In this document: positions 1-64,000 of the stretch, piece by piece
Numbering within the stretch: position 1 is the first letter of the stretch
How the letters are laid out: the number at the start of each line of letters is the position of its first letter
DNA from: Entoloma clypeatum
Taxonomy: Eukaryota; Basidiomycota; Agaricomycetes; Agaricales; Entolomataceae
NCBI GenBank assembly: GCA_963565915.1
Contig: OY751493.1
Span: 930,001-994,000 of the forward strand
Direction: 5' to 3'
Length of the DNA: 64,000 bases
Program-made: the position numbers and the translations under genes
The notes under the pieces: generated by a model
Seen by the model: only the letters and a program-made list of their open reading frames with translations
Told to the model about the DNA's origin: nothing
Databases searched by the model: none

Positions 1-921
1 ACCGTTGATGAGGTTGACAAACGACGGAAATCTTTGGAGCTCGTTGGAGATGACCGACACCATCCCCATGCCACGTCGTCGTTGGATCCCTCCCACCCAT
101 ACGCCATCCTCAATAGCCTCAAGGTCCTCCAATCCGACAAGGAATCTACCGCATCGTTGGCCTCCTCTTCTGAAGCCTCACCGACTGAGGCCTCGGTAGT
201 GCGGAGAGTGAGGTCTTCTCCCATACAAGAAGAAGATGAGGACCAACTTTTTCCTCTCCCATCTCCCCGGCGTTCTCCCAACGGTTCACCCTCGGTATCC
301 CCTTCTCCCTCAACTGGACCATCGCCAGCACCGAGTCCGAGTAATTCGGAATCATGTCTCTCCCCTCCAACGGCGGGTGTTCCAGCATCGAAAGACGATA
401 TTCCACAAGCAGCCTCGAGTTTGAATAAGAGCGCTCTTCGTAGCCGGAGGTCTCATACAGATATCACTGCTTCCCGAGACCAATCCTTTGGGCCCCGAAC
501 ATGGACTGCCAAGTCCTCGAGGCTTCAGCATCCAGCATCGATTTCGGATCTCCGGGCTTTGGGGAGGTCGCAGACGTCTGGTTCACCTCCATTCGCTACT
601 CTGACCCGCAGCCCGTCCCTGTCTGCGGCCCATAATTCCACCATCTCGGGAGCGCAAAGGCCCGTTCCGTTAGGAAGACGCGAACGCCGGCCTATCGAAG
701 TGCCTTCCGGTTCGACCGATGGATCTACTGACCCCGACAGTATAACGCCGACTCGGCCTACAGCACGGTCGACATCACGTTCTTCACGTCCCTCGTCTCC
801 TGCCAACAAGTCGCCTCGCATTCCGTCGTTCTCCATCCCCTTTTGGAAGGATGTCAAAGGAGCTGGCGCAGACGTTCTGAAGGGCGTGAGCGCGATGGCT
901 GGAGGTGGTGCTGTCGTGTAA
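1..921 (+). CDS. 3' end of a Ser/Pro-rich protein of unknown function (5' partial)
   Basis: The frame is open from base 1, so the gene starts left of the window; 306 residues are visible before the TAA. The visible part begins with a charged stretch (TVDEVDKRRKSLELVGDD) and then becomes low-complexity, rich in Ser, Pro, Thr and Arg, with many SP and TP dipeptides that could be phosphorylation sites. The last 30 residues change character (IPFWKDVKGAGADVLKG) and could form a short amphipathic helix. I see no catalytic motif, signal peptide or membrane segment. It is probably the disordered tail of a larger regulatory or scaffold protein whose folded domains lie outside the window. I do not recognise the family. 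Confidence 0.6.
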   Translation, partial: TVDEVDKRRKSLELVGDDRHHPHATSSLDPSHPYAILNSLKVLQSDKESTASLASSSEASPTEASVVRRVRSSPIQEEDEDQLFPLPSPRRSPNGSPSVSPSPSTGPSPAPSPSNSESCLSPPTAGVPASKDDIPQAASSLNKSALRSRRSHTDITASRDQSFGPRTWTAKSSRLQHPASISDLRALGRSQTSGSPPFATLTRSPSLSAAHNSTISGAQRPVPLGRRERRPIEVPSGSTDGSTDPDSITPTRPTARSTSRSSRPSSPANKSPRIPSFSIPFWKDVKGAGADVLKGVSAMAGGGAVV

Positions 922-1353
922 AGGGCGAGGCGTCCGAGTCTTGGCTTGCCTGTTTGTTGTCTTTGGGATACTCACTGGGTCGCTTCGCTTTTGGCACTGA
1001 GCTTGTAACGAATGGTATCTCACCGTCATGCTATGCCGCTGATTATCTTCCTCATGTGTTCTCATATTTGATTGTTAATACCTTCGCAAGCATCGCTGTA
1101 CATACCTTCCTTGGCGTTACCTCCCATTCACTTTCGTTTTTCGTGATCATTGATCTGATCTTGGCTGGTAATATTGTTCTATACTCATGCCCCCTATAGT
1201 ATGTGTACCACTAATTGCCTGTTACGTACTAAATACATCAGCAAAACGCGCAGTGCATTGTCCATCACTGGCACGCGCTCAGAATTTGCATCACTCCGAT
1301 ATGTCCATGTCCTTTACCACCAGTTGAACTCAACAGCCTGAGTTAACGTGCCC
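922..1353. other. Intergenic spacer, no gene seen
   Basis: This stretch between the Ser/Pro-rich gene and the RAD1 homologue should hold the 3' UTR of the first and the promoter of the second. ORFs that cross it are out-of-frame continuations of the upstream exon with no protein-like character. I see no repeat or RNA gene. Confidence 0.5.
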
Positions 1354-2894
1354 ATGTCACAAGCGGCGGAGTTTCCGGTAAGTATATGCTCGCCGTCCTT
1401 CCAACAAAGTTGGCAAATGTATACCAGGTGCTCAAAGCTTCCGTCCACGATGTTCGTTATCTCGCGTCTCTGCTCCGTGGAGTCAACGTTGGAAACGTGA
1501 GTACGGGGTCCTGGTATTCATGATCCCCCAAAGTCTTATTATACTAAGCGTGCCACAATTACGGCAACAAGGAGAGGGCTAACAATCACTGTTGAAGAAG
1601 CCCGAAATCTTCTAGGTCAGGATCCGCTGACGATTACAGACAAACGGACGGAATCAGTCTCACTTTTCGTCTAGGAACTGCATTCATATTCTCCGACATA
1701 TTCGATGAATACTCTTACCATTCTGAAGATCCTCCGGCTGTCTCTTCGCAGGACCCAGAGGACGTTGCTGATAACACTGCATTCGAGGTGCCACTCAACA
1801 CGTTCATAGAATGTCTCAATATCTATGGCACTGCTGGGGCTGCAACGTCACACGGCAGCACATACAAGAAGTGGAAAAAAGTGGGAGCTGATTCCGATCG
1901 AGATGATGATGTTGGCGGGAGGCGGAAGATTGATTCGTATTTTAGCGGGGGTCCGGAGAAGCGCACGGGAATGCGGATGACATATTCTGGGGCTGGGTGT
2001 CCTCTCGTGCTTTTGCTGTGAGTGTGGACTATATGATTAGCGTTGCAATCATCAATTTCTCTCTCTCTCGTCGAGGACAGCGCAGAAGAGGCAACGGGAC
2101 CCACCACCACATGCGAGATCGCCGTTTACGAACCAGAACCCCATATTGACCTACCTTTTGACAACTCAAAGATGTTGGCTGCTGTATTGTTTTTTTATTC
2201 TGATATAGTCGTAACTGACGTCTTGAGTCCGACAGGGTACTGAAGATTATACTGAACGTAAGGACGTTGATCCTACTTTTTGACTCCAAATGGATTCATA
2301 TCGTTTCATAGTCTTCGTGGCTCCGCGATGCTCTTTCTGAGCTCGATCCTTCGTTTGACCACTTGACGTTCATCAGCAACCCTCCCACTGCCTCGGAAAC
2401 AGTGACGTCCAAACAGAAACAAAAGGACACCACGCCGATGCTTCGCATTCAAGCTGCGGGGACCTTTGGTAGCACTGAAGTGTGTACCTACTTGTTATTC
2501 GTAACATGTTTTGACCTCGCCACATACTTTGTCTAGATGGATTATCCAAACGATAGAGACGTGCTTGAGACGTTTGAATGCACAAGAAGTGTTCGTTTCA
2601 GGTAAGTATCCGATATCTATATCCGATTTTCGGTTTCATATAACGGATCTATAGCTATCGATTCAACCACATCTCGAAGACTCTGCGTGCCTTGCAAAGT
2701 TCCACCAAGACATCTCTCAGGGTGGATGAGGATGGGCTGCTTGGTCTGCAATTTCTCATGCCTGCACCCAGACCCAGAGGCACGCCCGGCGAGACAGCCG
2801 ACGGCTTCATTGAATACCGGGTAGGTCTTTTGATAAGTGAATATCCCAGACGTGGTCCTAGCCCTCTTTTCAGTTTCTTGCGCTTGACGAATAA
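1354..2894 (+). CDS. rad1: RAD1 homologue, 9-1-1 checkpoint clamp subunit
   Basis: Predicted PCNA-like subunit of the Rad9-Hus1-Rad1 clamp, which is loaded on damaged DNA in the nucleus and activates the ATR pathway. Reading ten exons gives 345 residues in one phase: 1354-1377, 1428-1496, 1549-1615, 1675-2017, 2081-2173, 2236-2257, 2312-2479, 2537-2601, 2655-2820, 2874-2894. Family landmarks in order are HDVRYLASLLRGVN, GLTITVEEAR, PLNTFIECLNIYG, GAGCPLVLLL, WLRDALSELD, a GTFG turn followed by MDYPNDRDVLE, and LLGLQFLMP near the end; these match remembered human RAD1 blocks in order. An acidic and basic insert (about residues 125-165) makes it longer than the roughly 280 aa human protein. The exon 5 donor (2174, GTTGGC) is weak and was chosen to keep phase. 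An ATG at 1386 is an alternative start. Confidence 0.85.
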
Positions 2895-3258
2895 TTGCGG
2901 CGTACTTTCGCTGTACATAGTTACGTAAATAATTAATATTGAATCTGTCAGTACATACTTCAGTACTGAGACTACTGAAAACTCACGCAAAGTTTAGTTT
3001 ATTCGTCGTCTTATTACTAGACTATCCACGATTTAGCTGGAGTTACCAGATTTCACCGCGGTGAGAGGGGCTTATCTGAGCCTAGGTGCATGGGAACTAG
3101 TAGCTTGACGGAATTAGAATTTGGCAGTGTACTCGTTTCCATCATGCATATCCTCTCCAAGCCCGGACAACATACCTGAGTTCCGTTCAACTAAATTATT
3201 AGGTGCTTTCGAGAATTTCGTTCTCTCTCGACAACTGCCTTATATCCAAACGACATCC

Positions 3259-4481
3259 ATGCTCATCGCAGGACCAGCAGGTGCAGCTCTAGATTCATTG
3301 ACGGCGGAGCAGATCCACTTCATCCAGACCCTGCCAAAGGCCGAGCTCCACGCCCACCTGAACGGTTCTATCCCCATCTCCGTCCTCCAGGATCTCGCGC
3401 GTGACTACTACACCACAAACACCTCCGCCGGCTCCTTGTCCAACGAAGCGGTGCAGGCAGGCCTGTCCGCGCTTCTCAACGCGGACGGCCCACCGATCGC
3501 GACCATTTCCGATTTCTTCTCGCTGTTCCCCGCGATCTACGCGTTGACATCGACGCCCTCCGCGCTGGCACGCGTGACGCGGGCGGTGCTCGGCGAGTTT
3601 CTTGAGGGCGAGTTTCCGCAGTGCACGTATCTGGAGCTGCGGACGACTCCTCGAGAGTCGGCGGATATGACGCGGGAGGAGTATTTGAGGACGGTGCTCG
3701 GCGAGCTGGCGCGGTATAAGCCGGAGCAGGTGGGGCTGATCGTCAGCCTTGATAGACGTATGGGTGCGGGCGTTCTTCGAGAGTGCTTGGATATTGCCAA
3801 GAAGCTGAGGGGGGAGGGAAAGTCGGTGGTAGGTGTAGATCTGTGTGGCGACCCGAGCGCTGGCGACATGTCGACATTTGGCACTTATTTTGAGGAGGCA
3901 AGGAATGCGGCGTTGGGTGTAACTCTTCATATCGCAGAGGTGCGTCGTGACGTTCATTTCTTTCCGTTGGTTTTAAATGGAACATTAATAATCAGACGGC
4001 CCATAACGCCCCCGAGGAGATCCTGCAATTGTTATCGTTCTTGCCACATCGACTCGGGCATGCCACGTTTCTCGACGAAGCGGCAAAGAAGATCGTGGAG
4101 GAGCGAAATACATGTATAGAAATGTGTTTGAGCTCAAATCTCTTGTATGCCCTCACATCTGGCTTCAGGGCCGTGTTATTGACACGGTCTTTCTAGATGC
4201 AAGACGGTCTCTACATTGGAATCTCACCACATCCGACATTATCTGAAGTACAATCATCCTATTGCAATCTGCGTGAGTTCTCTTCCTGGAACGTCTCCAC
4301 CATGCCGATTGATATGGTGTAGACCGATGACACACTTCCGTTCCGAACATCTCTCGCGGGCGAATATGCCCTTCTGATGGCAAAGCCTCCCTTGGGTCTT
4401 GGGTTGTCCGAGAATGAGGTGAGGATTATCGGCAAGATGAGTTTGGACGCTAGATTCCACAAGGCGCAAGTCGCCTCTTAG
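3259..4481 (+). CDS. ADAL: Adenosine deaminase-like protein (ADAL / N6-methyl-AMP deaminase family)
   Basis: Metal-dependent deaminase of the ADAL branch, which in characterised relatives converts N6-methyl-AMP to IMP. Four exons (3259-3939, 3996-4144, 4197-4272, 4323-4481) give 354 residues, close to the family's usual length of about 350. The N-terminal zinc motif is KAELHAHLNGSI (residues about 33-44); LHIAE, whose Glu is the expected proton-transfer residue, ends exon 1; HRLGHAT and EMCLSSN lie in exon 2; ICTDD, the C-terminal Asp pair, spans the exon 3-4 junction. All expected metal and catalytic positions are present, so it should be active. The frame is open upstream to 3121 from a TTG, but 3259 is the first good ATG and puts the HxH motif at the usual distance. 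It lies between the RAD1 and GPALPP homologues on the same strand. Confidence 0.87.
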
Positions 4482-4601
4482 CTCGGGACACCATAGATGT
4501 GATTTGCATAGAAGTGATAATGACAAGTTGTTGAAAAAAACACTCCAGATCAAGCACGCGTTGATTGGCAACATCCTCCAAACAAAACAACCTCCTCTCC
4601 C

Positions 4602-5757
4602 ATGTCGACAATCGGCCCCCAGCTTCCTGCACATCTTCTCGGTCGCCAAACGTTCAATGGTGTGGACGCGGTAGAGGTACCTGTAGGACCACAAATCCCG
4701 TCAGGAGTCCTGCACAAGAGACTAGACGAGGACGAGGACGAGGACGATGACTACGCGCCCGCACTACCCCCAGATATGATAACAGCGCGCTCCGCAGGAC
4801 CATCAGTTCCGCGACCATCCAACTCGACCTCTTCGACAACCAAACGTGTCGTTGGCCCTGCATTACCATCTTATCCGCCAATATACGATCCAAAAGTGCA
4901 TTCATGGCTCGATGAAGAAGATGACGATGATGATGATTTTGGACCCAAGCCCCTTCCTGCTGGCGTGAAACACGCGGAAAAAGACGCGGTTGCAGAGTTC
5001 CTGGAAAGAGAGGAACGGAGAAGGAAATTGGCGCAGGTGCATGACAATTCTTTCTATTTTTCGGTGTAAAAAGCTTAGAGATTCAGGAAGCCGAGAAGCC
5101 TAAAGCTTTACAACGAGAGGAATGGATGCTTGTCCCTCCATCTTCTTCCGACCTTCTTGGAGGTGCGCATCTCCCCCTTTCTTCTTCAACTTGCCTTTTC
5201 AAAATCTGTCTTATTCACCTTATAAAGGCCTTGACCCGACTAAACTGAAGGCCCGCCAGTTTTCGCGCTCTACGGCTCCGGCTTCGAATAAGCAAGACAA
5301 CTCCCTATGGACGGAAACCCCAGCGGAACGCCAACAGCGGCTCGCAGATGAGGTGTCCGGGAAAAAACGGCGGGCTGTCGATGCAATCGTCGAAGAAGAA
5401 GGGGACGACAAGAAGAGACGGAAGATGCAGGAGGAAGCTATACTCCGAGGCGTTGATGATTATACTGTCAGTTCTTCACGGTCTTCACTCGCCAGTGCAC
5501 GTTTTCATCTACCTGACCAATTTTTTTTTACCCCCTTGATCCAGCGGAAGATTCGAGGACCTGCGTTGATGGAACAACATGTTTCATCTGGCAAAGCCGA
5601 AACACCCAAGGATAAGGATGCCGCTATCTGGGAACACTCGAGAGATATGTCGCTGGGCGGTCGGCTAATGGACGATACGAAACGAAAGCAGCTCGTCCGA
5701 GAAGCACGGGGATTGGACGACAGATTTGGGAAGGGAAAAAGCGGCGGGTTTTTGTAA
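4602..5757 (+). CDS. GPALPP motif / DUF3752 protein
   Basis: Homologue of the eukaryotic GPALPP1 (DUF3752) family, a poorly characterised and probably nuclear protein. Four exons (4602-5036, 5087-5162, 5228-5466, 5545-5757) join in phase to 320 residues. The N-terminal half carries three GPALPP-type repeats (IGPQLP, VGPALP, FGPKPLP) separated by acidic runs. The C-terminal half has the DUF3752 signature: REEWMLVPP, then WTETPAERQQR, a basic KKRR patch, and the terminal block AAIWEHSRDMSLGGR ending in FGKGKSGGFL. The exon junctions fall between conserved blocks, which supports them. No membrane segment or catalytic motif is visible. Confidence 0.85.
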
Positions 5758-6095
5758 ACAATGGAATCTAGTCTTTGTCTGTCGTTCGACCTTTTTTCCC
5801 ATGACTTATTGTCTGTCTACTGCTGTTATAGCATGCGCGGTTTGGAATCTGTACGACCATTTGAACAATACTCCCGGCGGGGCCGTGAGCAATGCTGCCT
5901 GATTGCTCGACTCCAGAATTCTCATTCATGTGTTTTCAGATAAACATGAACTCAGAACCCTGACCTTGATCCTTGATCCTCGCCCGAACGCAATGCCTTT
6001 CGAAACCATCCAAGGCTGCAAAGCTCACAGAGTAGTTCGAACATGATTGTTCAAGTGTACGAACTCAGTCACCAACGTTGCATTGAAGAAGGTCC
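5758..6095. other. Intergenic spacer, no gene seen
   Basis: Region between the end of the GPALPP gene and the start of the duplicated segment. I see no protein-like ORF, repeat or RNA gene. Confidence 0.45.
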
Positions 6096-7364
6096 TATAG
6101 CTAGGACACGGGCTGACTGCGTTTCACCACATTATGAGCTTGAGATACTGCATTACTGAGTTGGTATTGTAACAGCGATGATATAGCGCATACGGGTAAC
6201 GAACGACGTGACGATATTGTATTAGTCTAAGCAAAGCGAGTCAGTACAATGGCTCCAGGCTCTCCTTACAAACAGAAACTTCAAACAGAAATCAAAGGCT
6301 CATCTGAACCGCATCCTGGGCGCAAATCCTCCTTCCATCGCCCTTTCCTCCTGTCCCAGGTATTCATCGTGAAGGACGTCAATCCCTTTGAATTTGACTT
6401 TGCCACACAGGTCGCGAACTACGACCGTCATCTCGTCAACAAGCTAGCAGCGCCATATATCAGAGGCGATCTCTCAATGAATGCAGACCATGAACTCACA
6501 GAGACGGCGTTCCCGAGAGCAGGCAACGCTAAAGGGAGGAAATAAGCAATGTCTACGTGAAAGGCTAGAACGCGAACGCCTAGATACCTGTAGAATGTGC
6601 GGGTAACTGTTCGTCCTGGAAGAGACAGGCGTTTCAGCCCTTCGTAATCAAAGGAGAGCCTGGTACTGACCTTCAAAATATCCAGAGTCAACTCATCGAA
6701 TCCCATCCGACCTCCAATATTATCCACTCCAAATTCCACTCCCTGATCTGGATCTGGACTGAAGTCATTTGTGGTCTTCTCGAGGGCATGAGCCACAAGC
6801 CGCTCATGATACACTAGGCGATCCCGAAGATTCGGCAGCGAAGGAGGGAGAGGATGGCCACCTGCCAATGCATATGCGACGATAGAGATGTGTGAAAAGA
6901 TGTCAGACAGCTAGGAATTCACGAAGAGTGAATACCATGAAAGCTATTATTTGTCGGTTTGCTCACCAAGTTTGGATTGAGAAGAGGTGTCTGCGGCGCG
7001 GTGTGGCTTGAGCATGTAACTTTGGTAAATAAACGGACTTCCTGCCTACCTGGTGAACAAGGATGCTACACCACTTGGTGTCCAACTGCGTAAACGCTCC
7101 AGTGAAGAGTACAAGGGCTGACAGAAGTTTAATCCTTGGAAAACAATAGCCCAATTAGACTCAAACAACGATTCCAAGATTAAACCAACTCCTCACTGGA
7201 TCTCGAAAAGATGCTCATATGATTTATGCGGCCAGGCTCCCCTGATCCCAGAGAACGTCTCAGCATACATTTTCAATGCGGCAAAAGAAAAATCCGTGTC
7301 AACTTACTGCACATGAGGCTCAAACCTAGCCGTGACAAGCGACGGACGCAGCTCTTGCAACCTT
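6096..7364. repeat. Left copy of a 1269 bp direct duplication (second copy 60528-61796)
   Basis: Aligned by eye, this segment matches 60528-61796 nearly base for base, in the same orientation and with the same length. Similarity starts at a shared TATAGCTAGGAC and stops after GCTCTTGCAACCTT. In the right copy the sequence continues into an intact transporter gene; here it breaks into unrelated low-complexity sequence. A + strand ORF at 6249-6545 (98 aa) begins in a good start context, but the same frame is broken in the right copy, so I do not call it a gene. Confidence 0.9.
6580..7364 (-). pseudogene. Truncated copy of the ArAE/DUF2421 transporter 3' end
   Basis: The last exons of the transporter at 61012-63941 are repeated here with the same splice sites: the LSDIFSHI..DELTLDILK exon, the short TPLLNPNL exon, the LLSALVLFTGAF exon and the first bases of the FPRPTSGR exon. 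The copy stops at 7364 inside that exon, so it lacks all membrane segments and cannot be a working gene. The exon frames are still open, so the duplication is not very old. Confidence 0.8.
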
Positions 7365-9012
7365 CCCCTCCCTCTCTGGCCACTGCTTTCGCCTCCCGCG
7401 CCCTTTGGCGGACAGGTAGGTGGCAGCAGTGGGTGGGTTTGGGGTCGTGGATAGTGGGGTCGTGGATGTCTCGTCTTGTCCCGTAACAGCTCTCGTCTCA
7501 TCTCATCCTATCACGGCTCTCGTCCCATCTGGTTAGGTCCCTCGTCCCGTCCTGCCTGTCATACCATCACATCTAGCCCTCATCCCGTCTCATCCCCCGT
7601 CGCTCGCCTTGTCCCATCTGTCTTGTCTTCTCTCAGCCTTGCTTTCGCGTATGGCCCCGTTGCTGTGGTGTTGACACCATGGATGCGGGCGTTGATAGTG
7701 TGTTAATCTCTGAAAGCACACGAGGGCGGGGCTGCTTATCGAGAAGTACAATATTTGAAAATGAAAGTGCCGATTTGATGGACTGCCCAAATTGCCCTTG
7801 TGGGATTTCTGCTCCAAAGCTTGACAGCTTGATATCTCAGCATATACTCACCTCGAATGGGGCAACTAACAGGGGGAGCATATTTAGCTTGCTGAGGACT
7901 CTGGAAGCGAAAGGGACGTTGATGGTCGGGATGTGGCCGTGCGTCGAAACTAAACTGGCCATGGTCCGGTTTGGTTCGTGTTCGGCCATCCGAACAGGAA
8001 CCCACCAAACAAAATGTTCGGGCCGAGAACTGAGCAAAAGAGTCCATCAGCATTTCCACAAATTTACTATTTGGGCTATTTAGGGCTAGTATGAGTGTCT
8101 AGGAGGCCAATAGTTCACTAGCTGAATAATCTAGGTCAAATACTTCAATAGTTCATTCCCTGGGTGATGTCAACTAGTTGCCAAGAGACCAATAGTTCAC
8201 TAATTATCATGTGCTCACAAGTTTCAGGTTATTTTGGATGATAATAATTGATTGAACAATTCATTGATAGTACTACTTACTATTCCCAAATGCTACAGAA
8301 GGGCATACAGTACATAGGTGTCGGCACACTATTAGGACAAACATGACAGGCTCAATGCCCACCATCAGCTCTCTGCAATACTTCATCAAGGTGGCCTGTA
8401 CTTTTCCCCACACAGCAGCACCGACTTGGGCTTCGATAGCATCATGTAAATTCACTCACGATCCCCATGTCGTCTGCAAGTATTGACAAAGCCATCTTTT
8501 GTGTAAGGCTGATGATAATAGGAGTTGACAGAAGATCTTACTTGGGATTCTTTGTCACCCATGACGAAGCAGCATTCCAAAGTGATTTACTGGTTTGCAT
8601 CATGAGTTCCTTCAAAATTCTTGGGCTATCTTTGAAAATAACCCACCATCATGGTTGTTGAAGGCCCATGACTAAAGAAATCTTGGAGCCATTTCCAAAA
8701 GGCTTCATCGAGATCAAGCATTGAGTGCTGAGGACACCAGTATGAGTGAGCATGCATGAGAAGCAAGGTGGGTGAAATCTTCTCAAGTTGTTTCAAACTC
8801 TGCTGACAATGGGCTGTGTTGATCCCAACTGGACACCATTGCTTGACTGTCGTCATTGTGATCCATCACCCCTTGGTTTTCGATGCCCACCACCTTTCCA
8901 GCTTCCACTTCCCCTCCCATTGCTTTATATGTGTTAATCCAAATTTTCTATTCCTGCCTCTTGGCCCTGGATAACTGTCTGGTATGGAGCCCCATGTGTT
9001 GCATGTGTGGTG
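7365..9012. other. Unassigned spacer with a degenerate minisatellite
   Basis: About 7465-7640 is a pyrimidine-rich, degenerate tandem of CTCGTCCCATCT-like words. From 7640 to 8880 I find no recognisable gene. The - strand ORFs at 8273-8455 and 8626-8856 have somewhat protein-like composition but match nothing I know; they may be remnants of the element into which the gypsy copy at 9018 inserted. A CAATAGTTCA word recurs near 8100-8200. Confidence 0.4.
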
Positions 9013-9017
9013 GTTCT

Positions 9018-9387
9018 TGTTACGGACTAACGACTACGGACGTATACGCTTACCTTTTCACTTTTACTCATCGGCCCCCGCTTACACATATTGTATTATA
9101 CTTTATTTCCTTTAGTATACTTCGCTCCTGCGCTGACTCGCTTTCTGCAGCTGTCTGACTCATTCCGCAGTCAGCTTACTCATTAGTGCATAGCCTTCCG
9201 CAGTCGCCTTACTCATGCGCACTGCCTTCCGCAGTTACTGACTCATTCGCTACCGCTCATAGTCAGTACTATATAAACCTCATGTACCATAGCTACATTC
9301 CTTAGATTTAGCAATCACATTGCTCTTTGCCTTTCCATCTTCCTGCATACTCTGCCCGAACCTTGGAACGGTTTGTTAAGCATAACA
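9018..9387 (+). repeat. 5' LTR of gypsy element 1
   Basis: 370 bp, TG..CA ends. It contains short tandem words around TTCCGCAGT and ACTCAT in U3, and a TATA box at 9270-9277. Confidence 0.95.
9270..9314 (+). promoter_or_regulatory. LTR TATA box and predicted RNA 5' end (self-primer)
   Basis: TATATAAA at 9270-9277 puts the RNA start near 9300-9305. AGATTTAGCAA at 9304-9314 is then the likely first segment of the RNA, and it is exactly complementary to the sequence just inside the 5' LTR. Confidence 0.65.
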
Positions 9388-9389
9388 AG

Positions 9390-9400
9390 TTGCTAAATCT
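9390..9400 (+). promoter_or_regulatory. Primer binding site, self-priming type
   Basis: TTGCTAAATCT lies 2 nt after the LTR. It is the exact reverse complement of the LTR segment 9304-9314 and does not begin with the TGG expected for a tRNA 3' end. The 11 nt length and the position are those of Tf1 of fission yeast, where the folded RNA 5' end primes reverse transcription. Confidence 0.7.
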
Positions 9401-9444
9401 CGTTAGGTTCGCCCAGAGCGAAGAGAGCAACTACCAGACGAGTC

Positions 9445-11045
9445 ATGACGTCGCGCTTCTTTGAAGACTTCACCAGTAACCCATTCAGCATGCCAGAAGC
9501 CCGACAGGAGGAGCTAAGTCCTCGAGACAGTATCGATTTTACACTCATCCAGCAGTACATCGAATCGGAGATCCGTCGCATCCTACAGCAGGTGCTTGAC
9601 GAAGAACTAGACAACGACGAGCATCGCCCCCACGGCGAGATAGCAGAGAGCATCCATCTTGCTCGGCAACACCAGATCGCACGTTACAATGCCCGACAGA
9701 ACGAACTCGAAAGCTTTCGCGTTCAAGAAGGACCTCAGACAGGTCGGATCACAGAGATCAGAGAGTTTATCGGTGTCCAGACAACCGTTATCAGAAGATT
9801 GATTAGGACGCTCACATCGAGACGTCCCAGAGCCGCATCACCACATCTTACTCGAAGCAGCAGATCTACGCCCACTTCACCACCGACGAGCAACAGACCG
9901 AGTACAACCGTTGGGCACGAAACGAGAGACTTGACCCCTTCTCGCGACCAACAGACGCGCAGGAACAGAGATTCCTTAGAGATCTACAGAGGAAATACCC
10001 CGAACGTTTTGCCACCGATTCCGCCGACGAGTCCCCTGACGAATTTACTTTTGACTCCGCGCAGTCAGATACCGAACAGACGCCTAGAACAGGGACTGAT
10101 TTTCAACCCCTACCTGTATCCCGAACCCCATCTTCATCCCAACAATCCGACACCTCTCCTACTCCGCAGGTTCTAGACATGGCAGAAGCACCGACAGTAC
10201 AAACAATAGATACATCCAAGATCATCAAAGATCCTGGGATGTTCAAAGACAGACACACCTTCAACGAGTGGTGGAAAGCCACCAAATTATACATCAGGTT
10301 CCAGAAGGGCCTGTCCGACGATCAGAAAATTCTTGCGGTGTTATCCCGCATGATGGAAGGGTCCGGTAAACACTGGGCCAGCAACAAGTTAGACGACCTT
10401 GCCACCGATGGCGAGAACATCACCTGGTTAGGGTTCTCAGACGACATCGCTACGCGATTCTCTATTGCCAACAAGTCGGCAGCGGCCAAGGCGAGACTCG
10501 AAGTCCTGAAACAGGAGAAACGCACCATCGACGAATTCTTGGACGAATTCGAAGAGCTCTTGAAGCTGTCAAACCTTGGCGAAGAAACTGGGAAATACAT
10601 CCTGGAAAAGAACGTCAACCGCAGAATTTCTGAACAAGTGGCTAGCGATGGCAAGACGTACACTGATTACGCAAAGGAGATCCGAAACAAGGGACGACAG
10701 ATGGAGGGACATGCATTAGTCATCCGAGGGGGTGGCGACACACGCACCGGATCGGGCACCACTTATGGTGGTCAAGGCAAAGCCATGGAGATCGACAAAG
10801 CAGGAGTAGCCCGTTGCTACAACTGTCAGCGCTTTGGTCACCTTGCCAAAGACTGCAAAGCCCCAAAGAAGAAAGATGGTCATAAGTGTTTCAACTGCGA
10901 CCAAGAAGGACATATCGCGCGCAACTGCCGCAAGCCGAAGAAGAACTCTGGAAAGATTAGGAAGGTGTCTGATGGAGATACCAATGATGATGAAACCATC
11001 ACCATAGAGACCGATGAGAAGGATTTTCCCGAAGGGTCCGATTAA
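9445..11045 (+). pseudogene. gag of gypsy element 1, with a frameshift
   Basis: Gag structural and nucleic-acid-binding protein. The reading starts at the ATG at 9445 (MTSRFFEDF) and stays in that frame to about 9810. From about 9816 the protein-like reading (SRITTSYSK.., then QQTEYNRWARNERL) is in another frame, continuous with the ATG at 10179 and ending at 11045. One indel near 9810 explains this. The C-terminal part has the capsid-like block FNEWWKATKLYI and two CCHC zinc knuckles, CYNCQRFGHLAKDC and CFNCDQEGHIARNC (near 10815 and 10890), followed by an acidic tail. A programmed shift is possible but less likely than mutation, because pol is also broken. Confidence 0.75.
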
Positions 11046-11086
11046 ACGACGCTAAGTCGCGACCCTTATCCATTAAACGAACTCGC

Positions 11087-14000
11087 TTGCCTGGTGCAGC
11101 TACAGACAATATAACTTATGTTATCCCTGCAAAGCGAGCCGTTGCGTCAACTAAGATTGTCAAGAGAGATAAACCTCCGAAACGACGAGAGATCAAGCTG
11201 CAAGCTCAGATCAAAACACGACGAGGACCAAAGGCCATTCGACCCGAGGTTGATAGCGGATGTGAACGCACATGTATCCATCCCAGAATAGTACGCGAAC
11301 AGAACCTTCCCACATGTGGAATAAAGCCCATATCAATCCTAAATGCGGATGGATCGCCGAACCGACAACAGAAAGCAGAAAAACTTGCCGAAGTCAAGCT
11401 GGACTTAGGAACACACCAGGAAACCATGGAAGCAATGGTATTGGACATTGGGAGAACGGACATGCTTTTGGGACATGACTGGTTGGTGCACCACAACCCC
11501 ACAATCAATTGGACGACCGGCGCTGTAACATTCAACCGGTGCCCATCAACATGTCAAACCAAACACTCGGATTTCAGGGTTAACCTTAATGGTCACAAAC
11601 ATCGGGTTCGCATGGTGGAAGTACGAGACAAGGACGCGCCCAAGAAATCGGATCAGAAATGGAAGCCCGGAGACCCCATATTGGAAGCAGTTACTCCCAC
11701 ACCACCTCCCACAACCAAACGACCCTCATACATTGAACGTTTCGCCCATCTCTTTGAAAAAGAAAACTTTGACAAGATCCCAAAGGAAAGAGAATGGGAC
11801 CACGGCATCGAACTTACACCGGACGCACCAAAGGAGCTAGGAGGAAACACGTATCCTATGACCCAAAAGGAGCAAGAAGAACTGGACGAATTCATCGATG
11901 AAGGCCTGGCAACCGGAAAGATCTGACCGTCCAAATCCCCTTATGCATCACCCTGCTTCTTCATTAACAAGAAAGACGGTTCCAAACGACTGGTACAGGA
12001 TTATCGCACGGTCAATAAATTCACGGTTAAGGACAAATTCCCACTCCCACGCATCAACGACCTCTTGGATGTATTGAAGGACACAGTCTACTTCAACAAA
12101 ATGGACATCATGTGGGGATACAATAACGTGCGGATTAAGAAGGGTGATGAATGGAAAGCCGCCTTCCTGACCAGCCGAGGATTGTTTGAACCATTGGTCA
12201 TGTTTTTCGGTCTCTGCAACTCCCCGGGAACGTTCTCTCGGATGATGGCCAGCCTATTCAGGGATCAGATCCGTCGGCGCATCTGTGTGATTTACATGGA
12301 TGACATAGTGGTTATTGGTAAAACCAAGGAAGAACTCGCCCGGAACACCGAAGAGATCTTGCAGATTCTGTCAGATAATGACCTGTTCCTAAAGGAGAAG
12401 AAGTGTCTTTGGGAAGTAACGAAATGCCCCTTATTGGGATATGTCATTGGAGAAGGACGTGTTGAGATGGAAACTGAAAAGGTGGACACAATCCGGAACT
12501 GGCGAGTACCCACATCAAAAAAGGAAGTCCAGAGGTTCCTGGGATTTGCCAATTTTTATCGACGCTTCATTGAAGGATACTCAAACATCGCAAAGCCACT
12601 CACAACACTTATGGGAAATACAGCATTCATGTGGGGACCAGCGGCGCAAGAAGCATTTGAAGGTCTCATATGGGCAATCACGACGGCACCAGTCTTGGCA
12701 TTGCCCAAACCGGACGGACAGTTCAGGGTCAAAACCGATGCATCGGGTTATGCGATTGGAGCGGTACTTTCACAGAAACAAGACGACAAGTGGCATCCTA
12801 TCGCGTTCTTGTCGCGGACCATGTCCGCGGCCGAACAGAATTACGAGATATATGACAAGGAACTCTTGGCAATCATGGAAGCACTGAAGGACTGGCGACA
12901 TTATCTACTTGAAGCCAAGGAACGTTTTGAGATCTTAACCAATCACAAAAACCTGGAGTATTTCCGGCGTCCTCAGGACCTAAACCAACGACAGAGGCGC
13001 TGGAAGATGAAGTTACAAGATTATGACTTCGAATTGCGACATGTACCTGGGAAGACAAACACGAAAGCAGACATCCTGTCACGTTTACCCTGGTATGAGA
13101 CGGAACTCGAGCCGCAGGACAGCGACCAAATGCTCAAGGAGGGGCTATTTTTGAAACGATTGGAATCAGAAGATGTGATACAAATGGAGATGTTCACGGA
13201 GGAACAATTCTTTGAAGGGGGTGAAACATCTGATTCCATCAAAATCGGAAACATCACAACCATCGAAAACCCATGGATCGCACGCATCAAGGCCTCGAAT
13301 CGCATGGAGACAGAAGTAGCCCAGGGTCTGAAGAAGAATCCTCACTGGTACCAGCAGGAAAATGGCATCACCTACGCAGGAGAACGAGTCTATGTTCCAC
13401 CAGACCCACAATTGCGCCAAGAACTGATGTTTGAAGCGCACGACGCACCAGTGGCAGGACACCCAGGACAATATCGAACACATGAACTCCTCACTCGCAC
13501 CTACTGGTGGCCCACCATCCTACATGACGTAAAGAAGTATGTGAAAGGTTGTGACACCTGTCAACGTAACAAGATCAGCCGCCAAAGGAGACACGCCCCT
13601 CTACATCCTAACGCCGCGCCAAGTCAACCATGGGAAGACATAGGGATTGACGTCGTGGGACCGATACCAGAATCTGATGGGAAGAACGCAATTCTGGTCA
13701 TCACGGACAGACATTCAAAGATGCTTCATCTCATCCCGACAACCGTGGAACTATCGGCTGAAGGATTAGCCAAGATCTATCGGGACCAGATATGGAAGCT
13801 TCATGGGATCCCTAAGAAGATCATTAGCGACAGAGGACCACAGTTCGCTGCGAAGTTCATGGAGATACTTTGCCGCATGTTGGGAATCAAGAGAAACCTG
13901 TCCACTGCGTACCATCCACAAACTGATGGACAAGCCGAACGATCGCATCAGGAAACCGAGGTGTTCTTACGAAACTTTGTCAACCATCTACAAGATGATT

Positions 14001-14695
14001 GGGCGGAATGGATCGCAATCGCAGAATTCCAGTACAATGACAAAGAACATCAAGCGACAAAGTACACACCATTCTATCTCAACTACGGTCTGCATCCTTG
14101 GAAGGGATAACTTGTGTTGGAAGACACCAATCCAGCGGCAAACGACTTCTTGAAAAAACTCAAACAGGCATGAGAAGAAGCCAACGCAGCACTGAAACAG
14201 GCCCAGGATCAGATGAAGAAGACAGTTGACACACGACAAAGCCCGTCTCGGAATTACCGCATCAGAGACAAGGTGTGGCTGGAAGGGACTAACATCAGGA
14301 CTGATTGTCCCTCAAAGAAACTTGACGCCCTCCGACACGGACCGTTCAAAGTCCTAGAGAAGAAAGGAGCTAGCGCATACCGTCTTGATCTTCCCAAAAC
14401 CTGGAAGATGATCCACCCTGTGTTCAATGAGACCCTGTTATCGCCATACGAAACCCCGAAGTATGCCATTCAGAAAAAGAAGCCAGCCCCTGATCCGATC
14501 ATTGTCGAAGGACAAGAAGAATACCATGTCTCCACGATCCTAGACTCTCGGAAATTCTGTGGGAAGATCCAGTACCTTGTCCAATGGGAAGGGTATGGCC
14601 CAGAAGAGAACACGTGGGAACCTCGGACTAATGTTCAGAATGCTCAAGATTTGATCCGAGATTTTCATCGGCAAAATCCATCGCGTCCACGATAA
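11087..14695 (+). pseudogene. pol of gypsy element 1: protease, RT, RNase H, integrase, chromodomain; three stops
   Basis: One frame runs through the whole stretch with stops at 11924-11926 (TGA), 14108-14110 (TAA) and 14171-14173 (TGA). Domains in order: protease with EVDSGCERT and LLGHDWLVH; RT with YMDDIVVIG near 12295; RNase H with TDASGYAIGAVLSQ; integrase with the HHCC zinc region (CDTCQRN) and DDE residues in IDVVGPIP, ISDRGPQF and DGQAERSHQE; then a chromodomain ([24 protein letters not shown]) with the expected aromatic-cage residues. The relative at 35094-39660 has Arg codons where the two TGA stops fall. The chromodomain places it in the chromovirus group, which targets histone-marked chromatin. 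Confidence 0.9.
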
Positions 14696-14812
14696 AAGAA
14701 CAAACTTTGAGAACCATTTTCCACATCGACTCCTGTCACATCAAGTTCCCCGCTCCAACTCTTCTCGCCCAACACGCCGTTCTTCTTATACCTTTCAAAC
14801 ATCATTTCTGCC

Positions 14813-15181
14813 ATGTCCAACATCACCGCCGCCTCCACCGATGCTTCCGATATCAACCCCACCATCACCACCCTCATCGGCGAAGCGCTCTCCATGCGCG
14901 ACCAGATCCATGCGCTCGAAACCTCCGTCGCCGACATCCTCCACCGGCAGATGCATATCCGCCTTCATACCCTCTCCGATTTACCAACCGCCCCCACTGC
15001 TGAGGAGAAGCTCATCCTCAAAAACTATACCAACACCCTTGCTGTCGAGAATCGACGCCTTCGCCTCGCCGTTCGAGGTTTAGAGTTTGCCACGGCGGTA
15101 AACGATGAACTGATAAAGGATTGGGGTAACCGAGTTGACCCTGCCTGGGCCGATCCAAATGGCAACGATGGATGGGAGTAG
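14813..15181 (+). CDS. Accessory ORF3 of gypsy element 1, unknown function
   Basis: A 122-residue ORF lies between the pol stop and the polypurine tract, where envelope genes sit in retroviruses. It has no signal peptide or membrane segment. The middle (EALSMRDQIHALETS..LHRQMHIRLH, residues about 24-52) reads as an amphipathic helix or coiled coil, followed by a second helical region and a Trp- and Asp-rich end. The gypsy copy at 35094-39660 has the same ORF at the same place (35530-35901, 123 aa, about 63% identical by hand alignment), with the same MSN start and no stop, although its pol has many. That argues for a real product. I do not recognise the family. Confidence 0.65.
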   Translation: MSNITAASTDASDINPTITTLIGEALSMRDQIHALETSVADILHRQMHIRLHTLSDLPTAPTAEEKLILKNYTNTLAVENRRLRLAVRGLEFATAVNDELIKDWGNRVDPAWADPNGNDGWE

Positions 15182-15205
15182 GTAGTCTGTGAGGACACAG
15201 ACCTT

Positions 15206-15218
15206 GAGGAGGGGAACA
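15206..15218 (+). promoter_or_regulatory. Polypurine tract of gypsy element 1
   Basis: GAGGAGGGGAACA lies immediately before the 3' LTR, the expected plus-strand primer. Confidence 0.7.
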
Positions 15219-15588
15219 TGTTACGGACTAACGACTACGGACGTATACGCTTACCTTTTCACTTTTACTCATTGGCCCCCGCTTACACATATCGTATTAT
15301 ACTTTATTTCCTTTAGTATACTTCGCTCCCGCGCTGACTCGCTTTCCGCAGCTGTCTGACTCATTCCGCAGTCAGCTTACTCATTAGTGCATAGCCTTCC
15401 GCAGTCGCCTTACTCATGCGCACTGCCTTCCGCAGTTACTGACTCATTCACTACCGCTCATAGTCAGTACTATATAAACCTCATGTACCATAGCTACATT
15501 CCTTAGATTTAGCAATCACATTGCTCTTTGCCTTTCCATCTTCCTGCATACTCTGCCCGAACCTTGGAACGGTTTGTTAAGCATAACA
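15219..15588 (+). repeat. 3' LTR of gypsy element 1
   Basis: 370 bp. The five differences from the 5' LTR that I found are all C/T or G/A changes at CpG sites. Confidence 0.95.
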
Positions 15589-15593
15589 GTTCT

Positions 15594-16237
15594 CAATGCT
15601 CACAAGTTGGATATTTGAAGATCCAAGTATGTCCCTCCTTTTTTCTTGATCTGCAAGAATTGACCATGCACCTTGTAGGTGATTTTTTGGACCATGGTGA
15701 TTTCGGCAAATTTTGGGATTGATTATGAAGGTTTCTGTTCTGTCAAACATAGCCCAGCTGTCAGTAGAATGAAATTAAAAAATTGTGCCAAGGTTGAATA
15801 TCCTCACGCCCAACAAACCTGGAGCTCTTCAGCTCATTGTTATATCTGTCTCTGAGTCTCTGATCCACTCCGATCATCCTCCAATATTCCAGACATCCGT
15901 TACCTCTGCATCTCCGCACATTGCCATCTTGCATTTCATATTCATAACTCCATGCCTTTATGCATTTCATATCCATATTCCCATTTACTTAGAGCTCGTT
16001 CAGATGCTGCTTCTGCAGGAAATTTTGTGGCTGTGCACACCAAATTTGATGATGGCATATCAGCTGGCTGTCGGAGCTTGAACTGAAGCTGTACAGCAGC
16101 AACTACCATTGATGGATTCCGCGATAAGCTTCGCCGACCGACAATCACACATTCATCGCCTCCAAACTATTGCTATCTTCTACTCCATTCTCTGTGTATA
16201 CCATCTCCTTCTCCATTTCTCCCTAACTTCCCAATCT
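15594..16237. other. Left flank of the Harbinger-like unit, no gene recognised
   Basis: Non-repetitive sequence between the gypsy TSD and the Myb/SANT ORF. It probably belongs to the element that the gypsy copy interrupted. No convincing ORF or terminal repeat was found. Confidence 0.35.
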
Positions 16238-17555
16238 ATGCAGCCTCAATCCTCAAAGCCACCCAAAGCTGATTGGAATGATCGGGAGACACAGGCTTTC
16301 ATCACGTTTCTCAAGGAGGAGTCCACGAAAATGGGGTCTGCCAGCTTCAAGGAGGCCTCCTTTGCTGCTGCTGCTGCTCATATTGCCTCTTTCCATACCA
16401 AAGGCCCAGTCAAGACCTCGAAACATGCCAGAACCAAATGGCAATCAGCAAGCTCAATTCTTTGATCACTGGTGTTGATCCTGCCATTCCTGGCCCACTC
16501 ATATTCCCATATCCAGCTAAAGAGTAGATTTACCACCGAGAATAAATTTAATTCGAGCTCAGGCATGGGTGCGAGGATGAGTAGTGAGGCTAGTACCCCT
16601 GCAGAGTCAAGTGTTATTGCTGGTTACGCAGCCAGTAATCTGGTATCTAGTATTTTTAGCTTCATTTCTTATGTCTATGTCTGACAAATTTCAAGTCGTT
16701 CGAACCACAAGGATTCCAATATCGTGACACAATGTCCTGGGTCTTGCCGTCAACTGCCACTGGCCAGTTTTCCTTTCGCGGCACTGCTTCTGATGCTAGC
16801 CTCTGTCAACCCAATGATAATGAAGATGAAGCCCCAAGTAAGCAATATGTCTATAGTGACGTCCACCATGTTGACCTGTCCAACCAGGTATCTTGACTAC
16901 TCCTGCCAAGTCTGCTCAAATGCCTTTCAGACCTTTGGAATTTGCTCTTGATCCAACCTTGCTAGTTGACCCCTTGTTGTCTGCCCTGTCTCATGCATCA
17001 TTGTCTCCCCCCCTCCTCCAGCTGCCATCTCAGTCTTCTTCTCAATTATTGTTGCCATCTTCTTCACAACATGTATCATCATCGTCTTTGTCACAGCCAC
17101 CATCACCATCCCTCCCACAGCCATTACCTTCTCCACTGGCATCATCTTTTGTGCCAGCACCACCGCCAGCTTTGGTGGGTGACTCAGTCCGTTCTGCTAG
17201 TAGTGGAGGAAAACGGAAATCGGCACAGACAGATTCCAACCGCCCATCGAAAAAATCCAATACCAATTCTGCTGTCTCTCAGAACATGATTCTACTTCAT
17301 GGTGTTCAGGGTTCCCTTAATCGGGTTGCCGGTGCCATTGAACAGGTTGCCGTCACTCCGGAATCAAATATCCTCAATGCGACCATCAATATTCAAAAGA
17401 ATTCTCAGTTGGATGCAGTGGATAAGTCATATCTTGTTTCTCTGATTTCCGAGATGCCTGTGAAGGCAGCTGCACTTCTTGCATTGGAGCCTGGAGAAGT
17501 TTGTGACAATTATATTTCCAGGGAGCTTCGTGTATATAAGGATCGCATGGGATAA
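16238..17555 (+). pseudogene. Myb/SANT-like DNA-binding protein gene (Harbinger-associated type), spliced or decayed
   Basis: The ATG at 16238 opens a Myb/SANT-like domain typical of TE-associated proteins: DWNDRETQAFITFLKEE, then SFKEASFAAAAAHI and HARTKWQS. The frame stops at about 16465. Related sequence resumes at about 16525 (RFTTENKFNSSSGMG), at about 16695 (FEPQGFQYRDTMSW) and at about 16915, running to the stop at 17555 through a Ser/Pro/Gln-rich linker, a basic patch (GGKRKSAQ..RPSKKS) and a helical end (LHGVQGSLNRVAGAIEQV). The breaks could be introns, but I could not find good splice pairs for all of them, so it may be decayed. In PIF/Harbinger elements such a protein binds DNA together with the transposase. 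Confidence 0.5.
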
Positions 17556-17573
17556 TCGTAAGCCTTTGTACCT

Positions 17574-18448
17574 CTATGTATCATCACTGTTTTCATTACC
17601 AATGTCATACTCATCATTGTTGTCATCATTGTCGGTATCTTCATCATCAAGCAAACCAGCCTCTATCTGTTCTTGAAGCACATCTTGATACTGATTCCAC
17701 ATCACATTGTCACGTAGCGTGTTTTTCAATGTTGGAAAATGTCGGATGCATCGGAGCAGTCGGAGCGGAGTAGCGGATGAACGGATGCGACAAGTCCGAC
17801 GTCTTGCAGAAAGGACCTGGCTTCAACTTATGTGTTGCGCCCCATTCTTTGACGTGGTCCTAGATTTCGGATTGGCAGATGTCGGAGGGTGAGAAGAGCG
17901 GATGTGCGGAGCGGATGTGCGGAGGTGGAGACGTGAGAAGGAGGATGAGGACGAAAGGCAAAGGAATAGATTGGTGGAACATATGGCAACGTATAGTGAC
18001 GTATAATATTCCAACTGAGGAACTACGACAGAATTCATACTACTTATAGTAAACCAGAAGTGGGTCAGTAACTACTATAGGTAAGGTGTGGATGTCGGAG
18101 TTACTCATCGGAGCAATCGGAGTACGGAGAGGAGCAAATGCAAAATCAACATCAAGATGTCTACTTGTCAGCATAATTAGAATGTTAACTAGTAGAGATG
18201 TCAATAAGTACTATTATGAAGATCATCGGATGTCGGACCGGATAAAACGTCGGAGTCATTGGATGTGTCGGATGTATGAATTGCATGGTTATGACACGCA
18301 TCTGCAATCCTGTCTCGCCGGATAGTTGTCTCTGTCTGCAATTCCTCATCTTCAATATCTTCATTTCCAAAATCATTGCCTGTGTTCGATTCACCAAGTG
18401 AATCATCTGTATTGTCAGACTCTTCAGCTTCCTCTTGTGGATTGTGAA
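17574..18448 (-). pseudogene. 3' end of a Harbinger-type transposase gene, split by a solo LTR
   Basis: The - strand pieces 18302-18448 and 17574-17707 join across the solo LTR into one acidic C-terminal reading: an acidic stretch, then TTIRRDRIADA, then MWNQYQDVLQEQIEAG and an Asp/Glu-rich tail ending at the stop at 17574. The RDRIA..MW.QY pattern resembles the end of fungal DDE_Tnp_4 transposases. The gene converges on the Myb/SANT gene, as in PIF/Harbinger elements. The catalytic domain is missing; the 5' side is cut at 18449 by the hAT-like element. The family call rests on this short motif and on the gene pairing. Confidence 0.45.
17703..18301 (-). repeat. Solo LTR (589 bp) of the gypsy D family, with 5 bp TSD
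   Basis: The LTR spans 17708-18296, begins TGTCACG and ends ATGACA, and is flanked by CACAT (17703-17707) and CGCAT (18297-18301). The empty site reconstructed from the transposase frame is CGCAT, so the left copy has one CpG-to-CpA change. A block near 17815-17850 matches, in reverse complement, the block near 26797-26822 in element D. It is rich in CGGAG/CTCCG words. Confidence 0.7.
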
Positions 18449-18468
18449 TAGTGTTTGAGGGTTCGGTT

Positions 18469-18778
18469 TGTTGAAGTTCCACCTGGGCGCTAGCCACAGA
18501 TGTACTGAGCAACATAGCTACAGTGGAAGTACTCTACGATACCGCTATGGTCACTTACATGGTTTGGAGGGGGTAAGGCTAGTGAGAGCGGTTGAGGCTG
18601 GTGAGAGCGATGGAGCTGGTTAAGAGTCAAGAGACAACTTATTGATATTGACAGTTTCCTGGTCTTATATACCGTACTACTGTTTGTACCAACCAAACAA
18701 GTATGTAATGAAGATATGTAAAGGTCACGTGATGTAATCTAATCTAATCTAATCTACGTGATGGGAAAAGTTTCAACA
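18469..18778 (-). repeat. 3' LTR of copia copy A
   Basis: 310 bp; carries the AGATT pentamer array between two ACGT cores near its outer edge. A purine tract (reading ATATGGGGGGG on the - strand) adjoins it on the inner side. Confidence 0.95.
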
Positions 18779-18853
18779 CCCCCCCATATTTAGTACATAC
18801 TTCTAAATACATCTTACTTTTTCCCACATATATATATAGGTACTCTGTTTCGC

Positions 18854-21800
18854 CTAGTTTTTTATCAATCCGAAGTACGGGATAAACTTGGAAAAGAGGA
18901 TTTTTCCCAGATTCTTAGTTAAAAGGTCTGCAGGGTTGTTCACTCCTTCAATGAATTCGACCGTAATTATCCCCTCGGAGACTTTTTCTCTGACGAAGTG
19001 GAATCGCACGTCAATGTGCTTGGATCGCTTCTCAGTTACAGGGTTGGATGCAATAAAGACGGAGCCGTTGTTATCTCCGTAGATCGGTACTGATCCGATC
19101 TGCATTCCAAGTTCGGCAAGCATGCTTCTCAGCCATGTTGCTGCGCGACTGCAGTCTGATAATGCCATATACTCTGCTTCTGTGGAAGAGAGGGCGATGG
19201 TCTTTTGCGCCGATGATACCCATGTTACTGCTCCAGACGCCAGTGATATGAAGAAGCCAGTGGTAGACCTCCTCGTGTTTTCATCTGACGCCCAGTCGGA
19301 GTCTGTGAATGCATAGATTCCTTTCCCTGAGTCGCCATCATACATGATTGCGTAATTTTTTGTCGCCTTCAGATACCTGCAAATATCCCTAGCCACTTCT
19401 AAATGGCGTTTGGTGGGATTTGCGGAAAACTGTGACATTTTAATCATGGCAAAACAGATGTCTGGCCTTGTTCCAATCATCAGATATAGAAGTGATCCGA
19501 TGACGGATTGGTACTTTGATCGAAGTTCTGCATTGGGTTCATCTTCGGACATCATGGGTTTGTAGCCCGTAGGAAGTGGGGTATGGGTGGCGTTAGATTC
19601 GCTCATCCCCATTCGTTCGAGTATTTTCTCAAGGTAAGGTACTTGATCGATGAAGATACGTTTCCCGCATTGCCTTATTTGGATAGAGAGAAATTCTTTT
19701 GGTTCCCCATCAGGCACAAGGTGCCCTAGGTCCCTACATTCCCATGTGGTCATGAAGGCCTTCTTTTTCTCTAGCGTATATTCCTGGTTTGTGCCGAGAA
19801 AAGCAGAGTCGTCAACATAGATGATGGCAATTACAATTTCCCCGTTGGTACTTTTGTGAATGAACACTCCTGCATCGGAGTGAAGCCAGACAAAGCCGAG
19901 CTTTTTCATGGAGGAATCAAGTTCCCTCCACCAGGCTAATGCGGCCTGCTTAAGTCCATATAGAGCTTTGAATAGTTGGTACACGAGGTGTTCTTTCCCT
20001 TTTACTATGTAGCCCTCAGGCTGTCGCATGTAAATGACTTCACGGAGCGTTCCATAGAGGAAGGCTGATGAGACGTCCAAAAGTGTCATGAACCACCCTT
20101 CAAGGGCTGTCAATGCCAGTATTAGTCAGACAGTTTCATATCTTACGACTGGTGAGAAGATCTGATCAAAGTCGATCCCTTCTACCTGTGAAAAGCCTTT
20201 TGCGACAAGGCGTGCTTTCAGACGCCTGTCGGATTTTTCGTTATAAACCCATTTGTTCCTTAGAGCTTTCCTCCCTGCAGGCAGGGGTACTAGCTCCGTG
20301 ATCACCCCACGGCGTTTGAGCATGTCTAGCTCTTTACGTTCAGCCGCATACCAGTCTTCTTTATTTGGAAGAGGGTATATGTCTTTATGGGACATTTCAA
20401 CGATGCCAACTTGGACTGATATTGCCTCCATCAGGAGGTCATTCATCCATGCCGTTTGACCGCCCAATCTCCGTCTTCAATCTAATTTTTCAAGATCAGA
20501 CGCTGGAGTGTCTTCCCCATAGATGCTTCCTGGCATCTTCCGAACTCGTCGTTCCCTGATCGGTCGATCTGGTACTTGCTCGGGTTCCGGAGTGGGTACT
20601 CGCGGTTCATCATCAGGCTCACTGGCAGGCAGTTCGTTGTCTGATTCAGGTTGATCCTGTTCAATGGGAACTGGGTCATGAGGTGTTTCATTGTGACTAT
20701 TGTCGTCATTGCTGCTGGGGATGAGATCCTCAAACTCATCAGCCGGCTCTGGGTCTTCCATTTCTGGGTGGTTTTCTGGCAATGGGTCGATGTGGCATCT
20801 AGGGTACTTGCTTTCATCAAAGATAGCTTTCCCGCCCATGAAAATCGTGTTGGTCTCGGGATCCATGAAGCGGTATCCTTTGACCCCTGGTTTCGATCCG
20901 AGATAAATCATCAATCGGGATCTTGATTCCAGGGAGTTCCTTCGTTTCTCCTTTGGGATATATACATATGCCTGACATCCAAATACTCTGATGCTAGACA
21001 TGTCGGGGATCTCATTGGTCACCCTGAAGTAAGGGGTTTTCCATTCAAGACGCTGCATGGGGGTTCTGTTGTAGAGAAATGCTGCATGTTCCAGGCAGAA
21101 TTCCCACCACATAGGTGGTAAGCATGCGTCGAAGCGTAATGCCTGAGATTTTTCCCACAGAGTTCAATTTATCCGTTCTGCTCTACCATTCTGCTGATGC
21201 TGATATGGGAGTGTGACGTCGATCAGAATTCCATGATCGGCAAGTACATCCTTGTATTCGTCAAATTCTCCACCTCCATCAACCCGCCATTTTTTAGGGG
21301 TGGCGGCGAATTGATTCTGGATCATCGCAAGGAATTGTTTCAGCGCCGTGATGGCGCCTGACTTTTTCCTAAGCAAGACGACCCAGACATGGGAAGAAAA
21401 ATCGTCCAAAAAGGTAAGGAAATATTTGTACTTATGGTATGATGCCGTGGATATCTGTTTCAAATCCGAATGGATTAAATCAAAGGGTTTAACAGCCCTT
21501 GTCATCGAGTTGGGATAAGATTGATTCAGCATTTTCCCTTTTAGGCACCCCGTGCAGCTTTCCTGTGATTTCTCACATGCTAACGTTCTGGGTACTCCTT
21601 TGGTACTGGTGGGAATCTTATTGAGCGCCTGGTCATTTGGGTGGCCAAGGCGTTTATGCCAGGTTTCAACAGTGATTTCGCTAGAGATCATGTGGATTTG
21701 GTCATAGTGTATTTCAGTGTTTAACCAATAAATGGTTTGTCCGAGAATGTGAGGTGAGAACTGTATTTTGTTCTGTCCTTTGGAGATGTTAATTTCTCCA

Positions 21801-23579
21801 CGCATTCCGTCTACTTTGTAACCGTGATTAAGGAAGACGCCTAGGGACAATAGGCATGTGTCCATGTCCGGAATGTAGAATACAGGTTGGAGAAGATGGG
21901 TTTTTATTTCCCCATTTAGGGTATGCCGTACTGGAACGGCCCCAACTCCGAGAATTTCCAGTTTCTTTCCCTTTGCGGCTGTTTGGACAAATCACTTAGC
22001 CTTGAGAGGCCTGTAGTACGCAAAGTCCTTGAACTCATGGGTAAAGTGTAACGAGGCACCGGAGTCTAAGATCCATTGTGCGCGTTCTTTCTCCTTACAG
22101 TGTGTGCATGACGCAAAGTGCTCTGTATATTTTTTATATAGATCGCTGTCAATATGATCCATACATTCTGCACTAGTACTAGCTAATATTTTACACATCT
22201 GAAAGGAGGTGTTATTAGCTTTCCTTAATTGGTCAGATTTAGGAGAGGGAGATGACGAACCGTCAAGTTCAATCAGCCCATCTTCGAATTGTCGGCCCCA
22301 TCCGCTCGCTTTGATGGTCTATGTCCATCATCCTGAGGGAGTCATCCAAAGGTGGAGTGACTCGACGCTGCTTGGATGGTCTTTCATCTTCTTCTGGGAT
22401 AATCGTATCCAGAATTCGAAGATTTGACCCTGAAGGACGAGCGCCAATGCTCCGCGTGAGTTTCCTGACGTGGTCATTCTTTTTCCATGCAGACGGCTTG
22501 CCCGAAGGAAGCCCGGTGTACTGGGATGGAGGCGGGTTCATTTGCTGAAGGAGCGACTGCATTCTTTGAGAGTTTGGCTGGGCGGTACTTGTCGTTTTCC
22601 CGCGGCCAGTGACAGTGGTGATGGATGGTGCCTGAAGAGGGGGGAAGTGGATGGCGGGAGCAACAAACTCAACCATTTCTTCCACATGGTCGGACGTGTT
22701 GTCTGCATTGTTAGCGCTTTTCTTCTGATTGCGCCAGCGTCCCTTTCCCTTCTTCTTTTCAGAAGCGGTACTTGGGTCAGCCGAGTTAGGCTGCTCATCA
22801 GCATCGTTCTGCGAGGTACTCGGCTTTTGCTGCTTTTCCCATTTGGGGTCCTGCCCCTTGCGCTTTGTCCCGGAGATTTTCCGGGCCTGCTCGTTGGACG
22901 CCCGAGTAGACCCTATAGCATACTTGCGCCGGTATTCGGAGATGATGCTTTCGGCGACGGCTTTGTAGGTGAAATCGTCGGCGTCGTAGACCTGGAAAAG
23001 GGCGGTGGAGAGTGACGACCAGGCATTGGGAATTGCATTGGCCAGGATCATTGCCTGCATTAGATCGGGAACAACAAAGCTCAAATCGGCGAGCCGGGCA
23101 AAGAGAGACCCCAGGCGTTCAATTTCAGGCACGGGGTCGCATCCAGACAGCTTGTAGGTGGCGGCGGCCTTGAAGTCGCCAAAGATGACAGCCGGGGATA
23201 CCTTGGAGTAGGCATCTTTTAGCGTTTTCCACGCGTCAAGTGCCGAGGTGCTGTCTTTGATGTGTCGTCTGATCGCCTCAGAGACCTTCAGGCGTATCGC
23301 CCCGAGAGCTACGTCGTCGTCCCTGATCCAGGCTTTTTCTTCCTTGCGGAAGCCGGGCTGGTCAACTGTAGTAGCCAGCACAGGGGGAGCGGCAGCAGTG
23401 GCACCAGGGGTGGAGACCGTGGTGGTGAAGTCGGCGATGACAGGGCGGGTGATGTCGCCAGAAACAAGGCGCCAAACTCCTTGATGGAGGAGGTAGGACT
23501 TCATCTTTTCGGCCCAGCTTTGGTAGTCGATGCCGTCGAAGGGGGTGATGGTGTCAAGAGCAGAGCGAGAAGTAGACAT
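18854..23579 (-). pseudogene. gag-pol of copia copy A with four TGA stops and a frameshift
   Basis: Homologous along its length to the intact 1575-residue polyproteins of copies B and C. In-frame stops lie at 20126-20128, 20477-20479, 21164-21166 and 21992-21994. Each is TGA where copy B has CGA. A 2-nt deletion near 22290 (after ERMGP) shifts the frame at the gag-protease border. Domain motifs remain recognisable: gag near 23550, integrase DGGGEFDEY, RT YVDDSAFLG and RNase H TDSDWAS. The LTRs are only slightly different, so most decay of the coding region is recent. Confidence 0.93.
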
Positions 23580-23927
23580 TGTAGATGAATCTAAAAGGGT
23601 TCCCAATCAGTGATGTGTTATGAATATGATTCAAGAAAACAATTAAATGATTCCTTATGACATATTCCCTTTAGGAATAGCGGTCACGGGAAAACCCTTT
23701 ATATGTCAGAAACGTATGAGGTGCGATCAACGTTTCCACATGGAGTGTACTAGGTCAATCCCCTTAGGGACGTCTCATGACAGGTACTTGTCGTAATGAC
23801 GTTCCCAGGTTCATATGTGAAGAAGTAAGACTCAGAACCTAGATCTTTCGATCGGTTCTTTGCCAACCAGGGTAGAGTGGGCAGGTACTCGCTGTTGCCA
23901 GCGTTTCCCAAGTCCCTCTGCTATCCA

Positions 23928-23939
23928 GGGCCCATAACC
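23928..23939 (-). promoter_or_regulatory. Primer binding site of copia copy A (initiator tRNA-Met half type)
   Basis: On the - strand GGTTATGGGCCC directly follows the 5' LTR. It is complementary to the anticodon stem-loop of eukaryotic initiator tRNA-Met (GGGCCCAUAACC), as in Drosophila copia, where a cleaved 5' tRNA half is the primer. Confidence 0.65.
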
Positions 23940-24249
23940 TGTTGAAGTTCCACCTGGGCGCTAGCCACAGATGTACTGAGCAACATAGCTACAGTGGAAG
24001 TACTCTACGATACCGCTATGGTCACTTACATGGTTTGGAGGGGGTAAGGCTAGTGAGAGCGGTTGAGGCTGGTGAGAGCGATGGAGCTGGTTAAGAGTCA
24101 AGAGACAACTTGTTGATATTGACAGTTTCCTGGTCTTATATACCGTACTACTGTTTGTACCAACCAAACAAGTATGTAATGAAGATATGTAAAGGTCACG
24201 TGATGTAATCTAATCTAATCTAATCTATGTGATGGGAAAAGTTTCAACA
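23940..24249 (-). repeat. 5' LTR of copia copy A
   Basis: 310 bp, same ends as the other copy; TATATA box near its centre. Confidence 0.95.
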
Positions 24250-24469
24250 CGGTTCGGTTCAGTTTTTTGCCTCTGAGAGGGATGGACTGAGACCGAGACC
24301 GGTCTTTCAATACCACAAAAATGTACAAAACCGGACTGGACCGTACAGGACCGGTCCATCGCACAGAGGGTGGACCGAACCGGTCTGTACCAGTCTGAAC
24401 CGGTTTTGTATTATATATTGTGTCTAAATATATACACGCTGTATGTAATGTCAGTGGGAGTGAGTGGGA

Positions 24470-25110
24470 GGGTGTTGCGCGCGAGAAGGGGCCGTTTGGC
24501 TCGAACAAAGGGCATTGCGCGCGAGTTGGAGGGTGTTAGGCACAAAAGGGGGGGGCTGTTGGGCATGGGTCGTGGCAGCTGGGCACAAGAGGGGGCTGTA
24601 GGGCTTGAAGGAAACACGTTGCGACGAAAGGGTGTTGTTGGGGGCAAGAGAGGGCCGTGGGGTCCGAGAAGGTGCTGTTGGGCGTCAGAGAGGGCCGTTG
24701 GGCACTAGTAAGGGCAGGACGCCGTTGGGCACGAGTGGGAGGCCGTTGGGCATTAGAGGGAGCGGTTGGGCACATTGGGCATGAGTGGACGTCGTTGGAG
24801 CCGTTTGAGGGCGTTGGGCGTGAGTCGCGGTCGTTGGGCGCAAGTGGATGCCGTTGGGCATTAGAGGGAGCCGTTGGGCATTAGAGGGAGCCGTTGGGCG
24901 TTAGAGGGAGCCGTTGGGCACGTTGGGCATGAGTCGTGGTCATTGGACGCGATTGGACACCATTGGACATTAGAGGGAGCTGTTGGGCATGTTGGGCGCG
25001 AGTGGACGCTGTTGGGCGTTAGAAGGGACCGTTGGGCGTTAGTCGACCCCGTTGGGTGCTATAGGGGGTCGTTGTGCACGAGGGGCGGGCATTGGGGGGG
25101 GGAAGTGGCT
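24470..25110 (+). repeat. GC-rich minisatellite inside the hAT-like element
   Basis: Degenerate tandem of a roughly 23 bp unit built on GAGGGAGCCGTTGGGCATTA. The clearest units lie at about 24850-24920. ORFs in this stretch (Gly/Arg/Trp-rich) are by-products of the repeat. Confidence 0.75.
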
Positions 25111-25134
25111 GGGTGGAGTGAAGGTGGGGGATAA

Positions 25135-26450
25135 AAAAAGTGTGGAAACGTTGGGCTGGCTGTCAACTTATGTATGGTTCGACTTTCGGCAATTGCCAAG
25201 AGTGCTTGGCATCAATGCCGAGCAATGTGTGACGTTGAAACTCGCGCCTTCGATGCCCAATCCGTGGCACTGTAAGTTCTAAAAATAGTTTGTAACTTAT
25301 GTAGAGATACTTAGAAGCTAATAGTAAGCATATAACCAGTTAAATATATGAGCTATGTAGGTAGAATTCTGAAATGATGCATCAAAACAATGGCACACTG
25401 TAAATCGTGATCAACAGGGCATCATCATGGGTTTTCTCAAACACAAAAACAACCTTTTCTTACTTCCTCCCTTCCACAACCACTGTAGTCTATATGTACT
25501 GTATATATACCATTGTAACATTGTATGTAAATCTACTCAGACCATTCAAATCAAGCCCAAGGACTTAATAAGGTGAATAGAAGCAAAATAGGTCGAAAAT
25601 TTGACCAAAAAATTTTGTTTCAGCTTTGTTTTCTCCTCATTCAGGGGACCTCACAGCACATCTGTTTTTCAAATTTGGTGCACTCATTATGGAGATATAA
25701 CACTTTTACTGAAATATGCACATTTCATCATTTCTATCTTATCTAGAGATCTAAAAATTATACAAGGTGTTTCAGAAGGTGAATACATATATATTGATGA
25801 GTTCTATCATGTTAAACTATTATTAGATCATGAGGAAGGCACCGTGCGCGCCTGCACGATGCATTTGCACGTTGTTTACCGTTGTTTGGTGTAAAGCGTC
25901 GCATCGCTATATGCTCAAATCCGTGGCGAAAATTCATAAAATAAATACATATTTATTGGCATATGATACTCTGGTACATAATTGATATAGTCTGTAAGCT
26001 TACTTCCTCCTGTGTAGCCATATTAAGGAGAAATGCGATGTTTTTTGAGTTTGTTTACATATATTTGACACATTTCGCATCATCCAACGTCGAATCGACA
26101 CATCCACCCATTGCTCGCTCCGCAATGAGAGGCACGCAGATATAACAAAAATAACACAGTAATAATAGTACAGATACAACAAAAATAGCACTGTAAACAC
26201 AGATACAACAAAATAACACTGTAATCATATGTTTTAGTTATGTTTCCACCATGTTTCACTCAATTCTTAACCTTTGTGACTCTGAGCAAGAGTTTATATA
26301 CAAGCTAGAAATATATTCCACTCAGTTGTAGCTTCAAAACAAGCCTTGGACCGATGAAATTGGACTATAAATATCTAGAATATTATGCAGATTACTGAAA
26401 AATCTCCAAAAATTGTAGAATATTAGGGGGGGGGTTGGAGGTGTATTCCA
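25135..26450. other. AT-rich interior of the hAT-like element, no gene seen
   Basis: No protein-like ORF. Several short words such as AACACTGTAATCAT and ATACAACAAAAATA recur near 26150-26230. A run of nine G lies near 26427. Confidence 0.4.
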
Positions 26451-26646
26451 AAGGGCAAAAAGACCGGTCTAGACCTGTTTAGACCAGTCTTTTTGCGGTC
26501 TAAGTCAAAAAAAAAATCTAGACTGAACTGCAGTCTAAATTTTCTAAAACGTATAGACCTTAGACCGCGGTTCAGTCCAATGTGGTCTATTTTTCAGTTC
26601 AGTTCAGTCTGGTTCAGGTCTATGTAGACTGAACCTTTGAACACTA

Positions 26647-26940
26647 CTCAGTACTGTGTCTGAGTCACAACTCTGATGTTGTCTGACCACTTCCACATCA
26701 GTGTGTCCCTTACCGAGATCTCTCCGAGAACCTCTGCATCTCTGACCTCTCCTCTGACCTCCTGAAATTGGGACACCTTATCCAACAAACGGCAGTGCAA
26801 CACATATGTTGAAGCCATGTCCCTCCCCTTTGTTGTTCCTCCGTATTTCTGGAGTTCTGCTCCGGTCTCAGTTCTACATCTGACCTCCGATGGACTCTGA
26901 CAAAGCTCCGATGCTTCACCTACTTAACAGTATATTCAAA
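26647..26940 (+). repeat. Partial 5' LTR of element D
   Basis: Rich in CTCCGA/CTCTGAC words. It shares with the solo LTR at 17708-18296 a block containing CAACACATATGTTGAAGCC. The left part was probably removed or displaced by the hAT-like element. Confidence 0.5.
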
Positions 26941-26968
26941 CTCAAACCATTTTTGGATTCCTGCTAGT

Positions 26969-28127
26969 CATGGCACTCCGGAGCAAAAGCCGCAGAAGCT
27001 GGCACTTCTAGGCAGCAAGTCCTACAAAATGTTGAACAACATTTAACAGAACTATCCCCCGTAACTCTGACTACTCCAACACCTCCGGGCTTTCGGCCCA
27101 TCACACCTCCGCATAATATTCCGATCCCCACATCCCCCATAGAATCCGCACCCCCGTCTCCTACAAATGAACCTCAGAATATTTTCAGCCCCCAAGCCCT
27201 TGCAGATGCTTTTGTCTTAATGACCAATGAACTCAAACACAGCAAAGGTCACAAGCATCACAAAAAGGCTAAGGATCCAGACACCTTTGATGGTTCCAAT
27301 TCCTGGAAACTTAACCAGTTCATCCTCCAATGCACATTGTTTTTCCCCAACAACTCCGAGTATGACAATGACTGTGCCAAAATCACATTGCCATCTCTTT
27401 CCTCTGAGGCACAGCTCTCGATAATTTCGAGCATTTCATCATCAAACCAGACCCGGACAACCCCCCGGACTGGTACGAAGATTGGTCCGCATTCCTCTGC
27501 ACACTCCACACAGAATTCAGGGTCATTGACCCCATTGCGGATGCTGCCGACTCTCTGGACAATCTCAAAATGCGCGAAGATCAACACATTCTCAAGTATA
27601 ATATTGAGTTCACATGCCTTGCTGCCAAAATGCACTGGGACAGCTCCGCCCTGCATCACCGGTACTACTCTGGGTTGGCGGAGCGGATTAAAGATGTCCT
27701 TGGGACTCAAGTAAAGCCAAGCATGTTACCAGCACTTAGGGAGCTAGCACAGACTATCAATGCTCGCCACTGGGAACGTCAGTGCGAGAAATCCCACTCT
27801 GACAAGTCCGCATCCAAATCTGACAAATCCAAAGCTAAAACTCCCTCTGCAAACTCCGATAAAAACTCCAAAGCCAAACCACAGACACAGAACCAGGGCA
27901 AACAGTTTAAGCATGCCTCTGCTCCCAAGTCCGACATCTCCGACAAACTTGGAAAAGACAGAAAAGTAACTCCGGAGGAATGCAAACACCATTTTGACAA
28001 CAAACTCTGTATGTTTTTCAGCAAAGCTGGACACGTCACAAAATATTGCCTGAAGTCTTCATCCTCCGCCTCTAAGGCTAAGGCGCGCGCTGCCCAAGCC
28101 AAGACTACAGACAAAACAAAAAATTAG
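26969..28127 (+). pseudogene. gag of element D, decayed
   Basis: Gag-like reading with frameshifts: a Pro-rich start, KDPDTFDGSNSWKLNQFI near 27270 (typical gypsy capsid start), PDNPPDWYEDWSAF near 27455, then an open frame from 27570 to 28127 with a Lys/Ser-rich linker. The zinc knuckle reads CMFFSKAGHVTKYC: the second Cys of the CCHC pattern is replaced, probably by mutation. The frame stops at 28127. Confidence 0.75.
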
Positions 28128-28194
28128 CGGGCAGTCCACAGAACTCTGTATGGCCTGAGGACTGTGTTGAACCCATCCGTACTACCACTCTACT

Positions 28195-28910
28195 CAATGC
28201 TTCTGCTCTTTCCGACCCCAATTCCCTCCGTGTCCGACTTACATCTCTGCTTATCTCCAATTCTTCTCTGATAGCCACCCTTGTGGACTCCGGCTCTACT
28301 CATTGCTTTATTGACTCCCATTACACTTCATCCTATAAACTCCCTTTCACCTCTATACCTCCGATCAAACTTAAATTATTTGACGGAACATCCAACTCCG
28401 TCATTACTCAGGCAGTTGATCTCCCTGTATACTTTTCCTCCAGTGAATATATGCCATTACAGCCTACATGACTCTGCTCAATTCCTCCTGTTCTATGGTT
28501 CTTGGATACAACTGGCTCACCTGCTACAATCCTATAATTGACTGGGTATTGGGCAGTATTACTTTCCGTCCACAGCTCTTGAAGGAGTCTCCAACCTTGA
28601 CGTCTTCTGCCAGGTCAGCTCCGCTACCTCCGCAGACCTCTCCCAATACTCCAACCTCCAACTCCGGCACACCTGCTGCAACTCCGGATGTTGTTCTGAA
28701 TATTGCATTGATAAATGCAGCCGCATTTGTGCAAGCTTGCAAACTTCCAGGTGCCCAATCTTTCTGAATTCACCTCTCCGACCACACAATTTCTGCCCAA
28801 TCCGCTTCTATGTCTGAGGAGCCTCTGGACCTCTCCCATATCCCAGAGGATTATCACGATATTGCTGATGTTTTTAGCAAGACAAAAGGAGACACCCTCG
28901 CTCTGCATCG
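28195..28910 (+). pseudogene. Element D protease and start of reverse transcriptase
   Basis: LVDSGSTHCFID near 28283 is the aspartic protease active site, and VLGYNWL near 28500 is the second protease landmark. The RT linker EDYHDIADVF lies near 28846. The frame is broken by several stops and is cut at 28910 by copia copy B within the Leu-His-Arg codons before the RT palm. Confidence 0.75.
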
Positions 28911-29221
28911 TGTTGAAACTTTTCCCATCACGTAGATTAGATTAGATTAGATTACATCACGTGACCTTTACATATCTTCATTACATACTTGTTTGGTTGG
29001 TACAAACAGTAGTACGGTATATAAGACCAGGAAACTGTCAATATCAACAAGTTGTCTCTTGACTCTTAACCAGCTCCATCGCTCTCACCAGCCTCAACCG
29101 CTCTCACCAGCCTTACCCCCTCCCAAACCAAGTAAGTGACTATAGCGGTATCGTAGAGTACTTCCACTGTAGCCGTGTTGCTCAGTACACCTGTGGCTAG
29201 CGCCCAGGTGGAACTTCAACA
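28911..29221 (+). repeat. 5' LTR of copia copy B
   Basis: 311 bp; TATATAAG at 29018-29025. The segment after the CTCCCAAACCAAG run contains GTAAGT near 29129, a possible donor site. Confidence 0.96.
28927..28963 (+). promoter_or_regulatory. Upstream LTR module: two ACGT cores around four AGATT repeats
   Basis: ATCACGTAG, then AGATT four times, then ATCACGTGACC. The second core is a CACGTG E-box. The module is present in all copia LTRs of this window; the pentamer count did not differ between the two LTRs of copy B. A bHLH or bZIP factor site is plausible but not shown. Confidence 0.45.
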
Positions 29222-29234
29222 GGTTATGGGCCCC
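29222..29234 (+). promoter_or_regulatory. Primer binding site of copia copy B (initiator tRNA-Met half type)
   Basis: GGTTATGGGCCCC begins at the first base after the LTR and is complementary to the anticodon arm of initiator tRNA-Met, not to a tRNA 3' end. Confidence 0.7.
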
Positions 29235-29584
29235 GGATAGCAGAGGGACCTGGGAAACGCTGGCAACAGCGAGTACCTGCCCACTCTACCCTGGTTGGCA
29301 AAGAACCGATCGAAAGATCTAGGTTCTGAGTCATACTTCTTCACATATGAACCTGGGAACGTCATTACGACAAGTACCTGTCATGAGACGTCCCTAAGGG
29401 GATTGACCTAGTACACTCCATGTGGAAAACGTTGATCGCACCTTATACGTTTCTGACATATAAAGGGTTTTCCCATGACCACTATTCCTGAAGGGAATAT
29501 GTCATAAGGAACCATTCAATTGTTTTCTCGAATCATATTCATAAACACATCACTGATTGAGAACCCTTTTTAGATTCATTCACA

Positions 29585-32500
29585 ATGTCTACCTCTCGCT
29601 CTGCCCTTGACACCATCACCCCCTTTGACGGCATTGACTACCGGAGCTGGGCTGAGAAAATGAAGTCCTACCTCCTCCATCAAGGAGTCTGGCGCCTTGT
29701 TTCTGGCGACATCCCCCGCCCTGTCATCGCCGACTTCACCACCACAGTCTCCACCCCTGGGGCCACTGCTACTGCTCCCCCTGTGCTGGCCACCACGGTC
29801 GACCAGCCCGGCTTCCGCAAGGAAGAAAAAGCCTGGATCAGGGACGATGACGTAGCTCTTGGGGCGATACGCCTGAAGGTCTCCGAGGCGATCAGACGCC
29901 ACATCAAGGACGCCACTTCCTCGAAAGACGCCTGGAAGTCGTTAAAGGATGCCTACTCCAAGATATCCCCGGCCGTCATCTTCGGCGACTTCAAGGCCGC
30001 CGCCACCTACAAGCTCTCTGGACGCGACCCCGTCCCTGAAATCGAGCGCCTGGGGTCTCTTTTCGCTCGGCTCGCCGATTCGAACTTTGACGTCCCCGAT
30101 CTGATGCAGGCAATGATCCTGGCAAATGCAATTCCCGACGCCTGGTCGTCACTCTCCACCGCCCTCTTCCAGGTCTATGACGCCGACGATTTCACCTACA
30201 AGGCCGTCGCCGAAAGCATCATATCAGAGTACCGGCGCAAGTATTCGATTGGGTCCACTCGTACGTCCAACGAGCAGGCCCGGAAAATCTCTGGGACAAA
30301 GCGCAAGGGGCAGGACCCCAAATGGGAAAAGCAGCAAAAACCGAGTACCTCGCAGAACGACGCTGACGAGCAGCCTAACTCGACTGACCATAGTACCGCT
30401 TCTGAAAAGAAGAAGGGAAAAGGACGCTGGCGCAATCAGAAGAAAAACGCCAACACTGCGGACAACGCGTCCGACCATGTGGAAGAAACGGTTGAGTTTG
30501 TTGCTCCCGCCATTCACTTCCCTCCTCTTCCGACACCGTCCTTCACCACCGTCACTGGTCGCGGGAAAACGACAAGTACCGCACAGCCCGATTCCGCAAA
30601 GATGCAGTCGCTCCTGCAACGAATGAACCCCCCTCCGTCACAGTACACCGGGCTTCCTTCTGGAAAACCATCCGTGTGGAAAAAGAACGACCATGTCCGC
30701 AAACTCGCGCGCGGCATTGGTGCTCGCCCCTCAGGATCGAATCTTCGTATCCTAGACACCATCATCCCTGAAATCGACGAAAGGCCGGCTAAACAGCGTC
30801 GCGTAGCCCCGTCGATAGAAGAATCGCTAGGGATGATGGACATAGACCATCAAAGCGAGCGAATGGGGCCGGAACAGTTCGAGGATGGGCTGATCGAACT
30901 TGACGGTTCGTCACATCTTTCTCTCAAACTTGACCAAATGGGAAATGCTAATAATCACGCACAGACGTTTGAATATATATTAGCCAGTACCAATGCAGAT
31001 AGTATAGATCTCTTTAGCGATGATCTGTACAAAAAATATACCAAACATTTTGCGTCCTGCACACACTGCAAAGAGAAAGAACGCGCTCAGTGGATCTTAG
31101 ATTCCGGCGCATCATTACACTTTACCCATGAGTTCAAAGACTTCGCGTATTACAGGCCTCTCAAGGCTAAGCGATTTGTCCAAACAGCTGCAAAGGGAAA
31201 GAAACTGGAAATTCTCGGAGTTGGGGCCGTTCCAGTACGGCATACCCTGAATGGGGAAACTAAAACCCATCTCCTACGACCGGTATTTTATATTCCGGAT
31301 ATGGACACACGTCTATTGTCCCTAGGCGTCTTCCTTAACCATGGTTACAAAGTTGATGGAATGCGCGGAGAAATTAATATCTCTAAAGGGCTGAACAAAA
31401 TACAGTTTTCGCCTCATTTCATCGGACAAACCATTTACTGGTTAGACACTGAAATACGCTATGACCAAATCCACGCGATCTCTAGCGAAATCACTGTTGA
31501 AACCTGGCATAAACGTCTTGGCCACCCAAATGACCAGGCGCTTAATAAAATTCCCACTAGTACCAAAGGAGTACCCAGGACGTTAGTACGTGAGAAATCA
31601 CAGGAAAACTGCACGGGGTGTCTAAAAGGGAAAATGCCGAATCAATCTTATCCTAACTCGACGACAAGGGCTGTCAAACCCTTTGATTTGATCCATTCGG
31701 ATTTGAAGCAGATATCCACGGCATCGTACCATAAGTACAAATATTTCCTTACCTTTTTGGACGATTTTTCATCCCATGTCTGGGTCGTCTTGCTTAGGAA
31801 GAAGTCAGGCGCCATCACGGCGCTGAAACAATTCCTTGCGATGATCCAGAATCAATTTGCCGCTACCCCTAAAAAGTGGCGGGTTGATGGAGGTGGAGAA
31901 TTTGACGAATACAAGGATGTACTTGCCGATCATGGAATTCTGATCGATGTCACGCTCCCATATCAGCACCAGCAGAATGGTAGAGCAGAAAGGATCAATC
32001 GAACACTATGGGAAAAATCTCAGGCATTGCGCTTCGATGCATGCTTACCGCCCATGTGGTGGGAATTCTGTTTGGAACACGCAGCATTTCTCTACAACAG
32101 AACCCCCATGCAGCGTCTTGAATGGAAAACCCCTTACTTCAGGGTGACCAATGAGATCCCCGACATGTCTAGTGTCAGAGTATTCGGATGTCAGGCATAT
32201 GTATATATCCCAAAGGAGAAACGTAGGAACTCCCTGGAATCAAGATCCCGATTGATGATTTATCTCGGATCGAAACCAGGGGTCAAAGGATACCGCTTCA
32301 TGGATCCTGAGACCAACACGATTTTCATGGGCGGGAAAGCTATCTTTGATGAAAGCAAGTACCCTAGATGCCACATTGACCCGTTGCCAGAAAACCACCC
32401 AGAAATGGAAAACCCAGAGCCGGCTGATGAGTTTGAGGATCTCATTCCTGGCAGCAACGATGACGATAGTCACAACGAAACACCTCATATCCCAGTTCCC

Positions 32501-34312
32501 ATTGAACAGGATCAACCTGAATCAGACAACGAACTGCCTGCCAGTGAGCCTGATGACGAACCGCGAGTACCCACTCCACAACCCGAGCAAGTACCAGATC
32601 GACCGATCAGGGAACGACGAGTTCGGAAGATGCCAGGAAGCATCTATGGGGAAGACACTCCAGCGTCTGATCTTGAAAAATTAGATCGAAGACGGAGATT
32701 GGGCGGTCAAACGGCATGGATGAATGACCTCCTGATGGAGGCAATATCAGTCCAAGTTGGCATCGTTGAAATGTCCCATAAAGACATATACCCTCTTCCA
32801 AATAAAGAAGACTGGTATGCGGCTGAACGTAAAGAGCTAGATATGCTCAAACGCCGCGGGGTGATCACGGAGCTAGTACCCCTGCCTGCAGGGAGGAAAG
32901 CTCTAAGGAACAAATGGGTTTACAACGAAAAATCCGATGGGCGTCTGAAAGCGCGCCTCGTCGCAAAAGGCTTCTCACAGGTAGAAGGGATCGACTTTGA
33001 TCAGATCTTCTCACCAGTCGTAAGATATGAAACTGTCCGACTAATACTGGCATTGACAGCCCTTGAAGGGTGGTTCATGACTCTTTTGGACGTCTCATCA
33101 GCCTTCCTCTATGGAACGCTCCGTGAAGTCATTTACATGCGACAGCCTGAGGGCTACATAGTAAAAGGGAAAGAACACCTCGTGTACCAACTATTCAAAG
33201 CTCTATATGGACTTAAGCAGGCCGCATTAGCCTGGTGGAGGGAACTTGATTCCTCCATGAAAAAGCTCGGCTTTGTCCGGCTTCACTCCGATGCGGGAGT
33301 GTTCATTCACAAAAGTACCAATGGGGAAATTGTAATCGCCGTCATCTATGTCGACGACTCTGCTTTTCTCGGCACAAACCGGGAATATACGCTAGAAAAG
33401 AAGAAGGCCTTCATGACAACATGGGAATGCAGGGACCTAGGTCACCTAGCGCCCGATGGGGAACCAAAGGAATTTCTCTCAATCCAAATAAGGCAACGTG
33501 GGAAGAGGATCTTCATTGATCAAGTACCTTACCTTGAGAAAATTCTGGCACGCATGGGGATGAGCGAATCTAACGCCACCCATACCCCACTTCCTACGGG
33601 CTACAAACCCATGGCGTCCGAAGATGAACCCAATGCGGAACTCCGATCCAAGTACCAATCCGTCATCGGATCACTCCTATATCTGATGATCGGAACGAGG
33701 CCTGACATCTGCTTTGCTGTAATCAAAATGTCCCAATTTTCCGCAAATCCCACCAAACGCCATTTAGAGGTGGCTAGGGATATTTGTAGATATTTGAAGG
33801 CAACGAAAAATTACGCGATCATGTACGATGGGGACTCAGGGAAAGGGATCTATGCATTCACAGACTCCGACTGGGCGTCAGATGAAAACACGAGGAGGTC
33901 TACCACCGGCTTCTTCATATCACTGGCGTCTGGAGCGATAACATGGGTATCATCGGCGCAAAAGACCATCGCCCTCTCTTCTACAGAAGCAGAGTATATG
34001 GCGCTATCAGATTGCAGTCGCGCAGCAACATGGCTGAGAAGCATGCTTGCCGAACTTGGAATGCAGATCGGGTCAGTACCGATCTACGGAGATAACAACG
34101 GCTCCGTCTTTATCGCATCCAACCCTGTAACTGAGAAGCGATCCAAGCACATTGACGTGCGATTCCACTTCGTCAGAGAAAAAGTCTCCGAAGGAATTAT
34201 TACGGTCGAATTCATCGAAGGAGTGAATAACCCTGCAGACCTTTTGACTAAGAATCTGGGGAAAATCCTCTTTTCCAAGTTTATCCCGTACTTCGGACTG
34301 ATAAAGAACTAG
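29585..34312 (+). CDS. copia copy B Gag-Pol polyprotein, 1575 aa, intact
   Basis: Single-ORF retrotransposon polyprotein. Order by residue: copia-type gag (about 1-230, FDGIDYRSWAEKMKSYL), a basic Ser/Lys linker, protease with WILDSGASLHF (about 505), integrase with the zinc region (HKRLGHP..CTGCLKGK, about 640-690) and DDE residues in LIHSDLKQ, VDGGGEFDEY and QQNGRAERIN, an acidic linker, RT with VYNEKSDGRLKARLVAKGF and YVDDSAFLG, and RNase H with FTDSDWAS and SSTEAEYMAL. I see no canonical CCHC knuckle; only CTHC just before the protease. It matches the copy C polyprotein except at a small number of positions. Confidence 0.97.
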   Translation: MSTSRSALDTITPFDGIDYRSWAEKMKSYLLHQGVWRLVSGDIPRPVIADFTTTVSTPGATATAPPVLATTVDQPGFRKEEKAWIRDDDVALGAIRLKVSEAIRRHIKDATSSKDAWKSLKDAYSKISPAVIFGDFKAAATYKLSGRDPVPEIERLGSLFARLADSNFDVPDLMQAMILANAIPDAWSSLSTALFQVYDADDFTYKAVAESIISEYRRKYSIGSTRTSNEQARKISGTKRKGQDPKWEKQQKPSTSQNDADEQPNSTDHSTASEKKKGKGRWRNQKKNANTADNASDHVEETVEFVAPAIHFPPLPTPSFTTVTGRGKTTSTAQPDSAKMQSLLQRMNPPPSQYTGLPSGKPSVWKKNDHVRKLARGIGARPSGSNLRILDTIIPEIDERPAKQRRVAPSIEESLGMMDIDHQSERMGPEQFEDGLIELDGSSHLSLKLDQMGNANNHAQTFEYILASTNADSIDLFSDDLYKKYTKHFASCTHCKEKERAQWILDSGASLHFTHEFKDFAYYRPLKAKRFVQTAAKGKKLEILGVGAVPVRHTLNGETKTHLLRPVFYIPDMDTRLLSLGVFLNHGYKVDGMRGEINISKGLNKIQFSPHFIGQTIYWLDTEIRYDQIHAISSEITVETWHKRLGHPNDQALNKIPTSTKGVPRTLVREKSQENCTGCLKGKMPNQSYPNSTTRAVKPFDLIHSDLKQISTASYHKYKYFLTFLDDFSSHVWVVLLRKKSGAITALKQFLAMIQNQFAATPKKWRVDGGGEFDEYKDVLADHGILIDVTLPYQHQQNGRAERINRTLWEKSQALRFDACLPPMWWEFCLEHAAFLYNRTPMQRLEWKTPYFRVTNEIPDMSSVRVFGCQAYVYIPKEKRRNSLESRSRLMIYLGSKPGVKGYRFMDPETNTIFMGGKAIFDESKYPRCHIDPLPENHPEMENPEPADEFEDLIPGSNDDDSHNETPHIPVPIEQDQPESDNELPASEPDDEPRVPTPQPEQVPDRPIRERRVRKMPGSIYGEDTPASDLEKLDRRRRLGGQTAWMNDLLMEAISVQVGIVEMSHKDIYPLPNKEDWYAAERKELDMLKRRGVITELVPLPAGRKALRNKWVYNEKSDGRLKARLVAKGFSQVEGIDFDQIFSPVVRYETVRLILALTALEGWFMTLLDVSSAFLYGTLREVIYMRQPEGYIVKGKEHLVYQLFKALYGLKQAALAWWRELDSSMKKLGFVRLHSDAGVFIHKSTNGEIVIAVIYVDDSAFLGTNREYTLEKKKAFMTTWECRDLGHLAPDGEPKEFLSIQIRQRGKRIFIDQVPYLEKILARMGMSESNATHTPLPTGYKPMASEDEPNAELRSKYQSVIGSLLYLMIGTRPDICFAVIKMSQFSANPTKRHLEVARDICRYLKATKNYAIMYDGDSGKGIYAFTDSDWASDENTRRSTTGFFISLASGAITWVSSAQKTIALSSTEAEYMALSDCSRAATWLRSMLAELGMQIGSVPIYGDNNGSVFIASNPVTEKRSKHIDVRFHFVREKVSEGIITVEFIEGVNNPADLLTKNLGKILFSKFIPYFGLIKN

Positions 34313-34389
34313 GCGAAACAAAAAGTACCTATATACATATGTGGGAAAAAGTAAGATGTATTTAGAAGTATGTACTAAATATGGGGGGG

Positions 34390-34700
34390 TGTTGAAACTT
34401 TTCCCATCACGTAGATTAGATTAGATTAGATTACATCACGTGACCTTTACATATCTTCATTACATACTTGTTTGGTTGGTACAAACAGTAGTACGGTATA
34501 TAAGACCAGGAAACTGTCAATATCAACAAGTTGTCTCTTGACTCTTAACCAGCTCCATCGCTCTCACCAGCCTCAACCGCTCTCACCAGCCTTACCCCCT
34601 CCCAAACCAAGTAAGTGACTATAGCGGTATCGTAGAGTACTTCCACTGTAGCCGTGTTGCTCAGTACACCTGTGGCTAGCGCCCAGGTGGAACTTCAACA
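34390..34700 (+). repeat. 3' LTR of copia copy B
   Basis: 311 bp, identical by eye to the 5' LTR; preceded by the purine tract ATATGGGGGGG. Confidence 0.96.
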
Positions 34701-34705
34701 CATCG

Positions 34706-35063
34706 TCCATATGACCTTTAAATCGAGTTAGAAGATGGATCGACTCCCCCTATTGGCCCTATGTACTCCATTTCACAATCCGAACTATCTTCTCTGCAAT
34801 CTCACTCTCCGCACGGTGCTCCGGTCCTCTTTGTCCGAAAGAAGGATGGTTCCCTCTGCCTGTGCGTCGACTATCGGGGCCTGAACAAAGTTACCAAGAA
34901 GGATCATTACCCTCTTCCACTCATCTCCGACCTCCTTTCCACTGCTGGAAAAGCACATGTTTATACCACTCTCAACCTCGGGCATGCATATCATCTTGTC
35001 CGCATTGCTGATGGAGATGAATGGAAAACCGTTTTCCACACTCGTTACAGATCGTTTGAATGG
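34706..35063 (+). pseudogene. Element D reverse transcriptase, middle fragment
   Basis: Continues the RT frame broken at 28910: PYDL, a [19 protein letters not shown], then [20 protein letters not shown] (fingers) and [17 protein letters not shown], ending in FEW at 35063 where an LTR insertion with TSD AATGG interrupts. Confidence 0.8.
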
Positions 35064-35093
35064 TGTTACACTTTTCACCACCCTCTTCCTATG

Positions 35094-35495
35094 TGTTATG
35101 CTTAACAAACCGTTCCAAGGTTCGGGCAGAGTATGCAGGAAAGTGGAAAGGCGAAGAGCAAAGTGATTGCTAAATCTAAGGAATCTACTATAGTACAAGA
35201 GGTTTATATAGGTACTGACTATAGGCGGTAGCAGATGAGTCAGTACTGCGGAAGGCAGTGCGCATGAGTAAGGCGACTGCGGAAGGCTATGTACAGTGAG
35301 TAAGCTGACTGCGGAAAGCAAGTCAGCGCGGGAGCGAAGTATACTAAAGGGAATGACGAAGTAATGTAATGAGTCAGACTGGGAATCGAAGGTTGCGAAA
35401 GTAGACATTAGACATAGTAAGTTCGTAAGAGGGCGCCGAGTCGGGCCGATAAGTAAAAGATATGATGTGGTCCTCATACTATAGAGTCCGTAACA
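35094..35495 (-). repeat. 3' LTR of gypsy copy 2
   Basis: 402 bp. On the - strand it runs TGTTACGG..CATAACA. It keeps the self-primer segment (CTTAGATTTAGCAATCAC on the - strand) but differs from element 1 in the U3 part. Confidence 0.85.
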
Positions 35496-35529
35496 TGTTC
35501 CCCTCTCCAAGCTCTGTGTCCTCACAGAG

Positions 35530-35901
35530 TCACTGTCCCCATCCCTCATTGTTGCCGGGATCGGACCAGTTCAGACTTTCCTTGAGGCTCCAATCATATA
35601 TCAACTCCTCGTTGATGGCTACGGCGAGTTCGAGGCCTTTGATAGCCAGCCAAATACGTCGATTCTCGATTACGAGGGTGCTGGTGTAATTTCCGAGAAT
35701 TTGTTTTTCCTCGGGACTCGGGGCGACGGGTAGGTTGGACAGCGAGTGAAGCCGGATATGCATCTGGCGATGGAGGAGGACAGCAAGGGAAGTTTCGAGA
35801 GCATGGATTTGGTCTCTCATGGAGAGTGCTTCGTTCATGAGGGCGGCGATGGCGGGGTTGATGTCGGTGGTGGAGGTGGAGGTAACGGTGGTGTTGGACA
35901 T
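35530..35901 (-). CDS. Accessory ORF3 of gypsy copy 2, unknown function
   Basis: 123 residues, the counterpart of the ORF at 14813-15181, with the same position between pol and LTR. The block EALSMRDQIHALETS is unchanged, as are LHRQMHIRLH, EEK, ENRR and ELI.DW. It has no stop codon although the neighbouring pol has at least seven. No signal peptide or membrane segment. Function unknown; a Gag-like, chaperone-like or regulatory role are all open. Confidence 0.65.
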   Translation of the reverse strand: MSNTTVTSTSTTDINPAIAALMNEALSMRDQIHALETSLAVLLHRQMHIRLHSLSNLPVAPSPEEKQILGNYTSTLVIENRRIWLAIKGLELAVAINEELIYDWSLKESLNWSDPGNNEGWGQ

Positions 35902-36038
35902 GGCGGCGAGGATGGTTGAGAGATAGAAGAAGAAGGGGGAGGCTATATTGGGCAGGGAAAAGGACTAGAGCAGGGAACTCGGTGTGTGGTTGACTGATGA
36001 GGTCGATACTTGTCATGGATTCTGAGAGCTGTCTTTTA

Positions 36039-39000
36039 TCATGGGCGAGACGGGTTCTGCTGATGGAAATCACGGATCAAATCTTGAGCGTTCTGAACAT
36101 TAGCTCGAGGGTCCCATGTGTTCTCTTCTGGACCATATCCTTCCCACTGGACAAGGTACTGGATCTTTCTGCGGAACTTTCGAGAGTCTAGGATCATAGA
36201 CACATGATACTCTTCTCATCCTTCGACAATGATCGGATCAGGGGCTGGTTTCTTTTTCTGGATGGCATACTTCGGAGTTTCATATGGTGACAACAGGGTC
36301 TCGTTGAACACAGGGTGAATCATCTTCCAAGTCTTTGGAAGATCAAGAAGGTACGCGCTAGTTCCTTTCTTCTCTAGGACTTTGAATGGTCCATGTCGGA
36401 GCGCATCAAGTTTCTTTGAGGGGCGATTGGTCCTGATGTTAGTCCCTTCCAGCCACACCTTGTCTCCGATGCAGTAGTCCCGAGACGGACTTCGCCGTGT
36501 GTCAACTGTCTTCTTCATCTGATCCTGTGCTTGTTTCAGCGCAGCATTGGCTTCTTCTCGTGCCTGTTTGAGTTTTTTCAAGAAGTCGTTGGCAGCCGGA
36601 TTGGTATCTTCTAACACGAGTTCTCCCTTCCACGGATGTAAACTGTAGTTGAGGTAGAATGAGGTGTGCTTCGTCGCCTGATGTTCTTTGTCATTGTACT
36701 GGAACTCTGCAATTGCGATCCATTCAGCCCAATCATCCTGTAGATGGTTGACAAAGTTCCATAAGAACGCTTCCGTCTCCTGATGCGATCACTCGGCCTG
36801 TCCGTCAGTCTGTGGGTGGTATGCGGTGGACAGGTTCCTCTTGATCCCTAGCATGCGGCAGAGTATCTCCATGAACTTCGCGGTGAACTGTGGTCCCCTA
36901 TCGCTGATGATCTTCTTGGGGATCCCATGAAGCTTCCATATCTGATCCCGATAGATCTTGGCTAATCCTTCAGCTGATAGTTCCATGGTTGTCGGAATAA
37001 GGTGAAGCATCTTCGAATGTCTATCCGTGATGACCAGAATTGCGTTTTTTCCATCAGATTCTGGTATCGGTCCTACGACGTCAATTCCTATGTCTTCCCA
37101 TGGGTGACTTGGTGCTGCATGGGGATGTAGCGGAGCATGTCGCTTTTGTCGGTTAATCTTGTTGCATTGACAAGTGTCGCAACCCTTCACGTACTTCTTC
37201 ACATCATGCAGTACGGTAGGCCACCAGTAGGTGCGAGTGAGGAGTTCATGTGTCCGGTACTGTCCTGGATGTCCAGCCACTGGTGCATCGTGTGACTCGA
37301 ACATCAATTCTTGTCGTAATTGTGGATCTGGCAGGACATAGACTCATTCTCCTGCATAGGTGATCCCATTCTCCTGTTGATACCAATGAGGGTTCTTTTT
37401 TAGGCCCTGCACTACTTCTGTCTCCATGCGGTTCGAAGCCTTGATGCATGCGATCCATGGGTTTTCGATGGTTGTGATGTTTCCAATTTTGATGGAATCA
37501 GATGTCTCACCCCCTTCAAAGAATTGTTCCTCCGTGAACATCTCCATTTGTACCACATCTTCTGATTACAACTGTTTCAAGAATAGTCCCTCCTTGAGCA
37601 TTTGGTCACTGTCCTGTGGTTCAAGTTCTGCTTCATACCAGGGTAAGCATGACAGGATGTCCGCTTTCACATTGGTCTTGCTGGGCACATGCCGTAATTC
37701 AAAGTCATAGTCTTGTAACTTCATTTTCCAGCGTCGCTGTCGTTGATTCAGGTCCTGAGGACGACGGAAATATTCCAGGTTCTTGTGATCGGTCAAGATT
37801 TCGAAACGTTCCCTGGCTTCGAGCAGATAGTGTCTCCAATCTTTTAATGCTTCCACGACTGCCAGGAGTTCCTTGTCATATATCTTGTAATTCTGTTCGG
37901 CCGCGGACATGGTCTGCGACAAGAACGCGATGGGGTGCCATTTGTCGTCTTGCTTCTGAGAGAGTACTGCCCCAATTGCATAGCCCGATGCATCGGTTTC
38001 AACCCTGAACTGTCCCTCTGGTTTTGGTAATGCCAAGACTGGTGCCGATGTAATTGCCCATATGAGACCTTCAAAAGCTTGCTGCTCTGTTGGTCCCCAA
38101 GTAAATGCCGTACCGCCTGTGAGCGTGGTGAGAGGTTTCGCGATGTTTGAGTACCCTTCAATAAAACATCAATAGAAGTTAGCAAATCCAAGGAACTTCT
38201 GAACTTCCTTTTTTGATGTGGGTGCTCGCCAGTTTCGAATTGTATCCACCTTCTCAGTTTCCATCTCAACACGTCCCTCACCAACCACATATCCCAATAT
38301 AGGACATTTCGTTACTTCCCATAAACACTTCTTCTCCTTTAGGAACAAATCATTGTCCAATAGGATCTGTAGGATTTCTTCAGTGTTTCGCACGAGTTCT
38401 TCCTTGGTTTTACCGATAACCACAATGTCATCCATGTAGATCATGCAGACACGTCGGCGGATCTGGTCCCGGAATAAACTAGCCATCATTCGAGAGAACG
38501 TTCCCGGGGAGTTGCAAAGACCGAAAAACATGACCAATGGTTCGAACAATCCTCGACTGGTGAGAAAGGCAGCTTTCCATTTATCGCCCTCCTTAATGCG
38601 GATGTTGTTATAGCCCCACATGATGTCCATTTTATTGAAGTAGACCGCATCTTTCAGTACGTCCAAGAGATCGGATATTTGTGGGAGTGGGAATTTGTCT
38701 TTGACCGTGAATTTATTGACCATGCGGTAATCTTGTACCAATCGTTTGGAGCCATCCTTCTTGTTGATGAAGAAGCAAGGGGAGGCATAAGGGGATTTGG
38801 ATGGGCGGATCTTTCCTGTTGCTAGACCCTCGTCAATGAATGCGTCCAATTCCTCTTGTTCCTTTTGCATCATAGGATATGTATTTCCCCCTAGTTCCTT
38901 TGGTGCATCTGGTGTAAGTTCGATACCATGGTCCCATTCCCTCTCCTTTGGGATCTTATCGAAGTTGTCTTTTTCGAAAAGATGAGCAAATCATTCAACA

Positions 39001-39660
39001 TATGAGGGTCGTTTGGTTGTGGGAGGTGGTGTGGGAGTGACAGCTTCCAAGATAGGGTCTCCAGGCTTCCATTTCTGATCCGACTTTTTGGGTGCATCTT
39101 TGTCGCGCACCTCAACCATGCGAACTTGGTGTTTGCGACCATTAAGGTTAATCCTGAAATCCGAGTGTTTGGTTCGACATGTTGTTGGGCACCGGTTAAA
39201 TGTTACCGCGCCGGTTGTCCAATTGATTGTGGGGTTGTGGTGCACCAACCAGTCATGTCCCAAGAGCATGTCCGTTCTCCCAATGTCCAGTACCATTGCT
39301 TCCATGGTTTCCTGATGTGCTCCCAAATCCAGTTTGACTTCGGCAAGTTGGCTTGCTTTCTGTTGTTGATTTGGTGATCCATCCGCATTTAGAATTGCTA
39401 TGGGCGGTATTCCTCGCGTGGGGAGGTTCTGTTTGCGTACTATTCTGGGATGGATGCATGTGCGTTCACATCCGCTGTCAACCTCAGGTCAGATAACCTT
39501 TGGTCCTTGTCGTGTCCTGAGCTGAGCTAATAGCCTGATTTCTCGTCTTTTCAGAGGTTTATCTCCCTTCACAATCTTAGTCGACGCAGCGGCTCGCTTG
39601 GCAGGGATGACATAGGTTCTATTGTCTGCAGTCATACAAGGCAAGCAAGTCCGTTTAATA
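36039..39660 (-). pseudogene. pol of gypsy copy 2, 5' truncated, with many stops
   Basis: Reads on the - strand from a protease (..VDSGCERTC) through RT (YMDDIVVIG near 38430), RNase H (TDASGYAIGAVLSQ), integrase (CDTCQCNK, ISDRGPQF, DGQAE) and chromodomain. Stops that replace Arg codons of element 1 include complement TCA at 36789, 37344, 38169, 38991 and 39489. A TAA near 37563 replaces a Glu codon. The gene is dead. Confidence 0.9.
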
Positions 39661-40119
39661 GAGACATGTGTCCCCTCTATTAGCGCTATGACTCACACTG
39701 ACTTGGACTATTCCCCTTTTAGATACATTTTCACTTGTTATCTCTGACTCATGGCCTTAAGGCCTTATCTCTGACTCCTATGCCACAGCCTCCTTGAAAC
39801 ATCTAACTAACCAATGGCCTATTTAGCTCCTGTGCAGCATCTACTTATTTATAGCCATAGGATAACATATATAAGACTTGTAACTTTAGAGTAGAGGTCC
39901 TTAGCTTGACCTAGGCATACAACACTTACTTGTCTATTTCTTCAAACACTCTCCAACTAAGTGCCTGCAAGGACTTAGCTCTGCCAGACCTGAACCAGGT
40001 TGTCCTTCTGAGGAACTCGCTGATCTTGACCAAGTCGTCCTATTGAGGGACTTGTTGTGGAACCAGTACAAACCCACATGATTTGATACTTGGACTGATT
40101 GTAGGCTCTCGCCATAACA

Positions 40120-42629
40120 AATGGCTTGTTATGCCTTTTGGACTATCCAACGCCCCTGCTGCTTTTCAGCAATTTGTGAATGATATCTTCAGTGACCTCC
40201 TTGATGTTACAGTGGTGGTCTACCTCGATGACATTCTCATTTACTCCAACGACCCCGCCAAGCACCCCAACGATGTCAAGGAAGTTCTCTGATGTCTCCG
40301 CAAGAACAGACTTTACGTCCACTCCGACAAGTGTGAATTTTCTGTCGACACAGTCGAATACCTTGGTTTCATCCTTTCCCCCTCCGGTCTTTGCATGTCC
40401 AAAACCAAGGTGAAGACCATCCAAGAGTGGCCTGAACCTCGAAAAGTGAAGGACATACAGTCTTTCCTTGGATTCGCGAATATCTATCGATGTTTCATTC
40501 ACGGTTATTCAGACATCATTGTTCCGCTCACCTGACTCACCTGGAAGGGTACTCCATTCTGTTTCTCTGACTCTGCATGGAGTGCTTTCAATGAGTTGAA
40601 ACTCACTTTTACCAAAGCACCAGTCCTCACTTATTGGATTCCTGATCAACCTAATATCATTGAGACAGATGCCTCCGATTACGCACTTGGTGCTATTTTG
40701 TCCATCTGGACCTCCAACAAGGAGATACACCCAGTAGTGTTCCACTCCCGCACCTTCACCGCCCCAGAACTCAAGTATGACATGCACGACAAGGAGTTAC
40801 TTGCTATCCATGAAGCATTCAAGGTATGGCGACATTACCTTGAAGGCTCTGCTGCTCCGATCGACGTTGTTATGGACCACAAGAACCTGGAGTACTTTGC
40901 CACTACAAAGGTTCTTAACCGCTGACAGGCCCAGTGGTCCGAGTTCCTCTCTCAGTTCAACCTCTTGATTTGCTTCCGCCCTGGACGTCTCGGTACCAAG
41001 CCGGACTCTTTGACTAGATGATGGGACATCTATCCCAAAGAGGGGAATAGCAACTATGCCTCGGTAAATCCAAGCAACTTCTGACCAGTCTTTTTCCAAG
41101 AACAGCTGTCTGCATCTCTCCGAGCTACGGAGTTGTTCACCCCCGTTCTCCATGCCACAGTCATCATTGAACAGCTACATTCCAACATCCTCTGTTCACT
41201 CCCATCTGACCCAATCTATACTGACCATCTCAAGAAGCCCAAACCGCACTGGTCCATAGACTCTGACAGTTTCCTCCATCATAGTGGTCACATCTATGTT
41301 CCCGACTCTGATAACCTCCGACTCTGCATTCTCCGCAACAAGCATGACCATATTCTCTCCGGACACCCCAGACAGAACAAGACCGGTAGTCTCATTCAAC
41401 AAGATTATACTTGGCCTGGTGTTCGAGACTTTGTCAAAAAGTATTGTAAATCCTGCACCACTCGCATGTGTTCTAAACCTCAATGCTACAAGCCCTATGG
41501 TATGCTCAAGCAACTCCCAGTTCCAAACCTTCCATGGAACTCCATATCCATGGACTTCATTGAGACACTTCCGACCTCTAGCGGTTTTGACGCAATCCTT
41601 GTTATTGTTGATCGAATGACAAAACAAAGCATTTTTGTTCCGACTATGATCCACTGCACCTCTGAAGATCTAGCCACCTTGTTCATCTTGCATGTGTTCT
41701 CCAAGCACAGAGCACCGGAACATGTCACCTCCGACCAAGGCCTGGAGTTTGTCTCCCGCTTTTTCCGTTCCCTCAGAAAAGCCCTCAACATGACTCTGCA
41801 CTTCACCTCTGGCTATCATCTTGAAGATGACAGTCAAACCGAACATACCAACCAAACCTTGGAACAGTACCTCCGCATTTTCTGCAACTATCAGAAGGAC
41901 AACTGGTCCAAGCTACTTCCGCTTGCGGAGTTCACATACAACAATGCTCCAAGTGCTATAACCAGGATCTCACCCTTCTTTGCCAATAAAGTTCATCATC
42001 CAAACCTCTCCATCCATCCAGAGCACAACCTCGCATCTGCCTATGCCTGACAATTTGTCATAGACCTGGACGAGCTTCACCAAGAGCTCCAATCTACAAT
42101 CCTGGAAGCTCAACAACACTATCAAGGCCCCACCAATCTCCAGCGTGCTCCGCCTCCTCCACTCGAAGTAGAACAGCAGGTGTTTGTGAAGGCCAAGTTT
42201 TTCTGCACTACACGACCCTCCAAAAAGCTGTCTGAAAAGTACCTTGGTCCCTTTGACATCCTTGCCAGGAATGGTACACACTCTTACACCCTCCGAGTTC
42301 CAGACACCATACGCGGTGTTCACCCCATTTTCCACATCTCCATGCTGGAGCCATCTGTTCCAAACATCATTCCAAACCAGACAGTAACTCCGCCTCCTCC
42401 GATCGATGTTGAAGGAGAAGCAGAATATGAAATCACCAAAATCCTTGACACCAAATTGGATCAGCATTGTTCTTGCAAATTGCTCTACCTAGTCCATTGG
42501 CTAGGCTATGAAGGAACCGATGAGGAACAGTTCTGGCTACCCGCCACAGAACTCAAACATGTGATGGACTTAGTCACGGATTTTCACTCCGTGTATCCGG
42601 AGAAACTGGGCCCCTTATCACGCCTATAG
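40120..42629 (+). pseudogene. Element D RT (rest), RNase H, integrase and chromodomain
   Basis: [17 protein letters not shown] and [11 protein letters not shown] (RT active site) near 40125-40240, then FLGFANIYRCFI, the RNase H block IIETDASDYALGAIL, integrase zinc region and core (SMDFIETLP, VTSDQGLEFV, DSQTEHTNQ), and a C-terminal chromodomain (EYEITKILDTK..YLVHWLGYE). Stops near 40290, 40533, 40923, 41019 and 41083 are TGA, mostly at positions where an Arg is expected. The longest open stretch is 41133-42050. Confidence 0.88.
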
Positions 42630-42698
42630 AACCTCACAGGATATATATATTGCAAAAAAATAAAAAAATAAAAAATAATTTATTAGAGGGGGGCGGGG

Positions 42699-43195
42699 CT
42701 ACTGGGTCTTGGCCTTTTTGGCTGGTGGACCGTCATCCTCCGACTCATCCTCCGGCTCTCCCTCCGGCTCCTCTTTCTCCGCTTGCATTTCCACAAGCTC
42801 CCCGTCTGCCAGCTCCTTGTCCTTCCCCTTGTCCTTTTCCTTGTCCTCTTCCTCTCCTTCTTCCTCTTCTCCGTCCTCTGGCCCTGACTCTGGAGCCACT
42901 GCCTCCAGCAAGAAGTTCTGGTAGGCGAGGTGGTTGTTTAAAATTTGCAGCTGCTGGAGCAGCGCACAACTGACCATCACCAACTGCTCTTCCTTCTCCA
43001 CCAGAGCCTCCTGGAGCTCCCAGAGCTCCTCTGCGACCCCTGCCCTGCAGCAGCCTTTTGCCCCGCTCAGACCCGTGACCTCCGCAATAACCTCCTCTGT
43101 CTTTCCCCATTTCCACTTCGCCCGCATCTTACCGGCCTTCAGGCAAACCCGTTTGCCGTCTTTGCACCGCTGGCATGTGGTGCCTTTCAGGTAGT
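42699..43195 (-). pseudogene. Fragment of a Zn-cluster-like, coiled-coil protein gene
   Basis: The - strand frame is open from about 43195 (VDYLKGTTCQRCKDGKRVCLKAG) to the stop at 42699. CQRCKDGKRVC has the C-x2-C-x6-C spacing of half a fungal Zn2Cys6 cluster. It is followed by a Glu/Leu-rich helical region (EELWELQEALVEKEEQLVM), an acidic region and a basic end (PPAKKAKTQ). The upstream side meets a stop at the border with the repeat structure, so the gene is cut. Similar small proteins often accompany TEs in mushroom genomes; no function is assigned. Confidence 0.5.
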
Positions 43196-43359
43196 CAACC
43201 TACACTGTATTGTAATTTACGGTCCAGCGAAGGCATACAGTGTATGGTAAATTACGGAAGCAGCAAATTTGCTACAGCACCAGCAAATTTACCACGGCAA
43301 ACAGCGAAATAATAATGTCACCAGCGAAAGAAAAATGTCGCCGGCAACAACATCCAACA

Positions 43360-43890
43360 GATCGGCAAATAATTCACCAGCAAAAGACACCACGGCAAAA
43401 AACCGGCAAAGGACCAGCGACAATCCGGCGACACGGCGACAGGCCATCGGCGAATTGATGACCCATCGGCAAAAGCGAGCCTTGAGTGCCGGCAACACTG
43501 CAAATGAAAAGAACGATGCTAATGACAGAGTGGCGAATAATTCACCGGCGAGAGACACCACAGCAAAAAACCGGCAAAAGACTGGCCACAAATCGGCGAC
43601 AGGCCATCGGCGAATGAATGGGCCACCGGCGAAACCAAGTCTTGAGGGCCGGCGACACTGCAAATTAAAAGAATGATGCTAACAACAGATCGGCATATCA
43701 TTGACTGGCCAAAGACACCATGGTAAAAAACCGGCCAAAGACCAGCAACAAACCGGCGACACGGTGACAGGCCATCGGTGAATTGATGACCCATCGGCGA
43801 AAGCGAGCCTTGAGTGTCGGCAACACTCCATATACAAAGAACAATGCTAACAACAGATCGGCGAATAATTCACCGGCGAAAGATGCACGT
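43360..43890 (+). repeat. Left tandem array, about three 160-170 bp units
   Basis: The landmark CTTGAG recurs near 43481, 43641 and 43810. Units differ by 10-20% and contain many CGGCGA words. ORFs across the array are repeat by-products. Confidence 0.75.
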
Positions 43891-44094
43891 GGGATTCTGA
43901 GACATATTTTGGACAAAGTCTTATCTCCAGTCTTCCACATGGCATGGATTCTCTTGGAACTTTTTGTATCAAGTAGATGTACATCTGATACACCCTATAC
44001 AACCATCTATAGATTTATTGACCATACAATAATTATGGATACATAGACATTTTTGATGTGCAAGTTGTCTGATACTTTTTAACACCTACAGTGC

Positions 44095-44299
44095 CTCACA
44101 AAACTGATTCAATGTTTGTTGCTTTTTGAATACCTTCAAGATAACTCTGCAAAGAATACCAATTGAATTAAACCTTTGGTATATAACTGAAAGCCCTACT
44201 TCAGGGCTTTCAGAATATAAAGGAATCATATGATTTAGATCAGAATCCATGGAGATATGATTAAATTAAATCAGCAACTCATTGAATCAGTTTTGTGAG
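44095..44299 (+). repeat. Left palindromic end of the Tc1 element
   Basis: CTCACAAAACTGATTCAATG at 44095-44114 recurs in inverted orientation at 44280-44299. Between them is a perfect hairpin (CTGAAAGCCCT, loop ACTTC, AGGGCTTTCAG) at 44187-44213. The right end mirrors this with 20-mers at 45497-45516 and 45682-45701. Confidence 0.85.
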
Positions 44300-44450
44300 T
44301 ACCTATAGCAATTATCAGAATCAAATGCTTCACTGGTTGTATGGTAACCAGTTGTCATGACTTACTGATGGAACTTGAATAGAACCCTGATGGGTTGTCA
44401 AGGAAAGTTGTATAAGAAGAATCCAACCTCAACAGCCTCCATAATTAATC

Positions 44451-45467
44451 ATGCGCCCTATCTCCTCTTCCCACAAGAAAAACATTCTTTCTCTGGCCTC
44501 CAATGGTCACTCCACTTGTCATATTGCCTCTAACCTGGGTGTCAGCCAACCAACTGTCTCCAGAGTGCTTCAGAATCTTCTTCCTCATTGCAATCTCTCT
44601 TCTGGTGGTCGTCCATCCAAGCTTTCTCCCACCAACACACAAAACATACTTTCACAAATCACCTCAGAAAGAGCCTCCAATGCTGTGCAGGCTACCAAAC
44701 ACATCAACACTGTCATCTCCAATCCTGTCTCCCCAGAAACTGTGAGAAGGGTTCTCAGAAAACATGAATTCAAGGCTGTAACAAAGAAGAAAAGACCTTT
44801 CTTAAAGGCCATACATCGGAAGAGGCGGTTGGCATTTGCTATGAAGCACAGGGAATGGACAGTGGAGGACTGGAAGAGGGTCATTTGGTCAGATGAGACC
44901 AAAATCAACAGGTTTGGGTCAGATGGCAAGGAATGGGTCTGGAAAAAGAAGGGTGAGGGGCTTATTGAAAGAGAGGTTCAGGGCACAGTCAAGTTTGGGG
45001 GAGGAAATATTATGGTTTGGGGTTGTATGGGTTGGGAAGGTGTGGGGAGACTTGCAGAGGTTGAGGGGAGGATGGATGCTGATCAGTATGTGTCCATTTT
45101 GGAGGACAATTTGCTGCCCAGCATGGAGGAGAGTGGAATCTCTGAAGAGGAGATCATTTTTCAGCAGGACAATGACCCCAAGCACACCTCCAAGAAGGCC
45201 AAAAAATGGATGGACAGCAAGAATATTGCTCTGCTGGATTGGCCTGCACAGTCCCCAGACCTCAATCCTATTGAACACCTCTGGGTTCATATTAAAAGAA
45301 AGTTGAATGAATATCCAACACCATCCAAGGGAGTCTGGGAGATTTGGGACAGAGCAGCAGAGGTGTGGAATAATATAGAGCCAGAAGTGTGTCAAAACCT
45401 GATAGACAGTATGCCAAGAAGGGTAGAGGCAGTAATCAAAGCTAAGGGGGGTAATACCAAGTACTAA
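44451..45467 (+). CDS. Tc1-family DD34E transposase, 338 aa, intact
   Basis: Cut-and-paste transposase. The N-terminal paired-type helix-turn-helix region includes HIASNLGVSQPTVSRVL (about 24-41), and a second DNA-binding region runs to about 115. The catalytic triad is D in VIWSDETKIN (about 149), D in FQQDNDPKHTS (about 240) and E in SPDLNPIEHLW, with 34 residues between the last two. A Gly-rich box (FGGGNIMVWGCM) is present. Length is normal for the family, and there are no stops or frameshifts. With matching ends and TA duplications it could be active. Confidence 0.95.
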   Translation: MRPISSSHKKNILSLASNGHSTCHIASNLGVSQPTVSRVLQNLLPHCNLSSGGRPSKLSPTNTQNILSQITSERASNAVQATKHINTVISNPVSPETVRRVLRKHEFKAVTKKKRPFLKAIHRKRRLAFAMKHREWTVEDWKRVIWSDETKINRFGSDGKEWVWKKKGEGLIEREVQGTVKFGGGNIMVWGCMGWEGVGRLAEVEGRMDADQYVSILEDNLLPSMEESGISEEEIIFQQDNDPKHTSKKAKKWMDSKNIALLDWPAQSPDLNPIEHLWVHIKRKLNEYPTPSKGVWEIWDRAAEVWNNIEPEVCQNLIDSMPRRVEAVIKAKGGNTKY

Positions 45468-45709
45468 AGTATAAAATACTGTATTTATTGTACATACTCA
45501 CAAAACTGATTCAATGAGTCCCTGGAGTAATTTGATCATATATTGATCATTTTTTATGGAAATTACATAATTATTGCAGATTCCGAGAGTCCTGAAGCAG
45601 GGCTTTTAACCAGGTACCAATACCTTCTTTTCATTGGCATTATTTGCAAAGTTATTTTGAAGGTATTCACAAAGTAGCAAACATTGAATCAGTTTTGTGA
45701 GGCACTGTA

Positions 45710-46089
45710 TCTATACATCACACCATTTACTATTGATGCGTTGAGACCTACTCACACTAGAGAATAGCCATACACAGGTGCCCGGATTGCACCACAGGCA
45801 TAAAATGATGATCTGTGCCAAAGATGAGGACATACATTTCAGCTTTTTTCACCATATTCTATCTCTACTATGGTATCCGCATATCTTTATTCATATCCTC
45901 ACATAATTGGGAATGAACCTCCAGATGGTTCTGTGGTGGGGAGAGACTTTCTACGGTGTATTAGAACAAATATACCGGTAAGCTTCACTTTCAACTGTGT
46001 CTACAGCTTTGCCGGCACTGCACACATGCCCTAGATAACCGTTGAGATGGTGACTCATTGACCAGCAAAAGAACATTGTCGCCACAGCC
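45710..46089. other. Spacer right of the Tc1 element, no gene seen
   Basis: Continuation of the foldback spacer interrupted by Tc1. No ORF or repeat recognised. Confidence 0.4.
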
Positions 46090-46757
46090 AGTTTTTTGCT
46101 GTGGTGTCTTTCGCCAGTGAATTATTTGCTGATCTGTTATTAGCATTGTTTTCTATTATTTGGTTCACACCATAGGACCTCTATAACTTTAAATCTGTGG
46201 CTAATTTTCTTAAAATAAATACCTACTTGATGAGACAACATGCTCCCCTACTCATCTGATATAGTAGCAAACATTGCTTGTTCCTGTGTAGATATAATGA
46301 GGAGATGTGCAATATCTTTTGACATGTTTGATGGGTGTGTGTTGCACATCATCCAACATTCGCCAGTTTTTCGCCGGTTTTTTGCCATGGTGTCTGTCAC
46401 CAGTGAATTATTCGCTGATCTGTTGTTAGCATTGTTCTTTGTATATGGAGTGTGGCCGACACTCAAGGCTCGCTGTCGCCGGTGAGTCACCACTTTGCCG
46501 ATGGCCTGTTGCCGTGTTGCCGGTCTTTCGCCGGTTTTTGGCTGTGGTGTCTTTCGCTGGTGAATTATTTGCCGATCTATTGTTAGCATTGTTCTTTGTA
46601 TATGGAGTGTTGCCGGCACTCAAGGCTCGCTTTTGCCGATGGGTCATCAATTCGCCGATGGCCTGTCGCCGGTCTTTGGCCAGTTTTTTGCCATGGTGTC
46701 TTTGGCCAGTCAATGATATGCTGATCTGTCGTTAGCATCATTCTTTTCATTTGCAGT
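46090..46757 (-). repeat. Right tandem array, inverted relative to the left one
   Basis: The landmark CTCAAGGCTCGC lies near 46462 and 46619. Units repeat TTCGCTGGTGAATTATT, GATCTGTTGTTAGCATTG and TGGCCTGTCGCCGG. The array ends at the insertion site of element G. Confidence 0.75.
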
Positions 46758-47200
46758 TGTTGAGAATACATTCTAGACGGATGTCTCGACAGTCAATCAC
46801 ATGTCTATAAACATGTGTATTCCCATATGGAGTTACATATGGAAGTGTTCTAGACTTAGAACAATCTAGACTCGCTCTAGATCCCTGACTCATTAGATAT
46901 GTGTCAGACGTGCATAACATATGTCATGTTATGTCACATCATGTGCTTGTCACACTATGTGACTATAAGTCACATATTACCATATACGTGAGTTTATGGT
47001 TCTGCGACAGAACTCAGTTTGTACTTGTTTGTACATGGTCTGTGCGCATTCTTGTAGGTATAAATACTCGATGTATCTGTATCTGCAATAACAGGACTCT
47101 TACCAAGTACCTTCATCACTCAAGCTCTTCTCGCTCTTCTTGCCTCCAATGTGAGTATCTTACCCAGGCTTCCCTGCGTATGTAGGTGTGCTGTTCTATA
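46758..47200 (+). repeat. 5' LTR of element G
   Basis: 443 bp, starts TGTTGAGAATAC and ends TTCTATA, so the ends are TG..TA instead of TG..CA. TATAAATA at 47059-47066. Confidence 0.93.
47059..47066 (+). promoter_or_regulatory. TATA box in the element G LTR
   Basis: TATAAATA, about 135 bp before the LTR end; the same sequence is at 58722-58729 in the 3' LTR. Confidence 0.6.
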
Positions 47201-47213
47201 GGTTATGGGCCCC
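47201..47213 (+). promoter_or_regulatory. Primer binding site of element G (initiator tRNA-Met half type)
   Basis: GGTTATGGGCCCC follows the LTR without a gap and is identical to the primer site of copia copy B, although the LTRs are unrelated. Confidence 0.7.
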
Positions 47214-47312
47214 GGATTGCCCAGTACAGTCTGCGCACTCTAACGGAGTTGCTGCGACTGTCTAGCCTGTTAGATACTAACCTGGCCTAGCCAGTGAGCG
47301 CGAGTCTTAAAA

Positions 47313-47815
47313 GTGCCCTTTGGGCTGCTACCGCCTCTTTAGCTAGTAGCATAGACTAGTCTAAGTTAGTTATCTGGTTTGATACTCGGAGGTTCCAGAC
47401 TAGTGAGCGCCCTTTGGGCTGCACCTAGTTCTGATGTCCAAGGACTAGCAAAGCGCCCCTAGGGCTGCATCTAGTTCTTGATCTAGACTAGGGCCTTTTA
47501 TGGCCTATGTCTATATTTGGACATTTTGTATAAGCCTGTGGCTTGAGCGCCTTGATAGGCGGCCGCCACACCCCTGTGAAAAACCCTCTCTTGTATCTGC
47601 GCCTTCATTTGGCTGCGATCTAGATTTGGGGTTTTCTCACGCTGTGTCATGTCCTGTCTGGCATTTGGTTTCAAAACCAAATCGAGTATATCTCGATGTG
47701 CTGACATTCGGACATCACGATTCTCAGGAACTTTCTGTTCCTTGAACCCTTTTTTCGTCGATCGATCTTGATCCGTTGCACCCTGTACCTGATGAAAGCA
47801 CCCTTTCCGGGTTGC
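47313..47815 (+). repeat. Bulged-hairpin motif cluster 1 (leader of element G)
   Basis: Six copies of GCGCC-loop-GGCTGC or close variants: 47313-47328 (GTGCC), 47407-47422, 47453-47468, 47547-47563 (GGCGGC), 47599-47616, and 47798-47815 (GCACC..GGTTGC, a paired G-C to A-U change). All lie between the primer site and the gag start. Confidence 0.75.
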
Positions 47816-48480
47816 CTCAGGGACTTCCCATTTTTATCATGGTTGCACGATCTCAGATTTGATGCTGACTTAAAATCGTTCCTAGATGAAAGGATCTTGC
47901 ATCTGCTTCCACTATGGTTTCATTCAAGCAAACCATTGGTCACACCATGACATCCGCGTTATTCAGCGTGATGATGGTTTCCACAGACGACACCTCTGTA
48001 CTCTGGATTGCATGGTCACACCACGCATCCGGAAGGTGAAAGTCACGCAGCTGCGATACGGACGGCATGCACGCCATGTCTGTACTCGCAAATGTGGAAA
48101 GAAAAAAGCAGTATGTGTCCCCATCTACATTCTCTTCACTCGTTGAACTATGACTCTAGGATCCCTGGGCGCCACGCCCGAGTAACATCCGGAGAGCTCG
48201 AACGAGGGACTTACCGTCCCCCTTCAATCATAGTGACGATGAAGAAAGGAGAATCACACCCGAGGTTACACCCGGGGTAATAAAGATGGAGCAATCGCCT
48301 GATCTATAGGCGACCGTCTTTATGTAAATACCACAGCATTGTGACTCTTAGTCACATAAAATAAAGGCTATTACATAAAACTCTCTCTGACATGTGTCAC
48401 AAACAATTCAGACAATACCTCTTATCGGTTCAAATTGGTCTTGAATATTTGCTGACCACTGTTTCTTTTTAGAAACAAAC

Positions 48481-49344
48481 ATGTCTTCAATCACTTCTTT
48501 GATTGCTGTTCCCGTTCTTGACGGCACAAACTACCCTGAGTGGGCGAACAACATGTGTTCGTTCCTTAGATCTCAGGATTTGTGGCAAATTGTTGATGGT
48601 GCTGAAAAGCGACCCTTGATGTCTGCTAACCTTACAAGGAAAGCCCATACAACTAAAGTCAAGGCATGGAACATTAGGGATCAAATGGCTTTAGCCAATA
48701 TTCGACTTCGTGTCGACCCGTCGATCAAACTCACCAAAAATATGTCTTCTGAGACTTGGTTTGAGTTGAAGAATAGGTTCGGACGAGCTGTTTATAAAAC
48801 AGTTCTGTCTGACATTCGTGCTGCATTGTCCTTCAAGCTTTCTATGAAGCGACAACCTGCAACCGAGATTGATTATCTTGATAAAATCTTTGATCATCTC
48901 GGTGCACATCATTCTATTTCTCCATCGACTCGGGCCCTAATGCTTCTATCTGCCCTCCCGTCTCCTGATTGGGATGACTTTGCCATAGAAACCCTTCTTT
49001 ACAATGATGATCTCACCTATGATAAGGTTCGAGAATTGATTGTTGAAACATACAATCATCATCGTGTTGATCCTGTTCCCGATTTGTCACTTGAGGATTA
49101 CCTTTACGGCATAGGTATCTCCTATGATCCTCAACCGACATCGTGCGATGTTTTTCATCAGCCGTTTCGGAACTTATGGAAAAAGAAGTCTTTCTTATCT
49201 GCACCAACAGACCCTGGTGCTCTGCGCTACTCTAGCTGTGTCGCCGGTCTGGTGCATGATGCCGTCATAACAGAACAATGCAAGGGTCCACCCGTCGACA
49301 ATTATGACATAGCGTTTCCACGCCTGGACCTTATAACAGCATGA
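48481..49344 (+). CDS. Gag protein of element G, 287 aa
   Basis: Copia-type Gag. It starts MSSITSLIAVPVLDGTNYPEWANNM, the same arrangement as in copia copies B and C (FDGIDYRSWAEKM), then SQDLWQIVDGAEKRP, WFELKNRFGR, an all-helical capsid-like body (IRAALSFKLSM, YLDKIFDHLG, LLSALPSPDWDDF) and a short unrelated tail. There is no zinc knuckle and no protease active site before the stop. The ORF is intact while the rest of the element is non-coding, which suggests the Gag is used, probably to package the element's own RNA. The start is the first ATG of the frame (AAACAAACATGTC). Confidence 0.85.
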   Translation: MSSITSLIAVPVLDGTNYPEWANNMCSFLRSQDLWQIVDGAEKRPLMSANLTRKAHTTKVKAWNIRDQMALANIRLRVDPSIKLTKNMSSETWFELKNRFGRAVYKTVLSDIRAALSFKLSMKRQPATEIDYLDKIFDHLGAHHSISPSTRALMLLSALPSPDWDDFAIETLLYNDDLTYDKVRELIVETYNHHRVDPVPDLSLEDYLYGIGISYDPQPTSCDVFHQPFRNLWKKKSFLSAPTDPGALRYSSCVAGLVHDAVITEQCKGPPVDNYDIAFPRLDLITA

Positions 49345-51638
49345 TCATTGTGTAGAACGATTGTATTTTCTTTCTTTGCAATCAATACATTGATTTGCAA
49401 TGTGTTCATATTTTGAACGAAAGAAAGAGAGATTTAAAAATGCAAATGCATTTTATGTTCAAATAACTTATATCCAATCTGGAATAATTCCAAAAAGTTG
49501 GATGTGCCGTTGAGCCACCTACTATAAAGGAAACAGCTTAATAAGCTTGTTAAAAAGACTGCGCGAGTCATTAATTTGTCTTTCTGCTGCGTCTGTCTTT
49601 CCTTTTCAGGAATTTATATTCCACCTTATATTGGATAAGACAAAAAATGATTTCAAAGCATTTAAAAAGTAATATTGTATTCGTGCGCTATGGCATTTGC
49701 ATAACACTTTTTCTGCGCCTTGACAGGCTGCGATAGTGTTCAAAAAATTGTCATTCTGGCTGCCAATATATAATACTTTATTATGCGAAGAAGAGTTTTT
49801 CAACCCTTCAACCTAAATCGATTCAAATTGGTCTAGCCAACCAATCTTGTTCCTCCACTCTTTCACCAAAAAGTAGTGATGATTTGGGGCAATGCAAAGC
49901 TTCTTATCTGAACTCTCCATTTCTTGCATGGGAATGATCTCTGATGCATCTTGCGCCTTTTAGGCTGGCATTGCATTTTGACTTATAAGGCATCTGCGCT
50001 TTAATCAAGCAGCGATGGCCTTGTCACAGAATCATATAGGGATGACCGTGATGGTACACACCCTATGGCAAAAATGGATATAGTCAAAAAATCAGATTGT
50101 ATCACAGCTTACAAATATTGCTGGAATAAATCGCCTGAGAGTAATTACCTCAGCATAACTTGGAGAGTAATTCCTCCGCAGTTTGCGATTAATTTTTCTG
50201 CATGAATTTCTGGTTTCCCAACCAAGTTCTGCATCTATTTCAGTATATGCTCTTTGAAAGCCAAAGATACATGGGAAATGATTGCCATACTTGACTGTGA
50301 AAGGGGGAGAATATAGAGAAGCATTTTAATGGCAGCATTCTGCGCTATTTGCTTTGCGATACCATTGCTAGAAAACTGATCTTTGATCTTTTGATCTCAC
50401 CATCAGATGCATTGCTTCGTATACAACACTCTATAGGTTGAACCATTAAAGGAGCGCCGTGACCGCTGCATACTTATCAAATGGTCAACTTGAACAAAAG
50501 AAAAAGCTTATCCCAGCTTATACCCCTATGATTTCTCACCTAGAAACGATGAATTCTGGATAAAAGAGAATATCATATGAATCGATCCGTTAGTCTTATC
50601 AGACTATTGTTGGGTTCTATTCCCAAGTATATCTTCTATGATTACTTGATGAAGCATCTTAATTGATGACTTACTAATAATGCATTAATTTGCATTATAT
50701 GGTTCTTGGAATACCAAGATTACTATTGTTTGCATGAAACACATCAGAGTGCTTGTTACACTCTTAAGATTTGGATCAACCCATCATCTGATCTGCGCCT
50801 TGTTTTGGCTGCGACAATGATCTGGTTCTTGCATTGAGTAGAGCGCCTGTGTTGGCTGCCTCCTTTGACAAACAAGACCAAATAACACCCTCACGCGTTA
50901 TTGTTGTATCATGCAACAAACATAGTAAATCTGTGTTGATGTCTTAGAGTGGATTCTCTATTGACCTCTGAACATAAATCGGTTGTTCACCAACATAAAG
51001 TATTACCAACTACAAAGAACTACATCGCAAGTCATTTATTTGACTATAATCTGCAATATTGCTTGCACATCATCACATATAACAGTTGGCTTGATTGTCT
51101 ATAAAATCTGTAAAATGTACTCCATGGAATTGGTTTTCAGGGGGAGATAGTTCATTCTCTGTTAATCCTAAAACAATCCACATGATGTTTGCTTGTCTAG
51201 CCTTTGCATAACAATGTGCGCCCCTTTGGGCTTGCCACAGTTACTAGGCTTGATTATATCTGCGCTCAAATAATGGCTGCAATATCAATCATTGCGATTA
51301 TATTTTGCAATAGCTTGGATAGTACGTCAGACGATATGGGAAACGATGGCGAAACTACCAGCTGTCTCAGATATTATATTCTGAAGACTCGACGTCCACT
51401 ATGACGATAAACTGGACCCTACTCCGGAACAGAGCATAAACTATCACAGTGGACTCTGAACCTAACTAGTTCATCCACATCCCTGAAGTCTGGAGTATTA
51501 CACTCGACTCAGATGACATTATCTATAAGCACACCTTAAGTGTTGCCATGATAATATTACATACTCAGGATAAAGGCACCCTTGTCTAAAAATCCATGGT
51601 TGTTAGCGCCTTGTTTGGCAGCTTCCCAGAGTATTAAT
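49345..51638 (+). other. Non-coding body of element G, first part, with hairpin motif cluster 2
   Basis: No ORF with protein character in 2.3 kb. Hairpin motif copies: 49715-49731, 49953-49969 (GGCTGGC variant), 49996-50013 (GCGCT..AGCAGC), 50454-50469 (CGCTGC variant), 50795-50812, 50843-50859, 51218-51235 (GGCTTGC variant), 51262-51280 and 51606-51622 (GGCAGC). The surrounding sequence is AT-rich, which makes these GC-rich motifs stand out. Confidence 0.7.
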
Positions 51639-51948
51639 TGTTGAAGTTCCACCTGGGCGCTAGCCACAGGTGTACTGAGCAACATAGCTACAGTGGAAGT
51701 ACTCTACGATACCGCTATGGTCACTTACATGGTTTGGAGGGGGTAAGGCTAGTGAGAGCGGTTGAGGCTGGTGAGAGCGATGGAGCTGGTTAAGAGTCAA
51801 GAGACAACTTATTGATATTGACAGTTTCCTGGTCTTATATACCGTACTACTGTTTGTACCAACCAAACAAGTATGTAATGAAGATATGTAAAGGTCACGT
51901 GATGTAATCTAATCTAATCTAATCTACGTGATGGGAAAAGTTTCAACA
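51639..51948 (-). repeat. 3' LTR of copia copy C
   Basis: 310 bp; G-run purine tract (C-run on the + strand) adjoins at 51949-51955. Confidence 0.96.
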
Positions 51949-52026
51949 CCCCCCCATATTTAGTACATACTTCTAAATACATCTTACTTTTTCCCACATA
52001 TATATATATAGGTACTTTTGTTTCGC

Positions 52027-55000
52027 CTAGTTCTTTATCAGTCCGAAGTACGGGATAAACTTGGAAAAGAGGATTTTCCCCAGATTCTTAGTCAAAAGGT
52101 CTGCAGGGTTATTCACTCCTTCGATGAATTCGACCGTAATAATTCCTTCGGAGACTTTTTCTCTGACGAAGTGGAATCGCACGTCAATGTGCTTGGATCG
52201 CTTCTCAGTCACAGGGTTGGATGCGATAAAGACGGAGCCGTTGTTATCTCCGTAGATCGGTACTGATCCGATCTGCATTCCAAGTTCGGCAAGCATGCTT
52301 CTCAGCCATGTTGCTGCGCGACTGCAATCTGATAGCGCCATATACTCTGCTTCTGTAGAAGAGAGGGCGATGGTCTTTTGCGCCGATGATACCCATGTTA
52401 TCGCTCCAGACGCCAGTGATATGAAGAAGCCGGTGGTAGACCTCCTCGTGTTTTCATCTGACGCCCAGTCGGAGTCTGTGAATGCATAGATCCCTTTCCC
52501 TGAGTCCCCATCGTACATGATCACGTAATTTTTTGTTGCCTTTAAATATCTGCAAATATCCCTAGCCACTTCTAAATGGCGTTTGGTGGGATTTGCGGAA
52601 AACTGTGACATTTTAATCACGGCAAAACAGATGTCTGGCCTTGTTCCAATCATCAGATATAGAAGTGATCCGATGACGGATTGGTACTTTGATCGAAGTT
52701 CTGCATTGGGTTCATCTTCGGACATCATGGGTTTGTAGCCCGTAGGAAGTGGGGTATGGGTGGCATTAGATTCGCTCATCCCCATTCGTTCGAGTATTTT
52801 CTCAAGGTAAGGTACTTGATCGATGAAGATACGTTTCCCGCATTGCCTTATTTGGATAGAGAGAAATTCTTTTGGTTCCCCATCAGGCACAAGGTGCCCT
52901 AGGTCCCTACATTCCCATGTGGTCATGAAGGCCTTCTTTTTCTCTAGCGTATATTCCTGGTTTGTGCCGAGAAAAGCAGAGTCGTCAACATAGATGACGG
53001 CAATTACAATTTCCCCGTTGGTACTTTTGTGAATGAACACTCCTGCATCGGAGTGAAGCCGGACAAAGCCGAGCTTTTTCATGGAGGAATCAAGTTCCCT
53101 CCACCAGGCTAATGCGGCCTGCTTAAGTCCATATAGAGCTTTGAATAGTTGGTACACGAGGTGTTCTTTCCCTTTTACTATGTAGCCCTCAGGCTGTCGC
53201 ATGTAAATGACTTCACGGAGCGTTCCATAGAGGAAGGCTGATGAGACGTCCAAAAGAGTCATGAACCACCCTTCAAGGGCTGTCAATGCCAGTATTAATC
53301 GGACGGTTTCATATCTTACGACTGGTGAGAAGATCTGATCAAAGTCGATCCCTTCTACCTGTGAGAAGCCTTTTGCGACGAGGCGCGCTTTCAGACGCCC
53401 GTCGGACTTTTCGTTGTAAACCCATTTGTTCCTTAGAGCTTTCCTTCCTGCAGGCAGGGGTACTAGCTCCGTGATCACCCCGCGGCGTTTGAGCATGTCT
53501 AGCTCTTTACGTTCAGCCGCATACCAGTCTTCTTTATTTGGAAGAGGGTATATGTCTTTATGGGACATTTCAACGATGCCAACTTGGACTGATATTGCCT
53601 CCATCAGGAGGTCATTCATCCATGCCGTTTGACCGCCCAATCTCCGTCTTCGATCTAATTTTTCAAGATCAGACGCTGGAGTGTCTTCCCCATAGATGCT
53701 TCCTGGCATCTTCCGAACTCGTCGTTCCCTGATCGGTCGATCTGGTACTTGCTCGGGTTCCGGAGTGGGTACTCGCGGTTCGTCATCAGGCTCACTGGCA
53801 GGCAGTTCGTTGTCTGATTCAGGTTGATCCTGTTCAATGGGAACTGGGATATGAGGTGTTTCGTTGTGACTATCGTCATCATTGCTGCCGGGAATGAGAT
53901 CCTCAAACTCATCAGCCGGCTCTGGGTTTTCCATTTCTGGGTGGTTTTCTGGCAACGGGTCAATGTGGCATCTAGGGTACTTGCTTTCATCAAAGATAGC
54001 TTTCCCGCCCATGAAAATCGTGTTGGTCTCAGGATCCATGAAGCGGTATCCTTTGACCCCTGGTTTCGATCCGAGATAAATCATCAATCGGGATCTTGAT
54101 TCCAGGGAGTTCCTACGTTTCTCCTTTGGGATATATACATATGCCTGACATCCGAATACTCTGACACTAGACATGTCGGGGATCTCATTGGTCACCCTGA
54201 AGTAAGGGGTTTTCCATTCAAGACGCTGCATGGGGGTTCTGTTGTAGAGAAATGCTGCGTGTTCCAAACAGAATTCCCACCACATGGGCGGTAAGCATGC
54301 ATCGAAGCGCAATGCCTGAGATTTTTCCCATAGTGTTCGATTGATCCTTTCTGCTCTACCATTCTGCTGGTGCTGATATGGGAGCGTGACATCGATCAGA
54401 ATTCCATGATCGGCAAGTACATCCTTGTATTCGTCAAATTCTCCACCTCCATCAACCCGCCACTTTTTAGGGGTAGCGGCAAATTGATTCTGGATCATCG
54501 CAAGGAATTGTTTCAGCGCCGTGATGGCGCCTGACTTCTTCCTAAGCAAGACGACCCAGACATGGGATGAAAAATCGTCCAAAAAGGTAAGGAAATATTT
54601 GTACTTATGGTACGATGCCGTGGATATCTGCTTCAAATCCGAATGGATCAAATCAAAGGGTTTGACAGCCCTTGTCGTCGAGTTAGGATAAGATTGATTC
54701 GGCATTTTCCCTTTTAGACACCCCGTGCAGTTTTCCTGTGATTTCTCACGTACTAACATCCTGGGTACTCCTTTGGTACTAGTGGGAATTTTATTAAGCG
54801 CCTGGTCATTTGGGTGGCCAAGACGTTTATGCCAGGTTTCAACAGTGATTTCGCTAGAGATCGCGTGGATTTGGTCATAGCGTATTTCAGTGTCTAACCA
54901 GTAAATGGTTTGTCCGATGAAATGAGGCGAAAACTGTATTTTGTTCAGCCCTTTAGAGATATTAATTTCTCCGCGCATTCCATCAACTTTGTAACCATGG

Positions 55001-56754
55001 TTAAGGAAGACGCCTAGGGACAATAGACGTGTGTCCATATCCGGAATATAAAATACCGGTCGTAGGAGATGGGTTTTAGTTTCCCCATTCAGGGTATGCC
55101 GTACTGGAACGGCCCCAACTCCGAGAATTTCCAGTTTCTTTCCCTTTGCAGCTGTTTGGACAAATCGCTTAGCCTTGAGAGGCCTGTAATACGCGAAGTC
55201 TTTGAACTCATGGGTAAAGTGTAATGATGCGCCGGAATCTAAGATCCACTGAGCGCGTTCTTTCTCTTTGCAGTGTGTGCAGGACGCAAAATGTTTGGTA
55301 TATTTTTTGTACAGATCATCGCTAAAGAGATCTATACTACCTGCATCGGTACTAGCTAATATATATTCAAATGTCTGTGCGTGATTATTAGCATTTCCCA
55401 TTTGGTCAAGTTTGAGAGAAGAATGTGACGAACCGTCAAGTTCGATCAGCCCATCTTCAAATTGTTCCGGCCCCATCCGCTCGCTTTGATGGTCTATGTC
55501 CATCATTTTCAGTGATTCTTCTATCGACGGGGCTACGCGACACTGTTTAGCCGGCCTTTCGTCGATGTCAGGAATGATGGTGTCTAGGATACGAAGATTC
55601 GATCCTGAGGGGCGAGCACCAATGCCGCGCGCGAGTTTGCGGACATGGTCGTTCTTTTTCCACACGGATGGTTTTCCAGAAGGAAGCCCGGTGTACTGTG
55701 ACGGAGGGGGGTTCATACGCTGCAGGAGCGACTGCATACTTGCGGAATCGGGCTGGGCGGTACTTGTCGTTTTCCCGCGACCAGTGACGGTTGTGAAGGA
55801 CGGTGTCGGAAGAGGAGGGAAGTGGATGGCGGGAGCAACGAACTCAACCGTTTCTTCCACATGGTCGGACGCGCTGTCCGCAGTGTTGGCGTTTTTCTTC
55901 TGATTGCGCCATCGTCCTTTTCCCTTCTTCTTTTCAGAAGTGGTACTATGGTCGGTCGAGTTAGGCTGCTCGTCAGCATCGTTCTGCGAGGTACTCGGCT
56001 TCTGTTGCCTTTCCCATTTGGGGTCCTGCCCCTTTCGCTTTGTCCCGGAAATTTTCCGGGCCTGCTCGTTGGACGTACGAGTGGACCCAATCGAATACTT
56101 GCGCTGGTACTCTGATATGATGCTTTCGGCGACGGCCTTGTAGGTGAAATCGTCGGCGTCATAGACCTGGAAGAGGGCGGTGGACAGTGACGACCAGGCG
56201 TCGGGAATTGCATTTGCCAGGATCATTGCCTGCATCAGATCGGGGACGTCAAAGTTCGAATCGGCGAGCCGAGCGAAAAGAGACCCCAGGCGTTCGATTT
56301 CGGGGACGGGGTCGCGTCCAGAGAGCTTGTAGGTGGCGGCGGCCTTGAAGTCGCCGAAGATGACAGCCGGGGATACCTTGGAGTAGGCATCCTTTAATGA
56401 CTTCCAGGCGTCTTTTGAGGAAGTGGCGTCCTTGATGTGGCGTCTGATCGCCTCGGAGACCTTCAGGCGTATCGCCCCAAGAGCTACGTCATCGTCCCTG
56501 ATCCAGGCTTTTTCTTCCTTGCGGAAGCCGGGCTGGTCGACCGTGGTAGCCAGCACAGGGGGAGCAGCAGCAGTGGCCCCAGGGGTGGAGACTGTGGTGG
56601 TGAAGTCGGCGATGACAGGGCGGGGGATGTCGCCAGAAACAAGGCGCCAGACTCCTTGATGGAGGAGGTAAGACTTCATTTTTTCGGCCCAGCTCCTGTA
56701 GTCGATGCCGTCGAAGGCAGTGATTGTGTCGAGGGCAGAACGAGAGGTAGACAT
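52027..56754 (-). CDS. copia copy C Gag-Pol polyprotein, 1575 aa, intact
   Basis: Same domain order as copy B: gag, protease (LDSGAS), integrase with HHCC and DDE residues, RT (YVDDSAFLG) and RNase H. Differences from copy B that I noticed are scattered single substitutions (for example AAAPP for TATAPP in gag and YQRKY for YRRKY); none touches a catalytic motif. With identical LTRs this copy is a plausible active source and could supply RT and integrase to element G in trans, as both use the same primer site. Confidence 0.97.
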   Translation of the reverse strand: MSTSRSALDTITAFDGIDYRSWAEKMKSYLLHQGVWRLVSGDIPRPVIADFTTTVSTPGATAAAPPVLATTVDQPGFRKEEKAWIRDDDVALGAIRLKVSEAIRRHIKDATSSKDAWKSLKDAYSKVSPAVIFGDFKAAATYKLSGRDPVPEIERLGSLFARLADSNFDVPDLMQAMILANAIPDAWSSLSTALFQVYDADDFTYKAVAESIISEYQRKYSIGSTRTSNEQARKISGTKRKGQDPKWERQQKPSTSQNDADEQPNSTDHSTTSEKKKGKGRWRNQKKNANTADSASDHVEETVEFVAPAIHFPPLPTPSFTTVTGRGKTTSTAQPDSASMQSLLQRMNPPPSQYTGLPSGKPSVWKKNDHVRKLARGIGARPSGSNLRILDTIIPDIDERPAKQCRVAPSIEESLKMMDIDHQSERMGPEQFEDGLIELDGSSHSSLKLDQMGNANNHAQTFEYILASTDAGSIDLFSDDLYKKYTKHFASCTHCKEKERAQWILDSGASLHFTHEFKDFAYYRPLKAKRFVQTAAKGKKLEILGVGAVPVRHTLNGETKTHLLRPVFYIPDMDTRLLSLGVFLNHGYKVDGMRGEINISKGLNKIQFSPHFIGQTIYWLDTEIRYDQIHAISSEITVETWHKRLGHPNDQALNKIPTSTKGVPRMLVREKSQENCTGCLKGKMPNQSYPNSTTRAVKPFDLIHSDLKQISTASYHKYKYFLTFLDDFSSHVWVVLLRKKSGAITALKQFLAMIQNQFAATPKKWRVDGGGEFDEYKDVLADHGILIDVTLPYQHQQNGRAERINRTLWEKSQALRFDACLPPMWWEFCLEHAAFLYNRTPMQRLEWKTPYFRVTNEIPDMSSVRVFGCQAYVYIPKEKRRNSLESRSRLMIYLGSKPGVKGYRFMDPETNTIFMGGKAIFDESKYPRCHIDPLPENHPEMENPEPADEFEDLIPGSNDDDSHNETPHIPVPIEQDQPESDNELPASEPDDEPRVPTPEPEQVPDRPIRERRVRKMPGSIYGEDTPASDLEKLDRRRRLGGQTAWMNDLLMEAISVQVGIVEMSHKDIYPLPNKEDWYAAERKELDMLKRRGVITELVPLPAGRKALRNKWVYNEKSDGRLKARLVAKGFSQVEGIDFDQIFSPVVRYETVRLILALTALEGWFMTLLDVSSAFLYGTLREVIYMRQPEGYIVKGKEHLVYQLFKALYGLKQAALAWWRELDSSMKKLGFVRLHSDAGVFIHKSTNGEIVIAVIYVDDSAFLGTNQEYTLEKKKAFMTTWECRDLGHLVPDGEPKEFLSIQIRQCGKRIFIDQVPYLEKILERMGMSESNATHTPLPTGYKPMMSEDEPNAELRSKYQSVIGSLLYLMIGTRPDICFAVIKMSQFSANPTKRHLEVARDICRYLKATKNYVIMYDGDSGKGIYAFTDSDWASDENTRRSTTGFFISLASGAITWVSSAQKTIALSSTEAEYMALSDCSRAATWLRSMLAELGMQIGSVPIYGDNNGSVFIASNPVTEKRSKHIDVRFHFVREKVSEGIITVEFIEGVNNPADLLTKNLGKILFSKFIPYFGLIKN

Positions 56755-57103
56755 TTTTAGATGAATCTAAAAGAGGGTTTCCAATCAGTGATGTGTTATG
56801 AATATGATTTAAGAAAACAATTAAATGATTCCTTATGACATATTCCCTTTAGGAATAGCGGTCACGGGAAAGCCCTTTATATGTCAGAAACGTACAAGGG
56901 GCGATCAACGTTTCCACATGGAGTGTACTAGGTCAATCCCCTTAGGGACGCCTCATGACAGGTACTTGTCGTAATGACGTTCCCAGGTTCATATGTGAAG
57001 AAGTAAGACTCAGAACCTAGATCTTTCGATCGGTTCTTCGCCAACCAGGGTAGAGTGGGCAGGTACTTGCTGTTGCCAGCGTTCCCAAGTCCCTCTGCTA
57101 TCC

Positions 57104-57116
57104 GGGGCCCATAACC
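57104..57116 (-). promoter_or_regulatory. Primer binding site of copia copy C
   Basis: On the - strand GGTTATGGGCCCC follows the 5' LTR directly, as in copies A and B. Confidence 0.68.
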
Positions 57117-57426
57117 TGTTGAAGTTCCACCTGGGCGCTAGCCACAGGTGTACTGAGCAACATAGCTACAGTGGAAGTACTCTACGATACCGCTATGGTC
57201 ACTTACATGGTTTGGAGGGGGTAAGGCTAGTGAGAGCGGTTGAGGCTGGTGAGAGCGATGGAGCTGGTTAAGAGTCAAGAGACAACTTATTGATATTGAC
57301 AGTTTCCTGGTCTTATATACCGTACTACTGTTTGTACCAACCAAACAAGTATGTAATGAAGATATGTAAAGGTCACGTGATGTAATCTAATCTAATCTAA
57401 TCTACGTGATGGGAAAAGTTTCAACA
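57117..57426 (-). repeat. 5' LTR of copia copy C
   Basis: 310 bp, identical by eye to the other LTR. Confidence 0.96.
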
Positions 57427-57585
57427 TTAATAAGCTATTTATAGCTTAGATCATGCCAAGCATGATATCATCAGTTGGTTAAATGACCCTTTGAGCCAGA
57501 TCAAGTCTAACGAGCTCTTAATTGAGTTATGTCTTCTGACTTATCCCCGGCCTTAGTGCCACATGCTCTTTCCATACTAGTTCTT

Positions 57586-58333
57586 GCGCTACTACTGGCT
57601 GCAACTACTATGTGATCCATAAAAAACTGAGTACCATTACGTCTTGAGCGCCTTCTGGGGCTGCCTGCATTGGTAGTCTCATTTTTTGTGTGAATCATGG
57701 TCAAAACCATTGATACTCGTCTGGAATGACAATAAACTATCACACGTGGTTCGCTGATGCAATCAGGCCAAACACCTGACTCAGCATGGTCCGTGCGAGA
57801 TAGGCAAAGCCTTAAATACGCTCCTCAAAAGGAATTTTAGAGCAGGCTTCCAATGGCATTCTTCGCCTACTTCTCCACCGCCTTCTACACTCGCTTCGCA
57901 CATGCCGACCAGTTGGCGCATGTTGCCTCGACCAACGCCAGCACCACCACCACCACCACTACTGCAGCTGGCGATGCCGCTGCTTCTTCATCGCCCTCTG
58001 GCAATAACACTGCCATGACCACCGACGATAAGACGTCAGAAAAGAAGTGAAAGTAGTTAGTGGTACAAAGTAATTAAATAATCAATTACTTCAGTGGCTG
58101 CTCTAAGCGCTACACTGGCTGCTTCAAGCGCCATTATGGCTGCATATTTATTGCGCTATTTCATGTCTCTCAAAGGTATTTTTATCCTTTGATGATCTAT
58201 TGATCTCAGATTGACTTCTGATGAGACCTGTCTATTCTTGTTTTGAATTAGACTTATGGGTCTCTGATAAGACCTTAAATGACAGCGTATGCTAAACGAC
58301 ACAGCAGATCCCCTTTAGCGCCCTTACGGCTGC
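57586..58333 (+). repeat. Bulged-hairpin motif cluster 3 (3' part of element G)
   Basis: Copies at 57586-57602 (GCGCT..GGCTGC), 57648-57664, 58107-58122 (GCGCT), 58128-58143 and 58318-58333. The two copies at 58107 and 58128 are 5 nt apart. Confidence 0.75.
57853..58050 (+). CDS. Possible small ORF of element G, 65 aa
   Basis: Begins in a good context (CCAATGGC). The N-terminus is aromatic and hydrophobic (MAFFAYFSTAFYTRF), followed by an Ala/Thr/Ser-rich stretch with a Thr run and a charged KTSEKK end. The first 15 residues could be a weak membrane anchor. It may be chance; only its presence in other copies of G would show that it is real. Confidence 0.3.
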   Translation: MAFFAYFSTAFYTRFAHADQLAHVASTNASTTTTTTTAAGDAAASSSPSGNNTAMTTDDKTSEKK

Positions 58334-58420
58334 TGCCATTTATTTTGGCTCTTCACTAGGACTTGAATGTCTTCTTGTGAGCAAGTATTGAAACCTGAAG
58401 GAATCACACTTGAGGGGGAG

Positions 58421-58863
58421 TGTTGAGAATACATTCTAGACGGATGTCTCGACAGTCAATCACATGTCTATAAACATGTGTATTCCCATATGGAGTTACA
58501 TATGGAAGTGTTCTAGACTTAGAACAATCTAGACTCGCTCTAGATCCCTGACTCATTAGATATGTGTCAGACGTGCATAACATATGTCATGTTATGTCAC
58601 ATCATGTGCTTGTCACACTATGTGACTATAAGTCACATATTACCATATACGTGAGTTTATGGTTCTGCGACAGAACTCAGTTTGTACTTGTTTGTACATG
58701 GTCTGTGCGCATTCTTGTAGGTATAAATACTCGATGTATCTGTATCTGCAATAACAGGACTCTTACCAAGTACCTTCATCACTCAAGCTCTTCTCGCTCT
58801 TCTTGCCTCCAATGTGAGTATCTTACCCAGGCTTCCCTGCGTATGTAGGTGTGCTGTTCTATA
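58421..58863 (+). repeat. 3' LTR of element G
   Basis: 443 bp, identical by eye to 46758-47200; preceded by the purine tract at 58410-58420. Confidence 0.93.
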
Positions 58864-58868
58864 GCAGT

Positions 58869-60290
58869 GTGGTCATCTCACTCCTCCATTGCAGAATCAA
58901 GCTCCACATTGAACCACTCGCAATTGCGGTCAATGTCGCTCAGCAGGGCAACATTCGCTGCGGTCAATGTCGCTCAGCAGGGCAACATTCGCTGCGATCA
59001 AGTGCTCATGTTACTCGGCCAATTGCGCCGTATTTACATTGATTTACGCACTAAAGATAGATCCTCGCCGAACGCCGTTGAGGATGACGATGATCATCCT
59101 GTCACCGCCATCATTGACAGCATAGAGAAGCGATGGAAAAAGGCTGATCAAGATTTGTTCATTGCCTGTGTCTTCTTAAACCCTTTTGTCAAGGCTACAC
59201 TCTTTAACCCCACCAAATTGTCAATCGCCATGTTGCTCAGGATCCTCCGCCGACTTTACATCAGAGTCTTTCGCCTCAACGATCCACTGGGTGGACTTAA
59301 TCAGGAGATTATGGATTACAACCACGGGATTGGGATTTACAGTAATGATATGTGGCCAATTGATGACTTGCGTGACTCGTTCAAAGACTCAGTACGTGTT
59401 ACTGAGTCCCAGACTCCCAGAAATCCTGAATGTTGACCTCGCATATAGGATGGCTCAACTGATCCTGTCAAGATCTGGCAGACCCTCCCACCCGACAATC
59501 CCCTGGTCAAGCTTGCCGTAAAACTACTGAGCTTTGTTCCCAATTCGGCTTCCGTCGAGCGCCTTTTTTCGAGCATGGGTGACATCAAAACAAAGAAGCG
59601 CAACCGTCTAGGTACCAAGAAGTTGCGGGACATCGCTTACATTAAAAGTGAGTTACGTCGTGAACATGCCTTGCAGGGTCTTGCAGTGAAGCGCTTGAAA
59701 CGTACGTTTGGCAATCCAACACCCGAATCCGCAGAAAGAAGCCGGGCTGAGGATGAAGAAATCGTGCGGGAGGCCGAGGATTCGCAGGAACTAGGCAGCA
59801 AGTCTGATAGTGAGAGCGAAGATGACACCAGCCCAGGAGATACCCGAATGCTGCCCGCCCAATCCTTCACGACGTTAGCGCAGCAGATGGGAGCGGCTGC
59901 CGATGCCGATTCGGATTTGGATGCAGACGAAGAAGAGCCTGAGAACGCCATTGTCGATTCGGAACCAGTTGGACATTCGACGCGCACAACGCGGCAGGTT
60001 GGCTTTCCATGAAATCTTTCACCAGACAACTATCTGAAAACCCTTTAGATCCACGTTTACTTTGGGAAGAAGTACCATTTCACTATCGAAGATCTATTCA
60101 ACTGGTCTGTCGAGAAGGGGTGGAACATGTTTTGGGATACTGGGAAAAAACACTACCACGAAGAAATGGTCTTTTATGAGTTACTTACCCAATTAGATAA
60201 CCAGCGTGAAGCTACTCGTACAGATGGTCTTGTAAATGGGCCAGATGGTGTCTTATCCCCGTCCTGCCCCATAGATTTGACGAAGTAGAC
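58869..60290 (+). pseudogene. 3' part of a hAT transposase gene
   Basis: Readable blocks: LLGQLRRIYIDLRTKD (about 59010), IIDSIEKRWKKADQDLFIAC (about 59110), FNPTKLSIAMLLRIL, then after an apparent intron near 59395-59449 the hAT dimerisation signature NPLVKLAVKLLSF, NSASVERLFSSMGDIKTKKR and LRDIAYIKSELR (59500-59655), and an acidic tail to about 60012. The N-terminal zinc finger and first catalytic residues are missing, because element G and the repeat arrays lie upstream. A 34 bp tandem duplication at 58927-58994 shifts the frame, so this copy is probably dead. Confidence 0.75.
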
Positions 60291-60329
60291 TAGACCGTCG
60301 TTATTTCACTCCTAAATCAATTTTTTCAT

Positions 60330-60437
60330 GGTTTGGACCTTTTGACCCAACTGACCCTGGGTCAGAGACGGTCATTTCAATCCTCAAATGACCCTCACTG
60401 ACCCAAAAGTTTATAACCCGGGTCAGTAACAACACTG
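60330..60437 (+). repeat. Right terminal region of the hAT element
   Basis: Ends AACAACACTG at 60437; in reverse complement this is CAGTGTTGTT, a standard hAT terminus. TGACCC/GGGTCA occurs at least six times in the last 100 bp, as expected for subterminal transposase sites. The matching left end was not found in the window. Confidence 0.6.
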
Positions 60438-60527
60438 TGAAAAGTGGCCCAGGAGCCGTTGCAAATACGCTCTAATGCATAGATTGGGGGTCGGTCCCGA
60501 TGCTATACAATATGAGAATGTCGACTG

Positions 60528-61796
60528 TATAGCTAGGACTCGGGCTAGCTGCGTTCACCACATTACGACCTTGAGATATTGCATTACTGAGTTGGTATTG
60601 TAACAGTGATGATATAGCGCATACGGGTAACGAACGACGTGACGATATTGTATTAGTCTAAGCAAAGCGAGTCAGTACAACTATGGCTCCAGGTTCTCCT
60701 TACAACAGAGACTTCAAACAGAAATTAAGGCTCATCTGAACCGCATCCTGGGCGCAAATCCTCCTCCCATCGCCCTTTCCTCCTGTCCCAGGTATTCATC
60801 ATGAAGGACGTCAATCCCTTTGAATTTGACTTCGCCACACAGGTCGCGGACTACGACCGTCATCTCGTCAACAAGCTAGCAGCACCATAAGTCAGAGGCG
60901 ATCTCTCAATGAATGCAGATCATGAACTCACAGAGATGGCGTTCCCGAGAGCAAGCAACGCTAAAGAGAGGAATTAAGCAATGCCAACGTGAAAGGCTAG
61001 AACGCGAATGCCTAGTTACCTGTAGAATGTGCCGGTAACTGTTCGTCCTGGAAGAGACAGACGTTTCAGCCATTCGAAATCAAAGGAAAGCCTGGTACTG
61101 ACCTTCAAAATATCCAGAGTCAACTCATCGAATCCCATCCGACCCCCAATATTATCCACTCCAAATTCCACTCCCTGATCTGGATCTGGACTCAAGTCAT
61201 TTGTGGCCTTCTCGAGGGCATGAGCCACAAGCCGCTCATGATACACTAGGCGATCCCGAAGATTCGGCAGCGAAGGAGGGAGAGGGTGGCCACCTGCCAA
61301 TGCATATGCGACGATAGAGATGTGTGAAAAGATGTCAGACAGCTAGGAATTCACGAAGAGTGAATACCATGAAAGCTATTATTTGTCGGTTTGCTCACCA
61401 AGTTTGGATTGAGAAGAGGTGTCTGCGGCGCGGTGTGGCTTGAGCATGTAACTTTGGTAAATAAACGGACTTCCTGCCTACCTGGTGAACAAGGATGCTA
61501 CACCACTTGGTGTCCAACTGCGTAAACGCTCCAGTGAAGAGTACAAGGGCTGACAGAAGTTTAATCCTTGGAAAACAATAGCCCAATTAGACTCAAACAA
61601 CGTTTCCAAGATTAAACCATTTCCTCACTGGATCTCGAAAAGATGCTCATACGATTTTTGCGGCCAGGCTCCCCTGATCCCAGAGAACGTCTCAGCATAC
61701 ATTTTCAATGCGGCAAAAGAAAAATCCGTGTCAACTTACTGCACATGAGGCTCAAATCTCGCCGTGACAAGCGACGGACGCAGCTCTTGCAACCTT
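60528..61796. repeat. Right copy of the 1269 bp direct duplication
   Basis: Counterpart of 6096-7364. Here it is continuous with the complete 3' half of the transporter gene, so this is the parental side. Confidence 0.9.
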
Positions 61797-63941
61797 GTCG
61801 CGAGCACGAACACCTTGTGCGCAATCTTGCGAACGCGCAGCTCTTTAGGCGATGGCTCCTGGTCCGTGTCCTCGCCTACAGTAGCCTTCTCCTTCTCCAA
61901 AGTCAACACTCTCTCACGTGTCTCCTCAGCAAGAAGAGCGTCAATCTCGACAGCGAGCACATGCCCCAGCTCTCCGGCCGTTGCGGCTAGCGTGTGCCGG
62001 ACGAGTGTACGGCCCGACGTTGGACGGGGGAACATCATGACGATGAACTGATTTACCAATCAGCATCGGGAGCCGCGAGTGTGCGGGAAAGGCGCAACTC
62101 ACAGCAGCGGTGAACCCGATAATGACGAGAAGTCTGTAGCACACATCGAACAGAAGGTTGAACAAATCCTTGCTTGAACAGACGAGAGAAAGCACCCACG
62201 CCCGCTTCCATCCAATATCAACCCCAACCCCTGCGTTGACAAGCACAGGCAGATGTGTGTCGATCCAACTGTATCCCACGACTAAGAAATCGTTCAAGTT
62301 AGCCATGTTCGAGTAAGCAATAAAAGTGAGGGCATAGTCACCAAGGATAGCGGTGACCGCTCCCAGAGCCCATATCTGGAGCTGTGCCACTGGCGCTGCA
62401 ATTCGCCCAAGCAAGAACGGGGAGACAAGGACGGCCTACAGAAAAGAGAGAAGGGACTTGTGATAAGAATCCGGATCTTTTTGGGGTGTAAGATGGGCTG
62501 ACCGTGGCGATGACGATCCCGTAAGGGTTGCCATGGCCTTGGCCTGGTGCTCCAATGTACCAGATCACCATTCCAACTATTTGTGATAAACAAGATAAGA
62601 ATGGGAAAGCAGGTGGAGAGACACAGGATCAGACTGACCCAGCAATCCAAGAACAGTGCCACTGATACGAAGAACAAAGAAAGCAATCTGAAAAAGTCAC
62701 AACATCATCATGAGCGATAGCAGGATAAAGACATGTCGGCAAGTACCCACCTGGTCACCTGCATATGTCGCCAGCGCAGTCTAATACCCAAAAAGCAATC
62801 CCTTCATCAAAATCACGCAAGACAGCAAAGGCATAGAGCCCACCTGTGCCATGATCAGAGCCCAAATGCCACGGTGACTGTAATACAACCACGCGGTCGA
62901 GTGACACACCGCCGGAATCCACAAAGCCACCGACACAATCGCATGCCTCAGACTAAATATGGCTTCGGGAGATCTGAACCATCGCAGGACAGACCCGAGC
63001 CTGACGAAAAATCGACCAATGACGGTCCTGGGAGGTAATGCATCTGGGTTCTTACCTAAATTGACGCATAAGGTGCGACCGATATATCAAATGAAGGAAG
63101 ACAACTTACGAGCATGCTTGATGTTCCCAACACCATCCTCGTCCTCGCCGTCATCCAAAGATATATCGTCAAAAGCAGTCAGGTCGCTGGACCCCGAGCC
63201 AGTGAGAGGTGCGGCGCGCTTATCAACCTCGTCCTTGCTCATCAGTTTTCTGCCAAGCTTGCCAAAGCCGCTGGGAGCCCAGAGTCGAGGCTTGGGTCGT
63301 TTTCCGTCAAGCTCGACGATCATGGTCAGGAACTTGGCGAGCCGTTCTGCAAATGCGTCAATGGAAAACGAGAACACATAGCAGATGAACAACGATCTGT
63401 AAAACGACTCGGTAAGATAACGTTATTTCAACAGAAATAAAGGGTACGGGACCTTGCAGTGAATGCCCGAGTGTTTTCCTCAGACTTGACCTGGTGACCA
63501 GTTGTAGTGTTGAAAAACCGCTCGAAAGGCTCGACCAATTTGACCCGCTCAACTCTCCGGAAACTATCCAGCGCTTTTTGGACGGCATCCAAATGTTGGA
63601 CGAGCACGTCATGTCGCTTCTCGTTCCCGGCCTTGTCCACCTTCAGGAAGAATCCCCTCCACCGACCGCCGTTACAGTCGTGGAACCATTTTTCAACGCC
63701 TTTCATCGCCGCCTCACAGGCTTCGCGGAGCTCTGCCGATGAGGTGGAAAGGATGGGAAGAAGCGAGTCGAGGTCGTGGCTGTTCTTGACTTCGTGTTGA
63801 TGCAAGCGCTCGTGGAGCATGCTGAACCGGGCTGTGGAAGGGCGTCTCTCGGATGTAGGTGTCGTCGGGATTATTTTCTCCTCTGGTGGTACTTGCAAAG
63901 CATGAAGGTTTGAAACAAAGATCGGGAACGCATATAGGCCG
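61012..63941 (-). CDS. ArAE / DUF2421 (FUSC-like) membrane transporter, 5' partial
   Basis: Multi-pass transporter of the aromatic-acid-exporter type (ArAE_2_N plus DUF2421). Exons in + coordinates: 61012-61047, 61103-61342, 61399-61422, 61482-61566, 61629-61673, 61740-62047, 62103-62435, 62503-62576, 62639-62687, 62751-62780, 62844-63055, 63110-63396, 63453-63941. They join in one phase to about 737 residues, and the first exon(s) lie beyond 64000. Landmarks are KNPDALPPRTVIGRF, the membrane segment FSLRHAIVSVALWIP, GMVIWYIGAPGQGHGNPYGI, further membrane stretches, then the cytoplasmic block FPRPTSGRTLVRHTLAA and LFTGAFTQLDTKWCS. The stop is a TAG at 61012-61014. Substrate unknown. Confidence 0.82.
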
Positions 63942-64000
63942 CTAAGCAGAGCAATTGAGATTTGAGAGAAGGGCAAAAGAGTATGTTGGAATTATACTGA

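Follow-up and report, generated by a model that had tools for sequence, protein, structure and literature searches.

In yeast, the M satellite RNAs of the L-A virus, a double-stranded RNA virus, carry a bulged stem-loop that lets the helper Gag package the satellite RNA; the viral binding site has a bulged A on the 5' side and is present at one or two places. Packaging-signal-mediated assembly, as presented for MS2, parechovirus and satellite tobacco necrosis virus (STNV) in the available sections of PMC6281560, relies on many degenerate stem-loops that share a small recognition feature, which in MS2 includes a bulged base. The STNV satellite RNA encodes the coat protein only and holds up to 30 candidate stem-loops (PMC3593212, available sections). 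Among LTR retrotransposons, Ty1 packaging requires about 380-580 nt at the 5' end, and Ty1 Gag, which lacks a zinc knuckle, uses a basic C-terminal region; the same review states, in its available sections, that the Gag-binding sites in Ty1 and Ty3 genomic RNA are not precisely known, and the word 'dispersed' is absent from its main text (PMC4974528). TR-GAG elements, described in plants, have LTRs and a Gag domain and lack reverse transcriptase (RT), integrase and RNase H (PMC6022998, available sections).

The window analyzed here, a 64,000-nt stretch of an Entoloma clypeatum contig, contains element G, a non-autonomous Copia-type LTR retrotransposon with a TR-GAG-like layout. Its parts are the following.

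46758..47200, plus strand: 5' LTR (TGTTGAG...CTATA), a direct repeat with ends read from the sequence
47201..47215, plus strand: primer-binding site GGTTATGGGCCCCGG, identified by sequence comparison and identical in element H and the nested Copia
47886..48146, plus strand: leader ORF, 86 aa, basic (pI 10.2), with 7 Cys and 8 His
48481..49344, plus strand: gag ORF encoding 287 aa of the Copia-type Retrotran_gag_2 family (PF14223); the product is acidic (pI 6.3) and lacks a CCHC knuckle
51639..57416, minus strand: autonomous Copia nested in G, splitting its 3' region, without a full-score motif
57853..58050, plus strand: 3' ORF, 65 aa, from ORF reading and dN/dS
58410..58420, plus strand: polypurine tract TTGAGGGGGAG, with the GAGGGGGAG|TGTTGA junction identical to that of H
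58421..58863, plus strand: 3' LTR, a direct repeat

The LTR segments 46758-47057 and 58421-58720 are 100% identical over the 300 nt compared, and GCAGT at 46753-46757 and 58864-58868 is the target-site duplication. The primer-binding site, which we take to be the complement of the anticodon region of initiator tRNA-Met, is not specific to H because the nested Copia has the same one. PF14223 was detected in the gag ORF with an E value of 2e-10 (gag queries started one codon 5' of the ATG). RT, integrase and RNase H are absent: besides the nested Copia frames and gag, there is no frame of at least 150 aa within the element. In an uninterrupted G copy (L042), 5404 bases separate the LTRs. With two LTRs and a target-site duplication, a Gag domain, and RT, integrase and RNase H missing, G resembles the TR-GAG elements, and its hairpin array and two extra small ORFs fall outside the TR-GAG description (PMC6022998, available sections). 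The Copia-type Gag, and a primer-binding site and polypurine tract as in the Copia elements of this genome, agree with the Ty1/Copia superfamily.

The dN/dS of Gag is 0.21-0.32 in seven comparisons, and Gag has therefore been kept despite the absence of pol. The Gag protein has a net charge of -3 and no obvious basic tail; a large protein collection yielded a single homologue, with 36% identity over 71% of the query. The leader ORF and the 3' ORF, which lack known domains, have dN/dS of 0.16-0.47 and appear to be under constraint as well. A TR-GAG element should have no domain other than Gag, or Gag and protease, and the 'gag-only' label of the original prediction is probably too narrow for G. 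For the leader ORF, this constraint may be overstated because the sample from G2, a relative of G that carries the hairpins too, comprised 8 of 15 copies and none of the five with an internal stop (L053, L054, L055, L058 and L059). Searches of Pfam, NCBIfam and PDB found no relative of the leader ORF product, and its single-sequence structure model was uninformative (mean pLDDT 35.7). Splice-like signals surround the leader. Because of these signals, we considered whether splicing could join the leader ORF with gag; inspection by eye led us to drop this idea, as the frames do not join.

Along the element, the plus strand carries the following bulged hairpins.

47227..47260, plus strand: added hairpin (core 47232), outer 5 bp, two U bulges; compensatory C-G to U-A and A-U to G-C
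47313..47328, plus strand: hairpin whose inner pair is C-G in G and, in every one of the 15 G2 rows, U-A
47397..47432, plus strand: hairpin around core 47407, standing on an outer stem; the inner pair is C-G in G and for the most part G-C in G2
47443..47477, plus strand: hairpin (core 47453), outer stem GACTAG/CTAGTTC, not alignable in G2
47538..47569, plus strand: hairpin around core 47547; the bulged base is G in the majority of G copies and U in L061 and in G2
47599..47616, plus strand: hairpin, with a different hairpin-like sequence at this place in G2
47788..47821, plus strand: hairpin (core 47798), outer CCTGA/TCAGG (CCTGG/CCAGG in L061)
49224..49239, plus strand: hairpin inside the gag ORF; the window copy closes with G-U
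49715..49731, plus strand: hairpin, outer AACACU/AGUGUU, from exact motif and fold
49953..49969, plus strand: variant hairpin with a bulge of 2 nt and outer stem GAUGCA/UGCAUU; those G2 copies that span the site have a gap
49996..50013, plus strand: variant hairpin with a bulged A above a long outer stem; those G2 copies that span the site have a gap
50454..50469, plus strand: variant hairpin, 4-bp core, absent from the free fold
50795..50812, plus strand: hairpin, G2 orthologue kept with a different loop
50843..50859, plus strand: hairpin, with another hairpin-like sequence here in G2
51218..51235, plus strand: variant hairpin, UU bulge, gap in G2
51262..51280, plus strand: hairpin, gap in G2
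51606..51622, plus strand: hairpin, A bulge, from exact motif and fold
57586..57602, plus strand: hairpin, gap in G2
57648..57664, plus strand: hairpin, flanks matching the H LTR hairpin (86% over 36 nt), gap in G2
58107..58143, plus strand: two hairpins (58107 and 58128), 21 nt apart, recognizable in the three G2 copies covering them
58318..58333, plus strand: hairpin without an outer stem, from exact motif and fold

All 13 exact motifs of the original prediction were found, on the plus strand, with none on the minus strand; the expectation for the whole window, both strands, was 0.40 (sd 0.59, largest 2, in 100 dinucleotide shuffles). The seven predicted variants (47313, 47547, 47798, 49953, 49996, 50454 and 51218) are present as described, and we added two hairpins, at 47232 and 49224, for a total of 22 sites, 7 of which precede gag and 14 lie 3' of it. 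The additional site 49224 lies inside gag, contrary to the claim that the array avoids this ORF, and 21 of the 22 sites are outside gag and the two small ORFs. We also scanned by structure, requiring two pairs, a single bulged base on the 3' side and three further pairs, with GC-GC letters at full score. The plus strand of the G interior gave 15 matches, compared with an average of 0.08 over 60 shuffles, and the remaining 57.6 kb of the window gave one match on each strand. Of the four minus-strand matches in the G interior, one is at 50345 and the others belong to the dense cluster 58107-58156, in which a second pairing register is open to the sense arms.

The recognition unit reads W-GC-GC(C)-loop-(G)GC-U-GC, with the bulged base two pairs above the foot of a short stem and, at most sites, an outer stem of unrelated sequence beneath. 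Cores are 16, 17, 18 or 19 nt long, and loops differ in sequence and length among sites. The bulge is mostly U, as predicted, the exceptions being G at 47547 and A at 49996 and 51606; the rule of a single unpaired base fails at 49953 and 51218, which have two. Most G copies could also adopt a bulge-free register at 47547. The two variants proposed to preserve pairing do so: at 47798 the pair is A-U, G-U or, in copy L061, G-C, and 49996 pairs as claimed. A coding explanation for the G array was ruled out by the core lengths of 16-19 nt, the position of 21 of the 22 sites outside ORFs, and the compensatory changes. A search of Rfam 15 returned no accepted family; the one match was on the opposite strand, with an E value of 4.3 and below the gathering score. 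No relatives were found among viral contigs.

Free folds of 21 sites reproduced the core as drawn in the minimum-energy structure except at 47547, 50454, 51218, 57648 and 58128. Across 20 sites, the flanks around the core had a mean energy of -15.4, compared with -13.1 for shuffled and -12.1 for swapped flanks, and none of 200 shuffled or 200 swapped sets was as low (the 50843 core was taken three bases short in this test). Enclosing pairs numbered 11.3, compared with 8.6 (shuffled) and 6.9 (swapped), the highest shuffle, at 11.8, being above the observed value. The flanks share 8.26 of 30 letters with one another, compared with 7.76 for random pairs from the element, and are not recent copies of one another.

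To examine pairing across copies, we used 39 distinct sequences (24 G and 15 G2; alignment A1), in which 98.5% of 1235 pair cells of three leader hairpins pair and five pairs are changed on both sides; slid controls gave 19-49% paired and 0-1 such pairs. Two of the five measures of the three-hairpin test did not exceed column shuffles. The tree is not taken into account by these permutation shuffles, and the changes between G and G2 fall on few branches. Stem columns are 82% conserved, compared with 86% for the leader, with the misaligned 47547 included; at this site the G/G2 alignment is off by one base, and it was omitted from the permutation test (54 pairs in the comparison with it, 43 without). 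The other G alignments contained 32 G rows representing 30 copies, the window copy (L010) and L030/L042 each being doubled; L011, L015 and L047 were left out for short leaders, the leader of L046 was not alignable, and loci L001-L008 were outside the analyzed set. Several hairpins are maintained by compensatory changes. Of the 14 sites located 3' of gag, 11 lack a clear G2 orthologue, and G and G2 differ in the presence of entire segments that bear hairpins. The hairpins look like a selected RNA structure, and the predicted selection on a repeated structure is well supported by one-strand enrichment, pairing flanks, compensatory changes against relatives, and concentration in G and H within the 3.1 Mb covered.

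Element H is an abundant autonomous Copia element with about 100 Gag places, 24 of them in a 1745-aa open frame. Among the first 100 of 1698 genome motif matches (contig 1, 3.1 Mb), 36 are in G copies and 31 in H, all 67 in sense orientation; the other 33, split 14 plus to 19 minus, are at background level (33.7 expected). One full-score minus-strand match occurs in each of three H copies. G and H have in common an LTR block of about 160 bp (77% identical), the primer-binding site (also that of the nested Copia), the polypurine junction and the hairpin; G thus shares cis signals with an autonomous element, as a satellite of H should. The outer stem of the H LTR hairpin is ACAU/AUGU, ACGU/ACGU or AUGU/ACAU in different copies, with both-side changes at two pairs, although two of five measures did not exceed column shuffles of alignment A2 (8 sequences, 7 distinct), in which 161 of 500 were as high for both-side changes and 492 of 500 for further pair types. 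H has 5 matches per element (4 different sites), compared with about 20 in G, and four more diverged H relatives keep 0-2 of 4 strict motifs. Of the H sites, two fall within gag and two within a different open frame (synonymous-shuffle P of 0.003 for H ORF2 and 0.02 for ORF1); since all four lie in open frames, coding constraint may explain part of them. In an LTR-leader frame of H the motif reads S-A-L-W-A-A, with two H sites in gag.

The role originally proposed, as binding sites for Gag or a host protein through which an enzyme-borrowing RNA is packaged or condensed, would fit what is seen in the sequence; it gains because the plausible helper H has the same hairpin. We put at about even the prospect that the hairpins are dispersed packaging or assembly signals that take the satellite-like G and G2 RNAs into particles with H enzymes. 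A Gag-class protein (G Gag, H Gag, or the leader ORF product as a separate nucleocapsid) would bind the candidate hairpins repeatedly along the RNA, and this multiple binding would concentrate and compact it; G RNA would then enter particles holding H RT and integrase, and the shared primer-binding site, polypurine tract and LTR block would complete the remaining steps. G would be to H roughly what STNV is to its helper. If the helper can donate signals, a hairpin such as 57648 would be expected, with flanks related to the H LTR and a gap in G2. Against a dispersed signal stands the location of Ty1 packaging sequences near the 5' end (PMC4974528, available sections).

A less probable, more specific version builds on the contrast between the acidic, knuckle-less Gag of G and the leader ORF product of pI 10.2. 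G may be a split-Gag satellite, in which a capsid-only Gag is complemented by a basic, Cys/His-rich leader protein that reads the roughly 20 bulged hairpins; the array would be a multivalent packaging code common to H, partly acquired from it, and its multiplication would let the satellite RNA win the competition with helper RNA for particles.

The most viable alternative, still somewhat unlikely, is recognition of the hairpins by a host RNA-binding protein that acts in export, stability, localization or translation of an unspliced RNA, with G and H relying on one host factor and no part played by packaging. It accounts equally well for the selection on structure and for the concentration in two elements, and with splice-like signals near the leader, export of unspliced RNA could matter. 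However, the strict motif is at background outside G and H, with no sign of a host gene set carrying it in the 3.1 Mb covered, and export elements usually need fewer than twenty copies. Compaction or dimerization through RNA-RNA contacts, without a specific protein, is less probable: the numerous identical GC arms could base-pair from one molecule to another and the 58107-58156 cluster has alternative pairings, but there is no common kissing loop, because loops differ in sequence and length, and the bulge keeps its place although its letter changes, which indicates recognition of shape. We regard as improbable a control of leader ORF and gag translation (scanning block, reinitiation or IRES) with the 3' copies as by-products; 7 of the 22 sites precede gag, with an ORF under apparent constraint between them and gag, but 14 lie 3' of gag, and 50795 and 58107/58128 are kept in G2. 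A neutral history, in which small duplications or template switching multiplied one functionless hairpin, is disfavoured and very improbable. The presence or absence of whole segments between G and G2 and the similarity of 57648 to the H LTR are compatible with it, but unrelated flanks nevertheless pair, both-side changes affect five G/G2 pairs and two H pairs, and in three hairpins stem columns no more conserved than the leader are almost always paired. A DNA-level feature (protein-binding palindrome, recombination or methylation site) is the least probable of all: the palindromic arms are rich in CpG, but a one-strand bulge, variable loops and outer stems would have no clear use in double-stranded DNA.

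Returning to packaging, the prediction that no described system has this design does not hold for single-stranded RNA viruses, including STNV, for which many dispersed degenerate stem-loop packaging signals have been described (PMC3593212 and PMC6281560, available sections). It stands for LTR retrotransposons in the open-access literature: among the titles and abstract openings listed, there was no dispersed packaging signal or repeated hairpin array in such an element. G shares with the viruses multiple stem-loops with a small common feature along one RNA, and a structure under selection, as judged by tests that include no tree. The viral motifs are in the loop (in MS2 also the bulge), according to these sections, whereas in G the stem and bulge are kept and the loops are free; further, the G RNA is that of an LTR retrotransposon with a Copia-type Gag, and its hairpins are only candidate protein sites. 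As in Ty1/Ty3, element RNA would be selected via cis elements, and the Gag proteins of both Ty1 and G lack a zinc knuckle; unlike the 5'-terminal Ty1 signal, the G sites are dispersed, and G Gag has no obvious basic tail (PMC4974528, available sections). Compared with L-A and M, G is likewise proposed to be a satellite RNA with a bulged stem-loop, but it has about 20 sites and the bulge is on the 3' side.

How LTR retrotransposons choose RNA for packaging, and how enzyme-less elements compete for helper particles, is poorly known. G offers about 20 near-identical, evolutionarily tested candidate sites in one RNA, beside a probable helper with the same hairpin, and the packaging question is therefore directly testable with short RNAs and three proteins. 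The authors of the packaging-signal model suggested an extension to Gag-like proteins (PMC6281560, available sections); if the proposed role is true, retrotransposons would join RNA viruses in using dispersed packaging signals.

Element G, a non-autonomous Copia-type LTR retrotransposon, encodes a Copia-type Gag (PF14223) and lacks pol. Its features, in window coordinates, are:

46758-58863: element G; LTRs identical over the 300 nt tested, GCAGT flanking both sides
47886-48146: leader ORF, between the 5' LTR and gag; 86 aa, pI 10.2, 7 Cys, 8 His
51639-57416: Copia element nested inside G, opposite strand
57853-58050: 3' ORF; 65 aa, MAFFAYFSTAFYTR..., Thr-rich; also in three copies of G2, a related second family

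In an uninterrupted G copy (L042), the place of the nested Copia reads through. Directly before the 5' LTR lie two 153-nt direct repeats (46362-46671; 86% alike, 157 bases start-to-start), and directly 3' of G is a hAT-type transposase dimerisation region (59449-60012). The window also contains a Tc1/mariner-like transposon (44087-45709), whose 228-nt inverted repeats are 76% complementary and whose transposase frame of 340 aa is open. One apparent Copia family is present three times in 64 kb (18854-23606, 29561-34312 and 52027-56766), and two of these copies have an open frame some 1580 aa long.

The 13 exact copies of the motif GCGC(C/T), 4-9-nt loop, GGC(T/A)GC, a 5-bp stem with one bulged base on the 3' side, all lie in sense orientation exactly where the original prediction placed them, against 0.40 expected in the window and at most two in each of 100 shuffles; the seven predicted variants were likewise found in G. 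A structural rule yields 15 matches on the plus strand of the G interior (mean in 60 shuffles, 0.08) and one per strand in the remaining 57.6 kb. The minus strand of the interior has four, three of them within the 58107-58156 cluster, where the sense arms are able to pair in a second register; these closely alternating arms permit either forward or reverse-bulge hairpins. With two added sites, 47232 (leader) and 49224 (in the gag frame), G holds 22: seven in the leader, one in gag and 14 behind it. Thus, the predicted confinement to sequence outside gag holds for 21 of 22 sites and fails for 49224. All 21 G sites counted have A or T directly ahead of the core; 10 of 32 strict G2 matches have C there, and the leader alignment identifies these as orthologues of 47313.

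Across the whole genome (60 Mb, 20 contigs), which its elements and the style of its genes suggest to be fungal, the pattern has 854 and 844 matches, whereas its reversal has 337 and 308. Among the first 100 of these 1698 (contig 1, 3.1 Mb), with copy limits set by us around Gag places, 36 fall within copies of G and 31 within copies of H, an abundant autonomous Copia element, all sense; the 33 others (14 plus, 19 minus) compare with 33.7 expected from the reversed pattern. Elsewhere in the window, three further stretches of Copia sequence contain no full-score motif, and one gypsy stretch holds one.

G has at least 40 matches in the genome (40 of 85 candidates scored). The Gag of G2 is 63-67% identical to that of G (four G2 copies fetched with flanks), and the leader majority sequences, with 15 alignable G2 leaders used, are 86% identical over 1050 columns. 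At hairpin 47227, the outer C-G pair corresponds to U-A in 13 G2 copies and an inner A-U (or G-U) to G-C in 11; an inner C-G corresponds to U-A in 15 of 15 copies at 47313 and mostly to G-C at 47407. In a 39-sequence G/G2 alignment, 98.5% of 1235 cells are paired, dropping to 19-49% when the partner is slid by 1-3 columns, with both-side-changed pairs falling to 0-1. Five pairs show both-side changes, in 55 cells against a mean of 22.7 after shuffling, and none of 500 shuffles was as high (kinship ignored); two of five measures (number of pairs with both-side changes, and number of types) do not exceed column shuffles in this alignment. Among 43 pairs, excluding the misaligned 47547, five 5' columns and four 3' columns changed, and all four double changes keep pairing (within-site permutation, P = 0.0002, kinship ignored).

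Behind gag, 50795 and 58107/58128 are retained in the covering G2 copies, with one arm decayed in some; 49953, 49996, 51218, 51262, 57586 and 57648 are gaps in G2; and 49715, 50454, 50843, 51606 and 58318 align with different G2 sequence, which is hairpin-like at 50843. This comparison indicates that individual hairpins are gained and lost, yet a set persists. The leaders of L044 and other G2 copies have, at two places, mirror hairpins in which the 5' side carries the bulged U (CTGC-T-GAGC-TT-GCTC-GCAG).

On folding, many cores rest on an outer stem whose sequence varies by site (including GACTAG/CTAGTTC, TGTGGC/GCCACA, CCTGA/TCAGG, AACACT/AGTGTT and GATGCA/TGCATT); none is formed at 58318, and in free folds the core differs from the drawn form at 47547, 50454, 51218, 57648 and 58128. 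With the core held fixed at 20 sites, real flanks give a mean of -15.4, compared with -13.1 (sd 0.6) for shuffled and -12.1 (sd 0.5) for site-swapped flanks (0 of 200 as low in either case), and 11.3 pairs around the core, compared with 8.6 (sd 0.9, maximum 11.8) and 6.9 (maximum 10.0), respectively. Flank likeness between sites does not exceed that of random G stretches (8.26 vs 7.76 of 30 letters).

Element H, the likely helper, counts reverse transcriptase and integrase among its Copia domains; of its roughly 100 Gag places, 24 lie within a 1745-aa frame. The LTRs of G and H have a common block of about 160 bp (77% identity); the PPT-LTR junction is common to both, and the PBS is common to G, H and the nested Copia. 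In H, each LTR and the leader frame contain one hairpin, gag contains two, and the minus strand has one full-score match. Judging by synonymous shuffling (P 0.003 for two ORF2 motifs, 0.02 for ORF1), coding may account for part of the H motifs. The outer stem of the LTR hairpin covaries among copies (ACAU/AUGU, ACGU/ACGU or AUGU/ACAU); 90.1% of 91 cells are paired in seven distinct sequences (29-43% when slid), and the covariation score was equalled in 1 of 500 shuffles, the number of pairs with both-side changes, two, in 161 of 500. Across 36 nt, the flanks of G site 57648 match this hairpin at 86%. In the four H relatives that have diverged further, 0-2 of 4 strict motifs are left. H also has an open 278-aa frame (L039:1773-2606) that begins within the LTR and continues through the leader. 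Its N-terminus is hydrophobic, one of its stretches is rich in Cys, and no family matched it above the cut-off.

The description of G as gag-only is probably not exact: its leader and 3' ORFs are both present in relatives with dN/dS of 0.16-0.47: 0.16-0.44 for the leader ORF (11 comparisons, five stop-bearing G2 copies left out) and 0.21-0.47 for the 3' ORF (four comparisons); gag gives 0.21-0.32 (seven comparisons). A stop interrupts the leader ORF in 5 of 15 G2 copies. Database searches found no known-family match for either predicted product. The predicted leader-ORF protein, also encoded in G2, has two H-x2-H-x-C-x3-C blocks. G Gag is acidic and no CCHC knuckle was found in it; the leader-ORF product is a possible separate nucleocapsid protein. 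Splice-like donors (GTGAGT, GTATGT) occur in the LTR and leader (47151, 47178, 48111), and a branch/acceptor-like CTGAC...TTTTTAG (48452-48475) directly precedes gag; given these signals, the leader hairpins may fall in an intron, hence only in unspliced RNA.

A repeated, selected sense-strand RNA hairpin is shown in non-autonomous G and its likely helper H. The main rival to a packaging role is that both elements use one host factor. Packaging is the most likely role: a Gag-class protein would read the stem and bulged base at many points of G RNA, gathering and compacting it and packaging it into particles with H enzymes, after which the PBS and PPT of G would serve reverse transcription. G itself probably supplies the shell protein, since its Gag is under selection, and the basic leader ORF may provide the RNA-binding part missing from that Gag.

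TR-GAG elements have been named as a class of their own (PMC6022998), and packaging of Ty1 and Ty3 depends on terminal regions (PMC4974528). Our searches of the open-access literature listed no dispersed hairpin array in an LTR retrotransposon. Within the reach of these searches, the original prediction of a design without described counterpart holds for LTR retrotransposons, but not for RNA viruses, where dispersed degenerate packaging stem-loops are established (PMC6281560 and PMC3593212). The principle of dispersed packaging signals is known from RNA viruses, and what appears new is a hairpin array in an LTR retrotransposon, with a putative packaging function.
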